This document shows, in pieces, positions 1-64,000 of a stretch of 64,000 nucleotides of DNA. The translations under genes were made by a program, and so were the position numbers. The notes below the pieces were generated by a model. The model did no database searches, was not told the DNA's origin, and saw nothing but the letters and a program-made list of their open reading frames with translations. The stretch lies in NCBI RefSeq assembly GCF_003258365.1, contig NZ_QHKM01000001.1, positions 1,798,001-1,862,000 on the forward strand. The letters run 5' to 3'. Every line of letters begins with the position of its first letter. Within the stretch, counting starts at the first letter, position 1. The DNA comes from Hymenobacter edaphi (GTDB lineage Bacteria; Bacteroidota; Bacteroidia; Cytophagales; Hymenobacteraceae).

Positions 1-1
1 G

Positions 2-1777
2 TTTCCCGAAGCCTTCCGCGCGGGCCGGCTCGACGTGGACGTGCTGCGCCAGCTGCTGGGCGAAGCCCCCGCCGACGAGGAGCAGGAGCACTACGGCCTG
101 AGCTGGCACGGCAAGCGCGCCGCCCGCCAGCAGGCCCTGCAGCCGCCCGCCGCCGCCCTGCACCCCGCCCCCGCCGATAGCCTCAGCTGGGACAGCACCC
201 AGAATCTGGTGGTGGAAGGCGACAACCTCGACGTGCTCAAGCTCCTGCGCCAGCAGTACGAGGGCCAGGTCAAGCTGATTTACATCGACCCGCCCTACAA
301 CACGGGCAAGGACTTCGTCTACCGCGACAATTACCAGCGCAGCCGCCGCCGCCACCGCCAGCTCACCGGCCAGCCCGAGGCCGGCCCCGCCGCGCCCGCC
401 GACGCGGCCGAAACCGCCGGCCGCCTGCACACCGACTGGCTGAACCTGATGTACCCGCGCCTGCACGCCGCCCGCCACCTGCTGCGCGACGACGGGGTGC
501 TGTTTGTCTCCATCGACGACAACGAGCTGGAAAACGCCCTGCAGCTGCTCAACGAGCTGTACGGGGAGGAAAACCGCCTGGCCATCATCTGCCACAAGGC
601 CCGCGCCTCGGTGTCGAACGACAAGATTATTTCGGCCAGCCACAACTTCATCCTGCTCTACGCCAAGGACCGCGCGCGCATCCACGCCCGGCGCGCTGCC
701 TTCGGCCTGCCGCCCGATCTGGCGGGCTTCACCCACTACGACGGGCGCGGGGCCTACAAGCTGGCCCCGGTCGACGGGCCCGGCGGGGCGGCCAAGGGCA
801 ACCCGCACTACACGTTTCTGGGCGTGACGGGCTACTTCCGCTTCGCCCCGGAGCGCATGCAGGCCATGTACGAGCAGGGCCTGATCATCAAGGCCGGCAA
901 CGGCTTGCAGCAGAAGCACTACCGCCACGACGCCGAGCGGGTGCGCAAAACCGACACCACCTGGTGGGACGATAAGTACTACACCGCCACGGCCACCGCG
1001 CGCCTCAAGGCCCTGATGGGCGCCGACGTGTTCGACGCGCCCAAGCCGGTGGAGCTGGTGGAGCGTATGCTGCAGCTCTGGGCCCGCGACCCAGCCGATT
1101 TGGTGCTCGACTTCTTCGCCGGCTCGGGCACCACCGGCCACGCCGTGATGAGCCAGAACGCCCAGGACGGCGGCACGCGCCGCTTTATCCTGGTGCAGCT
1201 GCCCGAGCCGCTGGACCCGGCCAACAAGGACCAGTGCGACGCGGCGGCCTACTGCGACCAGCGGGGCCGCCCCCGCACCATCGCCGAGCTGACCAAGGAG
1301 CGCCTGCGCCGCGCCGCCGCCCAGCTGCGCGCCGCCCACCCCGCTACCACCGCCGACCTGGGCTTCCGCGTGTACCGGCTGGCCGAAGGTCCGGCCGCAG
1401 CCCCCAAGCCGCGCAAACGGTCGGCTGCACCGGCCAAAGCCCCAGCGGCCCCGCCGGCCGCGGCCACCCTGCCCGAACTGCTGCTGCACCTGGGCCTGCC
1501 CCCGGGCACCGCCGTGGAGCAGCGCGAGGTGGCGGGCTACGCGCTCTACGCCGTCAATGGCGGGGCGCAGCTGGCCTGCCTGGCGCCCCGCCTGGCCCCG
1601 GCCGAGCTGGAAGTGCTGGCCGGTCACCTGGCGGCCTGGCACGAAGAGCTGGCCCCCGGCCCCGGCACGCAGCTGCTGGTGCGCGCCCAGGCCTGCCGCA
1701 CGGCCGAGGCCCGGCGGCGCCTGGCCACCTGCCTGGAGCAGGCCGGCTTCGGGGCGCAGCAGCTGCGCTGGTTGTAG
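2..1777 (+). CDS. Type III restriction-modification DNA methyltransferase (Mod), 5'-truncated by window
   Basis: This is an adenine-specific DNA methyltransferase of the beta class, as in the Mod subunit of type III restriction-modification systems. The reading frame is open from base 2, and the peptide FPEAFRAGRLDVDVL before the first possible GTG (35) matches the usual inner part of Mod proteins, so the true start lies upstream of the window. The catalytic motif DPPYNT is at 287-304. The SAM-binding motif FAGSGTTGH begins at 1115, so the order is catalytic motif first and SAM motif second, as expected for the beta class. Between and after them lies the usual target-recognition region. The last 120 or so residues are rich in Ala and Pro. 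No res helicase/nuclease gene follows; the next gene is a pectate lyase. The gene is either an orphan methylase or has its Res partner upstream. Confidence 0.88.
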   Translation, partial: FPEAFRAGRLDVDVLRQLLGEAPADEEQEHYGLSWHGKRAARQQALQPPAAALHPAPADSLSWDSTQNLVVEGDNLDVLKLLRQQYEGQVKLIYIDPPYNTGKDFVYRDNYQRSRRRHRQLTGQPEAGPAAPADAAETAGRLHTDWLNLMYPRLHAARHLLRDDGVLFVSIDDNELENALQLLNELYGEENRLAIICHKARASVSNDKIISASHNFILLYAKDRARIHARRAAFGLPPDLAGFTHYDGRGAYKLAPVDGPGGAAKGNPHYTFLGVTGYFRFAPERMQAMYEQGLIIKAGNGLQQKHYRHDAERVRKTDTTWWDDKYYTATATARLKALMGADVFDAPKPVELVERMLQLWARDPADLVLDFFAGSGTTGHAVMSQNAQDGGTRRFILVQLPEPLDPANKDQCDAAAYCDQRGRPRTIAELTKERLRRAAAQLRAAHPATTADLGFRVYRLAEGPAAAPKPRKRSAAPAKAPAAPPAAATLPELLLHLGLPPGTAVEQREVAGYALYAVNGGAQLACLAPRLAPAELEVLAGHLAAWHEELAPGPGTQLLVRAQACRTAEARRRLATCLEQAGFGAQQLRWL

Positions 1778-1861
1778 CAGCGCGCCAGCCCCTTGCGCCC
1801 GCCGCCGCGCCCCAATTCTACAATCTTTGCCCGCGCTGGTGCCCTGCTTATAAGGCGGCCA

Positions 1862-1877
1862 TGCTAAGATGCTACAG
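1862..1877 (+). promoter_or_regulatory. Putative PUL-wide regulatory motif, copy 1
   Basis: TGCTAAGATGCTACAG lies 79 bases before the pectate lyase start. Related 16-mers occur upstream of DUF3826-susCD (6286-6301, reverse), one GH78 (13843-13858) and another GH78 (59871-59886, minus strand). Shared columns are G2, C3, A5, A6, A8, T9, T12, A13 and A15. Function is inferred from position only. Confidence 0.35.
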
Positions 1878-1955
1878 AGGGTCGAAAAAATGGTATACGG
1901 TGCCGGCCCGCGCAGCCCCGACCTTTAGCCCCGATCAAACCAGTCTTTCCCGCCC

Positions 1956-3593
1956 ATGAAAACGCCCGTTGCTTTCCTTGCCAGTCTAGGTCTCTTCTTG
2001 TCGGCCGCGCCGGTGGCGCTGGCCCAGTACCCGCAGATTCCGCCGGACGTGCAGAAGGCCAGCGACGAGCTGATGAAGGAAGCCCGCCGCCAGTCCGATC
2101 TGGCCTGGGCCAAGGCCTACCCCATCATTCAAAAGGAGCAGCGCGAGGGCAAGCCTTACATTCCGTGGGCGGCCCGCCCGATTGACCTGCCGCAGTCCCC
2201 GATTCCGGCCTTCCCCGGTGCCGAGGGCGGCGGGGCGTACTCCTTCGGCGGCCGCGGGGGCAAGGTCATCGTGGTGACCAGCCTGGAAGACAGCGGCCCG
2301 GGCACGCTGCGCGAGGCCTGTGAGCAGGGCGGCGCCCGCACCGTGGTGTTCAACGTGGCCGGCATCATCCGGCTGAAGTCGCCGCTGATGATCCGGGCGC
2401 CCTACATCACCATTGCGGGGCAGTCGGCCCCCGGCGACGGGGTGTGCGTGGCCGGCGAATCGGTCTGGATCAACACCCACGACGTGATTATCCGCTACAT
2501 GCGCTTCCGCCGCGGCGAAACCAACGTGGGCCGCCGCGACGACGCCATCGGCGGCAACCCGATCGGCAACATCATGATTGACCACGTCTCGGCCAGCTGG
2601 GGGCTGGACGAGAACATGTCGATGTACCGCCACATGTACAACGACAGCACCGGCATTGCAGAGCAGAAGCTGGGCACGGTGAACATCACCATCCAGAACA
2701 GCATCTTCTCGGAGTCCTTGGACACCTGGAACCACGCTTTCGGCAGCACGCTGGGCGGGGAAAACTGCACCTTCATGCGCAACCTGTGGGCCGATAACGC
2801 GGGCCGCAACCCCTCGATTGGCTGGAACGGGGTGTTCAACTTCGCCAATAACGTGATGTTCAACTGGGTGCACCGCTCGACCGACGGCGGCGACTACCGG
2901 GCCCTCTACAACATCATCAACAACTACTACAAGCCCGGTCCCTCCACGCCGCAGGGCACCAACATCGGCCACCGCATCCTGAAGCCCGAATCGGGCCGCA
3001 GCAAGCTGAAGTACCAGGTGTACGGCCGCGCCTACGTGGCGGGCAACATCGTGGAAGGCAACGACAAGGTGACCAAGGACAACTGGGACGGCGGCGTGCA
3101 GGTGGAAGAGCTGCCCAACGCCGGCAAGTACATGGCCGACATGCGGGTGAATGCGCCGCTGCCCATGCCCCAGATTACCATTATGCCGGCCGATAAGGCC
3201 TTCGGCTACGTGCTGGAAAACGCCGGCGCCACCCTGCCCAAGCGCGACGCCGTCGACGCCCGCGTGGTGGAGCAGGTGCGCACCGGCAAAATCAACGCCC
3301 TGCCGAACGTGAAGCTGCCCGAAACGCAGTTCAAGCACCGCCGCCTCCCCATCGACTCCTACAAGCAGGGCATCATCACCGACATCAGCCAGGTGGGCGG
3401 CTACCCCGACTACAAGGGCACGCCCTACCAGGACTCGGACAAGGACGGCATGCCCGATCAGTACGAGAAGAAAAACAAGCTGAACCCCAACGACGCGGCC
3501 GACGCCCGGCAGGTGCGCGGCAAGGAGGGCTACACCAACATCGAGGAGTACCTCAACAGCCTGGTGGCCGTGAAAAACGTGAAGCCCTCGTAA
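1956..3593 (+). CDS. Secreted pectate lyase (polysaccharide lyase family 1-like) with C-terminal calcium-binding repeat
   Basis: The likely function is beta-elimination of polygalacturonate or rhamnogalacturonan backbones outside the cytoplasm. A signal peptide covers residues 1-23, with cleavage after ALA. The core begins with IPAFPGAEGGGAYSFGGRGG, the usual opening of Bacteroidetes PL1-like pectate lyases. It continues with right-handed beta-helix strands and an IDHVSASWGLDEN segment that corresponds to the conserved IDH region of the family. From about residue 493 a D-x-D-x-D-G motif (DSDKDGMPDQYE), followed by GYTNIEEYLN, forms a thrombospondin type 3 or dockerin-like calcium site seen on many secreted lyases. 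The ATG at 1956 is chosen because it starts the signal peptide. It is probably the first gene of the PUL. The exact substrate is not readable from sequence. Confidence 0.85.
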   Translation: MKTPVAFLASLGLFLSAAPVALAQYPQIPPDVQKASDELMKEARRQSDLAWAKAYPIIQKEQREGKPYIPWAARPIDLPQSPIPAFPGAEGGGAYSFGGRGGKVIVVTSLEDSGPGTLREACEQGGARTVVFNVAGIIRLKSPLMIRAPYITIAGQSAPGDGVCVAGESVWINTHDVIIRYMRFRRGETNVGRRDDAIGGNPIGNIMIDHVSASWGLDENMSMYRHMYNDSTGIAEQKLGTVNITIQNSIFSESLDTWNHAFGSTLGGENCTFMRNLWADNAGRNPSIGWNGVFNFANNVMFNWVHRSTDGGDYRALYNIINNYYKPGPSTPQGTNIGHRILKPESGRSKLKYQVYGRAYVAGNIVEGNDKVTKDNWDGGVQVEELPNAGKYMADMRVNAPLPMPQITIMPADKAFGYVLENAGATLPKRDAVDARVVEQVRTGKINALPNVKLPETQFKHRRLPIDSYKQGIITDISQVGGYPDYKGTPYQDSDKDGMPDQYEKKNKLNPNDAADARQVRGKEGYTNIEEYLNSLVAVKNVKPS

Positions 3594-3613
3594 GGACGGC
3601 TTCTGATAGTAAG

Positions 3614-3695
3614 CGTCATGCTGAGCTTGTCGAAGCATCTCTACCGCTTCGTTGCGTCGTTCGGGAGAGATGCTTCGACTGCGCTCAGCATGACG
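3614..3695. repeat. Family A palindromic repeat, copy 1
   Basis: An imperfect inverted repeat begins CGTCATGCTGAGCTTGTCGA and returns through AGAGATGCTTCGAC and GCTCAGCATGACG. It fills the gap between the pectate lyase and the acetylesterase. The acetylesterase frame is open through it, but the signal peptide begins after it. Confidence 0.85.
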
Positions 3696-3731
3696 TTCTG
3701 TTTTACCCGATTTCTGCCTACTCCTGCCCGC

Positions 3732-5183
3732 ATGAACCTCCGTCCGCTCGTCCTGCTGCCCTTCCTCGCCCTGCCCCTCGGCGCCGCCCAGGCGCGGGTG
3801 GTGCTGCCGCGGGTGCTGGGCCACGGCATGGTGCTGCAGCGCGAGAAGCCGGTGCCCATCTGGGGCTCGGCCGCACCCGGCGAGGCGGTGACGGTGCAGT
3901 TCCGGGGCCAGCAGCAGCGCACCGCGGCCGCCGCCGACGGGCAGTGGCGGGTGACGCTGCCGCCCATGCCGGCCAATGCTACCGGCGCCGAGCTGCGCAT
4001 CACGGGCACGAACGTCATCCGTTTAAAGGACGTGCTGGTGGGCGAAGTCTGGTTGTGCTCGGGGCAGTCGAACATGGAGTACACCATGCGCAAGAGCAGC
4101 AAGGCCACGGTGCCCCCGCAGCCCGAGCCCAACCCGCAAACCGAGCTGGAACGCGCCCACAACCCACAGCTCCGTATTTTCCTGGTCAACCGCAAGGAGC
4201 TGGCCCGGCCCGATTCGCTGCACCGGGGCTGGAGCGTGGCCCAGGATTCGGCCCTGCGCGTCTTCTCGGCGCCGGCCTATTTCTTCGCCCAGGAGCTGCA
4301 AACCAAGCTCGGCGTGCCGGTGGGCGTCATCAGCTCGGCCGTGCCGGGCAGCCGCATCGAGCCGTGGATTGCGGAGGCGGCCTTCCAGGCCGACAGCTAC
4401 TACCAGCCGCCCGTCGGCGGCGACCCGGGCAAGTTCTACGAGCCCATGATCCGGCCGCTGGTGCCCTTCGCGCTGCGCGGCTTCTGCTGGTACCAGGGCG
4501 AGTCGAACTGCTTTCTGGCCGAAACCAGCAGCTACACGCATAAGATGCAGACGCTGATCAGCAGCTGGCGCGCGGCCTGGCAGGACGCCGAATTGCCCTT
4601 CTACTACGTGCAGCTGGCCCCGTTCAAGTACTCCGAATCCAAGGAGCCCAAGCAGCCGCTGACGCCCGAGACGCTGCCCCTGTTCTGGGAAGCCCAGGAG
4701 GCGGTGCTGGCCACGGTGCCGCGCACGGGCCTCATCGTGGCCACCGACCTGGTGACCAAGCTCGACGACATTCACCCGCCCTACAAGTGGCAGATCGGCC
4801 GGCGCCTGGCCTCCCTGGCCCTGCACGACACCTACAACCGCCGCGAGGTGGCCGCCGCCGGGCCGGTGTTTCAGAGCCTGCGCCTCCGGGGGAGCCGCGC
4901 CGAAATCAGCTTTCGGCCGCTGCAGGGCCGCCTCGTGAGCAAGGACGGCCAGCCGCTGACCGGCTTCACCGTGGCCGGCGCCGACGGCCGGTTTGTGCCC
5001 GCCGAGGCCCGCATCAAGGGCAAGCGGGTGCTGGTGTCGGCCCCCGCGGTGGCGCGGCCGACGGCCGTACGCTTTGCCTGGCACGAGGCATCCCAGCCCA
5101 ACCTGTTTTCCAGCGCCGGGCTGCCCGCCCGGCCTTTCCGCACCGATAAGCCCGCCGCCGCGCTCAGCCACGCCGCCCGGTAG
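3732..5183 (+). CDS. Sialate O-acetylesterase-like carbohydrate esterase (SGNH, DUF303)
   Basis: This is a secreted SGNH-fold carbohydrate esterase of the sialate O-acetylesterase family. In pectin PULs such enzymes are thought to remove acetyl groups from side chains rather than act on sialic acid. The start at 3732 gives a signal peptide (MNLRPLVLLPFLALPLGAAQA). An N-terminal beta-sandwich leads into the nucleophile block GQSNM (SGQSNMEYTM), and the second SGNH block is seen in GFCWYQGESN. A DxxH-type block (TKLDDIHPPYK) supplies the probable catalytic Asp and His. The length of 483 residues is normal. The frame stays open upstream through a family A repeat, but the signal peptide fixes the start after it. 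A paralogue lies at 38513-39949. Confidence 0.82.
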   Translation: MNLRPLVLLPFLALPLGAAQARVVLPRVLGHGMVLQREKPVPIWGSAAPGEAVTVQFRGQQQRTAAAADGQWRVTLPPMPANATGAELRITGTNVIRLKDVLVGEVWLCSGQSNMEYTMRKSSKATVPPQPEPNPQTELERAHNPQLRIFLVNRKELARPDSLHRGWSVAQDSALRVFSAPAYFFAQELQTKLGVPVGVISSAVPGSRIEPWIAEAAFQADSYYQPPVGGDPGKFYEPMIRPLVPFALRGFCWYQGESNCFLAETSSYTHKMQTLISSWRAAWQDAELPFYYVQLAPFKYSESKEPKQPLTPETLPLFWEAQEAVLATVPRTGLIVATDLVTKLDDIHPPYKWQIGRRLASLALHDTYNRREVAAAGPVFQSLRLRGSRAEISFRPLQGRLVSKDGQPLTGFTVAGADGRFVPAEARIKGKRVLVSAPAVARPTAVRFAWHEASQPNLFSSAGLPARPFRTDKPAAALSHAAR

Positions 5184-5212
5184 CGGTGGGGGTCGTCCGG
5201 GTAGTCTGCATC

Positions 5213-5257
5213 GCCTGCGTCGTAGCGCGTAGCCCCACTATGCGCTACGACGCAGGC
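5213..5257. terminator. Perfect 16-bp hairpin after the acetylesterase gene
   Basis: GCCTGCGTCGTAGCGC (5213-5228) and its exact reverse complement (5242-5257) enclose a 13-base loop. No T-run follows, so it may be an RNA-stabilising or repeat hairpin rather than an intrinsic terminator. Confidence 0.5.
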
Positions 5258-5297
5258 GCCCCCCCGTCCACATTTCCCACATTCCGCACATTCCCCG

Positions 5298-6191
5298 ATG
5301 CCTTCCCGCCGCGACTTTCTTGCCTCCTCCCTGCTGGCCGCCGGTGGCCTGCTGCTGCCCCGCCCGCTGGCGGCGCTGGCCCGGCCCCGGAAGCTCACCT
5401 ATAAGATTGCCGTGGTGGACCTGATGATTCTGAAGCGGCAGAAGCTGGGCGCTTTTCAACTCACCAAGGACATCGGGGCCGACGGCGTGGAGGTGGACAT
5501 GGGCGGGCTCGGCAACCGCGACACCTTCGACAGCCAGCTCAGCAACCCCGACATCCGCCAGCAGTTTCTGGCCAAGGCCAAGGAGCTGAACCTGGAAATC
5601 TGCTCCCTGGCCATGACGGGCTTCTACGCCCAGTCCTTCGCCACGCGCCCGACTTATGAGCGCATGGTGCAGGACTGCATCGACACGATGAAGCTGATGA
5701 ACGTGCCGGTGGCTTTCCTGCCGCTGGGCAACCAGGGCGACCTGGTGAAGAACCCGGAGCTGCGCCCGGCCATTGTGGAGCGGCTGCGGGTGGTGGGCCG
5801 CATGGCCGAGAAGGCCGGCGTCGTCGTCGGCATCGAAACGGCGCTGGACGCGGCCGGCGAGGTGCAACTGCTCAAGGACATCGGCTCCAAGCACGTGCAG
5901 AGCTACTTCAACTTCTCCAACGCGCTCAAGAACGGCCGCGACCTGCACCAGGAGCTGCGCACCCTCGGCCGCAAGCGCATCTGCCAGATCCACTGCACCG
6001 ACGACGACGGCGTGTGGCTGCAGAACAACCCGCGCCTGGACATGAAGCGCGTGAAAGAAACCCTGGCCGACATGGGCTGGCAGGGTTGGCTGGTGATTGA
6101 ACGCTCGCGCGACGCCACCGACCCGCGCAACGTGAAGAAGAACTTCGGGGCCAACACGGCTTATATGAAGTCCATCTTCCAGGCTATCTGA
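5298..6191 (+). CDS. Tat-exported sugar phosphate isomerase/epimerase-like TIM-barrel protein
   Basis: This belongs to the xylose-isomerase-like TIM-barrel group (AP_endonuc_2 / sugar isomerase-epimerase). The N-terminus MPSRRDFLASSLLAAGG carries a twin-arginine signal, so it probably folds in the cytoplasm and acts in the periplasm. The barrel shows a metal-type glutamate in GIETALDAAGE and a histidine in CQIHCTDDDG, followed by a final WLVIERS strand. Proteins of this type occur often in Bacteroidetes PULs beside Gfo/Idh/MocA oxidoreductases and are mostly uncharacterised. Length is 297 residues. The substrate is unknown; a hexose, uronate or 3-keto sugar are all possible. Confidence 0.75.
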   Translation: MPSRRDFLASSLLAAGGLLLPRPLAALARPRKLTYKIAVVDLMILKRQKLGAFQLTKDIGADGVEVDMGGLGNRDTFDSQLSNPDIRQQFLAKAKELNLEICSLAMTGFYAQSFATRPTYERMVQDCIDTMKLMNVPVAFLPLGNQGDLVKNPELRPAIVERLRVVGRMAEKAGVVVGIETALDAAGEVQLLKDIGSKHVQSYFNFSNALKNGRDLHQELRTLGRKRICQIHCTDDDGVWLQNNPRLDMKRVKETLADMGWQGWLVIERSRDATDPRNVKKNFGANTAYMKSIFQAI

Positions 6192-6658
6192 CGCGCCTTT
6201 GCGGCCGACCGGGAGCCCGGAACAGCGCCGGGCCGCCCCGGGCTGGCCGGCGCGCCATTTATCCGGCAGTGGGCTGGAACCATTACTCTAGCATCTTGGC
6301 TTTGGCATAGCCAGTGAGTAAGTGCTTACCGGGTTGCTACCGCCCATCGATGCCGCTATTCTTGCCCGTCACCGTCGCAGTGCCCGATTTGCGCCGCCGT
6401 TTAAGCGTAGCGCGCTCTATTTCAGCTACTAAATTCCGCCGTTCGGATAAACCGCCGGTGGGTTGTCCCGGGGGCTGGCTAACCTTGCACGGCCGCCGCG
6501 GCCGCCCGGTTTGAGGGGCTTTTTTGCCGGATATTACCCCCAAAGCGGCCGGGGGTGCAACGGCATGACAACATTGTATAATAAGATGGTTAAAAGCTGC
6601 ATTCCGCCGCAGCCTGTGGCTAGTAATTTGGTCCCACTACAGTAGTCCCTACTTGCCC
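6192..6658. other. 467-base intergenic region upstream of DUF3826-susCD
   Basis: No convincing gene lies here; short open frames lack typical codon use. It is locally more AT-rich near its 3' end, with TATAAT at 6577-6582 but no matching -35. It contains motif copy 2 (6286-6301). It probably holds the promoter of the SusCD operon. Confidence 0.5.
6286..6301 (-). promoter_or_regulatory. Putative PUL-wide regulatory motif, copy 2
   Basis: The minus strand reads AGCCAAGATGCTAGAG, related to the copy at 1862. It lies about 360 bases before DUF3826, in reverse orientation. Confidence 0.3.
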
Positions 6659-7351
6659 ATGAATCTCTTGCTCAGAAGCTTGCTGCTCGCCGCCCTGCTG
6701 ACCACCGGCTCCGCCGCCCTGGCGCAGGCCCCCGTTTCGCAGCCGACCGAGTCGAAGGAAGCCGCCTACACCCGCACCATCACCGAGCGCGCCGACAAAA
6801 TCGTGGCCAAGCTCGAGGGGCTGAAGCCGGCCAAAACCACCAAGGTGCGCGACATCATCGTGGCGCAGTACCGGGCGCTGAACGAGATTCACGAGGGCCG
6901 CAAAACCCAGCTGGCCGCCCTGAAGGCCCAGAACCCGGACGAGGCCACCAAGAAGGCCGAAACCGACAAAATCGAGGCGGCCACCACGGCTTCGCTGGAG
7001 CGGCTGCACCCGCAGTTCCTGCAGAAGCTGGGCCGCCAGCTTTCCGCCGCCCAGGTGGATCAGGTGAAGGACGGGCTGACCTACGGGGTGCTGCCCATCA
7101 CGGTGCGGGCCTACAACGACATGCTGCCCACCCTCACCGAAGCCCAGAAAGCCCAGATCCTGACCTGGCTCACCGAAGCCCGCGAAAAGGCCATGGACGC
7201 GGGCACTTCCGAGCAGAAGCACGCCTGGTTTGGCAAATACAAAGGCAAAATCAACAACTACCTATCCGCCGCCGGCATCGATATGAAGCAGGCCGGCAAG
7301 GACTGGGAGGCCCGGCGCCAGCGCGCCGCCGCCGACGCCCAGGGCCGGTAA
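6659..7351 (+). CDS. DUF3826 domain-containing secreted protein
   Basis: This is an exported protein of the DUF3826 family, which is found almost only in Bacteroidetes PULs, often next to pectin genes; its function is unknown. The ATG at 6659 starts a signal peptide (MNLLLRSLLLAALLTTGSAALA). The rest is largely helical and charged, with the family-like stretches TYGVLPITVRAYNDMLPTLT and KYKGKINNYLSAAGID. Length is 230 residues. It precedes susC by 51 bases on the same strand, so it is probably the first gene of the transporter operon. A helical periplasmic or surface accessory of the SusCD machine would fit, but that is inference. Confidence 0.8.
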   Translation: MNLLLRSLLLAALLTTGSAALAQAPVSQPTESKEAAYTRTITERADKIVAKLEGLKPAKTTKVRDIIVAQYRALNEIHEGRKTQLAALKAQNPDEATKKAETDKIEAATTASLERLHPQFLQKLGRQLSAAQVDQVKDGLTYGVLPITVRAYNDMLPTLTEAQKAQILTWLTEAREKAMDAGTSEQKHAWFGKYKGKINNYLSAAGIDMKQAGKDWEARRQRAAADAQGR

Positions 7352-7402
7352 GCCCCCCTCCCTCCCCGACACGCCCACTGCTTTCCCACACACCAACCTC
7401 AT

Positions 7403-10400
7403 ATGAAAAACCTTTTACCCACGCTTCAGGCGCCCGGTAGCGCCCCGCGCCTGGCCGGCGCCCTGCTGAGCGGACTGCTGGTTGGGGCTACGGCCGCCAC
7501 GGCGGGCACGCCCACGACCCCGCCCGCCTCGACCACCGATGCGCAGATCAACGTGAACATCACCGGCACGGTGCGCGACGCCAAGGGCGGCGCGGTGCCC
7601 GGCGCGAGCGTGGTGCTGAAAGGAACCACCACCGGTACGTCGACCGACGCGCAGGGCGTGTTCCGCATCAACGTGCCGACCGGCACCGAGACGCTGGTTG
7701 TCAGCTCGGTGGGCTTCAAGAAAATCGAAATTGCCATCGGCGGCCGCACCACCATCGACGTGACGCTGGACGAGGAAACCTCGTCGCTGAACGAAGTGGT
7801 GGTGGTGGGCTACGGCACCCAGACCAAGCTCAGCCTGACCGGCTCGGTGGCGCCGGTGGACATGCAGAAAATCCAGGACCTGCCCGTCGGCTCGCTCTCG
7901 ACGGCCATTGCCGGCCAGCTGCCGGGCGTGGGCGTCTCGGGCGGCACCGGTCGCCCCGGCGACGCGGGCCAGATTACCGTCCGCAACCCCCAGCTGCTCT
8001 CCAAGGACGGCGGCACGCTGCGCCCCCTCTTCGTTATCGACAACGTGGTGCGCACGGAGGAGGACTTCAACCTGCTCGACGCCTCCGAGGTTGACGCCAT
8101 TACCATCCTGAAGGACGCCGCCGCCGCTATCTACGGCGCCCGCTCCAGCCAGGGCGTGGTGGTGGTGACGACCAAGCGCGGCAAATCCGGCGCGCCCAAG
8201 TTCAGCTACAACACCTCCGTGGGCGTGACCGACGCCGTGCGCCTGCCCTCGATGATGAGCGGCGTGGACCACGCCCGGTACCTGAACACGGTGAACCTGA
8301 CGGCCGGCAAACCGATTACGGATCCGCTGATCTACACCCCCGACGAGCTGGAGTACTTCAGCCAGAACAACTACAACTGGCTGCAGGAAGCCTGGAAACC
8401 CTCGCTGCTGATGCGCCACGCGCTGAACGTGAGCGGCGGCTCGGAGCGGGCTACGTACTTCGCCGGCATCAGCTACACCGGCCAGGACGCCAACTTCCGC
8501 AACATCAACTCCAACAAGTGGACGTTCCGCGCCAGCACCGACGTGAACGTGACCAAGGGCCTGAAGCTGGGCCTCTCGCTGAGCGGGGACTTGGCGCAGA
8601 AGCGCATGTACTACCTCAAGCAGGGCGGCGAAAGCCCGGAGAAGGACATGCAGTCGTTGCTCTTCACGCCGCAGTTCAACCAGCCCTACGTGAACGGGCT
8701 GCCGGTGCTGCTCTCCAACGCCAGCAACGTGAACACCACCGACGCGTTCCACTTCTTTGAGGTGCAGCGCTCGAACAACTACACCGCCACCCGGGGCACG
8801 GGCCTGAACCTGACGGCCAACCTGGACTACGAGCTGCCGTGGGTGAAGGGCCTGAAAGTGCGCGGCTTGTTCAGCAAGACCATGGACAACAGCTTCGGCA
8901 AGCAGTACGGCACGAAGTACAACGTGTACCGCTTCTCGATGCTGGGCCAGAACAAGCACATCTACGGCGGCGACGTGCTGAACGCGGTGTCGCTCAACAA
9001 CGGTGACCGGGTCCGCATCAATCCCAGCTACTACGACAGCTACCAGCTGAACGGCTACGTAACCTACGACCGCGACTTCGGCAAGCACCACGTATCGGCC
9101 ATTGCCTTCTACGAGCAATCGGAGCTGCACACCGACGACGTGGCGGCCATGGCCGAGGGCGCCATCGTGGGCGGCCTCGACAACATGCGCTACGCCACGG
9201 GCGTGCAGACGACCTCGGAAACCGAGGGGGAAAACGGCCTGGTCTCGTACGCCGGCCGCCTCAACTACAGCTTCGCCAACAAGTACCTGCTGGAGTTTGC
9301 CATCCGCCGCGACGGCTCGACCAACTTCGCGCCGGGCTACCGCTGGGGCACCTTCCCCTCGCTGTCGGTGGGCTGGGTGATTTCGGAAGAGGGCTTTTTC
9401 CGCGACAACGTGCAGTTCGTGAACATGCTGAAGGTGCGCGGCTCGGCCGCCCACATGGGCAACGACGCCACCAAGCCCTACCAGTGGCAGACCAACTACG
9501 CCACCCAGACGGGCCGCGGCTTTGTGGCCGGCAACAGCGACATGGGCCTGGTCATCACTCCCAACAGCACGATGGCCAACCCCTTCGTGCAGTGGGACGA
9601 CGTGAACAAGTTCAACGCTGGCCTGGACATGCAGTTCCTCGAAAACCGCCTCTCGTTTACGGGCGACGCGTTCTTCAACCACCACTACAACATGCTGACG
9701 GGCCTGAGCAGCTCGGTGTCGCAGCTGGTGGGCGCCACGGTGCCGTCGGAAAACTACGCCGTCGTCAACGCGTTCGGCTACGAAGTCTCGCTGGGCTACA
9801 ACGGGCAGATCGGCAACGACCTGAACTACCGCCTCAACTCGTTCTTCACCTGGAACGACAGCAAGAACATCAAGGTGGACGTGGACAAGGGCCGGGTGGG
9901 GACCTTCCTCGACCCGAACGGCCGCTCCGGCGACCCGGGCGTGCTCGGCTACCGCTACCTGGGCATGTTCCGCAACCAGGAAGAGGTTAACGCCTGGCGG
10001 GAGCTGTACCCCAACTACACCATCTTCGGCGAAGTGCCCCGCCCGGGCATGCTCTACTACGAAGACCTGCGCGGCCCCAAAGACCCGGTCACGGGCCAGT
10101 TCACCGCTCCCGACGGCAAAATCACCGAGGACGTGGACGTGGAGTACCTCACCAAGAAGGCCAACAACCACTACTCGGTGGGCCTGAACCCCTCCATCAC
10201 GTACAAGGGCCTCTCGGTGGGCTTCACCATGGGCGCCTCCTTCGGCGGCCAGGCCGTGCTGGAATCGACGGCCCGCTCGCAGGCCACGCTCACGGCCAAC
10301 CGCCCCGCCTTCTGGGCCGACCACTGGGCGCCCGACAACCAGGGCGCGGAGTACCCGAACCCCTACTACAAGGACAACTACAACAAGACCTCGTCCTTCT

Positions 10401-10624
10401 GGTTCCGCAGCTCCTTCCAGGCCGGCATGCGCAACGCCAACATCTCGTACAGCTTCCCGAGCCAGCTGATCGGCAAGGCCGGCATCAGCAGCCTGCGGGT
10501 GTACTTCGTGGCCATCAACCCGGTGAACTTCTACAATCCCTACGACTTCAAGGTCTACTCGGGTTCTTACGACGCTTACCCCACGCTGCGCTCCATGTCG
10601 CTGGGCTTGAACATCGGCCTGTAA
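7403..10624 (+). CDS. SusC/RagA-type TonB-linked outer membrane transporter
   Basis: This is an outer-membrane beta-barrel that imports oligosaccharides in a TonB-dependent manner with its SusD partner. After an N-terminal export signal of about 35 residues comes a carboxypeptidase-regulatory-like domain, with GTVRDAKGGAVPGASVVLKG at about residue 53. The SusC hallmark SLNEVVVVGYGTQ, which contains the TonB-box region, follows at about residue 128. The plug domain (TAIAGQLPGVGVSGGTGRPG and AAAAIYGARSSQGVVVVTTK) precedes the barrel, which ends in an aromatic beta-signal-type strand (SMSLGLNIGL). The length of 1073 residues is typical. It is 13 bases upstream of susD. This is the only SusC in the window. 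Confidence 0.96.
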   Translation: MKNLLPTLQAPGSAPRLAGALLSGLLVGATAATAGTPTTPPASTTDAQINVNITGTVRDAKGGAVPGASVVLKGTTTGTSTDAQGVFRINVPTGTETLVVSSVGFKKIEIAIGGRTTIDVTLDEETSSLNEVVVVGYGTQTKLSLTGSVAPVDMQKIQDLPVGSLSTAIAGQLPGVGVSGGTGRPGDAGQITVRNPQLLSKDGGTLRPLFVIDNVVRTEEDFNLLDASEVDAITILKDAAAAIYGARSSQGVVVVTTKRGKSGAPKFSYNTSVGVTDAVRLPSMMSGVDHARYLNTVNLTAGKPITDPLIYTPDELEYFSQNNYNWLQEAWKPSLLMRHALNVSGGSERATYFAGISYTGQDANFRNINSNKWTFRASTDVNVTKGLKLGLSLSGDLAQKRMYYLKQGGESPEKDMQSLLFTPQFNQPYVNGLPVLLSNASNVNTTDAFHFFEVQRSNNYTATRGTGLNLTANLDYELPWVKGLKVRGLFSKTMDNSFGKQYGTKYNVYRFSMLGQNKHIYGGDVLNAVSLNNGDRVRINPSYYDSYQLNGYVTYDRDFGKHHVSAIAFYEQSELHTDDVAAMAEGAIVGGLDNMRYATGVQTTSETEGENGLVSYAGRLNYSFANKYLLEFAIRRDGSTNFAPGYRWGTFPSLSVGWVISEEGFFRDNVQFVNMLKVRGSAAHMGNDATKPYQWQTNYATQTGRGFVAGNSDMGLVITPNSTMANPFVQWDDVNKFNAGLDMQFLENRLSFTGDAFFNHHYNMLTGLSSSVSQLVGATVPSENYAVVNAFGYEVSLGYNGQIGNDLNYRLNSFFTWNDSKNIKVDVDKGRVGTFLDPNGRSGDPGVLGYRYLGMFRNQEEVNAWRELYPNYTIFGEVPRPGMLYYEDLRGPKDPVTGQFTAPDGKITEDVDVEYLTKKANNHYSVGLNPSITYKGLSVGFTMGASFGGQAVLESTARSQATLTANRPAFWADHWAPDNQGAEYPNPYYKDNYNKTSSFWFRSSFQAGMRNANISYSFPSQLIGKAGISSLRVYFVAINPVNFYNPYDFKVYSGSYDAYPTLRSMSLGLNIGL

Positions 10625-10637
10625 CCCTTTCCCACCC

Positions 10638-12425
10638 ATGAAACGCATTCACCTCACCGCCCTGGCCGCCGGGGCCGCCCTGCTCACCGGCCTGACCGGC
10701 TGCGAAGACGCACTGGATAAAACCAACCTGGGCGCCATCGACGAGAAGCTGATTTTCAACGACTCGACCCTGGCCAAGCTCAACGTTGACTACCTCTACA
10801 ACCAGAACCTGCCGACCTGGTTCGGGCAGACGGGCGTAGGCCTGGGCAACACCAACCCCAGCACGCTCTCGGACGAAACCGGCGGGGACAACCGGTTTAT
10901 GGAAGGCACGGTTACGCTCAACGACGTGACCGACTTCGGCACCGCCCTGAGCGCCACCAACAACTACGGCAAGATCCGCAACATCAACACCTTCCTGGTG
11001 GCCGTACGCCAGGGCAGCATCGCGGAGAAATCCAAGAACCGCCTGCTGGCCCAGGCCTACTTCTTCCGCGCTTACCGCTACTTCGACCTGGTGCGCCTCT
11101 ACGGCGGGGTGCCGCTGGTGCTCAAGCCGCTGTACGCCGTGGGCGAAGCCGCCCGCGACGAGGCCTTCATGCCCCGCAACAGCACCAGCGAGTCGTTCCG
11201 CCAGATTGCCAGCGACCTGGACTCGGCCTCGATGTTTTTGCCCGGTAAGTGGGCCTCCGCTTCCGACTGGGGCCGCATCACCAAGGGCGGCGCCGCGGCC
11301 ATGAAGGCCCGGGTGCTGCTGTACGCCGCCAGCCCGCAGTTCAACCCCTCCGACGACGTGGCCAAGTGGCAGGCCGCCTACAACGCGAGCGTAGACGCCA
11401 AAAACAAGCTTACCGCGGCGGGCTTCGGCCTGCACGCCTCCTACGACCAGATGTGGCTGCAGAACCCGGAGGCCAACAACCCGGAGGCGGTCCTCGTGTC
11501 GGGCTTCAACAACTCCACCGGCGACCAGACCCGCAAGAACAACGCCTACGACAACGCCACCCGGCCCTCGTACACCGGCACCGCCGGCGGCTCGAACCAG
11601 CCCAGCTGGGACCTGGTGCAGGCCTACCCCATGCTGGACGGCAAGAAGCCCGGCGAAACCGGCCGCTACACTTACAACCAGCAGCTCTTCTACAAGAACC
11701 GCGACCCGCGCTTCGCCAAGACCATTGCCTTCAACGGCGCCACCTGGCCCCTGAACGGCAACAACTCGTACAAGATCTGGACTTACTACGTCGGCAACAC
11801 CTCGACGGAAAACCGCGCCAGCACCACCGGCTTCTACCTGCGCAAGGCCATCAACCCCTCGGTGGCGGCCAGCGAAGTGCAGTTTTCCGGCACCGACTGG
11901 ATGGAAATCCGCTACGCCGAAGTGCTGCTGAACCTGGCCGAAGCCGCCGCCGGCGTCAACAACCTGAGCGAGGCGCTGACCCAGCTGAAAGCCATCCGGC
12001 AACGGGCCGGCATCGAGCCGGGCGACGGCAACTACGGCCTGAACCCGGGCATGAACCGCGCCCAGATGTTCGAAGCCATTCTCTACGAGCGGCAGATCGA
12101 GCTGGCCTTCGAGGGCAAGCGTTTCTGGGACCTGCGCCGCTGGAAGAAGATGGAAAGCACGCTCAACGGCAAGCGCCGCAAGCGTCTTCACATCACCCTG
12201 AAGTCCAACGCCCCCGCCAACTTCGCCACTACCCGCGACGGGCTGAACCTGGACCAGGTGTACACGGACTACTTCACCCTGGAAGTGCGGGACCTCGACA
12301 CGCGCTACAACATCAACTGGCGGCCGGAGTACTACTTCTTCCCCCTGCCCCAGTCGGCCATCGACAACAACCCCCGCCTGCAGCAGAACAACACCTGGGG
12401 CGGCGCGTTCGACCCGCTGCAGTAA
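10638..12425 (+). CDS. SusD/RagB family surface glycan-binding lipoprotein
   Basis: This is the outer-surface lipoprotein that lids the SusC pore and binds the glycan. The signal peptide ends in a lipobox (GLTGC) with Cys22 as the predicted lipidation site. The body is typical of RagB/SusD: TPR-like helices with AQAYFFRAYRYFDLVRLYGG, the later family block ILYERQIELAFEGKRFWDLR, and a C-terminal FPLPQSAIDNNPRLQQN. The length of 595 residues is standard. A strong hairpin terminator follows at 12512-12560, so susCD, probably with the DUF3826 gene, ends here. Confidence 0.95.
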   Translation: MKRIHLTALAAGAALLTGLTGCEDALDKTNLGAIDEKLIFNDSTLAKLNVDYLYNQNLPTWFGQTGVGLGNTNPSTLSDETGGDNRFMEGTVTLNDVTDFGTALSATNNYGKIRNINTFLVAVRQGSIAEKSKNRLLAQAYFFRAYRYFDLVRLYGGVPLVLKPLYAVGEAARDEAFMPRNSTSESFRQIASDLDSASMFLPGKWASASDWGRITKGGAAAMKARVLLYAASPQFNPSDDVAKWQAAYNASVDAKNKLTAAGFGLHASYDQMWLQNPEANNPEAVLVSGFNNSTGDQTRKNNAYDNATRPSYTGTAGGSNQPSWDLVQAYPMLDGKKPGETGRYTYNQQLFYKNRDPRFAKTIAFNGATWPLNGNNSYKIWTYYVGNTSTENRASTTGFYLRKAINPSVAASEVQFSGTDWMEIRYAEVLLNLAEAAAGVNNLSEALTQLKAIRQRAGIEPGDGNYGLNPGMNRAQMFEAILYERQIELAFEGKRFWDLRRWKKMESTLNGKRRKRLHITLKSNAPANFATTRDGLNLDQVYTDYFTLEVRDLDTRYNINWRPEYYFFPLPQSAIDNNPRLQQNNTWGGAFDPLQ

Positions 12426-12511
12426 TCGGCGGGTAGCGGGCCCCCGGCAGTCCGGAGCAGGACGCGCCGTCACCTACTGCCCACCTTACCTACGACCGAC
12501 TACCAAAAAAC

Positions 12512-12560
12512 GCGGCTCCGGCCGGGTGGGCTCAGGAGAGCTGCCCGATGCCGGAGCCGC
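12512..12560. terminator. Bidirectional intrinsic terminator after susD
   Basis: The stem GCGGCTCCGGC (12512-12522) pairs exactly with GCCGGAGCCGC (12550-12560). An A-run lies before it (AAAAAAC) and AGTTTTG after it, so it could stop transcripts from both sides. Confidence 0.72.
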
Positions 12561-12619
12561 AGTTTTGTAACCGGGCGGTGCCATTGCCGGCCGCCTGCCC
12601 CCCTTTCTTCCCCCTTGCT

Positions 12620-13639
12620 ATGATGAACACCCTGGTTTGCCGCGAGCCGGGCCAGCTGGCCTACGAGCAGCGCCCCACCCCCACCGCCGCGCCCGGCCAC
12701 GCCCTGCTGCGCATCCGCCGCATCGGCATCTGCGGCACCGATCTGCACGCCTACGAGGGCACCCAGCCGTTTTTCAACTATCCGCGGGTGCTGGGCCACG
12801 AGCTGGCCGGGGAGCTGGTGGACGCCGGCGGGGCCGAGGGCTTCGCGCCCGGGGAGGCCGTCACGTTTATTCCCTACTTCAGCTGCGGCCACTGCGTGGC
12901 CTGCCGCAACGGGCTGCCCAACTGCTGCACCCAGATCAACGTGTGCGGCGTGCACGTGGACGGGGGCATGACCGAGCTGCTGGCCGTGCCCGCCAGCACG
13001 CTGGTGCACGGCCAGGGCCTGAGCTACGACGAGCTGGCCCTGGTGGAGCCGCTGGCCATTGGCGCGCACGGCGTGCGGCGCGCGGGCGTGCGCCCGGGCG
13101 AGTTTGTGCTGGTGGTGGGCGCCGGGCCCATCGGGCTGGGCGTGATGGAGTTTGCCCGCATTGCCGGCGCCCAGGTCATTGCCCTCGACCTGAACCAGCA
13201 GCGCCTGGATTTCTGCCGCCAGAAGCTGGGCGTGGCGCACGTCATCAACGCCGCCGCCGAGGACGTGGCCGGGCAGCTGCGCGCCATTACCAATGGCGAC
13301 ATGCCCACGGTGGTTATCGACGCGACGGGCAGCCTGCGGGCCATCAACGGGGCGTTTCCGTACCTGGCCCACGGCGGGCGTTTCGTGCTGGTGGGCCTGC
13401 AGAAGGGCGACATCAGCTTCGCGCACCCCGAGTTTCATAAGCGCGAGGCGACCCTGATGAGCAGCCGCAACGCCACCCGGGAAGACTTCGAGCACGTCAT
13501 TGCCAGCATGAAGGCCGGGCTGGTGCAGCCCACTACCTACATCACCCACCGCGTAGCGTTTGGCGACGTGCAGCAGCAGTTCGCCGGCTGGCTCGACCCG
13601 GCCACGGGCGTCATCAAGGCCATGGTGGAGCTGAACTGA
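12620..13639 (+). CDS. Zinc-dependent sugar-acid/polyol dehydrogenase (L-galactonate 5-dehydrogenase-like, MDR family)
   Basis: This is a cytoplasmic NAD(P)-dependent medium-chain dehydrogenase that oxidises a secondary alcohol of a sugar, polyol or aldonate. Catalytic zinc ligands are Cys38 in GICGTD and His60-Glu61 in GHE. The structural zinc cysteines are in CGHCVACRNGLPNCC (about residues 89-103). The Rossmann motif VVGAGPIGLG is intact. Recalled segments such as PFFNYPRVLGHE, GVHVDGG, PEFHKREATLMSSRNAT and GVIK closely resemble E. coli L-galactonate dehydrogenase (LgoD/YjjN), so an L-galactonate- or L-fuconate-type substrate is likely but unproven. The ATG at 12620 is used because upstream codons overlap the susD terminator. 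It fits uronate or deoxysugar catabolism downstream of the PUL. Confidence 0.83.
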   Translation: MMNTLVCREPGQLAYEQRPTPTAAPGHALLRIRRIGICGTDLHAYEGTQPFFNYPRVLGHELAGELVDAGGAEGFAPGEAVTFIPYFSCGHCVACRNGLPNCCTQINVCGVHVDGGMTELLAVPASTLVHGQGLSYDELALVEPLAIGAHGVRRAGVRPGEFVLVVGAGPIGLGVMEFARIAGAQVIALDLNQQRLDFCRQKLGVAHVINAAAEDVAGQLRAITNGDMPTVVIDATGSLRAINGAFPYLAHGGRFVLVGLQKGDISFAHPEFHKREATLMSSRNATREDFEHVIASMKAGLVQPTTYITHRVAFGDVQQQFAGWLDPATGVIKAMVELN

Positions 13640-13744
13640 GTTCGTTCCGACGTTTAGTAGCCCGCTGAGGGCGCGCAGGGTTCGGCAGAAGGCACGGAGG
13701 CCTCTTTTTGTAGGAAGCTTGCATATAGCCGACGGCGCCGCAGT

Positions 13745-13779
13745 AGCTCCGGAACGTGCCTGATAGCACCGCCGGAGCT
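13745..13779. terminator. Candidate terminator hairpin after the dehydrogenase
   Basis: AGCTCCGG (13745-13752) pairs with CCGGAGCT (13772-13779), followed by TGTT. The stem is short and there is no full T-run. Confidence 0.35.
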
Positions 13780-13842
13780 TGTTCCACGAAACTGCGCGGT
13801 CGGCCACCCGCCGAAGCGGGGTTGAATGCGGCTTCGCAGCCG

Positions 13843-13858
13843 TGCTAACATCCTACAA
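13843..13858 (+). promoter_or_regulatory. Putative PUL-wide regulatory motif, copy 3
   Basis: TGCTAACATCCTACAA lies 133 bases before the GH78 start. The minus-strand GH78 at 59736 has its copy 135 bases upstream. Confidence 0.35.
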
Positions 13859-13899
13859 CAACTTGCCAAAGGCCGCCAAAGGCCGGGGACCGGGGCGGT

Positions 13900-13907
13900 T
13901 ACTTTTG
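13900..13907 (+). promoter_or_regulatory. Bacteroidetes-type -7 box candidate for GH78
   Basis: TACTTTTG fits the TAnnTTTG consensus of the Bacteroidetes primary sigma factor. No clear -33 TTG was found at the right spacing, so confidence is modest. Confidence 0.35.
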
Positions 13908-13990
13908 TAAAGGCTCTAATTCTGCCCGCGCCGCGTAGCCGGCTGGTGGCAGCCGGAGTCGTCGCCCCGCTTACCTCCCACCCGCTGCCC

Positions 13991-16810
13991 ATGCGCTGTT
14001 TTCGCCCGGTTTTCTCCGTTTCGCGTGCCCTGACGTTGCTGGCCGGGCTGCTGCTGAGCGGGCTGGCGGCCCTGGCGGCGCCCCCGACGGTGAGCCACCT
14101 GCGCTGCGGCTACCGGCCCGGCCCGCTGGGGGTGCAGCAAACCGCGCCCAACCTGAGCTGGGAGCTGCAGGCCGACCACCGCAACGCCCGGCAGAGCGCC
14201 TACCGCGTGCTGGTGGCCGACGACGAGAAGCTGCTGGCCCGCAACGTGGGCAACGTCTGGGACTCGCAGAAAACCACCTCGGCCGCCGCCATCCAAGTGC
14301 CCTACGCCGGCCCGGCGCTGCAAGCCACCAAAACCTACTACTGGAAGGTAATGGTGTGGGACGACCGGCAGCAGGCCTCCAGCTGGAGCCAGCCGGCCAA
14401 GTGGCAGATGGGTTTGCTGACGGCGGCCGACTGGCGCGGGGCCCAGTGGATTGCCTACGAGAAGCTGCCGGCCGAGCACGTGAACGTGCTGCCCGTCGAT
14501 GGCAAAAAGGACGGCTACCAGGGCGGCAACGTACTGCCGCTGCTGCGCAAGGATTTCACGGTACCGAAAAAACTGCGGCGGGCCACGGCCTACGTCTGCG
14601 GGCTGGGGCAGTTTGAGCTGCACCTGAACGGGCAGAAAGTCGGGGACCATTTCCTCGACCCGGCTTGGACCAAGTTCGATAAGCACGCGCAGTACGTCGC
14701 CTTCGACGTGACCGAGCAGCTGCGCCGGGGCGACAACACGCTGGGCGTCATGCTCGGCAACGGCTTCTACTACGTGCCGCCGGTGAAGGGCCGCTTCCGC
14801 AAGCTCAAGTCGGCTTTCGGGCTGCCCAAGCTGCTGTGCCGCGTGGTGCTCGACTACCAGGACGGCGCCCAGGACAACGTGGTCAGCGACGCCTCCTGGC
14901 AGACCGCGCCGGGGCCGGTGACCTTTAGCAGCATCTACGGCGGGGAGGACTACGACGCCCGCCGGGAGCAGCCGGGCTGGGACGCCCCGCGCTTTAAAGC
15001 CGCGGGCTGGCGGCCGGTACTGCTAGTCGACGGCCCGGCGCGACTGGACGCCCAGCAGGCCGAGCCGCTGAAGGTGCACGAGCAGTTCAAGCCCCGGCGC
15101 ATCAGCCAGCCCCAGCCGGGCAAGTTTGTGTACGACTTCGGGCAGAACGCCTCGGGCATCGTGGAGCTGCGGGTGCAGGGCCGCGCCGGCGACACGGTGC
15201 GCCTCGTGCCGGCCGAGCTGCTGAAGACCGACGGGACCGTGACGCAGAAAAACAGCGGCGGGCCCTACTACTTCACCTACGTGCTGCGCGGCTCGGGCGT
15301 GGAAACCTGGCGGCCCCGCTTCAGCTACTACGGCTTCCGCTACGCGCAGCTGGAAGGCGGCGTGCCCCAGGGCGAGGCCAACTCCCAAAATCGCCCGGTG
15401 GTGCTGGCCCTGACCATGCTGCACACCCGCAACGCGGCCCCCGAGGTGGGCGCCTTCAGCTGTTCCAACGAGCTGCTGAACCAAACCAACACGCTTATCG
15501 ACTGGGCCGTGAAGAGCAACATGGCCAGCGTGTTTACCGACTGCCCGCACCGCGAAAAACTGGGCTGGCAGGAGCAAAACCACCTGATGGGCAGCTCCAT
15601 CCGCTACCGCTACGACATTGCCGCCCTCAGCCGCAAGGTCATTCAGGATTTGCAGGTGTCGCAGCTGGAGAGCGGGCTGGTGCCGGAAATTGCGCCCGAG
15701 TTCGTGAAGTTCGAGTGGGGCGGCGACATGTTCCGCGACTCGCCCGAGTGGGGCAGCAGCGCCATTTTGCTGCCCTGGTACGTGTATCAGTGGTACGGCG
15801 ACCGGCAGGTGCTCGAAGGCAGCTACCCCATGATGCAGCGCTACGCGGCCTACCTGGCGACGAAGGCCAACGGCCACATTCTCACGCAGGGCCTCGGCGA
15901 CTGGTACGACCTGGGCCCCAAGCCGCCCGGCACCTCCCAGCTCACCCCGATGGGCGTGACGGGCACGGCTATTTACTACTACGACCTGACCACGCTCAGC
16001 GCCGTGGCCCGCCTGCTGGGCAAGCCCGACGACGCCGCGCAGTACGCGCAGCTGGCTGCCAAAGTGCGCACGGCTTTCAACGCGAAGTTCTTCAACCCCA
16101 CGACCCGGCAGTACGCCAGCGGCAGCCAGGCCGCCAACGCCGTGGCCGTGTACATGGGCCTGGTGGAGCCCGAGCAACAAGCCGCCGTCGTCGAGAACCT
16201 GGTGCGCGACATTCAGAGCCGCAACAACGCCCTGACGGCCGGCGACATCGGGTACCGCTACGTGCTGCGGGTGCTGGAAGACGCGGGCCGCTCCGACCTC
16301 ATCTTCGCCATGAACAACCGCTCGGACGTGCCCGGCTACGGCTACCAGCTGGCCCAGGGCGCCACCGCCCTCACCGAGTCCTGGGCCGCCCTGCCGACGG
16401 TGTCGAACAACCACCTGATGCTGGGCCACCTGCAGGAGTGGCTGTACGGCGCGCTGGCCGGCATCCGCCCCGCCGCGGGCTCGGTGGCTTTCGACAAAAT
16501 CGACATCCGCCCCGAGCCGGTGGGCGACGTCACGTCGGCCCGGGCTACGCACCACTCGCCCTACGGCCTGATTGCCAACGAGTGGCAGAAGACGGCCGCG
16601 GGCTTCGAGCTGACGACGACCATTCCGGTGGGCGCCACGGCCACGGTGTATCTGCCGGCCGCGGCGGCCGCCACCATCACCGAATCGGGCCAGCCGCTGG
16701 GCCAGCGCCCGGAGCTGCGGGTGCTGGGCTTCGAGGGCGGCCGGGCACGCATTGCGGTGGGCTCGGGCACGTACCGCTTCGCCGTCAGCACCCCGGCTGG
16801 CGCCAACTGA
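13991..16810 (+). CDS. GH78 alpha-L-rhamnosidase
   Basis: This is a secreted exo-acting enzyme that releases alpha-linked L-rhamnose, probably from rhamnogalacturonan oligomers. The ATG at 13991 starts a signal peptide (SRALTLLAGLLLSGLAALAA). The N-terminal segment VSHLRCGYRPGPLGVQQTAP and the LSWEL block are typical of the Bac_rhamnosid_N/fibronectin-like part. They are followed by the rhamnose-binding segment ELHLNGQKVGDHFLDPAWT and the (alpha/alpha)6 barrel. The acidic motif TDCPHREKLGWQEQ (about residues 515-530) matches the GH78 general-acid region. A C-terminal beta-domain closes the protein. At 939 residues it is full length. It shares its upstream motif with the GH78 gene at 56974-59736. 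Confidence 0.9.
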   Translation: MRCFRPVFSVSRALTLLAGLLLSGLAALAAPPTVSHLRCGYRPGPLGVQQTAPNLSWELQADHRNARQSAYRVLVADDEKLLARNVGNVWDSQKTTSAAAIQVPYAGPALQATKTYYWKVMVWDDRQQASSWSQPAKWQMGLLTAADWRGAQWIAYEKLPAEHVNVLPVDGKKDGYQGGNVLPLLRKDFTVPKKLRRATAYVCGLGQFELHLNGQKVGDHFLDPAWTKFDKHAQYVAFDVTEQLRRGDNTLGVMLGNGFYYVPPVKGRFRKLKSAFGLPKLLCRVVLDYQDGAQDNVVSDASWQTAPGPVTFSSIYGGEDYDARREQPGWDAPRFKAAGWRPVLLVDGPARLDAQQAEPLKVHEQFKPRRISQPQPGKFVYDFGQNASGIVELRVQGRAGDTVRLVPAELLKTDGTVTQKNSGGPYYFTYVLRGSGVETWRPRFSYYGFRYAQLEGGVPQGEANSQNRPVVLALTMLHTRNAAPEVGAFSCSNELLNQTNTLIDWAVKSNMASVFTDCPHREKLGWQEQNHLMGSSIRYRYDIAALSRKVIQDLQVSQLESGLVPEIAPEFVKFEWGGDMFRDSPEWGSSAILLPWYVYQWYGDRQVLEGSYPMMQRYAAYLATKANGHILTQGLGDWYDLGPKPPGTSQLTPMGVTGTAIYYYDLTTLSAVARLLGKPDDAAQYAQLAAKVRTAFNAKFFNPTTRQYASGSQAANAVAVYMGLVEPEQQAAVVENLVRDIQSRNNALTAGDIGYRYVLRVLEDAGRSDLIFAMNNRSDVPGYGYQLAQGATALTESWAALPTVSNNHLMLGHLQEWLYGALAGIRPAAGSVAFDKIDIRPEPVGDVTSARATHHSPYGLIANEWQKTAAGFELTTTIPVGATATVYLPAAAAATITESGQPLGQRPELRVLGFEGGRARIAVGSGTYRFAVSTPAGAN

Positions 16811-16843
16811 TTGTTTGACTTCGCTCCTACTTCCCGCTTCCGC

Positions 16844-17995
16844 ATGAAACTGAAACTCGCCAGCCTGCTGCTCCTGGGTTTGCTCAACCAGCAGTCCTTT
16901 GCCCAATCGGCCAAGCCGAAAGAAGTGCCGGCCACCGTGATGCAGAAGGTGTACGAGGAGGTGAAGACGCCCTACAAGTACGGCCTGGTGCTCGTCACCG
17001 ACGACAATAAGAAGAAGATGGATTGTCCCAGCGTGTTTCGCAAGGGCGGCAAGTGGTACATGACCTACATCATCTACGACGGCCGGGGCTACGAAACCTG
17101 GCTGGCGCAAAGCAAGGACCTCTTGAAGTGGGAGACGAAGGGTAAAATCATGGCCTTCACCGACACCACCGACTGGGACACCAACCAGAAAGCCGGCTAC
17201 GTGGCCCTGCAGGACTACAAGTGGGGCGGCTCCTACGAGTGGCAGCAGTATCAGGGCAAGTACTGGATGTCGTACTTCGGCGGCAAGTCGCGGGGCTACG
17301 AGAAGGGCCTGCTCTCCATCGGTATTGCCTCCACCGATAAGGACCCGACGACGGTGCACCCCTGGCCACGCCTGCCCCAGCCGGTGCTCCGCCCCGACGA
17401 CAAGGACGTGCGCTGGTGGGAAAACCACACCATCTACAAAAGCTCCGTCATCTGGGACAAGAGCCAGCTCACCGGCCACCCCTTCGTGATGTACTACAAT
17501 GCCAACGGCGACTCCCTGGACGCCAAGCGCGGGGCCGAGCGCATCGGCATGGCCGTGTCGGACGACATGGTGCACTGGTCGCGCTACCTGAAGAACCCGG
17601 TGCTCAACCACCACAAGGGCATCACCGGCGACGCCTACCTGCAGAAGGTCGACGGCATCGACAAGGACCTGTGGGTGATGTTCTACTTCGGCGCCTTCTA
17701 CCCCGGCATCAAGGGCGCGGTGAACCGCTTTGCCTGCTCCTACGACCTGGTGAACTGGACCGACTGGAGCGGGCAGAACCTGGTGGAGCCCTCCGAGCCC
17801 TACGACGAGCTGTTTGCCCACAAGTCCTTCGTGGTGAAGCACAAGGGCGTGGTCTACCATTACTACTGCGCCGTGAACAAGCCCGACCAGCGCGGCATTG
17901 CCGTGGCCACGTCCAAGGACCTGGGCAAGAGCAAGGTGACGTTTATCGCCCCGCCCGAGAAAAAGAAAAAGGAGGCCAAGGCTTCCACGAACTAA
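16844..17995 (+). CDS. Secreted five-bladed beta-propeller glycosidase-like protein (GH43/GH32/GH130 fold group)
   Basis: The start at 16844 gives a signal peptide (MKLKLASLLLLGLLNQQSFA). The repeated propeller blades are clear: MDCPSVFRKGGKWYMTY, GYETWLAQSKDLLKWE, GMAVSDDMVHWSRY and FACSYDLVNWTDW. These D-P-x-V-like openings and S-x-D-x-x-x-W blades are typical of clan GH-F/J and GH130-like proteins. It lies 33 bases after GH78 on the same strand and is probably co-transcribed. The C-terminus is lysine-rich. The family within the fold cannot be fixed from reading alone. An arabinofuranosidase, galactosidase or xylosidase acting on pectin side chains are all possible. Confidence 0.62.
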   Translation: MKLKLASLLLLGLLNQQSFAQSAKPKEVPATVMQKVYEEVKTPYKYGLVLVTDDNKKKMDCPSVFRKGGKWYMTYIIYDGRGYETWLAQSKDLLKWETKGKIMAFTDTTDWDTNQKAGYVALQDYKWGGSYEWQQYQGKYWMSYFGGKSRGYEKGLLSIGIASTDKDPTTVHPWPRLPQPVLRPDDKDVRWWENHTIYKSSVIWDKSQLTGHPFVMYYNANGDSLDAKRGAERIGMAVSDDMVHWSRYLKNPVLNHHKGITGDAYLQKVDGIDKDLWVMFYFGAFYPGIKGAVNRFACSYDLVNWTDWSGQNLVEPSEPYDELFAHKSFVVKHKGVVYHYYCAVNKPDQRGIAVATSKDLGKSKVTFIAPPEKKKKEAKASTN

Positions 17996-18018
17996 AGCTT
18001 TGCAAGACTGAAAATGAA

Positions 18019-18123
18019 CGTCATGTCGAGCTGGTCGAGACGTCTCGCTCGATAATAATTCCAATCGTCAGGTTACTTCTCAAACGTCAGCACGCGAGAT
18101 GTCTCGACCAGCTCGACATGACG
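18019..18123. repeat. Family A-related palindromic repeat, GTCGAG variant (A')
   Basis: CGTCATGTCGAGCTGGTCGA at the left end pairs with TCGACCAGCTCGACATGACG at the right. It has the same frame as family A but a different arm sequence (TGTCGAG instead of TGCTGAG), and both arms changed together. Confidence 0.75.
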
Positions 18124-18161
18124 ACCTAACGAATCGGACGATCCGCCAAAACTTAAACTGT

Positions 18162-20639
18162 ATGCGCCAGCTCCTCCCCTGCCTGCTCCTGTTGTTGCTC
18201 AGCGTCGCCCACCCCGTGGTAGCGGCCCAGCCGCCGGTGCGCGGGGTGGAGAACTTCAACAAGGGCTGGAAGTTCTTTCTCGGCGACGAAACCCAGGCCA
18301 AGGAAGCCGGCTTCAACGACGCGGGCTGGCGGCAGCTCAGCCTGCCGCACGACTGGAGCATCGAAGGCAAATTCGACGAGAAAAATCCCGCTAAGCCCGA
18401 GGGCGGCGGGCTGCCGACGGGCATCGGCTGGTACCGCAAGTCGTTCAGCACCAAGGCCGGCCAGAATCAGCGCGTGTACATCGAGTTTGACGGGGTGTAC
18501 CAGCAGAGCGAGGTGTGGCTGAACGGGCAGCTGCTCGGCAAGCGGCCCAACGGCTACATCTCCTTCCGCTACGAGCTGACCCGGCACCTGCGGCCCGCCG
18601 GCCAGGCCAACGTGCTGGCCGTGCGCGTCGACAACTCGGCCCAGCCCAACTCGCGCTGGTACTCCGGCTCGGGCATCTACCGCAACGTGCGACTGGTGAC
18701 GACCGCGGCCGTGGCCGTGGACCACTGGGGCACCTTCGTGACGACGCCCAAGGTTGCGGCCGAGGCGGCCACGGTGCGGGTGCAGACGACCATTCGCAAC
18801 GCCGCCGGCAAGGGCGCGGGGCCCGTGCGCGTGGAAACGCTGCTGCTGGATGCCCAGGGTAAGGCGGTGGCCCAGCAGGCTACCGACAACGTGCAGCTGA
18901 CCGACTCAACCACCGTGCTGACGCAGACCATCAGCCTCGCGAAGCCGCAGCTGTGGTCGGTGCAGCGGCCGTACCTGTACCGGGTGCTGACGCGGCTGGT
19001 GCAGGGCAAAACGGCCGTGGACGAGGTCGAAACGCCGCTGGGGGTGCGCACCTTCGCCTTCGACGCGCAGACGGGCTTTTCGCTGAACGGGCAGCCGCTG
19101 AAGATTCTGGGCGTCAATCAGCACCACGATTTGGGCGCGTTGGGTGCGGCTTTCAACGTGCGGGCGGCGGAGCGGCAGCTGCAGATTTTGCAACAGATGG
19201 GCTGCAACGCCATCCGCATGTCGCACAACCCGCCGGCGCCGGAGCTGCTGGACCTCTGCGACCGGATGGGCCTGCTCGTCATGGACGAGGCCTTCGACAT
19301 GTGGCAGAAGAAGAAGAACGGCAAGGACTACCACCAGGACTTCAAGCTCTGGCACCGGCGGGATTTGCAGGACATGGTGCGGCGCGACCGGAATCACCCC
19401 AGCATCATCGTCTGGAGCATCGGCAACGAAATCCGGGAGCAGTTCGACAGCACCGGCGTGCGCCTGACCAAGGAGCTGGTGGCCACCGTGAAGCGCCTGG
19501 ATGAAACCCGGCCCGTGACCTCGGCGCTGACCGAGCAAGAGCCGCAGAAGAACTTTATCAGCCAGGCCGGGGTGCTCGATATTCTGAGCTTCAACTACAA
19601 GCACGAAGGCTACCCGCTGCTGCCCCAAAGCTTCCCCGGCAAGCCCTTCCTGGCCACCGAAATTGCCGCCGCCTTCGAAACCCGCGGCCACTACGACTTG
19701 CCCTCCGACAGCGTCCGCGTGTGGCCCCTGGATGGCAAAACCAAGCTCACCACCGGCAACGCGGACTTCACTGCCTCTTCCTACGACAACGCCCGGCCCT
19801 ACTGGGGCTCGACGCACGAGCCGGCCTGGCTGGCCGTCAAGCGCAGCCCGTTCATCGCCGGCACCTTCGTGTGGTCGGGCTTCGACTACCTGGGCGAGCC
19901 GCTGCCTTACCCCTGGCCGGCGCGCAGCTCGTACTTCGGCCTGATCGACCTGGCCGGCTTTCCCAAGGACGCTTACTACCTCTACCAGAGCGAGTGGACC
20001 GCCAAACCGGTGCTGCACCTGCTGCCGCACTGGAACTGGCACCCCGGCCAGACCGTGGACGTGTGGGCCTACTTCAGCCAGGCCGACGAAGTGGAGTTAT
20101 TCCTGAACGGCAAGTCGCTGGGCACGAAAAAGAAAGCCACCGACCAGCTGCACGTGCTGTGGCGGGTGCCCTTCGCGCCCGGCACCCTGCAGGCCATTTC
20201 GCGCAAAGCCGGCAAAACCGTCCTGACGCGCACCATCCGCACCGCCGGCCCCGCCGCCAAAATCGAGCTGACCGCCGACCGCAGCGCCCTGCGCGCCGAC
20301 GGCCTGGACCTCTCGTTTGTGACCGTGCGCGTGCTCGATGCCCAGGGCAACCTGGTGCCCGACGCGGCCAACCAAGTGAAGTTCGACCTCGGCGGCCCCG
20401 CCAGCATTGCCGGCGTCGACAACGGCTACCAGGCCAGCCTGGAGCCCTTCAAGGCGACGGAGCGCAAGGCTTACAACGGGCAGTGCCTGGCCATCGTGCA
20501 AACCACCGAGCAGGCCGGCACCATCACCCTGAAGGCCTCGGCCGAGGGCTTGCAGCCGGCCACCATCACCCTCAAAAGCGGCGCCTCCGGCTCCGCTTCC
20601 ACCAAGAATAACCCGGCCGCCACGGTAGCCGGCAACTAA
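18162..20639 (+). CDS. GH2 family glycosidase (beta-galactosidase-like) with C-terminal Ig-like domains
   Basis: This is a secreted retaining beta-glycosidase, probably a beta-galactosidase acting on galactan side chains. The signal peptide begins at 18162 (MRQLLPCLLLLLLSVAHPVVA). The sugar-binding domain shows LPHDWSIEGKF and WYRKSFSTK, then Ig-like and TIM-barrel domains follow. The acid/base Glu is in WSIGNEIREQ. The nucleophile is probably the Glu in FLATEIAAAFETRG, at the usual place. The barrel also has the H-x-P block MSHNPPAPELLDLCDRMG. The C-terminal third contains a DUF4982-like domain (QTVDVWAYFSQADEVELFLN) and a further Ig-like domain. Length is 825 residues. The next GH2 starts 12 bases on, so the two are likely one operon. 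Confidence 0.88.
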   Translation: MRQLLPCLLLLLLSVAHPVVAAQPPVRGVENFNKGWKFFLGDETQAKEAGFNDAGWRQLSLPHDWSIEGKFDEKNPAKPEGGGLPTGIGWYRKSFSTKAGQNQRVYIEFDGVYQQSEVWLNGQLLGKRPNGYISFRYELTRHLRPAGQANVLAVRVDNSAQPNSRWYSGSGIYRNVRLVTTAAVAVDHWGTFVTTPKVAAEAATVRVQTTIRNAAGKGAGPVRVETLLLDAQGKAVAQQATDNVQLTDSTTVLTQTISLAKPQLWSVQRPYLYRVLTRLVQGKTAVDEVETPLGVRTFAFDAQTGFSLNGQPLKILGVNQHHDLGALGAAFNVRAAERQLQILQQMGCNAIRMSHNPPAPELLDLCDRMGLLVMDEAFDMWQKKKNGKDYHQDFKLWHRRDLQDMVRRDRNHPSIIVWSIGNEIREQFDSTGVRLTKELVATVKRLDETRPVTSALTEQEPQKNFISQAGVLDILSFNYKHEGYPLLPQSFPGKPFLATEIAAAFETRGHYDLPSDSVRVWPLDGKTKLTTGNADFTASSYDNARPYWGSTHEPAWLAVKRSPFIAGTFVWSGFDYLGEPLPYPWPARSSYFGLIDLAGFPKDAYYLYQSEWTAKPVLHLLPHWNWHPGQTVDVWAYFSQADEVELFLNGKSLGTKKKATDQLHVLWRVPFAPGTLQAISRKAGKTVLTRTIRTAGPAAKIELTADRSALRADGLDLSFVTVRVLDAQGNLVPDAANQVKFDLGGPASIAGVDNGYQASLEPFKATERKAYNGQCLAIVQTTEQAGTITLKASAEGLQPATITLKSGASGSASTKNNPAATVAGN

Positions 20640-20651
20640 GAACCCAACCTG

Positions 20652-23600
20652 ATGAATCAGCACCTCCCTCCTTCCAACAGCCGCGAAAATCGTCCGGCTC
20701 CCCCTCTCCATTTTCGGAGAGGGGGCCGGGGGGTGAGGCGCACCGTCTGGGCGGCCGTGACGGCGGCTCTGCTACTGCCAGCGGCCACCTACGCTCAGGA
20801 AGCCAGCGTGTACTTCTTCCCCGGCGTGTCGCACCCGCCGCAGGTGTATCCCGGCCCCGAGGCTGATGGCTGGCAGATTCCGCAGATTACCGAGCTGAAC
20901 CGCGACCCGGCCCGGGCCACGGCCTACTCCTTTGCCTCGGAAGCCGCCGCGCTGGAAGGCAACCGCGACAAATCCGGCCGGCTGATGTCGCTTAACGGCA
21001 GCTGGGACTTCAGCTTCGCCGCGAAGCCGAGTGACGCGCCCAAGGATTTTCAGCAGAGCCGCGTGCAGGGCTGGAAGCAGCTGGCGGTGCCCGCCAACTG
21101 GGAGATGAACGGCTACGACCTGCCCATCTACAAATCGGCCAAGTACCCGTTTCGGCCCGTCACGCCGCCCTTCGTGCCCCAGGATTACAACGGCGTGGGC
21201 TCTTATCAGCGCAGCTTTTCGGTGCCGGCCGACTGGAAGAGCATGAACGTGACGCTGCACTTCGGCGGGGTCAGCTCGGCGTTTAAGGTGTGGGTGAACG
21301 GCAAGTTTCTGGGCTACGCCGAGGACAGCTGCCTGCCCTCGGAGTTCAACGTGACGCCGTATTTGCAAGCGGGCGAAAACACGGTGTCGGTGCAGGTGAT
21401 GCGCTGGTCGGATGGCTCCTACCTCGAAGATCAGGACCACTGGCGCCTCAGCGGCATCTACCGCGAAGTGCTGCTGCTGGCCGAGCCCAAAATGCGCCTG
21501 GCCGACTTCCACTGGCAGGCCAAGCTCGACAAGCAGTACCAGGACGCGACGCTCAGCATTCGGCCCCGCCTGGAAAACTTCACCGGCGACAACGACCTGA
21601 AGGGCTACAACGTCCGGGCTCAGCTGTACGACAAAGCGGGCAAGCCGGTGCTGGCCCAGCCCCTGCAGCGCACGGCCGAAAGCATCATCAACGAGCCCTA
21701 CCCGCGCCTCGACAACGCCAAGTTCGGGCTGCTGGAAGCCAAGATTCCGGCGCCGCTGAAGTGGAGCGACGAGACGCCGAACCTCTACACGCTGGTCTTG
21801 ACCTTGACCGATAAGACGGGCGCGGTGCTGGAAAGCAAGAGCTGCAAGGTGGGCTTCCGCAGCGTGGAATTCGACAAGCAGACGGGCAAGCTGCTCATCA
21901 ACGGCAAGCTCACGTACCTGTACGGCGTCAACCGCCACGACCACCACCCGACCAAGGGCATGGCCGTGTCGCGCGAAGACATTCGCAAGGACGTCATGAC
22001 GCTCAAGCAGTTCAATTTCAACTGCATCCGCACCTCGCACTATCCCAACGACCCGTACTTCTACGACCTCTGCGACGAGTACGGCATCCTGGTGATGGAC
22101 GAGGCCAACCTGGAAACCCACGGCCTCGGCGCCAAGCTCAGCAACGACCCGGCCTGGACCGCCGCCTACCAGGAGCGCAGCATGCGCATGGCCCTGCGCG
22201 ACAAAAACCACCCCTCCGTGGTGTTCTGGAGCCTGGGCAACGAGTCGGGCCGCGGGCCTAACCACGCCGCCATGGCCGCCTGGCTGCACGATTTCGACAT
22301 CACCCGCCCGCTGCACTACGAGCCGGCCCAGGGCGACCCGCACCTCGACGGCTACATCAGCCCCTCCGACCCGGGCTACCCCAAAAACCACGCCTACCGC
22401 ATCCAGGTGCCCCGCGACCAAGCCTACGTGGACATGGTCAGCCGCATGTACCCGGGCATCTTCACCGCCGAGCTGCTGGCCAATCAGCAAAACGGCGACA
22501 ACCGGCCCATCTTTTTCTGCGAGTACGCCCACTCCATGGGCAACGCCACCGGCAACATCAAGGAGTTCTGGGACGCCTGGCGCAGCACCAAGCGCATCAT
22601 CGGCGGCTGCATCTGGGAGTACCGCGACCAGGGCCTGCTCAAGCGCGACTCGGTGGGCACCGCCTACTACGCCTACGGCGGCGACTTTAAGGAAAAGTAC
22701 TACGACGACTTCACCATCAAAGGCATAGCCGATTCGGAGGGCAATCCGAAACCCGCCCTCTACGAGTGCAAGCGCGTGAATCAGCCGCTGGAAACCACGC
22801 TGGCCGACGCCGGCAAGGCCCTGGTAAAAGTGCAGAACCGCCACGCGTCGAAGTCGGCCGCCGACTACGTGCTGACGCTGACCCTGCGCGAAGACGGCCG
22901 CGTGGTGGCTACCAAGCTGCTGCCGCGCCTGCGCCTCGCCGCCCAGCGTGATACCCTTATCAGCCTGCAGCCCTACCTGCCGAAGCTCAAAGCCGGCGCG
23001 GAGTACCTGGCCACGGTTTCGTTCACCTTGCCGGAGGCGACGCAATGGGCGCCGAAGGGCCACGAAGTAGCCGCCAACCAGCTGGCATTAACCGGTCTGG
23101 CCCAGCCCCAGAAGCCTGCCAAAAGCTTCCCCGCCGTAGCCGTGCGCGACGACGCCAAGGCCTACACCATCAGCGGCAAGGGCTTCACCGTCAGCATCGA
23201 CAAAACCACCGGCGCGCTGACCAGCTACCAGCAGAACGGGGCCGAGCAGCTGGCCGCCCCGCTGCTGCCCCACTTCACCCGCCCGCTCACCGACAACGAC
23301 CGACGCGGCTGGAAAGCCCCCAAGAAACTCAAGCCCTGGTTTGAGGCCCAGCCCAAGCTCGAAAGCCTGACCCTCGACAAGTCCACCGCCGGCCTGGCCG
23401 CCCTCACCAGCACCTACTCGCTCATCGACGCTACCACCAAAGTGCGAGTGACCTACACGTTGAATGGCGACGGGGTGCTCAAAGTCGACTACGCCCTGAC
23501 GCCCGCCGCCGGCCTGCCGAACCTGCCCCGCGTGGGCCTGCGGGGCGGCATCCGGCGCAGCTACGACCAGCTCAGCTACTACGGCCGCGGCCCCTGGGAA

Positions 23601-24092
23601 AACTACCTGGACCGCCGCTACGGCATCGACGCGGGCATCTACAGCCACGCTTTGCCGGGCGCGGCCGATTCCTACGTGGTGCCCCAGGAATTTGGCACCC
23701 GCACCGATATCCGCTGGCTGCAGCTCTCCGACAAGCAGGGCCGCGGCCTGCTGGTGGTGGCCGATTCGCTGCTGAGCATGACCGCCCTGCCCTTCACCGA
23801 GCAGAACATCCAGTCGGCCCGCCACACCAACCGGCTGAAAGACGCCGGCTTCATCAGCCTGAACCTTGACCTGGCCCAGATGGGCGTGGGCGGCAACACC
23901 AGCTGGGACGACCAGGCCGCCCCGATTCCGCAGTACCAGCTCCCGTCGAAGCCCTACCGCTACAGCTTCTACCTGCTGCCGGTGGATGGCAAGAAAAAGC
24001 CCGGTGAGCTGGCCCGCCGCATCCAGTTTCCCACCCCGACGGCCCGTCAGAACACTACGCCGCCCGCGGGAGCAACCGGCTCCCTGCGCTGA
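20652..24092 (+). CDS. LacZ-type GH2 beta-galactosidase with repeat-derived N-terminus
   Basis: This is a full-length LacZ-like enzyme, with sugar-binding, Ig-like, TIM-barrel and C-terminal bgal_small_N domains; the last includes SYYGRGPWENYLDR. The acid/base Glu is in WSLGNESGRG and the nucleophile Glu in FFCEYAHSMGN. The histidine block RTSHYPNDPYFYDLCDEYG is intact. Two starts are possible. The ATG at 20652 runs through a family B repeat and gives a long basic leader. The in-frame GTG at 20733, formed by the end of that repeat, gives a textbook signal peptide (VRRTVWAAVTAALLLPAATYA). I list the ATG, but the GTG may be the real start. Length is 1146 or 1119 residues. Confidence 0.9.
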   Translation: MNQHLPPSNSRENRPAPPLHFRRGGRGVRRTVWAAVTAALLLPAATYAQEASVYFFPGVSHPPQVYPGPEADGWQIPQITELNRDPARATAYSFASEAAALEGNRDKSGRLMSLNGSWDFSFAAKPSDAPKDFQQSRVQGWKQLAVPANWEMNGYDLPIYKSAKYPFRPVTPPFVPQDYNGVGSYQRSFSVPADWKSMNVTLHFGGVSSAFKVWVNGKFLGYAEDSCLPSEFNVTPYLQAGENTVSVQVMRWSDGSYLEDQDHWRLSGIYREVLLLAEPKMRLADFHWQAKLDKQYQDATLSIRPRLENFTGDNDLKGYNVRAQLYDKAGKPVLAQPLQRTAESIINEPYPRLDNAKFGLLEAKIPAPLKWSDETPNLYTLVLTLTDKTGAVLESKSCKVGFRSVEFDKQTGKLLINGKLTYLYGVNRHDHHPTKGMAVSREDIRKDVMTLKQFNFNCIRTSHYPNDPYFYDLCDEYGILVMDEANLETHGLGAKLSNDPAWTAAYQERSMRMALRDKNHPSVVFWSLGNESGRGPNHAAMAAWLHDFDITRPLHYEPAQGDPHLDGYISPSDPGYPKNHAYRIQVPRDQAYVDMVSRMYPGIFTAELLANQQNGDNRPIFFCEYAHSMGNATGNIKEFWDAWRSTKRIIGGCIWEYRDQGLLKRDSVGTAYYAYGGDFKEKYYDDFTIKGIADSEGNPKPALYECKRVNQPLETTLADAGKALVKVQNRHASKSAADYVLTLTLREDGRVVATKLLPRLRLAAQRDTLISLQPYLPKLKAGAEYLATVSFTLPEATQWAPKGHEVAANQLALTGLAQPQKPAKSFPAVAVRDDAKAYTISGKGFTVSIDKTTGALTSYQQNGAEQLAAPLLPHFTRPLTDNDRRGWKAPKKLKPWFEAQPKLESLTLDKSTAGLAALTSTYSLIDATTKVRVTYTLNGDGVLKVDYALTPAAGLPNLPRVGLRGGIRRSYDQLSYYGRGPWENYLDRRYGIDAGIYSHALPGAADSYVVPQEFGTRTDIRWLQLSDKQGRGLLVVADSLLSMTALPFTEQNIQSARHTNRLKDAGFISLNLDLAQMGVGGNTSWDDQAAPIPQYQLPSKPYRYSFYLLPVDGKKKPGELARRIQFPTPTARQNTTPPAGATGSLR
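20696..20740 (+). repeat. Family B start-site hairpin, copy 1 (in frame)
   Basis: CCCCCTCTCC, a short loop and GGAGAGGGGG form a 10-bp stem, followed by CCGGGGGGTGAGGCG. The final GTG (20733) is in frame with the GH2 signal peptide. Confidence 0.85.
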
Positions 24093-24135
24093 GTTCCTAC
24101 AATTCATTTCGTCCAAGCCGCCTAATCCCGCGTCT

Positions 24136-24179
24136 GGCTCCCCCTCTCCTCTTCGGAGAGGGGGCCGGGGGGTGAGGCG
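24136..24179 (+). repeat. Family B start-site hairpin, copy 2
   Basis: Same hairpin and GTGAGGCG tail as copy 1. The tail ends 12 bases before the ATG of the gene at 24192. Confidence 0.85.
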
Positions 24180-24191
24180 CACCACTCCACC

Positions 24192-25388
24192 ATGTCCGCC
24201 GAACACATTCACCTGAAAGGCATTACCTGGAACCACAGCCGCGGCTTCGTGCCGATGGCCGCCACCGCGCAACGCTTTTCGGAGCTGCACCCGCACGTGA
24301 GCATCAGCTGGGAAAAGCGCAGCCTGCAGCAGTTTGCCGACGAGTCGATTCAGCAGCTGGCCGAGCGGTTCGACCTGCTGGTCATCGACCACCCCTGGGC
24401 CGGCTTTGCCGCCCGCACCGGCTCTATTCTGCCCCTCGACGAGCACCTGCCCGCCGCCTTTCTGGCCGATCAGGAGGCCAACACCGTGGGCCACTCCTAC
24501 GAAAGCTACAGCTTCAATGGCCACCAGTGGGCCCTGCCCATCGACGCGGCCACGCCCGTAGCCGCCAGCCGCCCCGATCTGCTGGCCAAGCACGGCCTCG
24601 CCGTTCCGCAGACGTTTGACGAGCTGCTCCGGCTGGCCGACCGCGGCTTGGTCGCCTTTGCGCTGATTCCCATCGACACGCTGATGAGCTTCTACATGTT
24701 CTGCTGCTCGCTGGGCGAAGACCCCTGCCAGCGCGAGGACGAAGTGGTGAGCGAAGCCGTGGGCGTGCAGGCGCTGCAAATGTTCCGCGAGCTGGCCCGC
24801 AAAGTCGACCCGGCCTGCTTCCAGCGCAACCCCATTCAGGTGTACGAGGCCATGACGCAGACCGATAAGCTGGCCTACTGCCCCTTCGCCTACGGCTACA
24901 GCAACTACGCCCGGCGCGGCTACGCCCGCCAGCCGCTGCACTTCCACGACTTGGTGGCGCTGCAGCCCGGCGGCACGCCGATGCGCAGCACCCTCGGCGG
25001 CACCGGCCTGGCTATTTCGGCCAAGTGCCAGCACGTGGAAGTAGCCGCTCAGTACGCCGAGTTCGTGGCCTCGCCCAGCTGCCAGCAGACGCTGTACTTC
25101 GACAACGGCGGGCAGCCCGGTCACCTCGCCGCCTGGCAGGCCGAGCACCCCAACCAGCAGAGCCACGACTACTTCCGCGCCACGCTGCCCGCGCTGCAGC
25201 GCGCCTTTCTGCGCCCGCGCTACCACGGCCACATGTTTTTCCAGGACCACGCCGGCGAGCCGGTGCGCCAATACCTGCTGCACGGCGGCAACGAACGGGC
25301 TTTGCTGCAGGAGTTGAACCAGCTCTACCGCGAGTCGCGGCAGATGCAGGCGGCAGAACCGCAAGCCGCAGCGACTGCAGCTGAATAA
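24192..25388 (+). CDS. Solute-binding-protein-like protein without signal peptide (SBP-like 1)
   Basis: The fold signature is that of an ABC-type extracellular solute-binding protein. The N-terminal strand and helix IHLKGITWNHSRGFVPM is followed by a sampling region FDLLVIDHPWAGFAARTG, a hinge region SYNFxG-like (YSFNGHQWALPIDAATPVA) and C-terminal helices such as AAQYAEFVASPSCQQTLYF. Unlike true SBPs it has no signal peptide and no lipobox: the protein starts MSAEHIHLKG and goes straight into the first strand. No ABC permease or ATPase gene is nearby. It is followed by a CoA-transferase gene. From memory, similar proteins occur beside CaiB-type genes in other phyla, but I know of no proven function. 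A cytoplasmic ligand-binding or enzymatic role is inferred. Confidence 0.7.
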   Translation: MSAEHIHLKGITWNHSRGFVPMAATAQRFSELHPHVSISWEKRSLQQFADESIQQLAERFDLLVIDHPWAGFAARTGSILPLDEHLPAAFLADQEANTVGHSYESYSFNGHQWALPIDAATPVAASRPDLLAKHGLAVPQTFDELLRLADRGLVAFALIPIDTLMSFYMFCCSLGEDPCQREDEVVSEAVGVQALQMFRELARKVDPACFQRNPIQVYEAMTQTDKLAYCPFAYGYSNYARRGYARQPLHFHDLVALQPGGTPMRSTLGGTGLAISAKCQHVEVAAQYAEFVASPSCQQTLYFDNGGQPGHLAAWQAEHPNQQSHDYFRATLPALQRAFLRPRYHGHMFFQDHAGEPVRQYLLHGGNERALLQELNQLYRESRQMQAAEPQAAATAAE

Positions 25389-25396
25389 AACTAGAA

Positions 25397-25576
25397 CGTC
25401 ATGCTGAGCTTGTCGAAGCATCTCTGCCGCTTCGCGTGCACAACTCCCAAAGAGCCTCATGCTGAGCCGATCCAAACGGCGGTAATACCTCCCTAGCCCA
25501 GGGTTTAAACCCTGGGCTATCGGTAGGGTAGCTGCCCCAACGAAGCGGGAGAGATGCTTCGCGGAGCCCAGCATGA
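25397..25576. repeat. Family A palindromic repeat, copy 2, split by another palindrome
   Basis: The left arm (CGTCATGCTGAGC) starts at 25397 and the right arm ends with GCATGAC at 25577. Between them sit a second partial left arm and a perfect 26-bp palindrome (25494-25519), suggesting one repeat was inserted in another. Confidence 0.75.
25494..25519. repeat. Perfect 26-bp palindrome
   Basis: TAGCCCAGGGTTT is followed at once by its exact reverse complement, with no loop. It is nested inside a family A element between SBP-like 1 and CoA-transferase 1. Confidence 0.85.
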
Positions 25577-25599
25577 CACAACTAACACGCAACACACCC

Positions 25600-26757
25600 A
25601 TGTCACTTCCCCTGGAAGGCCTGCTCGTTATCGAGTTCAGCCAGTTTCTGGCCGCGCCCTCGGCGGGGCTGCGCCTGGCCGACCTCGGCGCGCGCGTCAT
25701 CAAGATTGAGCGGCCGGGCGCGGGCGAGGCGGGCCGGCAGATTGCCATCAAGAACCTGTTCGTCGACGGCTCAAGCCTGGTGTTTCACACCATCAACCGC
25801 CACAAGGAGTCCTACGCGGCCGACCTGAAAAACCCCGAGGACCTGGCCCGCGTGCGGCAGCTGCTGGCCCGAGCCGACGTGATGACCCACAACTTCAGGC
25901 CGGGCATCATGGAGAAAATCGGCCTCGATTACGATTCCGTCCGCGCCCTGAACCCGCGCATCGTCTACGGCGTGGTGACGGGCTACGGCCCGACGGGCCC
26001 GTGGGCCACCAAGCCGGGACAGGATTTGCTGGTGCAGTCGATGTCGGGCCTGACCTGGCTGAGCGGCACCGCCGCGGACGGTCCCACGCCCTTCGGTATT
26101 GCCGTGGCCGACATCATCTGCGGCTCGCACTTCGCCCAGGGGCTGCTGGCCGGCCTGCTCAAGCGCGGCAAGACGGGCCGGAGCGTGCTGGTGGAAGCCA
26201 GTTTGCTGGAATCGGTGCTCGACATGCAGTTTGAGCTGCTGACCACCCACCTCAACGACGGCGGGCAGCTGCCCCGGCGCGGGGCCGTGCGCGGCACCGC
26301 CCACCCCTACCTGAGCGCGCCCTACGGCATCTACCCCACCCAGGATGGGCACCTGGCCCTGGCCATGGGCAACCTGCCCCAACTCGACGAAACCCTGAAC
26401 GGCGGCATCCTCGCAGCCTACCCGGAGCCGGCCTCCTGGTTTGAGCACCGCGACGCCATTGCCGAAAAGCTGACCGCCGCCCTGCGCGAGAAGCCCACCA
26501 AAGACTGGCTGGTCACGCTGGAGCCGCTGGGCATCTGGTGCGCCGAAGTGCTGAACTACCAGCAGGCCACCGCCAGCCCCGGCTTCCAGGCCCTGGGTAT
26601 GCAGCAGCAGGTGACTTTGCCCGACGGCCAGCAGCTGGCCACCACCCGCTGCCCCATCCGCATCGACGGCCGGAAGCTGTACTCGCCCCAGGCCGCCCCG
26701 CGCCCCGGCCAGCACACGGCCGAAATCGACCGGGAATTTCATCTGACAAACTCTTAA
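25600..26757 (+). CDS. Class III (CaiB/BaiF) CoA-transferase 1
   Basis: This cytoplasmic enzyme moves CoA between carboxylic acids. The family opening [20 protein letters not shown] and the [14 protein letters not shown] block are clear, as is the [14 protein letters not shown] region. The catalytic Asp is predicted at residue 171 in [11 protein letters not shown]. The C-terminus has the usual TRCPIRIDG. The ATG at 25600 is preferred because the in-frame ATG at 25573 is part of the family A repeat (GCATGAC). The length of 385 residues is typical. A close paralogue lies downstream. The substrate is unknown; mesaconate-, citramalate- or carnitine-type acids are only family precedents. Confidence 0.9.
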
Positions 26758-26818
26758 TCCAACCGAATAGAAACGTCAACGAACTGCCCGCGCCAAGCCC
26801 CAGTCCTCAGAATCGTCC

Positions 26819-26862
26819 GGCTCCCCCTCTCCTTTTCGGAGAGGGGGCCGGGGGGTGAGGCG
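26819..26862 (+). repeat. Family B start-site hairpin, copy 3
   Basis: The same hairpin ends in GTGAGGCG 27 bases before the ATG of CoA-transferase 2. Confidence 0.85.
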
Positions 26863-26889
26863 CAACGCCCGACGTTCAAAACTACGCCT

Positions 26890-28053
26890 ATGAAGCCGCT
26901 CGAAGACTACTTGGTGGTTGATTTCAGCCAGTTCCTCTCCGGCCCCTCGGCGGGCCTGCGCCTGGCCGATTTCGGGGCGCGGGTCATCAAGATCGAGCGG
27001 CCAGAGACGGGCGACATCTGCCGGCACCTGTACACCTCCAACGTGATTATGAACGGGGAGTCGTCGGTGTTTCACGCCATCAACCGCAACAAGGAAAGCT
27101 TCGCCGCCGACCTCAAAAGCGAAGCCGACCGCGCCCAGGTGTGGGAGCTGGTGCGCCGCGCCGACGTGGTGCTGCACAACTACCGCCCCGGCGTGATGGA
27201 GCGCCTGGGCTTCGACTACGCCTCGGTGCGGGCCCAGAACCCCACGGTGGTCTACGGCGAAATTTCCGGCTACGGTCCCGACGGCCCCTGGCGCGACAAG
27301 CCCGGCCAGGACTTGCTGCTGCAGTCGGTGTCGGGCCTGACCTGGCTGAGCGGCAACGACGGCAGCGGCCCGGTGCCGATGGGCCTCTCCATCGTGGATA
27401 TGCTGGCCGGGGCGCATTTAGCGCAAGGCTTGCTAGCCTGCCTGGTGCGGCGCAGCCTGCGCGGCGAAGGCGGGCTGGTACAGGTGAGCATGCTCGAATC
27501 GGCCATCGACTTCCAGTTCGAGACGCTGACCACCTTCTTCAACGACGGCGGGCAGCTGCCCCAACGGACCCGGCACAACAGCGCCCACGCCTACCTCGGC
27601 GCGCCCTACGGCATCTACCAGACCCAAAACGGCTACCTGGCCCTGGCCATGGGCTCCATTCCGAAGCTGGGCGAGCTGCTCGGCTGCCCGGCGCTGCTGA
27701 ACTACCCCGAACCCAAGCAGGCCTTCGAGCAGCGCGACGAAATCAAGGCCACGCTGGCCGCGCACCTGCGCACCAATACCACCGAGGCCTGGCTGGCCGT
27801 GCTGGAGCCAGCCGATATCTGGTGCGCTAACGTGCTGCGCTGGGACGAGCTACTGCAGCACGAAGGCTTCCGCGGGCTGGAAATGACGCAGACCGTGCGG
27901 CAGCTCGACGGCTACCAGTACCAAACCACCCGCTGCCCCATTCGCCTCGACGGGGAGCGGCTGACTTCGCCCGTTGGCTCGCCCCAGCTGGGCCAGGACA
28001 ACGCCCGCCTGCAACAGGAATTCATGAACGTCAACGCCGTGCAGCATGACTGA
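26890..28053 (+). CDS. Class III (CaiB/BaiF) CoA-transferase 2
   Basis: This is a paralogue of the preceding CoA-transferase with the same layout: [48 protein letters not shown], and a catalytic Asp predicted at residue 170 in [10 protein letters not shown]. It is 387 residues long. Differences cluster in the substrate-side segment around residues 40-60. The pair may form a heteromer or handle two acids. Its stop overlaps the start of the next gene by 8 bases, so the genes at 26890, 28046 and 29295 form one tight operon. Confidence 0.9.
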
Positions 28054-29302
28054 GCCGCAGCCTTTCCGCGTGGCCGTGCGCAAGTTCGCGCCCTTCGAAG
28101 CCCACATGCAGAAGCTGTGGGCCGCCTACTGCGCCCACTCCGGCTGCACCTTGCCCGCCGAGTTCGTGCCGCTGGACCTGCACCCGCTGCACCAGAGCCT
28201 GCTGACGGATAAGGGCCTGCAGAACGGCGCCTGGGACCTGGCCCACATCAACACCGACTGGCTGCCCGAAGCCCAGGCCGCCGGCGCCCTGCTCGACCTC
28301 ACGCCACTCATCCAGCAGAACCCGCCGGCCGACTTTCCGGATGGCTGGAGCCCGTCGTTGCTGGGGATGCAGGAATTTGGCGACACCACGCTCGGCCTGC
28401 CCTTCCACGACGGGCCCGAGTGCCTGATTTACCGCAAGGATCTGTTCGACAGCCCCGCCGAGCAAGCCGCGTTTCAGCAGCTGCACGGTCGGCCGCTGCT
28501 GCCGCCCGCTACCTGGGGCGAGCTGCAGCAGGTGGCCCGCTTTTTCCACCGCCCCGAGCAGAACCTGTACGGCTTCGTGGCCGCCGGCTACCCCGACGGG
28601 CACAACACCGTCTTCGACTTCTGCCTGCACCTGTGGACCCGCGGCGGACAGCTGCACGACGGGCAGGGCCGGCTGCAAATCGACTCCGAGGCGGCGCGGG
28701 CGGGCCTGAGCTTCTACCGCCAGCTGCTGCGCGACCCGGCGGCCATTCACCCGCAGTCGATGCAGTACGAGTCGGTGCAGGCGGGGCAGGCATTTGCCCG
28801 GGGCGAGGCGGCGCTGATGATCAACTGGTTCGGCTTCGCGGCCGTGTGCGAGGTGGACGACGCCTGCCCGGTGCGCGGCAAGGTCGACATTACCGCCGTG
28901 CCCCGGGGCGAAAACACCGTGGGCAGCTCGGCTTCGCTGAACGTGTACTGGCTCTACGCCATTGGCGCGGGCAGCCGGCACCAGCAGGTAGCCTACGACT
29001 TCATCCGCTTCGCCGTCAGTCCCGAAAACGACAAGCGCCTGACCCTGGAGGGCGGCATCGGCTGCCGGCTCTCCACCTGGCACGACGCGGACATCAATGC
29101 CCGCGTGCCCTACTACCACAAGCTGGCCGAGCTGCACGAAAAGGCCGAAACGCTGCCGCAGAAAGCCAACTGGGCGCAGCTGGCCGCGGTCATCGACGAG
29201 GTGGTGCTGCGGGCCCTCAACACCGAAGAGCCGGTAGCCGAGCTGCTGGCGGCCGCGCAACTGAAAATCAACGCCCTGGATAACCCTCCCCACCATGTTT
29301 AG
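28046..29302 (+). CDS. Solute-binding-protein-like protein without signal peptide (SBP-like 2)
   Basis: This is a second solute-binding-protein-fold product, only distantly like the one at 24192. Family features are the [20 protein letters not shown] segment, [20 protein letters not shown] (the usual lobe-crossing strand and kinked helix), [14 protein letters not shown], and [14 protein letters not shown] followed by VPRGEN. It begins [20 protein letters not shown], so there is no export signal. It overlaps the CoA-transferase by 8 bases and the next oxidoreductase by 8 bases. This coupling argues that it works with cytoplasmic enzymes rather than as a transporter subunit. The role is unknown. 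Length is 418 residues. Confidence 0.72.
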
Positions 29303-30416
29303 CATCGACGGCACCCCGATTCCCTATAAGCCGGCGCGGCCCGCCCGGCCCCTGCCCATCGTCATCGTCGGGGCTGGCGGCATCGTGGGCGACGCCCATT
29401 TGCCGGCCTACCGCAAGGCCGGTTTCGAAGTCGTGGGCATCACCAACCGCACCCGCGCCCGCGCCGAAAAGCTGGCCGCCGAGTGGAACATCCCGCACGT
29501 GTACCACTCGGTGGCCGAAGCCGTGCAGCACGCCCCCGCCGATGCGGTGTACGACGTGACCATCATGCCCGAGCAGTTCGTGGCCACCTTGGAGCAGCTG
29601 CCCGACGGCGCGGCGGTGCTCATCCAGAAGCCGATGGGCGACTATTTCTGGCAGAGCCAGGAAATTCTGGAAGTGTGCCGGCGCAAAAACCTGGTGGCGG
29701 CCATCAACTGCCAGCTGCGCTTCGCCCCTTACGTGGCCGCCGCCCGGCACATGCTCAGCCAGGGCCTCATCGGCGAGCTGTACGACCTGGAAGTGCGCGT
29801 GACCCTGGAGACGCCCTGGGAGCTGTTTCCGCACGTGATGGTGCACCCGCGCCTGGAAATCCAGTACCACAGCATCCACTACATCGACCTGATTCGCAGC
29901 TTCCTCGGGGAGCCCGGCCGCGTCATGGCCAAGACGCTCCGGCACCCGGCCAAGGCGCTGTCCTCGTCGCGCTCCACCATTTTGTTCGACTACGGCGACA
30001 CCCTGCACGCCGTCATCAACACCAACCACGACCACTCGTTCGGGCCGCACAACCAGGAAAGCTTCATCAAGTGGGAAGGCACGAAAGGCGCCATCAAAGC
30101 CCGCATGGGCCTGCTGATGGACTACCCCCACGGCGTGCCCGACAAGTTCGAGTACTGCCTGCTGCGCGAGAACGAAGCCCCGACCTGGCACACCGTGGAG
30201 CTGGAAGGCTCCTGGTTTCCCGACGCTTTCATGGGCACGATGGGCAGCCTGATGCAGTTCAAAAACGGCGAAATTGATGTCTTGCCCACCAGCGTGGAGG
30301 ATGTCATCAAAACCATGGCCGTAGTGGAAGCCGCCTACGCGTCGAGCGACGGGACGCCCAGTGCTCCGGGCGAAGCCGCACCCGCATCTGCCGCCACTAC
30401 CAACGAAAAGCGGTAG
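29295..30416 (+). CDS. Gfo/Idh/MocA family oxidoreductase 1
   Basis: This is a cytoplasmic NAD(P)-dependent sugar dehydrogenase or aldose-like reductase. The Rossmann motif is GAGGIVGDAH. The usual EKP is QKP here (VLIQKPMGDYF), and it keeps the Lys. The substrate-domain histidine is in HSIHYIDLIR. The C-terminal tail is Ala/Pro-rich. Its start overlaps the SBP-like 2 stop, and it is the last gene of the CoA-transferase operon before a hairpin at 30507-30548. Length is 373 residues. The substrate could be a sugar, inositol or sugar acid; the module context suggests it feeds or drains the CoA-dependent steps. Confidence 0.85.
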   Translation: MFSIDGTPIPYKPARPARPLPIVIVGAGGIVGDAHLPAYRKAGFEVVGITNRTRARAEKLAAEWNIPHVYHSVAEAVQHAPADAVYDVTIMPEQFVATLEQLPDGAAVLIQKPMGDYFWQSQEILEVCRRKNLVAAINCQLRFAPYVAAARHMLSQGLIGELYDLEVRVTLETPWELFPHVMVHPRLEIQYHSIHYIDLIRSFLGEPGRVMAKTLRHPAKALSSSRSTILFDYGDTLHAVINTNHDHSFGPHNQESFIKWEGTKGAIKARMGLLMDYPHGVPDKFEYCLLRENEAPTWHTVELEGSWFPDAFMGTMGSLMQFKNGEIDVLPTSVEDVIKTMAVVEAAYASSDGTPSAPGEAAPASAATTNEKR

Positions 30417-30506
30417 AGAGCAGGAGACTTGCCCGGCTTTACTGCTGCATCTTACCTGCTCAATAATCCTTCAAAACCACTCAGCGACTCCCCGCCAACT
30501 CTAGTC

Positions 30507-30548
30507 GCAGCGCAGTCAAAGCGGCCCGTGCCGCTTTGACTGCGCTGC
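30507..30548. terminator. Perfect 18-bp hairpin after the CoA-transferase operon
   Basis: GCAGCGCAGTCAAAGCGG (30507-30524) and its exact complement (30531-30548) enclose a 6-base loop. It lacks a T-run but is very stable and lies just after the last gene of the operon. Confidence 0.55.
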
Positions 30549-30555
30549 TCTGTCA

Positions 30556-30609
30556 GGCTCCCCCTCTCCCCTTGGAGAGGGGGCCGGCCCCGGCGGGGTA
30601 TCGTGAGGC
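30556..30609 (+). repeat. Family B start-site hairpin, copy 4 (longer tail)
   Basis: CCCCCTCTCC and GGAGAGGGGG are present. The tail carries extra bases (CCGGCCCCGGCGGGG) before GTGAGGC and lies directly before the MaoC-like ATG at 30618. Confidence 0.75.
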
Positions 30610-30617
30610 CACCACCT

Positions 30618-31073
30618 ATGTACTTCAAATCCACCTTCTTCGAAGACTACACCCTCGGCGACAAGCGCGTGACGCTGGGCCGCACGCTCACCGAAACCGA
30701 CTTCGTGGTCCACGCCGGGCACACGGGCGACTTTTTCCCCCACCACCTCGACGCGGAGTGGTGCAAAACCCAGCCCTTCGGCCAGCGCATTGCCCACGGC
30801 ACGATGGTGTTCAGCATCGGCATCGGGCTGACGGCCTCGGAAATCAACCCCGAAGCCTTTTCCAAGGGCTACGACCGGCTGCGCTTTATCAAGCCCGTGT
30901 TCATCGGCAACACCATCCGCTCGGAAGTCACGATTTCGGAGAAGACGGAGGGCAAGAAGCCCGGCTACGGCCAGGTAACCGAGCACGTGGAAATCTTCAA
31001 CGAGCACGGCGAAGTGGTGCTGGCCTGCGACCATCTGCTGGTGGTGAAGCTGCGGCCGCAGAATCCCGCTTGA
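30618..31073 (+). CDS. MaoC-like hot-dog-fold hydratase/dehydratase
   Basis: This is a cytoplasmic enoyl-CoA-hydratase-type protein of the MaoC family. The conserved block [20 protein letters not shown] has the catalytic Asp and His arrangement of (R)-specific hydratases. [15 protein letters not shown] and [19 protein letters not shown] are the standard following blocks. Length is 151 residues from the ATG at 30618, chosen because an upstream in-frame GTG is part of repeat B. It fits chemistry on a CoA thioester made by the neighbouring CoA-transferases, such as a hydration or dehydration like that of mesaconyl-CoA hydratase. The true substrate is unknown. Confidence 0.88.
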
Positions 31074-31074
31074 A

Positions 31075-31155
31075 CGTCATGCTGAGCTTGTCGAAGCATC
31101 TCTACCGAACGATTTAACGAAGCGGTAGAGATGCTTCGACAAGCTCAGCATGACG
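31075..31155. repeat. Family A palindromic repeat, copy 3
   Basis: This is a nearly perfect copy: the left arm CGTCATGCTGAGCTTGTCGA is matched by TCGACAAGCTCAGCATGACG. It fills the gap between the MaoC-like and permease genes. Confidence 0.88.
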
Positions 31156-31201
31156 TTCAAAATCATCCTCCGACCAACCCCACCCAAACCCGCTCCGCCC
31201 G

Positions 31202-32506
31202 ATGGCCCTTGCCCCCGCTCCCACCCCGCCGCCGGTTGCCACCGGCAGCCCTGCCAGTGCCCGCACCTACCTGCTTCCGTTCATCCTGGTGGTGGGCGTG
31301 TTCTTCCTCTGGGGCATGGCGCACAGCCTGGATTCCATCCTGATTCCGCACCTGCAGAAGGCCTGCCAGCTCAACAACCGGCAGTCGACGCTGGTGGACA
31401 CGGCCGTGTTCCTGGCCTACTTCCTGATGGCTATTCCGGCCGGGATGCTGCTCAAGCGCCTGGGCTACAAAACGACCATCATCCTGGGCCTGCTGGCTTT
31501 TGCGGGCGGCGCGTTCCTGTTCATCCCCGCCGCCGATGCCCGCTCCTACGGCATGTTCCTGACCGCGCTGTTCATCATCGGCTGCGGGCTGACCACGCTG
31601 GAAACCGCCGCCAACCCCTACGCCGCCGTGCTCGGGCCGCCCGAGGGCAGCACCAGCCGGCTGAACCTGGCCGCCTCGTTCAACGGCCTGGCCGTGTTCG
31701 TGGCCCCGATTATCGGCGCCAACATGATTCTCTCGGGCACGGAGTACAGCAAGGCCCAGCTGGCGGCCATGCCCACGGCCGAGCGCATTGCCTACCTCAA
31801 CCACGAAGCCGCCGCCGTGAAGCTGCCCTACCTGGTGCTGGGCGCGGTGCTGGTGGCCGTGGCGGTGCTCTTCTTTTTCAGCAAGCTGCCCGAGGTAAAG
31901 GCCGCCGAAGCTGAGCCCTCGCAGGGCGGCGGCTTCTTCGCGGTGCTGAAGCACCGGCACCTGACCTGGGCCGTGGTGGCGCAGTTTTTCTACGTCGGGG
32001 CGCAGGTCTGCGTGACGAGCTTCTTTATCCGCATGGCCAAGCAGGGCGCGGGCGTCGATGAGAAAACCGCCGGCTACTACCTGGCCGTGTACGGGCTGCT
32101 GTTTATGATCGGGCGCTTCGCCGGCACCGCCCTGCTCAAGTACGTGGCCTCCCATCGGCTCTTGTCGATTTACGCCGTCATTGCCGTGGCCTTGTGCGCG
32201 GTGGCCGTGTTCGGCGACGGGGCCTACGTCATCTACGCGCTGGGCGGCATCGGCTTCTTCATGAGCATCATGTTCCCCACCATCTTCGCCCTGGGCATTG
32301 CCGGCCTCGGCGACGACACCAAACCCGGCTCGTCCTGGCTGGTGATGTCCATCGTGGGCGGGGCCATTCTGCCCTACCTGATGGGCACGCTCATCGATAT
32401 GCGCGGCGACAATATCCAGATCGGCTACCTCATCCCGCTGGGCTGCTTCCTGGTGATTCTGCTCTTCGGCCAGTACGGCTACCGCATCAACAAGAAGCTG
32501 GTGTAA
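31202..32506 (+). CDS. FucP-like sugar:proton symporter (MFS)
   Basis: This is an inner-membrane major facilitator of the fucose:H+ symporter family, with 12 predicted membrane segments. The opening YLLPFILVVGVFFLWGMAHS, the LIPHLQKA block and the cytoplasmic loop LKRLGYKTTI are typical of FucP and related glucose/galactose/N-acetylglucosamine carriers. The acidic and amide residues that are functional in E. coli FucP have likely counterparts in LTTLETAANPY (Glu) and LNLAASFNGLA (Asn). Length is 434 residues. The substrate may be a deoxyhexose such as rhamnose or fucose released by the PUL, or a product used by the CoA-transferase module just upstream. Confidence 0.9.
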   Translation: MALAPAPTPPPVATGSPASARTYLLPFILVVGVFFLWGMAHSLDSILIPHLQKACQLNNRQSTLVDTAVFLAYFLMAIPAGMLLKRLGYKTTIILGLLAFAGGAFLFIPAADARSYGMFLTALFIIGCGLTTLETAANPYAAVLGPPEGSTSRLNLAASFNGLAVFVAPIIGANMILSGTEYSKAQLAAMPTAERIAYLNHEAAAVKLPYLVLGAVLVAVAVLFFFSKLPEVKAAEAEPSQGGGFFAVLKHRHLTWAVVAQFFYVGAQVCVTSFFIRMAKQGAGVDEKTAGYYLAVYGLLFMIGRFAGTALLKYVASHRLLSIYAVIAVALCAVAVFGDGAYVIYALGGIGFFMSIMFPTIFALGIAGLGDDTKPGSSWLVMSIVGGAILPYLMGTLIDMRGDNIQIGYLIPLGCFLVILLFGQYGYRINKKLV

Positions 32507-32526
32507 GTCAGCTATGATCTACTGAA

Positions 32527-32618
32527 CGTCATGCTGAGCTTGTCGAAGCATCTCTACCGCTTCGTTGAATAGTATCTGACGAAGCGGGAGAGATGCTTCG
32601 ACTTCGCTCAGCATGACG
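32527..32618. repeat. Family A palindromic repeat, copy 4
   Basis: Left arm CGTCATGCTGAGCTTGTCGA; right arm AGAGATGCTTCGACTTCGC then TCAGCATGACG. It lies between the permease and the GH106 gene. Confidence 0.88.
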
Positions 32619-32642
32619 TGCTAGCGAAACGCACATAAAACC

Positions 32643-35600
32643 ATGCAAAACCGGCGCAACCTTCCCCTGTCCCTGCTGCTCCTGACGCTGCCCGCCCTGA
32701 GCTGGCTGCCGTCGACGTCAGTCTGGGCGCAGTCGGCGCCGGCCACTGCGGCCACTACCGCGACGGACCTGCAGGCCGCCTTCCAGAACCCGCCCGAAGC
32801 GGCCCGGCCCTGGGTTATCTGGTACTGGATGAACGCGGCCGTGACGCCCGAGGGCCTCACCGCCGACCTGGAGGCCATGCAGCAGGCCGGCATCGGCGGG
32901 GCCTTTCTGATGCCCATCCGCGGCGCGGGCGACAAGCCGCTCATCGACCCGCCGGCCCAGCAGCTCTCGCCCCGCTGGTGGCAGATGGTGCGCCACGCCA
33001 TGACCGAGGCCGACCGCCTCGGCCTGAAGCTGGCCATGCACGTGAGCGACGGATTCGCGCTGGCCGGCGGCCCTTGGATTACGCCCGAGCTGGCCATGCA
33101 GAAGGTGGTTTCCAGCGAAACGCGCCTGACCGGCGGCCGCAAGCAAACCATCCAGCTGCCCCAGCCGGCGGCCGTGAAGGGCTACTACCGCGACATTGCC
33201 GTGTACGCCTACCCCACGCCCACCGGCGGCGGGGTATCGACGTACACCACCAAGCCCACCGTCACCAGCAGCGCCGCCGAGGGCAAGCCCGAACGGCTGA
33301 CCGTGGCCGGCAACAAGGACGGCTTCAAGCTCTCGGAGCCGGGCTGGATTCAGTATGCCTTTGAGAAGCCCTTCACCGTCCGCAGCCTGCGCATCCGCTC
33401 CAACGGCTATAACTACCAGGCCAACCGCCTCATCGTCGAAGCCAGCCAGGACGGGCAGACCTTCCGGCCCGTGCTGCGCCTGACGCCGCCGCGCAGCGGC
33501 TGGCAGGACAGCAGCGCCGTCACCCACGCGCTGCCGACCACCACCGCCCGCTTTTTTCGCTTCCGCTACGACCCGGCCGGCTCCGAGCCGGGCGGCGAGG
33601 ACCTGGACGCGGCCAAGTGGAAACCCTCGCTGAAAGTCTCGGAAATCCGGCTGTCGGCGGAGGCGCGCATCAACCAGTACGAGGGCAAAAACGGGGAAGT
33701 CTGGCGCGTGAGTCCGCGCAGCACCGCCCAGCAGCTGCCCGACTCCCTGTGCGTGCCGCTGGGCAAGGTGCTCAACCTCACCGATAAGCTCAATCCCGAT
33801 GGCCGCCTGAACTGGACGCCCCCGGCCGGGCGCTGGACGATTCTGCGCGTGGGCCACACCGCCACTGGCTACACCAACTACACCGGCGGCGGCGCATTGG
33901 GCCTGGAGTGCGACAAGTTCAACCCCGCGGCCGTGAAGCTGCAGTTCGACAGCTGGTTTGGCGAGGCGCTGCGCCAGGGCGGGCCGGAGCTGGCCGGGCG
34001 GGTGCTCAAGACGCTGCACATCGACAGCTGGGAGTGCGGCTCCCAGAACTGGTCGAGCAATTTCGCCGCCGAGTTCCGGCAGCGCCGGGGCTACGACTTG
34101 CTACCCTATCTGCCGGTGCTGGCCGGCGTACCCCTGCAGAGCGCCGAGGTATCGGAGCGGGTGCTGTTCGATTTGCGCCAGACCATTGCCGAGCTGATCG
34201 GCGACAAGTTTTACGCCACCCTGGCCGCCGAAGCCCGGGCCAAGGGCGTGACCATTTCGGCCGAGGCGGTGGCCCCCACGATGGTCAGCGACGGACTGCT
34301 GCACTACCAGTACGCCGACGCGCCGATGGGCGAGTTCTGGCTGCGCAGCCCCACCCACGACAAGCCCAACGACATGCTCGACGCCATTTCGGGGGCGCAT
34401 ATCTACGGCAAGAACATCGTGCAGGCGGAGGCCTTTACCGAGCTGAAAATGGCCTGGGACGAGCACCCGGCCATGCTCAAAGCGGTGCAGGACCGCAACT
34501 ACGCCCTGGGCGTCAACCGGCTGGTGTACCACGTCTTCGCCCACAACCCCTGGCTGGACCGAAAACCGGGCATGACCCTGAACGGCGTGGGCCTCTATTT
34601 CCAGCGCGACCAGACCTGGTGGCGCCCCGGCCGCGCCTGGGTCGACTACGCCCGCCGCTGCCAGGCCCTGCTGCAGCTGGGCCGCCCGGTAGTCGACGTG
34701 GCCGTGTTCAACGGCGAGGAAACCCCGCGACGCGCCGTGCTGCCCGAGCGCCTGACCCGCACGCTGCCCGGCATCGTGGGGCCGGCGAAGGTAGCCAGCG
34801 AGAAAAAGCGGCTGGCCAACGCCGGCTCCCCGATGCGCGAAATGCCCGAAAAGGTGTCGGCCACGGCCAATAGCTTCACCGCCGGTATGCTGGTGGACCC
34901 GCTCCGCGGCTACGCCTACGACTCGTTCAACCCCGACGCGCTGCTGCGCCTGGCCACGGTGCGCAACGGCCGCATCGAGCTGCCCGGCGGCGCCAGCTAC
35001 GGTCTGCTCGTCGTGCCCGGCGTCACCTCGCTCTGGCCCGACAGCACCTCCATGACGCCGGCCGTGGCCCGCCGCCTGGGCGAGCTGAAGCAGGCCGGCG
35101 CCACCATCCTGCTCGACCGGCAGCCCGACCGCAGCCCCGAGCTGCGCAACTTCCCGCAAGCCGACCAGCAGGTGCAGCAACTCACGGCCCGGCTAAGCAC
35201 CGCTGCGGACGCACAAGCATCCGCGGCCGCGGCTCCGGCCGGCGTCGCGGCCACCAGCGGCGGCCGCATCCTGCGCGGCCCCTACACCGCCGATTCCTTC
35301 GAGCCGCTGGGCCTGGCACCCGATGTGACGGCCCGCTACGCCAGCGGCCAGCGCGCCCGCGGCCTGGCCTGGACGCACCGCACCGCCGAGCAGTTCGATA
35401 TCTACTTCATTGCCAACCAGCTCGACTCGGTGCAGACCATCGATTTGTCGCTGCGCGTGGCCGGGCGGCAGCCGGAGCTGTGGGACGCAGTGACGGGCGA
35501 AATCCGACCGGCGCGGGACTGGCAGATCGACAATGGCCGCACCCGGCTGCCGCTGCGTTTGGAGCCCAGCGGCTCGGTGTTCGTGGTGCTGCGCCAGCCC

Positions 35601-36161
35601 ACTACGCAAACGGCTGTCCATTCAGGCTCGAACTGGCTGACGACCACGCCCGCCCAGTCGCTCAGCGGCCCCTGGCAGGTGCAGTTCGACCCGAAAGCCG
35701 GCGGCCCGGCCCAGCCCGTGGCGTTTGCGCAGCTCACCGATTGGAGCCAGCACCCCGACGCGGCCGTCCGCCACTACTCCGGCACGGCCGACTGCACCCA
35801 GACCTTCCGCTGGAAGGCGAAAAAACGGCCCGGCCAGCGCGTGTACCTGGAACTCGGGCAGGTAAACAACCTGGCCGAAGTGGAGCTGAACGGCCGGAGC
35901 TGCGGCACGGCCTGGACGGCCCCCTACCGCCTCGACATTACCGACGCCGTGCGCAAGGGCGACAATCAGCTGCGCATTCGGGTAACCAACACCTGGGCCA
36001 ACCGCCTCATCGGCGACGCGGCCTTGCCCCCGGAGCAGCGCCGCACCAGCCTGACCACGGCGCCCGCGCCGGCCGCTACCAAGCCGCTGCTGCCGGCGGG
36101 GCTGCTGGGGCCGGTGGGCATCAGCACGGCTACTGAATCGAGTCCCAAAACCTCAAAATAG
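32643..36161 (+). CDS. GH106 alpha-L-rhamnosidase
   Basis: This is a large secreted rhamnosidase of family GH106, which attacks rhamnose in rhamnogalacturonan I/II and other glycans. The signal peptide spans residues 1-30, ending near SVWA. The family opening is clear: PPEAARPWVIWYWMNAAVTP, then LEAMQQAGIGGAFLMPIRG and WWQMVRHAMTEADRLGLKL. The TIM barrel includes HIDSWECGSQNWSSNF with likely active-site acidic residues. A C-terminal jelly-roll carries TWANRLIGDAALPPEQRRTS. At 1172 residues it is full length. It is bordered by family A repeats on both sides, so it may be its own transcription unit. Confidence 0.88.
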   Translation: MQNRRNLPLSLLLLTLPALSWLPSTSVWAQSAPATAATTATDLQAAFQNPPEAARPWVIWYWMNAAVTPEGLTADLEAMQQAGIGGAFLMPIRGAGDKPLIDPPAQQLSPRWWQMVRHAMTEADRLGLKLAMHVSDGFALAGGPWITPELAMQKVVSSETRLTGGRKQTIQLPQPAAVKGYYRDIAVYAYPTPTGGGVSTYTTKPTVTSSAAEGKPERLTVAGNKDGFKLSEPGWIQYAFEKPFTVRSLRIRSNGYNYQANRLIVEASQDGQTFRPVLRLTPPRSGWQDSSAVTHALPTTTARFFRFRYDPAGSEPGGEDLDAAKWKPSLKVSEIRLSAEARINQYEGKNGEVWRVSPRSTAQQLPDSLCVPLGKVLNLTDKLNPDGRLNWTPPAGRWTILRVGHTATGYTNYTGGGALGLECDKFNPAAVKLQFDSWFGEALRQGGPELAGRVLKTLHIDSWECGSQNWSSNFAAEFRQRRGYDLLPYLPVLAGVPLQSAEVSERVLFDLRQTIAELIGDKFYATLAAEARAKGVTISAEAVAPTMVSDGLLHYQYADAPMGEFWLRSPTHDKPNDMLDAISGAHIYGKNIVQAEAFTELKMAWDEHPAMLKAVQDRNYALGVNRLVYHVFAHNPWLDRKPGMTLNGVGLYFQRDQTWWRPGRAWVDYARRCQALLQLGRPVVDVAVFNGEETPRRAVLPERLTRTLPGIVGPAKVASEKKRLANAGSPMREMPEKVSATANSFTAGMLVDPLRGYAYDSFNPDALLRLATVRNGRIELPGGASYGLLVVPGVTSLWPDSTSMTPAVARRLGELKQAGATILLDRQPDRSPELRNFPQADQQVQQLTARLSTAADAQASAAAAPAGVAATSGGRILRGPYTADSFEPLGLAPDVTARYASGQRARGLAWTHRTAEQFDIYFIANQLDSVQTIDLSLRVAGRQPELWDAVTGEIRPARDWQIDNGRTRLPLRLEPSGSVFVVLRQPTTQTAVHSGSNWLTTTPAQSLSGPWQVQFDPKAGGPAQPVAFAQLTDWSQHPDAAVRHYSGTADCTQTFRWKAKKRPGQRVYLELGQVNNLAEVELNGRSCGTAWTAPYRLDITDAVRKGDNQLRIRVTNTWANRLIGDAALPPEQRRTSLTTAPAPAATKPLLPAGLLGPVGISTATESSPKTSK

Positions 36162-36163
36162 AA

Positions 36164-36254
36164 CGTCATGCTGAGCTTGTCGAAGCATCTCTCCCGCTTC
36201 GCTTGCAACCACTCAACGAAGCGGGAGAGATGCTTCGACAGGCTCAGCATGACG
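36164..36254. repeat. Family A palindromic repeat, copy 5
   Basis: The arm CGTCATGCTGAGCTTGTCGA returns as TCGACAGGCTCAGCATGACG; the inner parts both read GAAGCGGGAGAGATG or its complement. It lies between GH106 and GH127. Confidence 0.88.
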
Positions 36255-36278
36255 ACCTCATTTACCCGCTTCTACCCC

Positions 36279-38330
36279 ATGAATTTCCCCACCCATAAAC
36301 TCCTCGCCGCCGCCCTGTTCACCGGCCTGGCCGTAGCGGCCCGCCCGGTGGCCGCCCAGGATAAAGGACTGGTCAATACCTCCGCCAGCAAGCACGTCAA
36401 GCTCAGCAATGTTGATATGGGCAGCGTGCAGTGGCAGCCCCAGGGCTTCTGGGGGGAGCGGTTTCAGGTCTGCCGCGAATCGATGATTCCGACCATGTGG
36501 GCCCTGTACCACGACCCGGTGCGCAACCACGCGTTCCGCAACTTCGAAATTGCGGCCGGGCTGGAGAAGGGCACGCACATGGGCCCCTCGTTTCACGACG
36601 GTGATTTTTACAAGCTGCTGGAATCGGTGGCGGCGACGTACGCCCAGACCAAGGACCCGAAGCTCGACCAGATGATGGACGAGGCTATCAGCGTCATTGC
36701 CAAGTGCCAGCGGCCCGATGGGTATCTGAACACCCAGGCCACCATTGCGGCCATCAATACGGGCAAGAGCACCGCGTTTCAGAACCGGCTGAACTTCGAA
36801 AGCTACAACCTGGGCCACCTGATGACGGCCGCCTGCGTGCACTACCGCGCCACCGGCAAGACCTCGATGCTGGATCTGGCCCGCAAGGCCACCGATTACC
36901 TCTACGCCTTTTACAAACGCTCCTCGCCCGAGCTGGCCCGCAACGCCATCTGCCCCTCGCACTACATGGGCGTGGTGGAAATGTACCGCACCACCAAGGA
37001 TGCGCGCTACCTGGAGCTGGCCCGGCAGCTGATTGACATCCGCGGGCTGGCCGGCGACATCGGCACCGACGACAACCAGGACCGCCTCCCGTTCCGGCAG
37101 ATGCAGAAGGCCGGCGGCCACGCCGTGCGCGCCAACTACCTTTTCGCCGGGGTGGCCGACGTGTACGCCGAAACCGGCGACGCGACTTTGCTTACGACGC
37201 TCAACAAGATGTGGGACGACGTGACCTCGCGCAAGATGTACGTGACGGGCGCCTGCGGGGCGCTGTACGACGGCGTGTCGCCCGACGGGACGGCCTACAA
37301 ACCCGATACGGTGCAGAAAATCCACCAGGCCTACGGCCGCGACTACCAGCTGCCCAACCACACCGCCCACGGCGAAACCTGCGCCAACATCGGTAACGTG
37401 CTCTGGAACTGGCGGATGCTGCAGCTCACCGGCGAGGCCAAGTACGCCGACGTGATGGAAACCGCGCTCTACAACAGCGTGCTGTCGGGCATCAGCCTCG
37501 ACGGCACGAAGTTTCTCTACACGAATCCGCTGGCAACCTCCGACGCGCTGCCCTTCCACCAGCGCTGGAGCAAGGACCGCGTCGACTACATCAGCCTCTC
37601 GAACTGCTGCCCGCCCAACGTGGTGCGCACCGTGGCCGAAGTCGGCAACTACGCCTACAGCGTGTCGGACCGCGGGCTGTGGCTGAACCTGTACGGCGCC
37701 AACGACCTGACGACCAAGCTCCGCGGCGGCGCGGCTGTGAAGCTCCGGCAGACCACCAACTACCCCTGGGACGGCGCCGTGCAGCTGACGGTGCAGGAAG
37801 CCCCGGCCACGGCGTTTTCCGTGTTTCTGCGCATCCCCGGCTGGGCCGAAGGCGCGAAGCTGCTGGTGAACGGCAAGGCCCAGACGGTGACCTTGACGCC
37901 GGGCAGCTACGCCGAAGTCAACCGCGGCTGGAAAAGCGGCGACCAAGTGGAGCTGATGCTGCCCATGCCCGCGCAATTGGTGGAAGCCAACCCGCTGGTG
38001 GAGGAAACCCGCAACCAGGTGGCCGTAAAGCGCGGCCCCATCGTGTACTGCCTCGAAACCAAGGATTTCCCGGCCGGTCAGCCGCTGTCGGCCCTCACCA
38101 TCCCGGCCGATGCCAAGCTCACGCCCAAGGCCATTACCATCGACGGCAGCCGGGTGATGAGCCTGACCGGCAAGGGCCTGCTGGCCGCCGATGCGCAGTG
38201 GAGCGGGCCACTCTACCGCCCGGTGTCGGCGCGCAAGCCCACCACCGTGCCGCTGACGCTGGTGCCCTACTACGCCTGGGGCAACCGCGGCCACGCCGAC
38301 ATGGAAGTGTGGATTCCGGTGAGCCGGTAG
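36279..38330 (+). CDS. GH127 beta-L-arabinofuranosidase-like glycosidase
   Basis: This is a secreted (alpha/alpha)6-barrel enzyme of the GH127 family (former DUF1680), which removes beta-L-arabinofuranose and related sugars. The ATG at 36279, after the family A repeat, starts a signal peptide (HKLLAAALFTGLAVAARPVAA). The family hallmark with the zinc-linked nucleophilic cysteine is in SLSNCCPPNVVRTVAEVG, and the partner glutamate is probably that in HTAHGETCANIGNVLWNWRM. YNLGHLMTAACVHYRATG is the conserved helix. The C-terminal beta-sandwich contains VFLRIPGWAEG. Length is 683 residues. It fits arabinose-decorated pectin side chains, including those of rhamnogalacturonan II. Confidence 0.9.
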   Translation: MNFPTHKLLAAALFTGLAVAARPVAAQDKGLVNTSASKHVKLSNVDMGSVQWQPQGFWGERFQVCRESMIPTMWALYHDPVRNHAFRNFEIAAGLEKGTHMGPSFHDGDFYKLLESVAATYAQTKDPKLDQMMDEAISVIAKCQRPDGYLNTQATIAAINTGKSTAFQNRLNFESYNLGHLMTAACVHYRATGKTSMLDLARKATDYLYAFYKRSSPELARNAICPSHYMGVVEMYRTTKDARYLELARQLIDIRGLAGDIGTDDNQDRLPFRQMQKAGGHAVRANYLFAGVADVYAETGDATLLTTLNKMWDDVTSRKMYVTGACGALYDGVSPDGTAYKPDTVQKIHQAYGRDYQLPNHTAHGETCANIGNVLWNWRMLQLTGEAKYADVMETALYNSVLSGISLDGTKFLYTNPLATSDALPFHQRWSKDRVDYISLSNCCPPNVVRTVAEVGNYAYSVSDRGLWLNLYGANDLTTKLRGGAAVKLRQTTNYPWDGAVQLTVQEAPATAFSVFLRIPGWAEGAKLLVNGKAQTVTLTPGSYAEVNRGWKSGDQVELMLPMPAQLVEANPLVEETRNQVAVKRGPIVYCLETKDFPAGQPLSALTIPADAKLTPKAITIDGSRVMSLTGKGLLAADAQWSGPLYRPVSARKPTTVPLTLVPYYAWGNRGHADMEVWIPVSR

Positions 38331-38374
38331 GCGCCTCACCCCCAAGCCCCCTCTCCGAAAGGAGAGGGGGAGCC
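38331..38374 (-). repeat. Family B hairpin, copy 5 (reverse)
   Basis: The reverse complement of the family B unit starts at the base after the GH127 stop codon. It faces back into GH127, so it is one of two copies not placed before a start codon. Confidence 0.82.
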
Positions 38375-38458
38375 GGACCTCAGCCACGAGTAAACGTTGC
38401 GGATTTTCGGCTCTCTGCTTACTCATTCAGCTTCACAGATAATACTCCGCGCCGCCTC

Positions 38459-38503
38459 GGTTCCCCTCTCCTTTTTCGGAGAGGGGGCCGGGGGGGTGAG
38501 GCG
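38459..38503 (+). repeat. Family B start-site hairpin, copy 6
   Basis: CCCCTCTCC, TTTTTC loop and GGAGAGGGGG, then GTGAGGCG. The tail ends 9 bases before the acetylesterase ATG at 38513. Confidence 0.85.
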
Positions 38504-38512
38504 CCCTACCAC

Positions 38513-39949
38513 ATGAACACCAAGCCCTTCCTGCTTTCCGCCGCCCTGCTCCTGGCCCCGCTGCTGCTGCGGGCCGAGCTGCGCCTGCCCTCCATCTTCA
38601 CCGACAACATGATTTTCCAGCAGCAGGCCCAGTGCGCCGTCTGGGGCTGGGCCAAGCCGGGCAGCCGCATCACCGTGGCGCCCTCCTGGGGCAAGCAGAA
38701 GTACCAGGCCCAGGCCGACGACAAGGGCCGCTGGCAGCTGAAAGTGAAGACCCCGGCCGCCGGCGGGCCGTACACGCTCGGCGTCAGCGGCGACGACAAG
38801 CCCGTGACCCTGCAGAACGTGCTGGTGGGCGAGGTGTGGCTGTGCGGGGGGCAGTCGAACATGGAAATGCCAATGAAGGGCTTCAAGGGCCAGCCGATTC
38901 TGGGGTCGAACGAGGCCATTCTGCGCTCCAGCAACCCCAACATCCGCCTCTACAACGTGCCGCGCAGCTCCCGCACCGCGCCCAAGGACAACAGCAAGCC
39001 CTTCGCCTGGAAGGTGGCCGAGCCCGAGGCGGTGGCCAATTTCAGCGCCACGGCCTACTACTTCGGGCGGCTGCTGCAGGAGCAGCTGCAGGTGCCGGTG
39101 GGGCTGATCAACTGCAGCTACGGCGGCTCCACCATCGAGGCGTGGCTGAGCGAGGAGACGCTGCGGCAATTCGCGGGCGTGACCATTCCGCCCAAAACCG
39201 ACTCCATCAAGGTGGTCAACCGCACGCCCACCACGCTCTACAACGGGATGCTACACCCGGTCGTGGGCTACGGCATCCGCGGGGCCCTGTGGTACCAGGG
39301 CGAGTCCAACTACGAGCACCCCGACGAGTACCCGGCCCGGCTGCAGGCGCTGGTGAAGCAGTGGCGCGCGGCGTGGAACATGGGCGAGTTTCCGTTCTAC
39401 TACGCCCAGATTGCGCCCTACAACTACGCCCAGCTGCCGCCCTACAACAAGGGCGGCAAGTTCAACTCCGCCTTTATCCGCGACGCCCAGCGCCAGGCCG
39501 AAGCCACGATTCCCAACGCGGCCATGGCCGTGCTGCTCGACGTGGGCGAGGAAGCCAGCATCCACCCCATGCGCAAGGAGCCCGGCGGGCAGCGCCTGGC
39601 GCTGCTGGCCCTGCAGAAAACCTACGGCCGCAAGGGCTTCGGGGCAGTGAGCCCGGCGTACGAGTCGCTGGAAGTCAAGGACGGCACGGCCGTGGTCAAG
39701 TTCCGCGACGCGCCCAACGGCATGACCAGCTTCGGCGAGGCGCTGACGGGCTTCGAGGTAGCCGGTGCCGACCAGAAATGGTACCCGGCCAAAGCCAGCA
39801 TCGACGGCAGCGTGGTGAAGGTATCGGCCGAGGCGGTGAAGCAGCCGGTGGCCGTGCGCTACGCCTTCCAGGACTTCACCCGCGCCACCCTGTTCAGCAC
39901 CGAGGGCTTGCCGGTGTCGTCGTTCCGCACCGATGATTGGGCGCAATGA
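38513..39949 (+). CDS. Sialate O-acetylesterase-like carbohydrate esterase, paralogue 2
   Basis: This secreted SGNH esterase is a paralogue of the gene at 3732. The signal peptide is MNTKPFLLSAALLLAPLLLRA. The nucleophile block is GGQSNMEMPM, the second block GALWYQGESNYEH, and the Asp/His block DVGEEASIHPMRKEPGG. Length is 478 residues. Its stop codon overlaps the next gene as ATGA (39946-39949), implying translational coupling. It probably deacetylates pectin oligomers. Two different acetylesterases in one PUL suggest acetyl groups at more than one position or sugar. Confidence 0.85.
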   Translation: MNTKPFLLSAALLLAPLLLRAELRLPSIFTDNMIFQQQAQCAVWGWAKPGSRITVAPSWGKQKYQAQADDKGRWQLKVKTPAAGGPYTLGVSGDDKPVTLQNVLVGEVWLCGGQSNMEMPMKGFKGQPILGSNEAILRSSNPNIRLYNVPRSSRTAPKDNSKPFAWKVAEPEAVANFSATAYYFGRLLQEQLQVPVGLINCSYGGSTIEAWLSEETLRQFAGVTIPPKTDSIKVVNRTPTTLYNGMLHPVVGYGIRGALWYQGESNYEHPDEYPARLQALVKQWRAAWNMGEFPFYYAQIAPYNYAQLPPYNKGGKFNSAFIRDAQRQAEATIPNAAMAVLLDVGEEASIHPMRKEPGGQRLALLALQKTYGRKGFGAVSPAYESLEVKDGTAVVKFRDAPNGMTSFGEALTGFEVAGADQKWYPAKASIDGSVVKVSAEAVKQPVAVRYAFQDFTRATLFSTEGLPVSSFRTDDWAQ

Positions 39950-42387
39950 ATGAGCGCCTCACTTCCCGGCTTCCTCTCCGGGTGGAGAGGGGGTGCGTTC
40001 GACGGTTCTGCAAGGCAGCACTTTCTCACCTGGCTTCCCCTCTCCCTTTTCGGAGAGGGGGCCGGGGGGGGAGGCGTCTCGTCTGGGCCCTGCTGCTGCT
40101 AAGCACGCAGCCAGCCGCCGCCCAATCCCCCGAGCTGCCTACCAACAACATCACCTGGACCAGCCCGAGCCGCAACAGCGCCGAATCCATGCCCTGCGGC
40201 GGCGGCGACATCGGCCTGAACGTGTGGAGCGAAGCCGGCGACGTGCTGTTCTACGCCGCCCGCAGCGGCACTTTCGACGAAAACAACTCCCTGCTCAAGC
40301 TTGGCCGCGTACGCCTGCGCCTCACGCCGAACCCGTTTGAAAACGGCCGCTTCACCCAGATCCTGAACCTGGCGCAGGGCGACGTGACGCTGACCGCGGA
40401 GCAAGGCGCGCTGAAAGCCCAGGTCCACCTCTGGGTGGATGTATTCCGGCCGGTGGTCCACCTCGAGGTGAGCAGCAACCAGCCGCTGACCGCCGAGGCC
40501 CGCTACGAAAGCTGGCGCCACCAGGACCGCGTGCTCAAGGGCAAGGAAAACAACCAGAACTCTTACAAGTGGGCCCCGCAGGGCGAGGTGAAGACGCGCC
40601 ACGACAGCCTCCGTTTCCGCCCCAACGGCGTGGAGTTCGTGCACCAGAACCGCCCCGAAACGGTCTTCGACGTAACCGTGCGCCAGCAGGGCCTGGAGCC
40701 GATAAAACAGCAGCTGTTCAACCCGCTGCGCAACCTGATCTTCGGCGGCGCGCTGACGGGTGAAAACATGCAGCCGGCCGGCACCTTCGACGGCCAGTAC
40801 CTCCGCACACCCTACCGCGCCTATGCCCTGAAAAGCCGCGCCGCGGCCCGTCGCCACGCCCTCACGCTGGTGCTGCACACCAGCTACGCGCCCGACCTGG
40901 CGCAGTGGCAGCAGGAGCTGCAGCAGACGCTGAAATCGGCCCGGCAAAACCCCAAAGCCGCCCGGCAGCAGACGCTGGCCTGGTGGTGCACCTTCTGGCA
41001 GCGCAGCTTTATCTACGTGCAGCCCGCTAAAGCCGCGCCGAACAGCCCCGAGTGGCAGGCCGGCCGCAACTACCAGCTGATGCGCTACCTGCTCGGCTGC
41101 AACGCCCTGGGTCAGTGGCCCACCAAGTTCAACGGCGGCCTGTTCACCTACGACCCGGCCCTGACCGACTCCACGCTCCGGTTCACCCCCGACTTCCGCA
41201 ACTGGGGCGGCGGCACCCACACGGCCCAGAACCAGCGCCTGGTGTACTGGCCCCTGCTCAAAAGCGGCGACGCGGCTCTGCTCAAGCCGCAGCTCGACTT
41301 CTACCGGCGCAACCTGAAAAACGCCGAGCTGCGCAGCGAATTCTACTGGGGCCACCCCGGCGCCTGCTTTACCGAGCAACTCGAAAACTTCGGCCTGCCC
41401 AACCCCGCCGAGTACAACTGGAAGCGCCCGGCCAATTTCGACAAGGGCCTGGAGCACAATGCCTGGCTGGAGTACGAGTGGGACACCGTGCTGGAGTTTT
41501 GCCTGATGATGCTCGACGCGGCGCAGTACGCCGGCCAGGACATCCTCCCCGACCTGCCCTTCATCGAAAGCTGCCTGACCTTCTTCGACCAGCACTACCA
41601 GTACCGGGCCCGGCAGCGCGGCGCCAAAGCCCTCGACGGCGAAGGCCACCTCGTGCTCTACCCCGGCTCGGGCGCCGAGACCTACAAGATGGCCTACAAC
41701 TCCACCGCCACCATCGGCGGTCTGCGTACGGTGCTCAGCCGGCTGCTGGCTTTGCCGTCTTCCATCGGCTCCCCGGAGCAGCGCAAGGAGTGGACGGCCA
41801 GGCTCAACCGCCTCCCAGCCATCAGCTTCCGCGAAATTGACGGGCACCGGCTGATTTCACCGGCCAAAAGCTGGGAGCGGATCAACAACGTGGAAAGCCC
41901 GCAGCTCTACCCGGTGTTTCCCTGGGGCCTGTACGGCGTCGGCAAGCCGGATTTGGAAACGGCCCAGAATACCTACCGCTACGACCCGGACGTGCAGAAA
42001 TTCCGCTCCCACGTCGGCTGGAAGCAGCACAACATCTTCGCCGCCCGCCTCGGCCTGCGCGACGAAGCCGCCACGCTGACGGTGCAGAAGCTGCAGGACT
42101 CCGGCCGCCGCTTCCCCGCCTTCTGGGGCCCCGGCTACGACTGGGCACCCGACCACAACTGGGGCGGCTCGGGCATGATTGGTCTGCAGGAAATGTTGCT
42201 CCAGACTGACGACCGAAAAATCTACCTGCTCCCCGCCTGGCCCCGCGCCTGGGACGTGCATTTCAAGCTCCACGCGCCCTACCAGACCACCGTCGAATGC
42301 ACCGTGAAGGATGGCCAGGTCACGGAGCTGAAAGTGACGCCGGAATCAAGACGTCAGGATGTGCAGGTGATACAGCAGTTAAAATAA
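39946..42387 (+). CDS. DUF5703 domain-containing GH95-like glycosidase with repeat-derived leader
   Basis: This is a secreted six-hairpin-barrel glycosidase-like protein. The N-terminal domain (NNITWTSPSRNSAESMPCGG and GDIGLNVW) matches the DUF5703 type found before GH95/GH65-like catalytic regions. Later blocks TKFNGGLFTYD, FRNWGGGTHTAQNQRLVYWP and YPGSGAETYKMAYN fit that barrel. The ATG at 39946 overlaps the previous stop. The first 40 or so residues are coded by two family B hairpin copies, ending FRRGGRGGRR, and lead into the hydrophobic signal LVWALLLLSTQPAAAQ. If translation starts at 39946 the signal peptide has an unusually long basic leader. The activity is unknown; alpha-L-fucosidase or galactosidase are family precedents. 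Confidence 0.72.
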   Translation: MNERLTSRLPLRVERGCVRRFCKAALSHLASPLPFRRGGRGGRRLVWALLLLSTQPAAAQSPELPTNNITWTSPSRNSAESMPCGGGDIGLNVWSEAGDVLFYAARSGTFDENNSLLKLGRVRLRLTPNPFENGRFTQILNLAQGDVTLTAEQGALKAQVHLWVDVFRPVVHLEVSSNQPLTAEARYESWRHQDRVLKGKENNQNSYKWAPQGEVKTRHDSLRFRPNGVEFVHQNRPETVFDVTVRQQGLEPIKQQLFNPLRNLIFGGALTGENMQPAGTFDGQYLRTPYRAYALKSRAAARRHALTLVLHTSYAPDLAQWQQELQQTLKSARQNPKAARQQTLAWWCTFWQRSFIYVQPAKAAPNSPEWQAGRNYQLMRYLLGCNALGQWPTKFNGGLFTYDPALTDSTLRFTPDFRNWGGGTHTAQNQRLVYWPLLKSGDAALLKPQLDFYRRNLKNAELRSEFYWGHPGACFTEQLENFGLPNPAEYNWKRPANFDKGLEHNAWLEYEWDTVLEFCLMMLDAAQYAGQDILPDLPFIESCLTFFDQHYQYRARQRGAKALDGEGHLVLYPGSGAETYKMAYNSTATIGGLRTVLSRLLALPSSIGSPEQRKEWTARLNRLPAISFREIDGHRLISPAKSWERINNVESPQLYPVFPWGLYGVGKPDLETAQNTYRYDPDVQKFRSHVGWKQHNIFAARLGLRDEAATLTVQKLQDSGRRFPAFWGPGYDWAPDHNWGGSGMIGLQEMLLQTDDRKIYLLPAWPRAWDVHFKLHAPYQTTVECTVKDGQVTELKVTPESRRQDVQVIQQLK
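39968..39997 (+). repeat. Family B hairpin fragment
   Basis: TTCCTCTCC and GGAGAGGGGG with a GGGT loop lie inside the DUF5703 leader. The GTGAGGCG tail is missing. Confidence 0.6.
40032..40076 (+). repeat. Family B hairpin, copy 7 (in frame)
   Basis: The hairpin is intact, but the tail reads GGGAGGCG, so the potential GTG start is lost. The element is translated as part of the DUF5703 protein leader. Confidence 0.82.
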
Positions 42388-42563
42388 CACTTGAGATATT
42401 TCTGCCCAGGTACTCTCCTCTTTCTTTTTGACGCTTGTTTTATACACTCCTAACTTCATCAATTGCCCAACATTAACTGCTGGCTGACAGCCAAGCTTTC
42501 CGCTCCCGCCCCTGTTGCCAGTTATAATCTTATTAAGAGGGTGTTGGGGAATTGGGGTTTGGG

Positions 42564-42652
42564 TTATGCTGAGCTTGTCGAAGCATCTCTACCGTTTCGT
42601 TGAACGAGCCCAGACGAATCCGTAGAGATGCTTCGACAAGCTCAGCATGACG
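42564..42652. repeat. Family A palindromic repeat, copy 6
   Basis: Arms TATGCTGAGCTTGTCGAAGC and GCTTCGACAAGCTCAGCATG enclose a 40-base centre. Confidence 0.88.
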
Positions 42653-42765
42653 TGCTAGAGGTGTTTTCAACGCAACCCAAACACGCTCTAAAATCAAATT
42701 TTACAGCTGCAGGATAAAACCACCTTCTCTGTACCCGCGGCCCGGACGAGGAAGGCCCCGGGAAC

Positions 42766-42799
42766 GGAACGCAGCCTTCAATCCTTTGGGCCGCGTTCC
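42766..42799. terminator. Candidate terminator hairpin after the SDR gene
   Basis: GGAACGCAGCC (42766-42776) pairs with GGCCGCGTTCC (42789-42799) with one mismatch. It lies just downstream of the minus-strand SDR stop. No T-run is present. Confidence 0.35.
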
Positions 42800-42811
42800 A
42801 TTCGCACGTTG

Positions 42812-43573
42812 CTACGCCTTCACTGCCCGCAGGGTGTTGTTCATCACGGCAAAGGCCTGCGCCGGGTCGGCGTGGAACAGCTGGTAAAAGCCGGCCGTCT
42901 GCCCCACGTGGATTTCGTATTCGTCCTGCGCCAGCGCCGCCAGGAACTCCTCGGCCACCTGCCGGGGCGGAATGCCGTTGGCCCCGCCGATTTCGGCCGA
43001 AAACTCGGTATCCACCAGCGGCGGCATCAGCTCGAACACCTTCACGCCCGGCGCGTGCTGGCTCAGGGTGTGGCGCAGGGCCTGGGTGTAGGCGTGCACC
43101 GCCGCCTTGCTGGCCGAATACGTCGGAATAGCCGCCGCCGGCACGAACGCCCCGATGCTCGACACGTTGACCACCGCCGCCGCGGGCTGCCGCTGCAGCA
43201 GCGGTAGCAGCGCCTCCGTCAGCCGGATGGGGGCCAGGTAGTTGGTCTGGATTTCGGCCTCGGCCTTGCGGAAGGCCTCGGCGCCGGGCAGCAGCTCGTA
43301 GGCCGAGGCCTGCCCGGCGTTGTTGATGAGCAGGCTCAGCCCGCCGAAATCGGCTTCGATGCGCTGCACCAGCCGGGCCACCGCGTCCGCGTCGTTGACG
43401 TCGCAGGCAATGGGCGTGACGCCGGGCAGCTCCGCGGCGGCCTGCTGCAGCCGGGCTTCGTTGCGGCCGGTAATGATGACCTGGTTGCCGTTTTCAGTCA
43501 GCAGTTGGGCCAGAGCCAGCCCGATGCCCGAGCCGCCGCCGGTAATGAGTACAGTGTGATTGGTGGTTTTCAT
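42812..43573 (-). CDS. Short-chain dehydrogenase/reductase (SDR), DltE-like
   Basis: This is a cytoplasmic NAD(P)-dependent oxidoreductase of the classical SDR type. The cofactor motif TGGGSGIG is at residues 11-18, the NNAG motif follows in LLINNAGQA, the catalytic Ser is in VVNVSSIGA, and the Tyr-Lys pair is in YSASKAA. The C-terminal segment QTAGFYQLFHADPAQAFAVM is typical of a DltE-like subgroup. Length is 253 residues. It lies 66 bases after the ketoacyl synthase on the same strand and may supply a ketoreductase step to it, or serve in detoxification. The pair is probably controlled by the TetR gene upstream. Confidence 0.88.
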   Translation of the reverse strand: MKTTNHTVLITGGGSGIGLALAQLLTENGNQVIITGRNEARLQQAAAELPGVTPIACDVNDADAVARLVQRIEADFGGLSLLINNAGQASAYELLPGAEAFRKAEAEIQTNYLAPIRLTEALLPLLQRQPAAAVVNVSSIGAFVPAAAIPTYSASKAAVHAYTQALRHTLSQHAPGVKVFELMPPLVDTEFSAEIGGANGIPPRQVAEEFLAALAQDEYEIHVGQTAGFYQLFHADPAQAFAVMNNTLRAVKA

Positions 43574-43639
43574 GAGGTTGTCGTTGAGAAAAGTGAGAAA
43601 AAACCGTTTTGCGCTACCCGCCAGGCGGAAATGACGTCG

Positions 43640-44893
43640 TTACTGGCCCGCGTACTTGCGCACGATAAGCGTGGCCGTGTGCCCGCCGAAGCCGAAGGAA
43701 TTGCTCATGGCGTAAGTCACGGGCCGGTAGGCCGCCCGGCCCAGCGTGAGCTGCAGGTGAGCAAACTCCGCCCCGGGCCGGGTGGTATTGATGGTGGGCG
43801 GCACCACGTCGTCTTGCACGGCCTGCACGCAGGCAATGGCCTCCACCGCCCCGGCGGCGCCCAGCAAATGGCCGGTCATGCTCTTGGTGGCGCTGATGTG
43901 CAGCTGGGGCCGGGGCCCGAATACCCGCCCGATGGCCTGCAGCTCGGAGGCGTCGCCCAGGCCGGTGGAGGTGGCGTGGGCGTTCAGGTAGTCGATTTGG
44001 GCGGCCTGCAAACCGGCGTCGTCGAGGGCGGCCTGCATGCTGAGCGTGGCGCCTTCGCCCTCGGGGTGGGTGCCGGTGAGGTGGTAGGCATCGGCGGCCA
44101 TGCCCCCGCCCACCACTTCGGCCAGAATCGTGGCCCCGCGCCGCCGGGCGTGCTCGTACTCCTCCAGCACCAGCGCCCCGGCCCCCTCGCCCACCACAAA
44201 TCCGTCGCGCGTCTCGTCGAAGGGCCGGGAGGCAGTAGTGGGGTCGTCGTTGCGGGTGGAGAGGGCGCGCAGGGCGTTGTAGCTGCCCACGCCCACCGCG
44301 TTGATGGCCGCTTCGGAGCCGCCCGCAATCAGCACGTCGGCCTGGCCCCAGCGCAGGTAGTTGAAGGCTTCGATCAGGGCCGTGGTGGAGGTGGCGCAGG
44401 CCGAAACGACGGCGAAGTTCAGCCCGCGCAGCCCGTAGCGGATGGAAATCAGCCCGGCGGCAATGTTCACGAGCATCTTGGTGCCCAGAAACGGGTTGAA
44501 GCGCGGCGTGCCGTCGCCGGCGGCAAATTCCAGCAGCTGCTCCTGCAAGGTGCCCAGCCCGCCCACGCCCGAACCCCAGATGACGCCGATGCGGTTGCGG
44601 TTCAGCCCCGCGAAATCCAGCCCGGCGTGGCGGATGGCTTCGTCGGCGGCTACCAGGGCGTACTGGGTAAACGGGTCGTACTTGCGCACCTCGGTCCGCT
44701 CGAAGAAGTCCAGCGGCTCGAAGCCCTTGATTTCGCAGGCAAAGCGGGTCTTGAACTTGGTGGCATCGAAGCGGGTGATGGGGCCGGCCCCGCTGACGCC
44801 GGTGCGCAGAGCGCGGCCGAAAGCTTGCGCCGTGTTGCCGATGGGCGTCAGCGCCCCGACGCCGGTGATGACTACGCGTTTTAATTCGGGCAT
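43640..44893 (-). CDS. Beta-ketoacyl-ACP synthase II-like enzyme (FabF family)
   Basis: This is a condensing enzyme that extends acyl-ACP with malonyl-ACP. The Cys-His-His active site is complete: SACATSTTALIEA, NAHATSTGLGDASE and SATKSMTGHLLGAAGAVE, with NSFGFGGHTAT at the end. The start at 44893 (MPELKRVVITGVGALTPIGN) is the standard FabF opening; longer starts would run through the operator at 44915-44930. Length is 417 residues. With its own TetR regulator and an SDR beside it, it is probably not the housekeeping fabF. A role in membrane lipid adjustment or a small secondary product is possible. Confidence 0.9.
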   Translation of the reverse strand: MPELKRVVITGVGALTPIGNTAQAFGRALRTGVSGAGPITRFDATKFKTRFACEIKGFEPLDFFERTEVRKYDPFTQYALVAADEAIRHAGLDFAGLNRNRIGVIWGSGVGGLGTLQEQLLEFAAGDGTPRFNPFLGTKMLVNIAAGLISIRYGLRGLNFAVVSACATSTTALIEAFNYLRWGQADVLIAGGSEAAINAVGVGSYNALRALSTRNDDPTTASRPFDETRDGFVVGEGAGALVLEEYEHARRRGATILAEVVGGGMAADAYHLTGTHPEGEGATLSMQAALDDAGLQAAQIDYLNAHATSTGLGDASELQAIGRVFGPRPQLHISATKSMTGHLLGAAGAVEAIACVQAVQDDVVPPTINTTRPGAEFAHLQLTLGRAAYRPVTYAMSNSFGFGGHTATLIVRKYAGQ

Positions 44894-44914
44894 GAGAAAA
44901 AGCTGGTTGTTTTT

Positions 44915-44930
44915 TATACCAATCGGTATA
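44915..44930. promoter_or_regulatory. TetR operator and overlapping promoter of the ketoacyl synthase
   Basis: TATACCAATCGGTATA is an inverted repeat (TATACC/GGTATA) 22 bases before the synthase ATG. On the minus strand a TTTG lies upstream and TATAAAAA overlaps the end of the site, so bound TetR would block the promoter. It matches the site at 45574 in 15 of 16 bases when reversed. Confidence 0.72.
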
Positions 44931-44948
44931 ATTTCAAACAAAAAAAGG

Positions 44949-45548
44949 TCAGCGGCTGACCAGGTCCGTTTCGATGAGGTGCTCCAGGTGGGCCATGCTG
45001 ATGTTGAGCGCGGCGGCGTCGCCGGTGGCCTTGGCCATCATGATGCCGCCCTCGGTGAGGGTGATGAACAGCGTGGCGTAGCGGTCCGCCTCGGCGGTGG
45101 GGCGGATTTCTCCGCTCCGCTGGCCCTGCTCGATGAGCTGCACGATGATGCGGTGCCAGCGGGCCAGGCTGCGCTGCACGCGCTGGCGCAGGGCGGTGGG
45201 CGGCGCGTCGTCGGTTTCGATGGCCGCGTTCAGGATGGCGCAGCCGCCCTTTTCGCACATGCGGGGGTAAATATCGCGGTAGAAGCGCGGCATGGCCAGC
45301 AGCTTCTCCCGCACGGTGGCCCCGCGGTCGATGCCCGCCTTCAGGCCTTCTTCCACCAGTCCCAGGTTGTAGTCGAACGCGGCCACGGCCACTTCCTCCT
45401 TGTTTTCAAAGTTGCCGTAAATGGCGCCCTTGGTCAGCCCGGTGGCGGCCGTCAGGTCGTGGAGGGAAGTGCCCACGTAGCCCTGCTTGTTGAAGATCGG
45501 GGCCGTCTGCTCGATGATAAACTGGCGGGTGCGCTCGGCTTTGGACAT
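44949..45548 (-). CDS. TetR/AcrR family transcriptional repressor
   Basis: This is a one-component repressor. The N-terminal helix-turn-helix is clear: FIIEQTAPIFNKQGYVGTSL, then LTAATGLTKGAIYGNFENKE. The ligand domain resembles the TetR_C_6/BetI-like type, with a CEKGGCAILNAAIE segment. Length is 199 residues. It is the first gene of the tetR-fabF-SDR unit. The two operator-like palindromes sit upstream of tetR itself and of the synthase, so the regulator probably represses both and itself. The inducer is unknown; an acyl compound or electrophile would fit. Confidence 0.92.
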   Translation of the reverse strand: MSKAERTRQFIIEQTAPIFNKQGYVGTSLHDLTAATGLTKGAIYGNFENKEEVAVAAFDYNLGLVEEGLKAGIDRGATVREKLLAMPRFYRDIYPRMCEKGGCAILNAAIETDDAPPTALRQRVQRSLARWHRIIVQLIEQGQRSGEIRPTAEADRYATLFITLTEGGIMMAKATGDAAALNISMAHLEHLIETDLVSR

Positions 45549-45573
45549 GGTGGCGGGCAGAATCAGGCGTAAA

Positions 45574-45589
45574 TATACCGATTGGTATC
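45574..45589. promoter_or_regulatory. TetR autoregulatory operator
   Basis: TATACCGATTGGTATC is 25 bases before the tetR ATG. It is the reverse-orientation copy of the site at 44915. On the minus strand TATATTTA, close to the -7 box, overlaps it. Confidence 0.72.
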
Positions 45590-45678
45590 ATAACTCGATT
45601 CGGCAAAAAAAGTTTCGGCCGCCCGCGTGGCCCGTGCCGCCCACGGCGCGGGCCACGCGGGCGGCACGGATGATCCGG

Positions 45679-47265
45679 CTAATGCCCGTTGAACACCAGG
45701 TACAGCACCACCATCACCCCGGCCAGCGCGGCCCAAAGCAGCTTCACCCGCGGCGTGGTGGCGGGTAGGGCGGTGCGGTCGAAGGGCACGCGGGGCTGGT
45801 GGGTGCCATCGAGCAGGGAAATGACGACGGCGGCCAGCAGCAGCACCATGAACAGCAGGAACGAGAGGACCAGGTAGTGCGGCCAGAACTCGTACCGGCT
45901 GGGGGGCAGCACCCAAAGGTAGAGCACGCCCACTCCCAGGCTGAAGGCGGAGCCGGCCGACAAGATGGCGTTGACGGCCCGGCGGGTGGTGCGTGGCCAG
46001 AACACCGTCAGCAGGAACACGGCCGAGAGCGGCGGCGCGATGAAGCCGAGCACGGCCTGGAATACGTCGAACAGGTTCAGACCCTTCACCGCGTCGATGG
46101 CCAGGGCCATGAGCACGGCAAAGGCGCAGCCGACCAGCACGGTGAGGCGGCCGACGCGGACCACGTCTTTTTCGGAGGCGTTGGGGTTGATGTTGCGGGC
46201 GTACACGTCCATGGCGAAGACGGTGCTCAGCGCGTTCAGCGAGGAGCTGATGGTGCCCACCAGCACGGCAATCAGCACCACGATGACCAGGCCCTTCATG
46301 CCGGCCGGGAACAGGCTCGTCACCATCGTCATGTAGGCCTGGTTGGGGTCGGCCAGATTGGGAAAGAGCACGTAGCAGAGTACGCCGGTGAGGATAAACA
46401 GCGGCAGCGACAGGATTTTCAGCCAGCCGATGAAGTTCACGCCCAGCTGGCCCTGCTCCAGGCTCTTGGCGCCCAGCACTGACTGCACCATGGCCTGATC
46501 GGTGCAGAAGAAGGCCACGGCCGACACCGGGTAGCCCAGCAGGATGGCGTACCAGGGATATTTCGGGTCGGAGGCGGGCTGCACGAGGTTCCAGTAGTGG
46601 CCCGGTACGCTGTGCCAGAGCTGGGTGAGCCCGCCCACTTTCAGCACGCCGATGACGGTGAGCGTGAGCGAGACGCCGATGAGCAGCAGCATCTGGAACA
46701 CGTTGACCTTGGCAATAGCCTTGAGGCCGCCGGCGAAGGTGAAAAAGCCCGCGAAGAGCACCAGCACGATAACCGACTGCCACATGGGAATGCCCAGGAT
46801 CTGGCGCACCAGCACGCCACCGGAAAACAAACCCAACGACAGCCAGGAAATCAGAATCTTGATCAGCGCGTACCAGGCCAGTATATTCTGAGTGGAGCCG
46901 CCGTACTGCTGGCCCATAAAGCCCGGCATGGTGCTGACGCGGGCCGCCAAATAGCGCGGGGCAAACACGGTGGCCAGCAGCAGCAGGAACACGAAAGCGT
47001 ACCACTCGAAGTTCACCGCCACGATGCCGGTGCTGTAGCCGATGCTGGCAAAGGCCAGTAGCATCGACGGCCCCACGTTGGTGCCCCACATGTTGAACCC
47101 GATGCTGGCCCAGCCCAGCGACTTGCTGGCCAAGAACTGCGAGTCTTCGGTCTGCTCCTTTTTCGAGGCGCTGGCCCGGTAGCCGATGCCCACGAGGATG
47201 ACGACGTAAACCGCCACGATGGCGTAGTCCCAGGGGCTGAGGTGGCCGAGTAGATTGTTTCCCAT
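45679..47265 (-). CDS. Sodium:solute symporter (SSS family, sugar type)
   Basis: This is an inner-membrane Na+-coupled carrier of the SSS/SGLT family with 13-14 predicted membrane segments. The start at 47265 gives MGNNLLGHLSPWDYAIVAVY; upstream in-frame codons run toward repeat DNA. Family blocks include FLASKSLGWASIGFNMWGTN, VFAPRYLAARVSTMPGFM, the FAGGLKAIAKVNVFQMLLL region and GTISSSLNALSTVFAMDVY. Length is 528 residues. Such carriers in pectin loci often take galactose, rhamnose or a uronate, but the substrate is unknown. It neighbours an oxidoreductase and rhamnose genes on the same strand. Confidence 0.9.
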   Translation of the reverse strand: MGNNLLGHLSPWDYAIVAVYVVILVGIGYRASASKKEQTEDSQFLASKSLGWASIGFNMWGTNVGPSMLLAFASIGYSTGIVAVNFEWYAFVFLLLLATVFAPRYLAARVSTMPGFMGQQYGGSTQNILAWYALIKILISWLSLGLFSGGVLVRQILGIPMWQSVIVLVLFAGFFTFAGGLKAIAKVNVFQMLLLIGVSLTLTVIGVLKVGGLTQLWHSVPGHYWNLVQPASDPKYPWYAILLGYPVSAVAFFCTDQAMVQSVLGAKSLEQGQLGVNFIGWLKILSLPLFILTGVLCYVLFPNLADPNQAYMTMVTSLFPAGMKGLVIVVLIAVLVGTISSSLNALSTVFAMDVYARNINPNASEKDVVRVGRLTVLVGCAFAVLMALAIDAVKGLNLFDVFQAVLGFIAPPLSAVFLLTVFWPRTTRRAVNAILSAGSAFSLGVGVLYLWVLPPSRYEFWPHYLVLSFLLFMVLLLAAVVISLLDGTHQPRVPFDRTALPATTPRVKLLWAALAGVMVVLYLVFNGH

Positions 47266-47321
47266 GCGGGCGGGTGGGGTTAGTTCGGGAGGGAAGGGAA
47301 ATTGGAGCGGTAATCGTTGGA

Positions 47322-47454
47322 CGTCATGTCGAGCGAAGTCGAGACATCTCGCGGGCTGACGTCCGATAGTAACCGTCATGCTGAGCTTGCCGAAGCATCT
47401 CTACCGCTTCGTTGAATCGTGCGGTAGAGATGCTTCGGCAAGCTCAGCATGACG
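47322..47454. repeat. Tandem family A' fragment and family A copy 7
   Basis: The first part (from 47322) has CGTCATGTCGAGCGAAGTCG without a complete partner. The second (47374-47454) is a full family A element in which the usual CTTGTCGAAG is CTTGCCGAAG, and the opposite arm is changed to CTTCGGCAAG. This paired change supports a base-paired structure. Confidence 0.85.
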
Positions 47455-47477
47455 GTCTGATATAGCTGTTCTATCAA

Positions 47478-48548
47478 CTACAGCGCCAGCCCGTGCTCGT
47501 CGAGCAGCTCCTGCACCCGCACCGGGCGGCCGGTTTGCAGGGAGCGGTCCATGGCCTGGAGCAGGGCGATGGTGCCGATGCCTTCGCGCACGTCGGGGTA
47601 GGCCGTGAAGCCGTCGGTGATGGAGTCGGCGAAGTATTCGAGGTAGTTCTGGTACTCGCCGGCGTGGTGGCTTTTGCCCTCGAAGCGGAAATAGTGCTTG
47701 AGCTTATGCTCCCAGGTCACGAGGCGTTCCTCGCCGGTGCGGTCGGTAATGGCGTAGCGCAGGTCCATGTAGTCGCCCTGGCTGGCGCCCTCGGTGCCGC
47801 GCAGCACGCAGCTCATTTCCGAGTCGCGGGTGACGGGCTGTACCGGGCCGGTGTAGCAGCCACTCACGCGGGCCACGCGGCCGTCGGTGCTTTTGAAGAT
47901 GAAGTGCATGGTATCCTGGTGCTTGAGGCCACCCTCTTTGCCATTCGAGCTGAGCATGCCGTAGCCCATGACTTCCTCGATGTTGGGCAAATACCAGCGG
48001 ATGAAGTCGACGGGGTGGCTCAGGCCGCCGTAGAGCCACTTGAACGACTCCTGCAGGGACCAGCCTTTGGCCAGAAACCAGCGGTGGTCGGCGTGGTAGT
48101 AGCTTTCCACCGTTATCAGCTCCCCGATAAGGCCGGCTTCGTAGTCGGCGCGCTGCCGCTTCATGGGCTCGAAAAAGCGGGAGCTTTGGCCCACGAACAC
48201 CTTTTTGCCGGTTTGCTCCACCAGCGCCAGCAGCTCTTTGGCCTGGCTAAGGTCGTCGATGAAGGGCTTGGTGCAGACCACGTGCTTGCCCGCCCGCAGC
48301 GCCTGCCCCACGTGCTGGGCGTGCAGGTGGTCGGGGGTGTAGATGGCAATGAGGTCGATTTCCGGGTCGTCGAGCAGGTCCTGATACTCCTGCGTGACGC
48401 GGCCCTGGAACTGAAACTCGGCCACGCGGTGGCGGCACAGCTCCTCGTTCCGGTCGCAGATGGCGCGCAGCTCCAGCTTCTGGCTTTGCAGGGCGGCCGA
48501 CATGGTGCTTCTGCCCTCGCCCAGGCCCAGTATTCCTAGTTTCAGCAT
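47478..48548 (-). CDS. Gfo/Idh/MocA family oxidoreductase 2
   Basis: This is a cytoplasmic NAD(P)-dependent sugar oxidoreductase. The Rossmann start is LKLGILGLGEGRS, followed by IDLIAIYTPDHLHAQH and VVCTKPFIDDL, where the usual EKP is TKP with the Lys kept. The substrate domain has GGLSHPVDFIRWYLPN with the conserved His. Length is 356 residues. It lies downstream of the rhamnose mutarotase gene on the same strand, with a hairpin repeat between them. No signal peptide is seen. The substrate is unknown; rhamnose-derived or 3-keto sugars are possible. Confidence 0.87.
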   Translation of the reverse strand: MLKLGILGLGEGRSTMSAALQSQKLELRAICDRNEELCRHRVAEFQFQGRVTQEYQDLLDDPEIDLIAIYTPDHLHAQHVGQALRAGKHVVCTKPFIDDLSQAKELLALVEQTGKKVFVGQSSRFFEPMKRQRADYEAGLIGELITVESYYHADHRWFLAKGWSLQESFKWLYGGLSHPVDFIRWYLPNIEEVMGYGMLSSNGKEGGLKHQDTMHFIFKSTDGRVARVSGCYTGPVQPVTRDSEMSCVLRGTEGASQGDYMDLRYAITDRTGEERLVTWEHKLKHYFRFEGKSHHAGEYQNYLEYFADSITDGFTAYPDVREGIGTIALLQAMDRSLQTGRPVRVQELLDEHGLAL

Positions 48549-48570
48549 ATTAGTTGGTGGTTTGTTGAGT

Positions 48571-48692
48571 GTAGCGCGGGCTTTAGCCCGCGTCCGCCAA
48601 GAGCCGCTTGCGCCCCTTGGAGTTGGTGTTGAGGGTGTGGCGGCCAGGTGCCCCGACTGGTTCCGTTCTGCCGGACGCGGGCTAAAGCCCTA
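48571..48692. repeat. Inverted pair of CGCGGGCTTTAGCCCGCG-type palindromes
   Basis: GTAGCGCGGGCTTTAGCCCG (from 48571) and its reverse-oriented relative GGACGCGGGCTAAAGCCCTA (48673-48692) form an inverted pair about 80 bases apart. The second copy supplies the stop codon (TAG, 48690-48692) of the mutarotase gene. Confidence 0.8.
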
Positions 48693-49493
48693 CTTCCTGA
48701 CCGGCGTTTTCGGCTTGGCTACAAGCGGCGGCAGAGGCGGCAGAAACACCCAGACTTCGCCGGGCTTGGCGCCGTTGCGGCCTTCCTGGTACTGGCGCAT
48801 GCGCTGGTTCCACTCGTCCACGCGCGGGTTGTTTTCGGTGGTTTTGGGGTTCAAGGCGTCCAGGCTCTGGCCCTTCGGAATGCTGATGACCAGCATCAGC
48901 TCCCGGCCCCGGCGAAACACCAGCAGCTGCTGAAAGCTGGCATTACAGAAGCCGTTCGACACCTCGGGCCACTGCTCGAACTGCGTGGCGTGGTAGCGCA
49001 GGTACTCGTTTTGCCTGGCCGTGTCGGCCACCAGGCTGGCGGTCAGGATGATGTTGTCCCACTGTTTCGCCGTGGTTTTGTCGGCGCAGCGGCTGCGCTC
49101 GAAGCGGTAGAACGGCGCGGCGTACTCCTTGACGCGGGCCGTGGGGTAGGCCTGCTTCAGTGCCGGCAGCAGCTCCAGGAGGCGGGCTTTGGGGGCGTAG
49201 GCGACCAGGTGCGTGAGGTGGTTGGCGTCGCGCCAGCGGCGCAGGTCTACGTCAGGGTAGCGCTGGCCGAGGGCCTGCAGCTTGGCCGGTTGCAGGCGCT
49301 TGTCGAAGTCGGTTAGCTCCACGATGGACATGGGGCCGCGGGCCTGGGCGGGAGCCAGCAGCGGGAGCAGCCAGAGCAGCAGGGCCGCCGGTAGAGATGC
49401 AACCTTGCGGCTCGTCGTCCGCGCCGGGTGAGCGGTGTCATCGTTCAACGGCGAGACGCAAGGTTGCGTCTCTACAATCGTCCGGTACCGCAT
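48690..49493 (-). CDS. Exported L-rhamnose mutarotase-like protein
   Basis: This interconverts alpha and beta anomers of L-rhamnose if the family match holds. The C-terminal half has YLRYHATQFEQWPEVS, aligning with the RhaM block that holds the active-site His, and ends NNPRVDEWNQRMRQYQEG as in RhaM. An extra N-terminal alpha/beta unit of about 90 residues precedes it, so it is longer (267 residues) than classic RhaM of about 104. The ATG at 49493 overlaps the GH78 stop as TGATG. A membrane-type signal (PAALLLWLLPLLAPAQA) follows a leader of about 30 residues made from a palindromic repeat (49391-49475). Export would place it with periplasmic GH78, which is unusual for a mutarotase. Confidence 0.75.
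   Translation of the reverse strand: MRYRTIVETQPCVSPLNDDTAHPARTTSRKVASLPAALLLWLLPLLAPAQARGPMSIVELTDFDKRLQPAKLQALGQRYPDVDLRRWRDANHLTHLVAYAPKARLLELLPALKQAYPTARVKEYAAPFYRFERSRCADKTTAKQWDNIILTASLVADTARQNEYLRYHATQFEQWPEVSNGFCNASFQQLLVFRRGRELMLVISIPKGQSLDALNPKTTENNPRVDEWNQRMRQYQEGRNGAKPGEVWVFLPPLPPLVAKPKTPVRK
49391..49475. repeat. Palindromic repeat with GTAGAGACGCAACCTTGCG-type arms, inside coding sequence
   Basis: Left arm 49391-49414 and right arm 49452-49475 are complementary at 22 of 24 positions. It is wholly inside the 5' coding part of the mutarotase gene. Confidence 0.82.
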
Positions 49494-51688
49494 CAGACCG
49501 CCTGGTAGGTCACCACGTACTCGCGGCCGGGCTGCAGCTGCAGCTCGTATTGTCCGCCGCCTTTCGCCTCGATTTTCGCGCCTTTGACGCTGGGCTTGGA
49601 TTTGCTGCGGAAGCGCAGAACCCCGGTGCCGGTAGTGCCTTTCACTTTTAGCTCCTTGGGCGTGGCGCGCACCGTGATGTCGCCCTGGGGCGTGGGCACG
49701 GAGCCTTCCATCCACTGCAGGCCGCCGAGCGTGGGCACGACTTCGTAGGTGGCGTAGCCGGCGGAGAGGGGCTTCACACCCAGGTAGTACTTGCCCAGCA
49801 GGTAGATCGGGCTGGCGCCCCAGGCGTGGCAGAGGCTTTTGCCGAAGGGCCGGCCGTACATGGAGAGGTGCTCGGTGCCCTTCTTGGCCGGGTCGTATTC
49901 TTCCCAGAAGGCGGTGGCGCCTTCGTTGAGCATGCCGCCCCAGTAGCTTTTCATTTCCTTGAGCACGTAGGGCTGCTCGCCCAGGGCGCAGAGGGCTTCC
50001 AGCTCGTAGAAGCGCATGTAGGGCGTGGTGATTTTGGGCACCGCGGGGTTCAGCAGCACCGACTGCTTTACCTGCTGCTGCTGCTCGGCGCTGAGGTAGC
50101 CGAAGAAGATGCTGAACATGTTGGCGTAGCGCGTCACGTTCTCCGTGGGCTGCCCGCCGATGCGGCTGTGCACCAGGGCACCTTTCGCGGGGTTCCAGTA
50201 GGTGGCGAAGATGTTGGCTTTCAGGTCAGCCGCCAGCTGTTGGTACTTCCGGGCGCCGGCCTGGTCGCCCACCAGATTCGCGCACAGGGCCATGCTTTCC
50301 AGGCTGCGGCAGAGGAGCAGCTGCTCGAAGCTGACTTCGCCCTTCTTGCTTAGCCCGTCGGCCCAGTCGATGAACACCCAGTCGCCGGCCAGGCCTTCCA
50401 TGTAGCCGTCCTTGTTGCGCCGGCTCAGGCAGTAGTCCATCAGGCTCTGCATGCGCGGGTAGAGCTGCTGCACCACGGTTTTGTCGCCCGAGTACTGGTA
50501 GGCGTCGTAGATGCCGATAAACCAGTAGAAGGTGTAGTCCATGATGGTGTTCACGTGGCTGGTCACCGGGTCCTTGCCGCGCAGGGCGAAGGTGGTCCGG
50601 TTCACGGTCGGCGTGTCGAAGTACAGGTAGTAGTTCATCAGGTAGCTCTGGTAGGCGTCGCCCGACCATACCCACCTATCCCGCTTGATGCCGTCGATGA
50701 AAAACTCCCGGCTCGTCAGCTGCATGGTGTAGGCGGCCACGTCCCAGATCTTGTTGAGCTGCTCGTCCGAGCACCGGAACCGCCCCCGCTCCGTCAGCGG
50801 CGCGTACTCGTAGAGCATCGACACCGAATCCAGGGTCACGCCCTTTTCCGGCCGGATATTCACGAAGCGGAAAGCTTTGGTCAGCGAGGTGAGCTTGTCG
50901 GCCTTCTGGGGCTGGTTTACTTCCAGGCGCTCCAGCGTCTCGCAGCCCTCCACGCTCAGCGCCTCCTCCTTCGACTCACCGAAGTACAGCGTGGCCGGCC
51001 CCTGCCCCTGCAGCCCGTGCAGGCGCACGTAGCCGAAGGTTTCGCGCCCGAAATCCACCAGCATACTGCCGTCCGGGTTGCGCGTGACCTTGGCAGCCCG
51101 CCGCGGCTCGGTCTTGAGCTTAAAGGCCGACGGCAGCGCCTGCACGTCATTGAAGTTCCAGCTGCCGGCCGTCAGCCAGGTGGTGCCCGACTGGTCCGAC
51201 ACCTTGCCCGAGGCATCAATCCACTCCTTATCCTCGTAGGTCACCAGCCACTTGCCGTCGGTCCCGATGGTTTTGCCCCGCACGAACACCGCCGGCACGT
51301 GCTGCTGGTTGTACACCTTGATATTGAGCCGGTGCTTGCCGGCCGGCACCGTGAGGCGCGTGGGGTAGCCGGTTATCAGCCTGCCGTCGAGCTTGACGTT
51401 GTACTGGCCCTCGGCGCGCAGCTCCACTTCTTCGGCCTCTTTCAGGTCGAAATCCTGGTGGAAGTCGATGAGCGGGTAGTGGCTATCCAGCCGCCAGAAG
51501 GGCGGGAAAAAGGAGCCGCGCTCGGTGCGGCGGTTCTGCATCTGGTTGCTGAGCCAGATTTCGTAGTCGCCGGGGTACCAGATCCAGGTGGCCTTGCTGG
51601 CCTGCTGGGCCTGGGTGGTTTCGGCGGCCAGTAGCGTGAGGAGCGCGGCGGCGGCAGTGGTAAAGCGTTTCAGGGTAGCGTGGGGCAT
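49493..51688 (-). CDS. GH78 alpha-L-rhamnosidase (compact type)
   Basis: This is a secreted alpha-L-rhamnosidase. The signal peptide covers residues 1-27 (TTAAAALLTLLAAETTQAQ). After an N-terminal rhamnose-binding-like part (KATWIWYPGDYEIWLSNQMQ) comes the GH78 barrel with the acidic motif FFIDGIKRDRWVWSGDAYQS, containing the expected general-acid region. A second conserved block is MLNEGATAFWEEYDPAKKG, which includes the base Glu. LCHAWGASPIYLLGKY is the usual closing helix. Length is 731 residues, shorter than the other two GH78 proteins here, which carry more beta-domains. Its stop codon overlaps the mutarotase start, linking rhamnose release to its anomer exchange. Confidence 0.88.
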   Translation of the reverse strand: MPHATLKRFTTAAAALLTLLAAETTQAQQASKATWIWYPGDYEIWLSNQMQNRRTERGSFFPPFWRLDSHYPLIDFHQDFDLKEAEEVELRAEGQYNVKLDGRLITGYPTRLTVPAGKHRLNIKVYNQQHVPAVFVRGKTIGTDGKWLVTYEDKEWIDASGKVSDQSGTTWLTAGSWNFNDVQALPSAFKLKTEPRRAAKVTRNPDGSMLVDFGRETFGYVRLHGLQGQGPATLYFGESKEEALSVEGCETLERLEVNQPQKADKLTSLTKAFRFVNIRPEKGVTLDSVSMLYEYAPLTERGRFRCSDEQLNKIWDVAAYTMQLTSREFFIDGIKRDRWVWSGDAYQSYLMNYYLYFDTPTVNRTTFALRGKDPVTSHVNTIMDYTFYWFIGIYDAYQYSGDKTVVQQLYPRMQSLMDYCLSRRNKDGYMEGLAGDWVFIDWADGLSKKGEVSFEQLLLCRSLESMALCANLVGDQAGARKYQQLAADLKANIFATYWNPAKGALVHSRIGGQPTENVTRYANMFSIFFGYLSAEQQQQVKQSVLLNPAVPKITTPYMRFYELEALCALGEQPYVLKEMKSYWGGMLNEGATAFWEEYDPAKKGTEHLSMYGRPFGKSLCHAWGASPIYLLGKYYLGVKPLSAGYATYEVVPTLGGLQWMEGSVPTPQGDITVRATPKELKVKGTTGTGVLRFRSKSKPSVKGAKIEAKGGGQYELQLQPGREYVVTYQAV

Positions 51689-51724
51689 CCGGGGGAGTTG
51701 ATGTCGGGCGAATTATCAGCACGT

Positions 51725-51870
51725 GTCATGCTGAGCTTGTCGAAGCATCTCTACCGCTTCGTTGTATTCAGCTGGCTGATGAGAGGATGGGCTTCTTCCT
51801 TTTACATGCAGGGCTTTTCGAGTCGTTCAGCCGAAGCGGTAGAGATGCTTCGCGGGGCTCAGCATGACGT
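51725..51870. repeat. Family A palindromic repeat, copy 8 (long centre)
   Basis: Arms GTCATGCTGAGCTTGTCGAA and GCTTCGCGGGGCTCAGCATG flank about 100 bases. It is upstream of the compact GH78. Confidence 0.82.
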
Positions 51871-51890
51871 TCTTTTTGCTCTATCTTGGT

Positions 51891-53807
51891 TTACTTACTC
51901 TTGACCGATTTCTGTTCAGCACCCGCTTTCGGCGCCGTGCCGCGCAGGTCGCGGAAAGCCGCTTCCAGCCCGGCGGCCTGCTTGATGGCGTCGGACACCA
52001 TCGGGCCGTTGTTTTTCCAGACGTTGTTCGGGCCGTTGGCATTGGCCAGGAATTTCTCCGCCGGGCACCAGTTGTCCTGCACCGTGATGCCCGAGGAGCC
52101 TTCGTCGAGGTAGAGGTAAAACCAGTGCTCCGGGTCGTGCACGTAGGCGGCGCGGCCGATTTCGTCGATGCGGTTTTCGCTGATGACGGTACCGGGCTGG
52201 GCCGAAAGGGTGTACACGCCGGCCACGTCGTAGGTGTGCTGGGCGTAGTGGTGGATGTAGTTCCGGCTCACGCGGTTGCCCTGCATGGCGTTGGTCGTCT
52301 TGGTCCAGCCCCAGCCCAGGCTGATGCCGGTGTAGGGCACCTGGCTGATTTCGTTGTGGCGGATGGTAGTCTGCCGCACGTAGCCGGCCGTGACGGCGCA
52401 GGCGCCCCAGTCCTCGTTGCCGCAGTCGGTGAAGAGGTTGTTTTCCACCAGCTCATTGCTGCAGATTTCCCGCTCGTCCTTGGGGTTGTAGGGCAGGTGG
52501 GTTTCGATGCCGGGGTCGGAGAACTTGCCCAGCTGCAGCCCGTTCACGGCCACGTCGCGGAAGGTGCAGCCAACGATGGCGTCGTCGTGGGTGCCCTGCT
52601 GGTAGTCGAGGCCGGAGGCGCCCAGGTGCTCGAAGCGGCAGCGCTCGAAGCGGGTGTGGTCGGCGCCGCTGAGCTGCACGGCGCCGGGCGGGCGGCCAAT
52701 CCAGGCCTGGTTTTCGAGGCCGGCCTTGTCGGGCGTGCCGGGCTTGGCCAGGGAGTAGCCGTCGAGCAAATACATGCCGGCCTGCAGCGGCACGTGGCCC
52801 TGCTCGGAGGGGCGCAGCCAGGTGGTGTAGGCGAAGGTCAGGCCCTTGAACTGCAGGTGGCTCACCGGCGCATCGAGGGAGCCGGCCACCTGCACCAGGG
52901 TTTCCAGCGCGGGTACCACGGTTTGGGCCGTGCTCATCGTTTCGCCAGGTCGGGGCCAGTACAGCACCTGCCGGTGCTGCTGGTCGTAGTACCACTCGCC
53001 GGGCTGGTCGAGCAGCTCCGGGGCGCCTGCGAGGTAAAAGGCCGAGCTGCCGTTTTTGCCGTTGATGATGGGCCGGGGCCAGGGGTGCTCAAACTGCACC
53101 CGGCTTTCCGGCTCGTGGAAAGTCACGCGGGCTTCCTTGCCCTGTACCGTCACCGACTTGACGCGCAGCACGTTCACGGCCCACATCTGGTGCAGCACCA
53201 TTTCCAGCTGCCCGGCCCGCGTCACGCCGCTCAGCGCGGCGGCCGGAATCCAGGCTTCGCGCCGGTCGGTGTCCCAGCGCAGCAGGCGGGGCAGGTTGTC
53301 GTCGGTGGCCGTGCGGGCGCGCACGGCCTTGCGGCCGTTCACCCACAGCTGCCGGAAATCGAAGCTGCGGCCGGCCAGCAGGGGCGCATCGGCCACCCAC
53401 ACCTGGCCCTGCACGGCCTTCGGCAAACCCGGCACAGCCCCCGCCGCCTTTTTCCAGCCCCTCACCGCCGCGCCGCCGCTGAGCACCGGCTGCTCGCCGG
53501 GCGCGGCTTCGATGATGGTCGGGCTGCTGGCCGTGCCGGCGTCTTCGGGGCGGAAAAGCAAGGGTTCCTGGAGCCGATACTCGCCGCCGCGCACCCAGAT
53601 GTGGACGCCGTTCTGCACCGAGGCATCGCGGAGGCGGCGCAGGTCGCGGGCCTGACGCAGGGCCATGTTGAGCGTAGCCAGGGGCTGGTCGGCGGTGCCG
53701 GGGTTGCGGTCGGAGCCTTTGGGCGCCACCCAGATGTCGGCCGCAACGGCCGGAGCAGTTAGCAGGCTGGCGGCGAGAAGCAGGCTGGCGGGAATCGAGC
53801 GAGTCAT
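51891..53807 (-). CDS. Right-handed parallel beta-helix glycosidase/lyase-like protein (GH141-like)
   Basis: This secreted beta-helix protein has a signal peptide MTRSIPASLLLAASLLTAPAVAA. The opening IWVAPKGSDRNPGTADQPLA, then LRQARDLRR and SSPTIIEAAPGEQPVLSGG, is shared by GH141 and related parallel-beta-helix enzymes. Repeated turns appear as ERCRFEHLGASGLDYQQGTH, NGLQLGKF, SNELVENNLFTDCG and RVSRNYIHHYAQHTYDVAG. GH141 includes an enzyme that acts on rhamnogalacturonan II, which would suit this PUL, but some relatives act on xylan. A PL-type lyase is a second option. Length is 638 residues. Confidence 0.68.
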   Translation of the reverse strand: MTRSIPASLLLAASLLTAPAVAADIWVAPKGSDRNPGTADQPLATLNMALRQARDLRRLRDASVQNGVHIWVRGGEYRLQEPLLFRPEDAGTASSPTIIEAAPGEQPVLSGGAAVRGWKKAAGAVPGLPKAVQGQVWVADAPLLAGRSFDFRQLWVNGRKAVRARTATDDNLPRLLRWDTDRREAWIPAAALSGVTRAGQLEMVLHQMWAVNVLRVKSVTVQGKEARVTFHEPESRVQFEHPWPRPIINGKNGSSAFYLAGAPELLDQPGEWYYDQQHRQVLYWPRPGETMSTAQTVVPALETLVQVAGSLDAPVSHLQFKGLTFAYTTWLRPSEQGHVPLQAGMYLLDGYSLAKPGTPDKAGLENQAWIGRPPGAVQLSGADHTRFERCRFEHLGASGLDYQQGTHDDAIVGCTFRDVAVNGLQLGKFSDPGIETHLPYNPKDEREICSNELVENNLFTDCGNEDWGACAVTAGYVRQTTIRHNEISQVPYTGISLGWGWTKTTNAMQGNRVSRNYIHHYAQHTYDVAGVYTLSAQPGTVISENRIDEIGRAAYVHDPEHWFYLYLDEGSSGITVQDNWCPAEKFLANANGPNNVWKNNGPMVSDAIKQAAGLEAAFRDLRGTAPKAGAEQKSVKSK

Positions 53808-53821
53808 TCGTCGGATTTGAG

Positions 53822-53939
53822 TGTAGCACTGACTTTCCAGTCGGCGCTGGCGCCGAAGGCGACAACGTTGTTCTGGGCGGTTAGGAAGGTGCAGACGGCG
53901 CGGTGCCGCCTCGGCGCCGAGGACAACTCGGCGCTACAT
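53822..53939. repeat. GC-rich inverted repeat (TGTAGC...CGGCGC type)
   Basis: TGTAGCACTGACTTTCCAG then TCGGCGC at the left resembles the reverse complement of the right end GCCGAGGACAACTCGGCGCT followed by ACA. It fills the gap before the beta-helix gene. Confidence 0.55.
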
Positions 53940-53948
53940 ACGGGCGGC

Positions 53949-55367
53949 CTAATTCTTCTGCGCCTGTCCCTGCGCCGCGTTCTGGTTGAACAGCGCCTGC
54001 AGGGCCTCGAAACTGCGGATGGCACCAGCCGGCAGCCCCTCCCCTTTCGGGCCGAACACCAGCTGCTGCTCCTGCTTTTCCACAGTCACTTTCGATTCGT
54101 CCAGCCGGCCGGCAGCGTCTTCGGCCATGCGCAGGTTCAGGCCCAGGTTTTGGGCCATGAACTTGTACATGGCCTGCCGCTTCGAGGCACCGTAGTCGTG
54201 GCCTTCTTTGGGCAGGTGCACGTTCTGTACCCGGTCGGGCTGGCCGTAGTAGCCGTAGATGGTTTTCAGGTAAGGCATGGCCACGTCGGGGGTTTGGGCG
54301 GTCCAGTCGCCGCCGTCGGTAATGGCCAGCATCGGGCGCGGGGCGGCCATAGCGGCCAGCTCGGCGTTGTTGGTGCCGCCCCCGCAGAGGTGCACCGGCA
54401 TGCCGCTTTCGCAGGGGCAGCCCCCGCTGTGGTAGGTCGAGAGCATCACCACCGGCACGCTGACTTTGATGCGCTCATCCAGGGCGGTGAGCAGCATGGT
54501 CTGGCTGCCGCCGCCCGAGCCGCCGGTAATGGCTACGCGGGCCGGGTCGGCGTTTTTCTGGGCGAGCAGGAAGTCCAGGGCCCGCAGGCCGTTCAGGGCC
54601 TGCACCGTCATGGCCAGGCTGCGGCGGTGGTCCTCCGGCTTAAACTGCAGGGTCGATTCGCCCCAGGCAAACAGATCGTAGCTATAGACCATGGCGCCCA
54701 TGCGGGCCAGCGTGGCGCAGCGCTTCTGGGCGTCGGCCCGGTAGCGCCCGTCGCCGAAGTGGCCGTCGGGGCTGATGATGACCGGCACCTTGCCCTTGGG
54801 CTTCAAAGGTCGGTACAACGAGCCGGTGACGTACACGCCGGGCAGCGTCTCCAGGGCCACATTTTCCACCGAGTAGCCGTCGTACGCGCGCTTGTTGGTC
54901 ACGATGGGCTTGCTCGCCGGCTTCGCGGGTACGGGCGCCAGCCGCAGCGCCGACCACATGCAGCCGCGCAGCTCGGCCCGGCGCTGCTCCCAGCTGGCCT
55001 GGTCGTGGTAGCGGGCGGCCAGCTCCTTTAGCTGGGCGGCGCCTTCCTCCGGCGTTTTCAGGTGGTACTGGTAGGTTTTGAGCTTGTAGGTCTTCTCACC
55101 CGTTTTAGCCGCCTGATAATCGAGCGGGCCCAGCACGTTGCGCAAGGTTTCGTCCACGTCGGGGCGGAAGCGCCACTGGGCGTAGGTCACGTACTTGTCC
55201 TTCACCATGGCCGCGTCGGGCCGAATTTTCACCCCGTAGCGCTGCTGAATCTCGTCGAGCACCTGCTGCAGCGGCTCCCGGTACTGCTCATCAGCCGTCT
55301 GGGCATGGGCGGCACTGGCGGCCGTTAGGAGCAGACCGGCGGCGAGAAGGCGGAGTTTGTGGAACAT
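53949..55367 (-). CDS. Secreted alpha/beta-hydrolase (acetyl-xylan-esterase type) with STN-like N-terminal domain
   Basis: The signal peptide is MFHKLRLLAAGLLLTAASAAHA. Residues about 30-95 (VLDEIQQRYGVKIRPDAAMV ... LRNVLGPLDYQAAKTGEKTY) resemble a short secretin/TonB N-terminal (STN) domain. The rest is an alpha/beta-hydrolase like CE7 or CE15-type esterases, with the nucleophile elbow GGSGGGSQT, an Asp in AITDGGDWT and the His in LPKEGHDYGAS. GSLYRPLKPKGKVPVIISPD is the usual entry strand. Length is 472 residues. It probably removes acetyl or other ester groups from pectin. STN domains are better known on secretins and TonB receptors, so the fusion is notable. An inverted family B hairpin lies directly upstream. 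Confidence 0.78.
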   Translation of the reverse strand: MFHKLRLLAAGLLLTAASAAHAQTADEQYREPLQQVLDEIQQRYGVKIRPDAAMVKDKYVTYAQWRFRPDVDETLRNVLGPLDYQAAKTGEKTYKLKTYQYHLKTPEEGAAQLKELAARYHDQASWEQRRAELRGCMWSALRLAPVPAKPASKPIVTNKRAYDGYSVENVALETLPGVYVTGSLYRPLKPKGKVPVIISPDGHFGDGRYRADAQKRCATLARMGAMVYSYDLFAWGESTLQFKPEDHRRSLAMTVQALNGLRALDFLLAQKNADPARVAITGGSGGGSQTMLLTALDERIKVSVPVVMLSTYHSGGCPCESGMPVHLCGGGTNNAELAAMAAPRPMLAITDGGDWTAQTPDVAMPYLKTIYGYYGQPDRVQNVHLPKEGHDYGASKRQAMYKFMAQNLGLNLRMAEDAAGRLDESKVTVEKQEQQLVFGPKGEGLPAGAIRSFEALQALFNQNAAQGQAQKN

Positions 55368-55379
55368 TGGGCGGTTGGG

Positions 55380-55421
55380 CGCCTCACCCCCTGGCCCCCT
55401 CTCCCAAAAGAAGAGGGGGAA
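55380..55421 (-). repeat. Family B start-site hairpin, copy 8 (minus strand)
   Basis: Read on the minus strand it ends GTGAGGCG and lies 12 bases before the ATG of the esterase at 55367. The stem has a few changes. Confidence 0.8.
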
Positions 55422-55501
55422 CTAGCTGCTAGTTTTCTAGAGCCAGACGAGCAGAAGGAATCGGACGGAAGAGGTGTTGGAGCTAATTTTTTTTGAGCTA
55501 G

Positions 55502-55557
55502 TTCTCCCTCTCCTTTCGGAGAGGGGGCTAGGGGGTGAGGCGCAGGTGAGGCGCAAC
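55502..55557 (+). repeat. Family B hairpin, copy 9, with duplicated tail
   Basis: The hairpin and GTGAGGCGC tail are followed by a second GGTGAGGCGC. No plus-strand gene follows; it points into the 3' end of the sialidase-like gene. Confidence 0.8.
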
Positions 55558-55566
55558 GTCAGGCCG

Positions 55567-56721
55567 TCAATCCTTGGTGATTTCCGCCGTGCCCGTCGGG
55601 GCGGTGTAGCCCTTCAAGGCCGGCCACTGGCCATTCTCAATCTTGACCAGCTTCAGCTTTTTGAGGTCGATGACGGCGTGCTTGATGCTCTTGCGGCGCC
55701 AGGTGTACACGAAATGCACCTTGCCGTCCTTGGTTTGAATCACCGAGGGGTAGGAGTACTGGCTGATGGGTGAGTCTTCCAGGATAGCAGCCGCGTACCA
55801 CTCCTTGCCGTCCTTGGAAATCGAGACGTTGAGCGGGGTGCGCGGGCCCTTCGCCAGCGTGCCGGGCGGCAATACGTGGTTGTAGACCAACAGCTGGCGC
55901 CCGTCCTGCAAGGTCACCGCGTCGGTGCCGGAGTTGTTGCCGGGCAGCGTGGTCTTGGCCAGCGGCGTCCACGTCTTGCCCTGATCCGAGGACCACGACT
56001 CCAGAATGGCCCGGTCGCGGCTGCGGCAGAGCAGCTGCAGGCGGCCATCGGCGTGCTTGAGGATGCTGGGCTGAATTGCGCCCTGGGTCGAGCCGTTGTC
56101 GATGGGCCCGATCATCGACCAGGTTTTGCCGAAGTCGGTGGTGGCTTCCAGGTGCACGCGCCAGCCGCCGCTGCCCTCGGTGCTGGTGGGGCTCAGCAGC
56201 GTGCCGTTCGAGAGCAGCACCGGCTTGTTTTTCACCGGCCCGATGTAGCCCTCCGGCAGCGCCTCGGCCGCCGACCAGGTCCGGCCGTTGTCCTTCGAGC
56301 GGCGCAGCCAGCCCTTCCAGTCCGAAGGCTTCGGCCCGATTTTGTAGAACAGCAGCAGCTCGCCGCCGGGCACCTGGTAGAGCACCGGGTTCCAGGTCGG
56401 GTAGCGCAGCGTCTCATTCACCACCCCGTTGGCCACTTCCACCGGGGCGGTCCAGCGGCCGTTTTCCTGCCGGCTCACCCAGATGCCCACGTCGGGGTTA
56501 CGCTCCTTAGTACCGCCAAACCACGAGGCCACCAGCCCCTGCGGTGTCTCAGCAATGGTAGCGGCGTGGCTTTCCGGGAAGGGCATTTTCTCCTGGATAA
56601 ACTCGTCCACGATGACAGCGCGCTGCCAGGGGTTTTTCTGGGCGGTTTTCGCCGGGTTCTGGGCAACGGAGCAGCCGACCGTCAGGCCGCTGGCGAGTAG
56701 TAAGGCAAGGGTGTGCTTCAT
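55567..56721 (-). CDS. Sialidase-like (BNR/Asp-box) beta-propeller lipoprotein
   Basis: This is an exported six-bladed beta-propeller. The start at 56721 (MKHTLALLLASGLTVGCSVA) gives a lipoprotein-like signal with Cys17, although position -3 is Thr rather than Leu. Asp-box turns of the S-x-D-x-G-x-T-W type are visible: SKDNGRTWS, TDFGKTWS and SDQGKTWT. SHAATIAETPQGLVASWFGG is typical of the BNR_2 group. The length of 384 residues suits this group rather than a full GH33 with extra domains. In rhamnogalacturonan II loci some GH33-like enzymes cleave Kdo or Dha, so that is possible, but the activity here is unproven. Confidence 0.75.
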   Translation of the reverse strand: MKHTLALLLASGLTVGCSVAQNPAKTAQKNPWQRAVIVDEFIQEKMPFPESHAATIAETPQGLVASWFGGTKERNPDVGIWVSRQENGRWTAPVEVANGVVNETLRYPTWNPVLYQVPGGELLLFYKIGPKPSDWKGWLRRSKDNGRTWSAAEALPEGYIGPVKNKPVLLSNGTLLSPTSTEGSGGWRVHLEATTDFGKTWSMIGPIDNGSTQGAIQPSILKHADGRLQLLCRSRDRAILESWSSDQGKTWTPLAKTTLPGNNSGTDAVTLQDGRQLLVYNHVLPPGTLAKGPRTPLNVSISKDGKEWYAAAILEDSPISQYSYPSVIQTKDGKVHFVYTWRRKSIKHAVIDLKKLKLVKIENGQWPALKGYTAPTGTAEITKD

Positions 56722-56757
56722 GTTCTGTGTTGGAATCCTAAACGTCACGCCATCAGG

Positions 56758-56953
56758 TCGTCATTCCGAGCGAAGTCGAGGAACCGAAGGAAGGCGCTAG
56801 CCAATCTCGCGTGCTGACGTCAGGTGCAATTCTTTTCGTTGGGGTTACTCTCGGATGTCAGCACGCGAGATGTCTCGGCAAGCTCGACATGACGTTCTTT
56901 TTGACTGTTGAGACGAAGCGGTAGAGATGCTTCGACAAGCTCAGCATGACGTT
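56758..56953. repeat. Compound repeat: family A' and half of family A copy 9
   Basis: A left part GTCATTCCGAGCGAAGTCGA is followed by a right arm GCGAGATGTCTCGGCAAGCTC then GACATGACG, then a lone family A right arm AGAGATGCTTCGACAAGCTC then AGCATGACG. The mix suggests repeated insertion or recombination between elements. Confidence 0.75.
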
Positions 56954-56973
56954 CTAGGGTTGGTCGTTCAAAC

Positions 56974-59736
56974 TCATTTCACCACGAAAGCATAATCCCC
57001 CGAGCCGACTTCAAACACGGCCCGGTCGCCTTCCTGGCGCAGAAACTTCACGCCCGGCGCGGACGCGGCTTTCTTGCCGCCTTCCTGCACCCGCTCCGCG
57101 TCTTTGGCCGGGATGTACACCAGCGCCTTGGTGTTACCGGGCACCGTCAGGTTCCAGCTGAAGCGCTTGGCATCCTGCTTCCAGCTGCTCTTGATCAGGC
57201 CGCGCACCGATTGGTAGGAGGCCGAAACCGAGGTCAGGCCGGCGGTGGGCGTGGGCTTCATTTCCAGGCGCTGAAAGCCCGGCGCGTCGGGGGCGGATTT
57301 GATGCCGGCCAGGTTTTCGTACTGCCAGATCAGCAGGTCGCCGAGCAGCATCACGTGGTTTTGGGAGTTCATGGCCGGGTCGGCGGTGTTGCCGTTCCAC
57401 AGCTCCCAGATGGTGGTGGCCCCGTTGGCGGCCATGTAGCCCCAGCTCGGGTAGTCACGGTTGGAGGCCAGGCGCAGGGCCACGTCGGGGCGGCCGTACC
57501 GGGTGAGGCCGCGCATCAGCCACTGCGTGCCGATGACGCCGGTGCTGATGTGGCCCTGGTTTTCGACCATGATTTTGTCGACGATGTTCTGGAACACCTT
57601 GGCCTCGGCCTCGGCGGGCACCATGCCGTAGGACAAGGGCAGCAGGTTGGCCGTTACGGTGCCATTGGAGTACTGGCAGCTTTCGGGGTTCAGGAATTTC
57701 TGGTTGAAGGCCGTTTTCAGCGCGGCCATCTGCTGGGTGTACTCGTCGGCGTCATTGGTTTTGCCAAGCGTCGCGGCGAAACCGCGCATGAGGTCCAGCA
57801 TGTGGTAGTAGGTGCTGCTGGCAATGAGCACGCCGTCGGTGTTGCGGGCGGGGTCCTTGGAATGGATGAGCTTCTCCGACTCCGGCGGCACGCACCAGTC
57901 GCCGTATTTGTCCTTGGTGACGAGGCCGTTTTCGGAGTAGTTCTGGCCCATGTAGACGAGCCAGCGGCGCATGGAGTCGTAGTGACGGGCCAGCACCTGC
58001 TCGTCGCCGTACTGGCGGTAGAGCATGTCGGCCACGGTGAGGTAGGTGCCGGGCCAGGTCACGTTGTCGCCGTAGTAGCGCCAGAAGGCGGGGGCCACGT
58101 CGGGGATGCTGCCGTCGGCTTTCTGGGCCTGCTCGATGTCGCGCAGCCACTTGGCGTAGAGGCGGGAGTTGTCGAACACGAAACTCTCGCCGTAGGCCCC
58201 GGTGGTCCGGTCGCCGAGCCAGGGCTGCCGCTCGTTGCGCTGCGGGCAGTCGACGGGCATGCCCTTGTAGTTACTGCGGATGCCCCAGTAGGCGTTGCGG
58301 TACACCTGGTTGATGGTCGGGTCGGAGGTGGTCAGCGCGCCGGTGGTGGGCATATCGTCGTACACCACGCGGCCGTCGAAGTCGGCCAGGGTGGGCGCCG
58401 CGCCGGGCCAGCCGCTGATTTCCACGTAGCGGAAGCCGTGGTAGACGAAGCGCGGCTCCCAGGTTTCGGGCCCGCCGCCTTTTAAGGTGTACACGTCGGT
58501 CACGCGGGCGTCGCGCAGGTTGCGCACGTACAGCTCGCCGCTGGGCTGCAGGGTCTCGGCGAAGCGCAGCGTCACCTGGTCGCCGGCCTTGCCCTGCACG
58601 CGCAGGCGCAGCCAGCCGGCCAGGTTCTGGCCCAGGTCGAGGATGTACTTGCCGCCGGCCAGGGGCTTGATGGCCACGGGCCGGAGCGTTTCCATCACCT
58701 TCATGTTCTCGTTCATCTGCGCCTCGTAGGTGCCGCCGGGCTCCTGCACCAGCTCGGCCTTGAGCCAGCTTTTGGCATCGAAGCCGGCCGTGGCCCAGCC
58801 GGGCATTTCCTTGGTGGCGTCGTATTCCTCGCCGTCGTACTCGTTGTTGGTGCGGATGGGGCCGTCGGCGGTGCCCTGCCAGGTGTCGTCGGTCTTGACG
58901 ATGTCGCGCGAGCCGTCGGCGTAGGTCACCTCAATCTGCATGAGCAGCTTGGGGTAGCCGAAGGTCTTGATTTTGTAGGGCTTGTAGTTCTGGCGCATGG
59001 CGTAGAAGCGGCCGTTGCCCAGGGTCACGCCCACCGCGTTGGGGCCGGCTTTCAGCAGGCTGGTCACGTCGTAGGTGCTGTACTTCACGCCCTGGGTGTA
59101 GTCAGTGGGGCCGGGGGCCAGCACCTGCTCCCCTACCCGCTGCCCGTTCAGGTGCAGCTCGTAGAGGCCCAGCCCGATGATGTAGGCCGTGGCCTGGCGG
59201 ATGGGCTTGGCGGCCTGGAACTCCTTGCGGAAGTAGCGGGCCGAGAGGCGGGCGTGGCTTTCCTCCTTGTCCCAGGGAAAGGCACGGTCGAAGCCGATCC
59301 AGCGGCCTTTCCAGTCGAGGTAGTTGAGCAGGCCCATGCTCCAGGCGGCCGGCGCGCTCCAGGCTGTGGCGCCCTGGCTGGTCCAGGTGCGCACCTTCCA
59401 GTAGCAGCGGGTGCGGCTGCGCAGCGGCTGGCCGGCGTAGCGCACGTGCACCGACTGCCCGGACGTGACCTGGCCGGAGTTCCACAGGTCGCCCTCGTCG
59501 GCGGCCAGCTTGTCGGGCGAGGAGGCCACCAGCACCTGGTAGGCGGTTTGCTCCAGGCCGCGGGCCGCACCGCTAAGCTCCCAGCTCAGGCGCGGGGCGG
59601 TGGCGTCGATGCCTTCAGGGTTGGTGAGCAGCTCGCAGCGCAGGCGCAGCAGTTGCACGGCCGCGGGCTGGTCGGCGCGGAAGGCCGTCAGCAGCAGGGC
59701 GGTGAGAAGCGAAGAAAGTACAATGCGCAGGTTCAT
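56974..59736 (-). CDS. GH78 alpha-L-rhamnosidase (large, multidomain)
   Basis: This is a secreted alpha-L-rhamnosidase. The start at 59736 (MNLRIVLSSLLTALLLTAFRA) gives a compact signal peptide. Domains in order are an N-terminal Ig-like part (LRCELLTNPEGIDATAPRLS and WELSG), a rhamnose-binding jelly roll (YELHLNGQRVGEQVLAPGPT), a Bac_rhamnosid domain (YILDLGQNLAGWLRLRVQG), the barrel and a C-terminal beta-domain. The acidic motif MPVDCPQRNERQPWLGDR and the later Glu in TTIWELWNG match classic GH78 active-site regions. Length is 920 residues. It has the same 16-bp upstream motif, at the same distance, as the GH78 at 13991. The window therefore holds three GH78 genes plus one GH106. Confidence 0.92.
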   Translation of the reverse strand: MNLRIVLSSLLTALLLTAFRADQPAAVQLLRLRCELLTNPEGIDATAPRLSWELSGAARGLEQTAYQVLVASSPDKLAADEGDLWNSGQVTSGQSVHVRYAGQPLRSRTRCYWKVRTWTSQGATAWSAPAAWSMGLLNYLDWKGRWIGFDRAFPWDKEESHARLSARYFRKEFQAAKPIRQATAYIIGLGLYELHLNGQRVGEQVLAPGPTDYTQGVKYSTYDVTSLLKAGPNAVGVTLGNGRFYAMRQNYKPYKIKTFGYPKLLMQIEVTYADGSRDIVKTDDTWQGTADGPIRTNNEYDGEEYDATKEMPGWATAGFDAKSWLKAELVQEPGGTYEAQMNENMKVMETLRPVAIKPLAGGKYILDLGQNLAGWLRLRVQGKAGDQVTLRFAETLQPSGELYVRNLRDARVTDVYTLKGGGPETWEPRFVYHGFRYVEISGWPGAAPTLADFDGRVVYDDMPTTGALTTSDPTINQVYRNAYWGIRSNYKGMPVDCPQRNERQPWLGDRTTGAYGESFVFDNSRLYAKWLRDIEQAQKADGSIPDVAPAFWRYYGDNVTWPGTYLTVADMLYRQYGDEQVLARHYDSMRRWLVYMGQNYSENGLVTKDKYGDWCVPPESEKLIHSKDPARNTDGVLIASSTYYHMLDLMRGFAATLGKTNDADEYTQQMAALKTAFNQKFLNPESCQYSNGTVTANLLPLSYGMVPAEAEAKVFQNIVDKIMVENQGHISTGVIGTQWLMRGLTRYGRPDVALRLASNRDYPSWGYMAANGATTIWELWNGNTADPAMNSQNHVMLLGDLLIWQYENLAGIKSAPDAPGFQRLEMKPTPTAGLTSVSASYQSVRGLIKSSWKQDAKRFSWNLTVPGNTKALVYIPAKDAERVQEGGKKAASAPGVKFLRQEGDRAVFEVGSGDYAFVVK

Positions 59737-59981
59737 CGGGACGGGCTGCCGCACCCCGCGGCCCCCGCTACGACAGCAGCGGGGAAGCCGGCCGCTATAC
59801 GGGCCGGCGCCACGGGGCGGTGCTAGGCACTTTTGGCGTCCACTAGTTCACCATTTTTCCCGTGCCAACATTCTACGATCTTAGCATAAAGCTTTAGGAT
59901 TTGGGCATGGTGGGTCAGCTTTACTCTAATAAAGCCTGCAAAATTTCTCACCACATATACTTTATGCTACTGTTAAACTAT
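59737..59981. other. 245-base intergenic region with promoter of GH78 and start of the AT-rich island
   Basis: GC-rich sequence near the GH78 start gives way near 59860 to AT-rich DNA. It contains regulatory motif copy 4. A weak hairpin (GCTTTA/TAAAGC, 59918-59935) follows the AT-rich gene pair. Confidence 0.5.
59871..59886 (-). promoter_or_regulatory. Putative PUL-wide regulatory motif, copy 4
   Basis: The minus strand reads TGCTAAGATCGTAGAA, in sense with GH78 and 135 bases before its start. Confidence 0.38.
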
Positions 59982-60737
59982 TTAGAACCGAGCTCGTTGG
60001 CGACGTGAAATAACCGGAAACCAGTGAATATCATAATGCGTCATAAGTATTGAGTAAACACCCTTGACTAGCTGAACAGGGTTATTATCATTAAGCTCGA
60101 ACATTTCAGAGCTTATAAACTGCCGCTCACGCAACATAATACTGATTCTTCTAGCCTGTGAATATATAGTCTCTGGCTTACCAGAATCTACAAGTAGCTC
60201 GAAAGGATTAACATTCTTGAGTTTTTTAACATCAGTAGGATCTGAGAAAAGCCTACCCAAGCTGTGACGTGGGCTATAAATCAAATGATGGTAGCCACTA
60301 CCGTGTGCAGGCAGATCCTCTATAGCGAATAACGCAGAATTAGCTAAGACACGGTCTCCACTGTAATGCGAAGACAACGCGGGTATTTGCCAAAACTCAG
60401 GAGTAGCATAAAAAACCCTATTACCAAGGCTTAATCTTTTCAAATCCTTTAATAACTTAAATTGCTCACCATCTGTATTGAGCTTTATTTTGTAATAATC
60501 ATGACCATACACATCCCAATGTTTTCTAAAGAAATTAGAAACCTTATCGTGATAAGTAGGTATTTTAAATTGAAAATACAAACTGCCAGCTATTTCCACA
60601 TCATAACCGCCACCTACCCGACCTTCCTCTACGGTATTCGGAAAAATTGGAAGAGGAACAAAAGGAAGAAATTGTCGCACATATTCAAATGTGTAACAAA
60701 ACGAAAACTGCGTTTCCGAAAATTCACAAGATTCCAT
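59982..60737 (-). CDS. Unknown AT-rich gene, possible PD-(D/E)xK-like nuclease fold
   Basis: This encodes 251 residues with no signal peptide and no family I recognise. An N-terminal segment YTFEYVRQFLPFVPLPIFPN leads to GGGYDVEIAGSLYFQFKIPT. The spacing of a GYD and a Q-F-K is like the core of some PD-(D/E)xK nucleases (Q-x-K variant), but this is a weak reading. A helix GEQFKLLKDLKRLSLGNRVF and then YATPEFW follow, which also occur after the core in such folds. Base composition and codon use differ sharply from neighbours: many AT-ending codons in an otherwise GC-rich region. It lies 28 bases after the next gene on the same strand, and the two are probably one operon acquired by transfer. 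Confidence 0.55.
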   Translation of the reverse strand: MESCEFSETQFSFCYTFEYVRQFLPFVPLPIFPNTVEEGRVGGGYDVEIAGSLYFQFKIPTYHDKVSNFFRKHWDVYGHDYYKIKLNTDGEQFKLLKDLKRLSLGNRVFYATPEFWQIPALSSHYSGDRVLANSALFAIEDLPAHGSGYHHLIYSPRHSLGRLFSDPTDVKKLKNVNPFELLVDSGKPETIYSQARRISIMLRERQFISSEMFELNDNNPVQLVKGVYSILMTHYDIHWFPVISRRQRARF

Positions 60738-60765
60738 ATTGACTGCTATTCAAATATTAGGATAC

Positions 60766-61425
60766 TTAAAATTGCATACCCTGCTCATACTGCTCCCGCA
60801 TGGTATCCTCATACATTTTATCGATCATATCAGCATAATCTGTATATTTTGCAAATACATCAGATGTATGAAAAAACAATATCATACTTTTCTCAAGTAA
60901 TTCATTAACATCTAACACATTTAGCTTAACTCCTTCTTTAAAAGATGGATTTTGCTGCTTATCTACAGGATACCTAAACGCATCCGAGTTTTTATCCAAT
61001 GCATGAAAAACATCTTTAAGCGACTCTACTTCTAGACACAATTCATCAAATGCCTTTTTATCCTCTTTCTCTACTTTAATACCATGTTTTTCACTCAACT
61101 TCACTATCGACTCATATACATGCATTTTAAAAGCTCTAAAAAGCGTTTCTAAATCATGTGTACCTGCAACAGTAAAATCATCTTTTCCAGAGTACTTCGC
61201 AAAGTATCTTATATTTGTCTTCAACCCCAGCTCTATACAATGCCTTGCAATAAATAGAAGAGGATAAGCCACAGAATCCACATGGTACCCTGAGTCCAAA
61301 ACGTCTTTCATTAAAATATCAAAGCTACGCTTATAGCTCCCAAGGTATCTAGGAAAGCTCAAGTGATAATCCACAAAAGCAGTAAACTGATGCTCAGTAT
61401 TTTTATTTCTTGGAATGTCGTTCAT
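60766..61425 (-). CDS. Unknown AT-rich gene, HEPN-like helical protein
   Basis: This encodes 219 residues, mainly helical, without a signal peptide. The segment YPLLFIARHCIELGLKTNIR followed by GTHDLETLFRAF resembles helical proteins of the HEPN-like kind (a helix with H-x-x-E-L-x-L-K and a later HDL-x-x-L). The canonical HEPN R-x4-6-H motif is not seen, so an RNase role cannot be claimed. It has the same low GC as the gene after it, which starts 28 bases downstream. The pair has no link to pectin and may be a small defence or toxin module. Its ATG at 61425 is the first in frame and sits in AT-rich leader DNA. Confidence 0.55.
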   Translation of the reverse strand: MNDIPRNKNTEHQFTAFVDYHLSFPRYLGSYKRSFDILMKDVLDSGYHVDSVAYPLLFIARHCIELGLKTNIRYFAKYSGKDDFTVAGTHDLETLFRAFKMHVYESIVKLSEKHGIKVEKEDKKAFDELCLEVESLKDVFHALDKNSDAFRYPVDKQQNPSFKEGVKLNVLDVNELLEKSMILFFHTSDVFAKYTDYADMIDKMYEDTMREQYEQGMQF

Positions 61426-61489
61426 ACGTCTATTATTCAGATGTCAGAGCAAGTTGCCAAATAACGAATTTATAATCTATTCACACAAA

Positions 61490-61526
61490 CAGCGGGTAGC
61501 AAACCTCATCGGTTCACTACCCGCTG
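61490..61526 (-). terminator. Intrinsic-type terminator of the GH2 gene
   Basis: CAGCGGGTAG (61490-61499) and CTACCCGCTG (61517-61526) form a 10-bp stem with a 17-base loop. Read on the minus strand it follows the GH2 stop by 21 bases and is followed by TTTGTGTG. Confidence 0.68.
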
Positions 61527-61547
61527 CTGCATTCAAGCCCTAAGCGT

Positions 61548-64000
61548 CTACCGCTGCCCTACCGACTTCTCCGGCGCCTGCTGGCCGGAGAAATCGAAGT
61601 ACAGGGTCATTTCCTTGGCGTACGAGGGGTCTTTGCCGTAGTCGTAGTACATGTTGGTTTTGCCCATCGGGCCCATGTTCTCGGCTTTCTGCGACTTGGT
61701 GCCGATGGCCGAGATGCCGTGCATGAAGGAGAGCTGACCGCCGGGGAAGGCCGGGGCCGTGTTGTAGGGCGTGGCCGAGAAGCGCGGCGTGAACAGGCGC
61801 AGGTACACGTCTTCCTGGTCGCAGACTATCGTGAGGGGCTGGCCGGTGGTCTGCAGGGTGAGCCAGTAGAAGTTGGAGTAGTAGCCCTTGAACTCGGGGT
61901 ACTCGGGGCCGCGGGTGCCTTCCATTTCGCCGGTGCTGGTGTTGTTGTAGGCCTTGGTCCACACTCCTAGGTTGGTGCCCTTCAGGCGGTCTTTCCAGAC
62001 GCGGTAGGGCCCGTCGCCGCGCCACTGAATGCCTTTGACTTCCTTTTCGGGGTAGTTGAAGCTCAGGCCGGCCAGCTGGAAGTCGTAGTCTTTGGGGAAG
62101 TACTTGGCGGTCAGCTTCACCCAGCCCGAGGGGTACACCGTCCACTGCAAGGACTGGTAGCGGCTCTGCTTGCCGAACTTGGCTTCGATGACGACGTTCG
62201 AGCCGTCCTGGCGCTGGCTCAGGCCCTCGAAGGCGGTTTCGCCCTCGGCCAGCACGGGGCCGTTGGAAAGCGGGATGAGGCCCTTGGCGTTGCGCACCTG
62301 GCGCAGCAGGCCCGAGCGGCGGCTGAAGGTCAGCTCCACGCCGTTGGCGGCTACCGAGTAGAGCGAGTCGGTTTCGGTGAGCTTGGCGGCGCCGGGGGCT
62401 TCGAGGCGCACGAGCTGCTGGGCCACGGCGCTGGGGCGGGCAATGGGCCAGCTCCAGGTGTAGATTTCGCGGCCGTCGGGGTACTGGGCCGTGATGTAGA
62501 GCACGTCGAAGCCTTGCCACTTTGAGGGCATTTCGAAGCGTAGGGTGCCGTAGGTGCCGCCGGGGGCGATGCTGGGCGCGGTGAGGGTGCCGGTTTGGGT
62601 GGCGAGGGACGCGGCTTTGGCGCCGGGGCCGGGCAGCTGGGCGAGCTTCCAGGTGAACTTACACTGGTTCAGGTCGGTGAAGTGGAAGCGGTTTTGCACG
62701 CGGAAGGTGCCGTCGAAGGCCGGGGTGATTTCGCGGCGCTCGAAGAACACGGGGCTCCAGACTTCCTTGATGGTGAAGAAGCTGCCCTCCTTTTCGCGGT
62801 AGGGGCCGAGGATGCCGTCGGCGCCGTGGTTGCCGTCGGTGTCGAGGATGCCGCCCTTGTCGGTGCGCACCACGCCGGCGTCGGAGAAGTCCCAGAGGAA
62901 GCCGCCGGCCGAGCGCGGGTGGGCCCACATCTGCTCCCAGTAGTCTTCGAGGCCGGCGCCGTGGCCGCCGTCGTAGAGGCCGTGCAGGAACTCGGTGGGA
63001 AATACCACGTTGTGGCCCTGCAAGTGCGTGCCGTTGCCGTAGTCGTAGTTGATGTAGTGCTGGGTATCGGTGCCGCGGAACACCTGCCAGGCGTGGATGA
63101 CGGGGCGCTTCTGCAGGTCCATGCGGTCGAGCACCGGGTCGAGGTCGAAGTTGTGGCCGCCCTCGTTGCCGTTCACCCACACCACGATGCTGGGGTGGTT
63201 TTCGTCTTTGCGCACCATTTCCTCGGTGAGCTTGGTGCCGGTGGGCGTGTCGTAGTTGCCGTGCCAGCCGGCTATTTCGTCGAGCACCATCAGGCCCAGG
63301 GAGTCGCAGGCGGCCAGGAAATGGTCGTCGGGCGGGTAGTGGGCCATGCGCACCGAGTTCATGTTCATCTCGCGCATCAGGTTCACGTCGAGGATGCTCA
63401 GGGCCTTGCTGGTGACGCGGCCCGAAGAGGGCCAGAACGAGTGGCGGTTGACGCCCTTGAACTTGACTTTGACGCCGTTCAGGTACATGCCATCCCGCTC
63501 GCGCACTTCCATGGTGCGAAAACCGATGCGCTTGTCGACAGAGTGCACCGGCTGCCCGCCCTTGCGCAGGGTGAAGGCCACGCGGTAGAGGTTGGGCGTT
63601 TCGGGCGTCCAGAGCCGGGCCTGGCTGAGCGAGGTTTGCAGGCGGGTGGTGGCCCCGGCGGCTACGGCCGCACGAAACTCGGCGCCGGCTTTCTGCCCGT
63701 CGAGCGTGTAGAGCTGGCCCACGACTTCATCGGCCCCGCTGCCTTGGGTGTACACGTCGGCGCGCAGGCTTCCATCCGCCTTGGCATCCACGGCCACGCG
63801 GCTGATGTGGGTGGCGGGCAGGGCTTCGAGGAACACCGGGCGGAAGATGCCGCCGAACAGCCAGAAGTCCCCGCGCCGCTCGGCGTCGTTCACCGACTCG
63901 TTGGCCGAGTGCTTGGCCACGGTAGCTTCGAGCAGGTTGGTTTTGCCCGGCTTGAGCAGCTTGGTAATGTCGTACTTGAAGCGGTAGTAGGAGCCTTGGT
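61548..64000 (-). CDS. GH2 family glycosidase, 5'-truncated by window end
   Basis: This is a secreted-type GH2 beta-glycosidase whose start lies beyond the window. The frame is open to the edge and reads GSYYRFKYDITKLLKPGKTN, the sugar-binding domain, before the first internal GTG. HYPPDDHFLAACDSLGLM marks the barrel, WVNGNEGGHNFDLD the acid/base Glu, and VVFPTEFLHGLYDGG the probable nucleophile. GGFLWDFSDAGVVRTDKGG is the substrate-pocket block. The long C-terminal beta-domains include FQLAGLSFNYPEKEVKGIQW. It differs from the two GH2 genes at 18162 and 20652. It may act on galactose or glucuronate in pectin side chains. The first part is not visible, so a signal peptide is assumed. Confidence 0.88.
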   Translation of the reverse strand, partial: QGSYYRFKYDITKLLKPGKTNLLEATVAKHSANESVNDAERRGDFWLFGGIFRPVFLEALPATHISRVAVDAKADGSLRADVYTQGSGADEVVGQLYTLDGQKAGAEFRAAVAAGATTRLQTSLSQARLWTPETPNLYRVAFTLRKGGQPVHSVDKRIGFRTMEVRERDGMYLNGVKVKFKGVNRHSFWPSSGRVTSKALSILDVNLMREMNMNSVRMAHYPPDDHFLAACDSLGLMVLDEIAGWHGNYDTPTGTKLTEEMVRKDENHPSIVVWVNGNEGGHNFDLDPVLDRMDLQKRPVIHAWQVFRGTDTQHYINYDYGNGTHLQGHNVVFPTEFLHGLYDGGHGAGLEDYWEQMWAHPRSAGGFLWDFSDAGVVRTDKGGILDTDGNHGADGILGPYREKEGSFFTIKEVWSPVFFERREITPAFDGTFRVQNRFHFTDLNQCKFTWKLAQLPGPGAKAASLATQTGTLTAPSIAPGGTYGTLRFEMPSKWQGFDVLYITAQYPDGREIYTWSWPIARPSAVAQQLVRLEAPGAAKLTETDSLYSVAANGVELTFSRRSGLLRQVRNAKGLIPLSNGPVLAEGETAFEGLSQRQDGSNVVIEAKFGKQSRYQSLQWTVYPSGWVKLTAKYFPKDYDFQLAGLSFNYPEKEVKGIQWRGDGPYRVWKDRLKGTNLGVWTKAYNNTSTGEMEGTRGPEYPEFKGYYSNFYWLTLQTTGQPLTIVCDQEDVYLRLFTPRFSATPYNTAPAFPGGQLSFMHGISAIGTKSQKAENMGPMGKTNMYYDYGKDPSYAKEMTLYFDFSGQQAPEKSVGQR

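Follow-up and report, generated by a model that had tools for sequence, protein, structure and literature searches.

Gene content of the locus

A 64,000-nucleotide stretch of the Hymenobacter edaphi genome, here called the window, contains seven genes that encode two solute-binding-protein-like proteins (SBP1 and SBP2), two CoA-transferases, an oxidoreductase, a MaoC protein and a FucP-type symporter (Table 1). The seven open reading frames and the two 8-base overlaps, between CaiB2 and SBP2 (28046-28053) and between SBP2 and Gfo (29295-29302), lie where a preliminary description of this DNA had placed them. SBP1 and CaiB1 are separated here by a gap of 184 bases. The surrounding glycan region holds genes of the GH106, GH78, GH127, GH141 and GH2 types, and the glycosidases of the window are largely rhamnosidase types. 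The GH2 pair recurs next to the module in most Hymenobacter loci; in many Pedobacter loci a single GH2 gene stands there.

Table 1. The seven-gene module and its glycan-related neighbours (window coordinates)
Feature	Position	Strand	Remarks
Two GH2 beta-galactosidase-type genes	18099..24092	+	upstream of the module
SBP1, solute-binding-protein-like, 398 aa	24192..25388	+	CUT1 sugar-SBP fold (predicted), without signal
CaiB1, class III CoA-transferase	25573..26757	+	Asp180 kept
CaiB2, class III CoA-transferase	26890..28053	+	Asp170 kept; 56% identity to CaiB1
SBP2, second SBP-like protein, 418 aa	28046..29302	+	without signal; 8-base overlap on each side
Gfo/Idh/MocA oxidoreductase, sugar-dehydrogenase type	29295..30416	+	
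MaoC, hydratase/dehydratase type	30603..31073	+	retains GDFFPHH; PDB 4ffu is a close match
FucP-type MFS symporter	31202..32506	+	RhaT type in some relatives
GH106 alpha-L-rhamnosidase-type	32643..36161	+	immediately downstream; adjoins the module in some loci
GH141-type protein	51891..53807	-	same glycan region; insertion domain matched

CaiB1 and CaiB2 match CoA_transf_3 over their full length, and the residue that we take to be the catalytic Asp of the class III family (Asp180 of CaiB1) is kept in all 165 aligned CaiB ORFs (167 rows, with the two of the window entered twice). In both respects the proteins are like known class III (CaiB/BaiF) transferases such as formyl-CoA transferase and YfdE, and the paired genes recall the two-subunit benzylsuccinate CoA-transferase (9fn0_B is among the CaiB2 matches). 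They differ in their predicted substrate, a polyhydroxy acid, and in the coupling of CaiB to SBP1. Seven NCBIfam models matched the CaiB proteins, none at its cut-off. Itaconate- or mesaconate-type degradation was rejected, as the matching transferase models scored far under their cut-offs, and no CitE-like lyase was noticed among the neighbouring gene clusters, which were named by eye. The MaoC protein contains a MaoC_dehydratas domain, and GDxxPxH is kept in all 79 MaoC proteins; the Asp and His of this motif (GDFFPHH here) presumably constitute the functional motif of hydratases and dehydratases. A close relative, PDB 4ffu, was matched with an E-value of 9e-64 over 146 residues and has GDFFPHH in common with MaoC. 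This entry, which we take to be a Sinorhizobium meliloti structural-genomics structure, carries the label 'oxidase' only. The Gfo and MFS domain assignments were upheld in the profile search; FucP reached 371 bits and passed the cut-off of 280 for TIGR00885 (fucP), and the cut-off of PRK10133 was not reached.

Two SBP-like proteins without an export signal

SBP1 and SBP2 both gave SBP_bac_1/SBP_bac_8 matches above Pfam cut-offs. Structure prediction, which had been proposed as a check, returned models that resemble the CUT1 sugar SBPs MalE3, TMBP, LpqY, SmoF and Arad_9887 (TM about 0.7-0.86), so that the likeness to this group extends from the SBP_bac_1 family to the predicted fold. Across 47 rows, 43 columns of SBP1 are invariant, and the SBP1 residues D66 and R341 fall in the alignment close to positions that we take to be sugar contacts of TMBP. 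Enzymes derived from SBPs include cyclohexadienyl dehydratase and thiaminase I.

A signal peptide or lipobox is impossible for both proteins of the window. From stop to stop, the frames extend only 22 residues (SBP1) and 6 residues (SBP2) beyond the called starts, which excludes a signal peptide, and the first strand of the fold begins at residue 6-7 in both predicted models. The most hydrophobic 12-mer within the first 45 residues reached a maximum of 1.48 in 47 SBP1 rows and 1.27 in 47 SBP2 rows, as compared with 1.8-3.1 in five transporter SBPs; rows at least 90% identical or containing stops were removed from these sets, the SBP2 start of locus L028 was trimmed, and alternative long SBP1 frames stood outside them, some having been dropped as near-duplicates. 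Among the 80 Bacteroidota loci (the best 80 of 142 relatives), SBP1 has a start at most 14 residues from the conserved first strand in all 80 loci. A start further upstream is also available in 17 of these 80 loci, and in eight of the 80 (six close Flavobacterium loci, L024 and L075) the longer frame would open with a hydrophobic signal-like stretch; for SBP2, none of the 77 scored genes (of 79) had a signal-like upstream start. The earlier claim that an export signal is absent therefore stands for the window proteins, for SBP1 in 72 of the best 80 of 142 relatives and for the scored SBP2 genes, and does not extend to the eight loci with the signal-like SBP1 frame.

Seven ABC permease and ATPase queries (CUT1 and ribose type), which matched four of four control loci, detected no such gene in the window and 20 kb on each side (104 kb), in agreement with the view that no ABC transporter lies nearby. 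The whole genome holds five BPD_transp_1 matches at E<=1e-5, the nearest one on this contig being 304 kb upstream of the module; in the downstream direction about 94 kb remain before the contig end, and ribose-type permeases were sought within the 104 kb only. An ordinary ABC importer with a missed signal was ruled out by the lack of upstream room together with the lack of sugar-type ABC genes in the 104 kb. These two features, and the coupling to CoA enzymes, set SBP1 and SBP2 apart from CUT1 sugar SBPs. SBP1 relatives are labelled extracellular or ABC-transporter components in plasmid records and are thus assigned to transport, of which the genes themselves give no sign. Several related clusters elsewhere do hold ABC importers, each with a separate SBP of its own.

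Conservation and distribution of the module

Of the 80 Bacteroidota loci (the best of 142 relatives), 73 preserve the full seven-gene order, which rules out chance clustering. SBP1 constantly accompanies CaiB in these loci. The SBP-like proteins are about 60-70% identical between Hymenobacter and other Bacteroidota families. An overlap between the SBP1 and CaiB1 ORFs is present in 57 of 79 loci and measures 4 bases in 50 of them, and CaiB1 and CaiB2 share one continuous frame in 11 other Hymenobacteraceae loci. CaiB genes also occur in the vicinity of SBP1 relatives in Alpha- and Betaproteobacteria and in Streptomyces, and an SBP2 relative is present in a haloarchaeon, Halostagnicola. In the 16 annotated SBP1 regions (out of 155 plasmid places, with incomplete plasmid gene tables), the gene listed next to SBP1 is CaiB in 12, and CaiB lies within 5 kb in 15; no CaiB is listed in the Microvirga region. 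Two regions without annotation and one with a distant ordinary SBP were set aside. The profile and neighbourhood survey thus found, in several phyla, the SBP subfamily lacking a recognisable signal, with the repeated co-occurrence of CaiB and MaoC or ECH genes that had been anticipated from the single locus.

Several variants were observed. Genomes G107 and G182 encode ECH and an aldehyde dehydrogenase in place of MaoC/Gfo. An amidohydrolase is found beside CaiB2 in G033, G150, G214 and G269, all four of which are without SBP2 at E<=1e-40, and this lactonase-type subfamily (>50% identity) occurred only in those four among the loci examined. A different member of this amidohydrolase domain family, 25-30% identical, is present in 28 Flavobacterium-type SBP2 loci and upstream in this genome, and Halostagnicola holds both SBP2 and an amidohydrolase. 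In Methylobacterium SBP1 is adjoined by AMP-binding CoA-ligase-type genes, as SBP2 is in Halostagnicola. Neither a membrane partner nor a regulator was constant across the loci.

Link to the oxidative 6-deoxyhexose pathway

This genome encodes an SDR, an amidohydrolase, a second SDR and a FAH-family hydrolase 37-40 kb upstream of the module (L121:3810-7335), which on sequence comparison are putative homologues of sugar dehydrogenase, lactonase, KDF dehydrogenase and DKDF hydrolase. The cassette, which is module-linked elsewhere, is like the non-phosphorylative L-fucose/L-rhamnose pathway, whose SDR step is described in PMC11199699. The upstream hydrolase best fits 2,4-didehydro-3-deoxy-L-rhamnonate hydrolase, with 362 bits and thus under the cut-off of 500. 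The neighbours of the Flavobacterium modules include amidohydrolase, Zn-ADH and SDR genes in 28 of the best 80 of 142 relatives and FAH genes in 24 of these 80; in F. johnsoniae CI04 (L071) the module adjoins the hydrolase cassette, and oxidative 6-deoxyhexose genes are also found beside it in G214, Labrenzia, Pararhizobium and Roseateles. In genome G206, FucP, Gfo and the cassette are retained, and SBP1, CaiB, SBP2 and MaoC are absent at that site. A hydrolase homologue at E<=1e-80 was detected in 13 of 16 SBP1 carriers and in 37 of 280 other genomes, although genomes, carriers included, are not independent draws; G107, G154 and G286 gave no hydrolase match.

The gene set differs from the known L-fucose route in that the CaiB pair, MaoC and the two SBP-like proteins are added and that enolase-type L-fuconate dehydratase (FucD) was not found in this genome at E<=1e-10, where two other MR_MLE_C proteins were the only relatives. 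IlvD/Edd was likewise not detected here at E<=1e-10. The single UxaA found is of the galacturonate type and lies beside uxaC on another contig; a flat statement that the genome holds no other dehydratase was therefore discarded, and so was a galacturonate route for the module. The preliminary description had suggested a pectin-derived sugar acid, a wording left unsupported by the FucP/RhaT-type transporters and the L-fucose/L-rhamnose partner genes. A product of a 6-deoxyhexose is thus a more likely substrate than a uronic acid from pectin.

UxaA, FucD and isomerases were searched for in 53, 53 and 16 chosen genomes, respectively. Enolase-type FucD at E<1e-90 was present in 3 of 16 SBP1 carriers, fucose isomerase (PF07881) in one and rhamnose-type isomerase in 13. 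At 43 hydrolase loci (of 53 places found, ten being left out), UxaA was the neighbour in 12, FucD in six and the module in four, and no locus had two of these. The remaining 21, including the one in this genome, had no UxaA, FucD or module in the stretch read, so that a missing neighbour proves little. In addition to the module, five carriers (G025, G033, G170, G214 and, by coordinates, G222) have UxaA adjacent to a hydrolase gene, and in the Labrenzia, Pararhizobium and Roseateles clusters an annotated L-fuconate dehydratase lies beside the module. As module and classical dehydratase occur in the same genomes, the former does not simply replace the latter and may act on a different sugar. The carriers G170, G214 and G222 have two hydrolase genes each.

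Proposed function and alternatives

The gene set most likely represents an undescribed step in the breakdown of 6-deoxy sugars; searches of an open-access library yielded no description of a sugar module with CaiB, MaoC and SBP. Our working scheme, to which we give slightly less than an even chance as a whole, is an operon-like module for intracellular 6-deoxyhexose catabolism, with L-fucose or a close relative as the most likely sugar. From the gene content we infer the substrate, the order of reactions, the CaiB heterodimer and the roles of the SBP-like proteins. FucP would take up the sugar, which would be oxidised at C1 to the lactone by Gfo or by the SDR of the linked cassette, and the lactone would be opened to the 6-deoxy-L-aldonate. 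A CaiB1-CaiB2 heterodimer could then swap CoA between thioesters and the aldonate, and MaoC (crotonase-type ECH in other genomes) would remove water from the aldonyl-CoA to give the thioester of the 2-keto-3-deoxy acid. CaiB would pass the CoA to the next aldonate, so that CoA would be merely catalytic, and an SDR and the FAH-family hydrolase encoded 37-40 kb upstream would yield pyruvate and lactate. SBP1 may be a cytoplasmic aldonate-binding partner of the CoA-transferase, and SBP2 may act on the lactone or aldonate, a stage for which an amidohydrolase is encoded in other genomes.

CoA-thioester chemistry is familiar for fatty, aromatic and dicarboxylic acids; to our knowledge, it has not been reported for polyhydroxy acids. 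If the scheme is true, sugar acids are metabolised as CoA thioesters and a binding-protein fold has gained a cytoplasmic role tied to that chemistry. Of the reuse of an SBP fold in the cytoplasm with CoA-thioester chemistry, as originally put forward, the genetic coupling is well supported, apart from the Microvirga region without a listed CaiB; the chemistry is suggested by the genes. We see only a low probability for a far-reaching version, in which a CoA-thioester sugar-acid route would span several bacterial phyla and haloarchaea and the periplasmic-binding fold would be catalytic machinery of the cytoplasm, with SBP1 as an obligatory subunit of an aldonate CoA-transferase/dehydratase and SBP2 as an SBP-fold lactonase exchangeable with amidohydrolase.

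Several observations were counted against the proposed scheme, namely the genes absent from the G206 site, the carriers without a hydrolase match (G107, G154 and G286), the ECH variant of G107 and G182, Microvirga without a listed CaiB, the rhamnosidase-dominated window, the eight of 80 signal-like SBP1 starts and the classical dehydratases of module genomes.

The module might instead serve a different or modified 6-deoxyhexose (O-methylated or epimeric) that is refractory to classical dehydratases and feeds the same late pathway. The co-existence of module and classical dehydratase in carriers and in Alphaproteobacteria, the duplicated hydrolase genes and the diversity of GH types in the glycan region would fit this reading; as no modification-removing gene was recognised among the conserved seven and the transporter belongs to the common FucP/RhaT type, it is considered rather unlikely. 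Even less probable is that CaiB and MaoC epimerise the sugar acid at C2 via the CoA thioester instead of dehydrating it. Racemases do exist within the CaiB family (alpha-methylacyl-CoA racemase matches CaiB2 at E 7e-22), and annotated dehydratases coexist with the module, but MaoC with its Asp/His motif and the crotonase partners belong to hydratase/dehydratase families, and four hydrolase loci have the module without FucD and UxaA.

Two further readings concern the SBP-like proteins. SBP2 could be an SBP-fold lactonase and SBP1 a subunit that takes part in catalysis of the CoA step, which is compatible with the scheme proposed above and to which a modest likelihood, well below even, is assigned. 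It is favoured by the lactonase-type amidohydrolase that stands beside CaiB2 in the four genomes without SBP2 and by the invariant SBP1 columns; PMC7683729 records SBP-derived enzymes and a precedent for the fold losing its transport role. The SBP2/amidohydrolase exchanges that are independent are few, however, SBP2 and another amidohydrolase coexist in this genome, the 28 Flavobacterium-type loci and Halostagnicola, and no catalytic motif was identified in SBP1 or SBP2. Alternatively, both proteins could have no catalytic role and no relation to CoA chemistry, serving in the cytoplasm as sensors or buffers or being left over from an ABC importer that was lost. The fold and sequence of CUT1 SBPs and the ABC importers of related clusters would agree with this, but the high identity across families and the 4-base overlap with CaiB suit a functional component, and a constant membrane partner or regulator is lacking, which makes this reading improbable. 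The module or its core is present in tractable strains, Flavobacterium johnsoniae CI04 and Sinorhizobium meliloti (pSymB), in which direct testing is possible.

Organization and conservation of the module

The module is real and widespread and, as far as searches of the open-access literature show, undescribed. Solute-binding-protein-like genes without a transporter are firmly coupled in it to CoA-transferase and hydratase genes, and gene order and co-occurrence both bear out the preliminary description on this point. All seven genes were found where it had placed them, and the 8-base overlap on each side of SBP2 was confirmed. Gene names were supported by Pfam and NCBIfam; neither SBP1 nor SBP2 was reported by any NCBIfam model.

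Features of the module and its surroundings in the window
Feature	Position	Strand
SBP1 (solute-binding-protein-like)	24192-25388	+
CaiB1 (class III CoA-transferase)	25573-26757	+
CaiB2 (class III CoA-transferase)	26890-28053	+
SBP2 (solute-binding-protein-like)	28046-29302	+
Gfo (Gfo/Idh/MocA oxidoreductase)	29295-30416	+
MaoC (hydratase/dehydratase type)	30603-31073	+
FucP (MFS symporter)	31202-32506	+
Repeats (26-base or GC-rich), example sites	25400-25425, 31078-31152, 32530-32555, others	
DUF5703 protein	39937-42387	
Frame with RhaM-type domain	48690-49715	-

The best 80 of 142 SBP1 relatives in genome_contigs were kept for comparison (Hymenobacter, Pedobacter, Olivibacter, Sphingobacterium, Flavobacterium and others), and 73 of these 80 loci showed the complete order SBP1-CaiB1-CaiB2-SBP2-Gfo-MaoC-FucP. 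Three of the seven exceptions are variants with RhaT upstream (L051, L057, L065), and the four short ones (L007, L016, L024, L069) are read as cut by contig ends. The SBP1 and CaiB1 ORFs overlap in 57 of 79 loci, by 4 bases in 50 of them; in the window they are 184 bases apart, and intergenic repeats occupy some gaps elsewhere in the operon. A single open frame of 792-835 codons spans CaiB1 and CaiB2 in 11 Hymenobacteraceae loci, which would fit a heterodimer, and some linkers contain a Met that would allow separate starts. SBP1, the usual companion of CaiB, is strongly conserved, with 43 columns invariant across 47 aligned rows, and conserved residues are retained in CaiB (165 ORFs) and MaoC (79/79).

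Among 296 sampled Bacteroidota genomes (E<=1e-40), SBP1 was detected in 16 (the carriers) and SBP2 in 10, all within those 16. Enoyl-CoA hydratase (crotonase-type ECH) and aldehyde dehydrogenase genes adjoin SBP1-CaiB1-CaiB2 in the carriers G107 and G182. The variant module of this make-up, at L114:9937-16680 and L120:7221-12889, has no Gfo, MaoC or SBP2 within the 20 kb read. SBP1 of the carrier G286 stands apart from CaiB in the 20 kb read (L115:2976-11044); its neighbours are an FGGY kinase, a TIM-barrel isomerase, an aldolase-SDR fusion and a transporter-like gene, and SBP2 is found on that contig at a distance of about 60 kb. A close Flavobacterium relative, G206 (L146:3785-11415), retains FucP, Gfo and the linked oxidative 6-deoxyhexose cassette and has no SBP1, CaiB, SBP2 or MaoC at this place, an arrangement that resembles a natural deletion.

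SBP1 relatives were examined in 16 annotated plasmid regions, two of them from Bacteroidota (Rufibacter, Persicobacter). The expected co-occurrence with CaiB was found within 5 kb in 15 of the 16, and in 12 no other listed gene separates the two. The remaining region, from Microvirga, has no CaiB listed within 9 kb; there SBP1 shares 4-base overlaps with a dehydratase that is UxuA-type by Pfam and under both NCBIfam cut-offs, and, on its other side, with an SMP-30 lactonase. An aldonate-dehydratase type thus occupies a slot often taken by CaiB. CaiB-SBP1 adjoin an L-fucose operon with Gfo- and MaoC-type genes in Labrenzia (45% and 67% to those of the window, respectively), Pararhizobium and Roseateles. 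SDR, aldose epimerase, CaiB, SBP1 and crotonase-type ECH genes occur together in Variovorax, Pseudosulfitobacter and two Sinorhizobium clusters, the first two also with a FAH-family protein of 384-398 aa. A haloarchaeon (Halostagnicola) combines SBP2, MaoC, Gfo, an AMP-binding protein, CaiB, a mutarotase, an amidohydrolase and an alpha-L-fucosidase. A Streptomyces plasmid cluster (L173:8986-19032) with SBP1, a 400-aa FAH-family protein, CaiB, MFS, MaoC and NADP aldehyde dehydrogenase, flanked by transposases, may represent a form of the route for pentonates.

Export signals and ABC transporters

Between stop codons, the SBP1 and SBP2 frames leave room for only 22 and 6 residues, respectively, ahead of the called starts, and the first strand begins at residue 6 or 7 in the AlphaFold models (mean pLDDT 92.6 each), which Foldseek placed among CUT1 sugar-binding proteins. 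No N-terminal segment in 47 SBP1 and 47 SBP2 aligned rows reached the hydrophobicity of five transporter SBP controls. In all 80 loci (best 80 of 142) a start for SBP1 lies no more than 14 residues from the first strand, and 17 have a further start upstream. The proposed lack of a signal thus held for both proteins of the window and for all 77 scored SBP2 genes (no signal-like upstream start), but not without exception for SBP1: in 8 of the 80 loci (six related Flavobacterium, L024 and L075) the longer frame opens with a hydrophobic stretch. The six Flavobacterium loci (L040, L043, L044, L045, L047, L056) share an in-frame stretch upstream of SBP1 that contains a signal-like hydrophobic segment. 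As such stretches are absent from the remaining 72 loci, we take them to be probably non-coding.

Seven ABC permease and ATPase queries (CUT1 and ribose type), which recovered all four control loci, gave no match across the window and its 20-kb flanks, in agreement with the transporter-less neighbourhood first described. The own genome (H. edaphi, G000) has five BPD_transp_1 matches (E<=1e-5), the nearest on the module's contig being 304 kb upstream.

Pathway context and the dehydration step

Flavobacterium loci carry, divergent from the module, a set of amidohydrolase, SDR, Zn-ADH and FAH-family diketo-acid hydrolase genes (the cassette); among the best 80 of 142 loci, the first three occur in 28 and the hydrolase in 24. 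In the own genome, SDR, amidohydrolase, hydrolase and KDF-dehydrogenase-like SDR genes (L121:3810-7335) lie 37-40 kb upstream of SBP1. The best model for this hydrolase is 2,4-didehydro-3-deoxy-L-rhamnonate hydrolase (362 bits against a cut-off of 500, hence unassigned); reasoning from stereochemistry, its namesake substrate would be common to L-fucose and L-rhamnose. The hydrolase was found in 13 of 16 carriers, all but G107, G154 and G286, versus 37 of the 280 non-carriers (Fisher p 8e-9, not corrected for kinship). Fucose isomerase (PF07881, E<=1e-5) was detected in one of 16 carriers and not in the own genome. An isomerase like that of the G286 kinase-isomerase-aldolase cluster, read as rhamnose type from gene order and Pfam domains, occurs in 13 of 16, the own genome included. 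An oxidative route would therefore be needed more for L-fucose than for L-rhamnose.

The classical route requires L-fuconate dehydratase. Strong matches to this enolase-type enzyme (FucD) were found in three of 16 carriers, and none at E<=1e-10 in the own genome, whose two MR_MLE_C proteins we take to be other enolase-family enzymes and whose one UxaA-type protein adjoins uxaC. The IlvD/Edd domain, present in 15 of 16 carriers, was likewise not found there at E<=1e-10, and the usual dihydroxyacid dehydratase may therefore be missing from this strain. Hydrolase neighbourhoods were read at 43 of 53 places: a UxaA-type dehydratase occurs at 12, FucD at six, the SBP1 module at four and none of these at 21, including the own-genome locus, whose module lies outside the stretch read; no two occur together. 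This distribution and the conserved CaiB and MaoC residues suggest, as the best-fitting reading and at slightly less than even chances, that CaiB and MaoC would dehydrate the sugar acid through a CoA thioester. However, besides the module, five carriers (G025, G033, G170, G214 and, by coordinates, G222) have a UxaA gene next to a hydrolase gene, and in Labrenzia, Pararhizobium and Roseateles the fucose cluster includes L-fuconate dehydratase in addition to the module. Together with G206, the hydrolase-less carriers, the ECH variants and G286, this suggests that a compound other than plain L-fuconate may be the substrate and that the module may be broader than a single pathway.

As to the binding proteins, alignment of SBP1 with trehalose/maltose-binding protein shows Asp D66 and Arg R341 retained near places that we take to be sugar contacts, and the simplest reading is that SBP1 would bind the sugar acid. 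SBP2 sits between CaiB2 and Gfo, a slot filled in G033 by a lactonase-type amidohydrolase, relatives of which adjoin CaiB2 in G150, G214 and G269. All four genomes lack SBP2 (E<=1e-40), and this subfamily (>50% identity) was found only in them among the loci compared. The lactone, or what is formed from it, may thus be the target of SBP2. Strict exchange is disfavoured by Halostagnicola, which holds both SBP2 and an amidohydrolase, and by another amidohydrolase (25-30% identical) in Flavobacterium cassettes and the own genome. SBPs are reported to be able to turn into enzymes (PMC7683729). A catalytic role here appears unlikely, and it would be compatible with CoA-thioester dehydration.

Repeats and other features of the window

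A 26-base repeat has 13 copies in the window at <=3 mismatches (0 expected), often with inverted partners, and a second, GC-rich repeat has three; both fill gaps within the module operon. The CaiB1-CaiB2 linker of some relatives is an in-frame translation of similar-looking repeat sequence. A RhaM-type L-rhamnose mutarotase domain forms the end (residues 232-323 of 341) of a longer called frame that overlaps a GH78-like gene and whose start is probably misplaced. The same glycan region encodes the 816-aa DUF5703 protein, a gene for which also adjoins the module on the Rufibacter plasmid.
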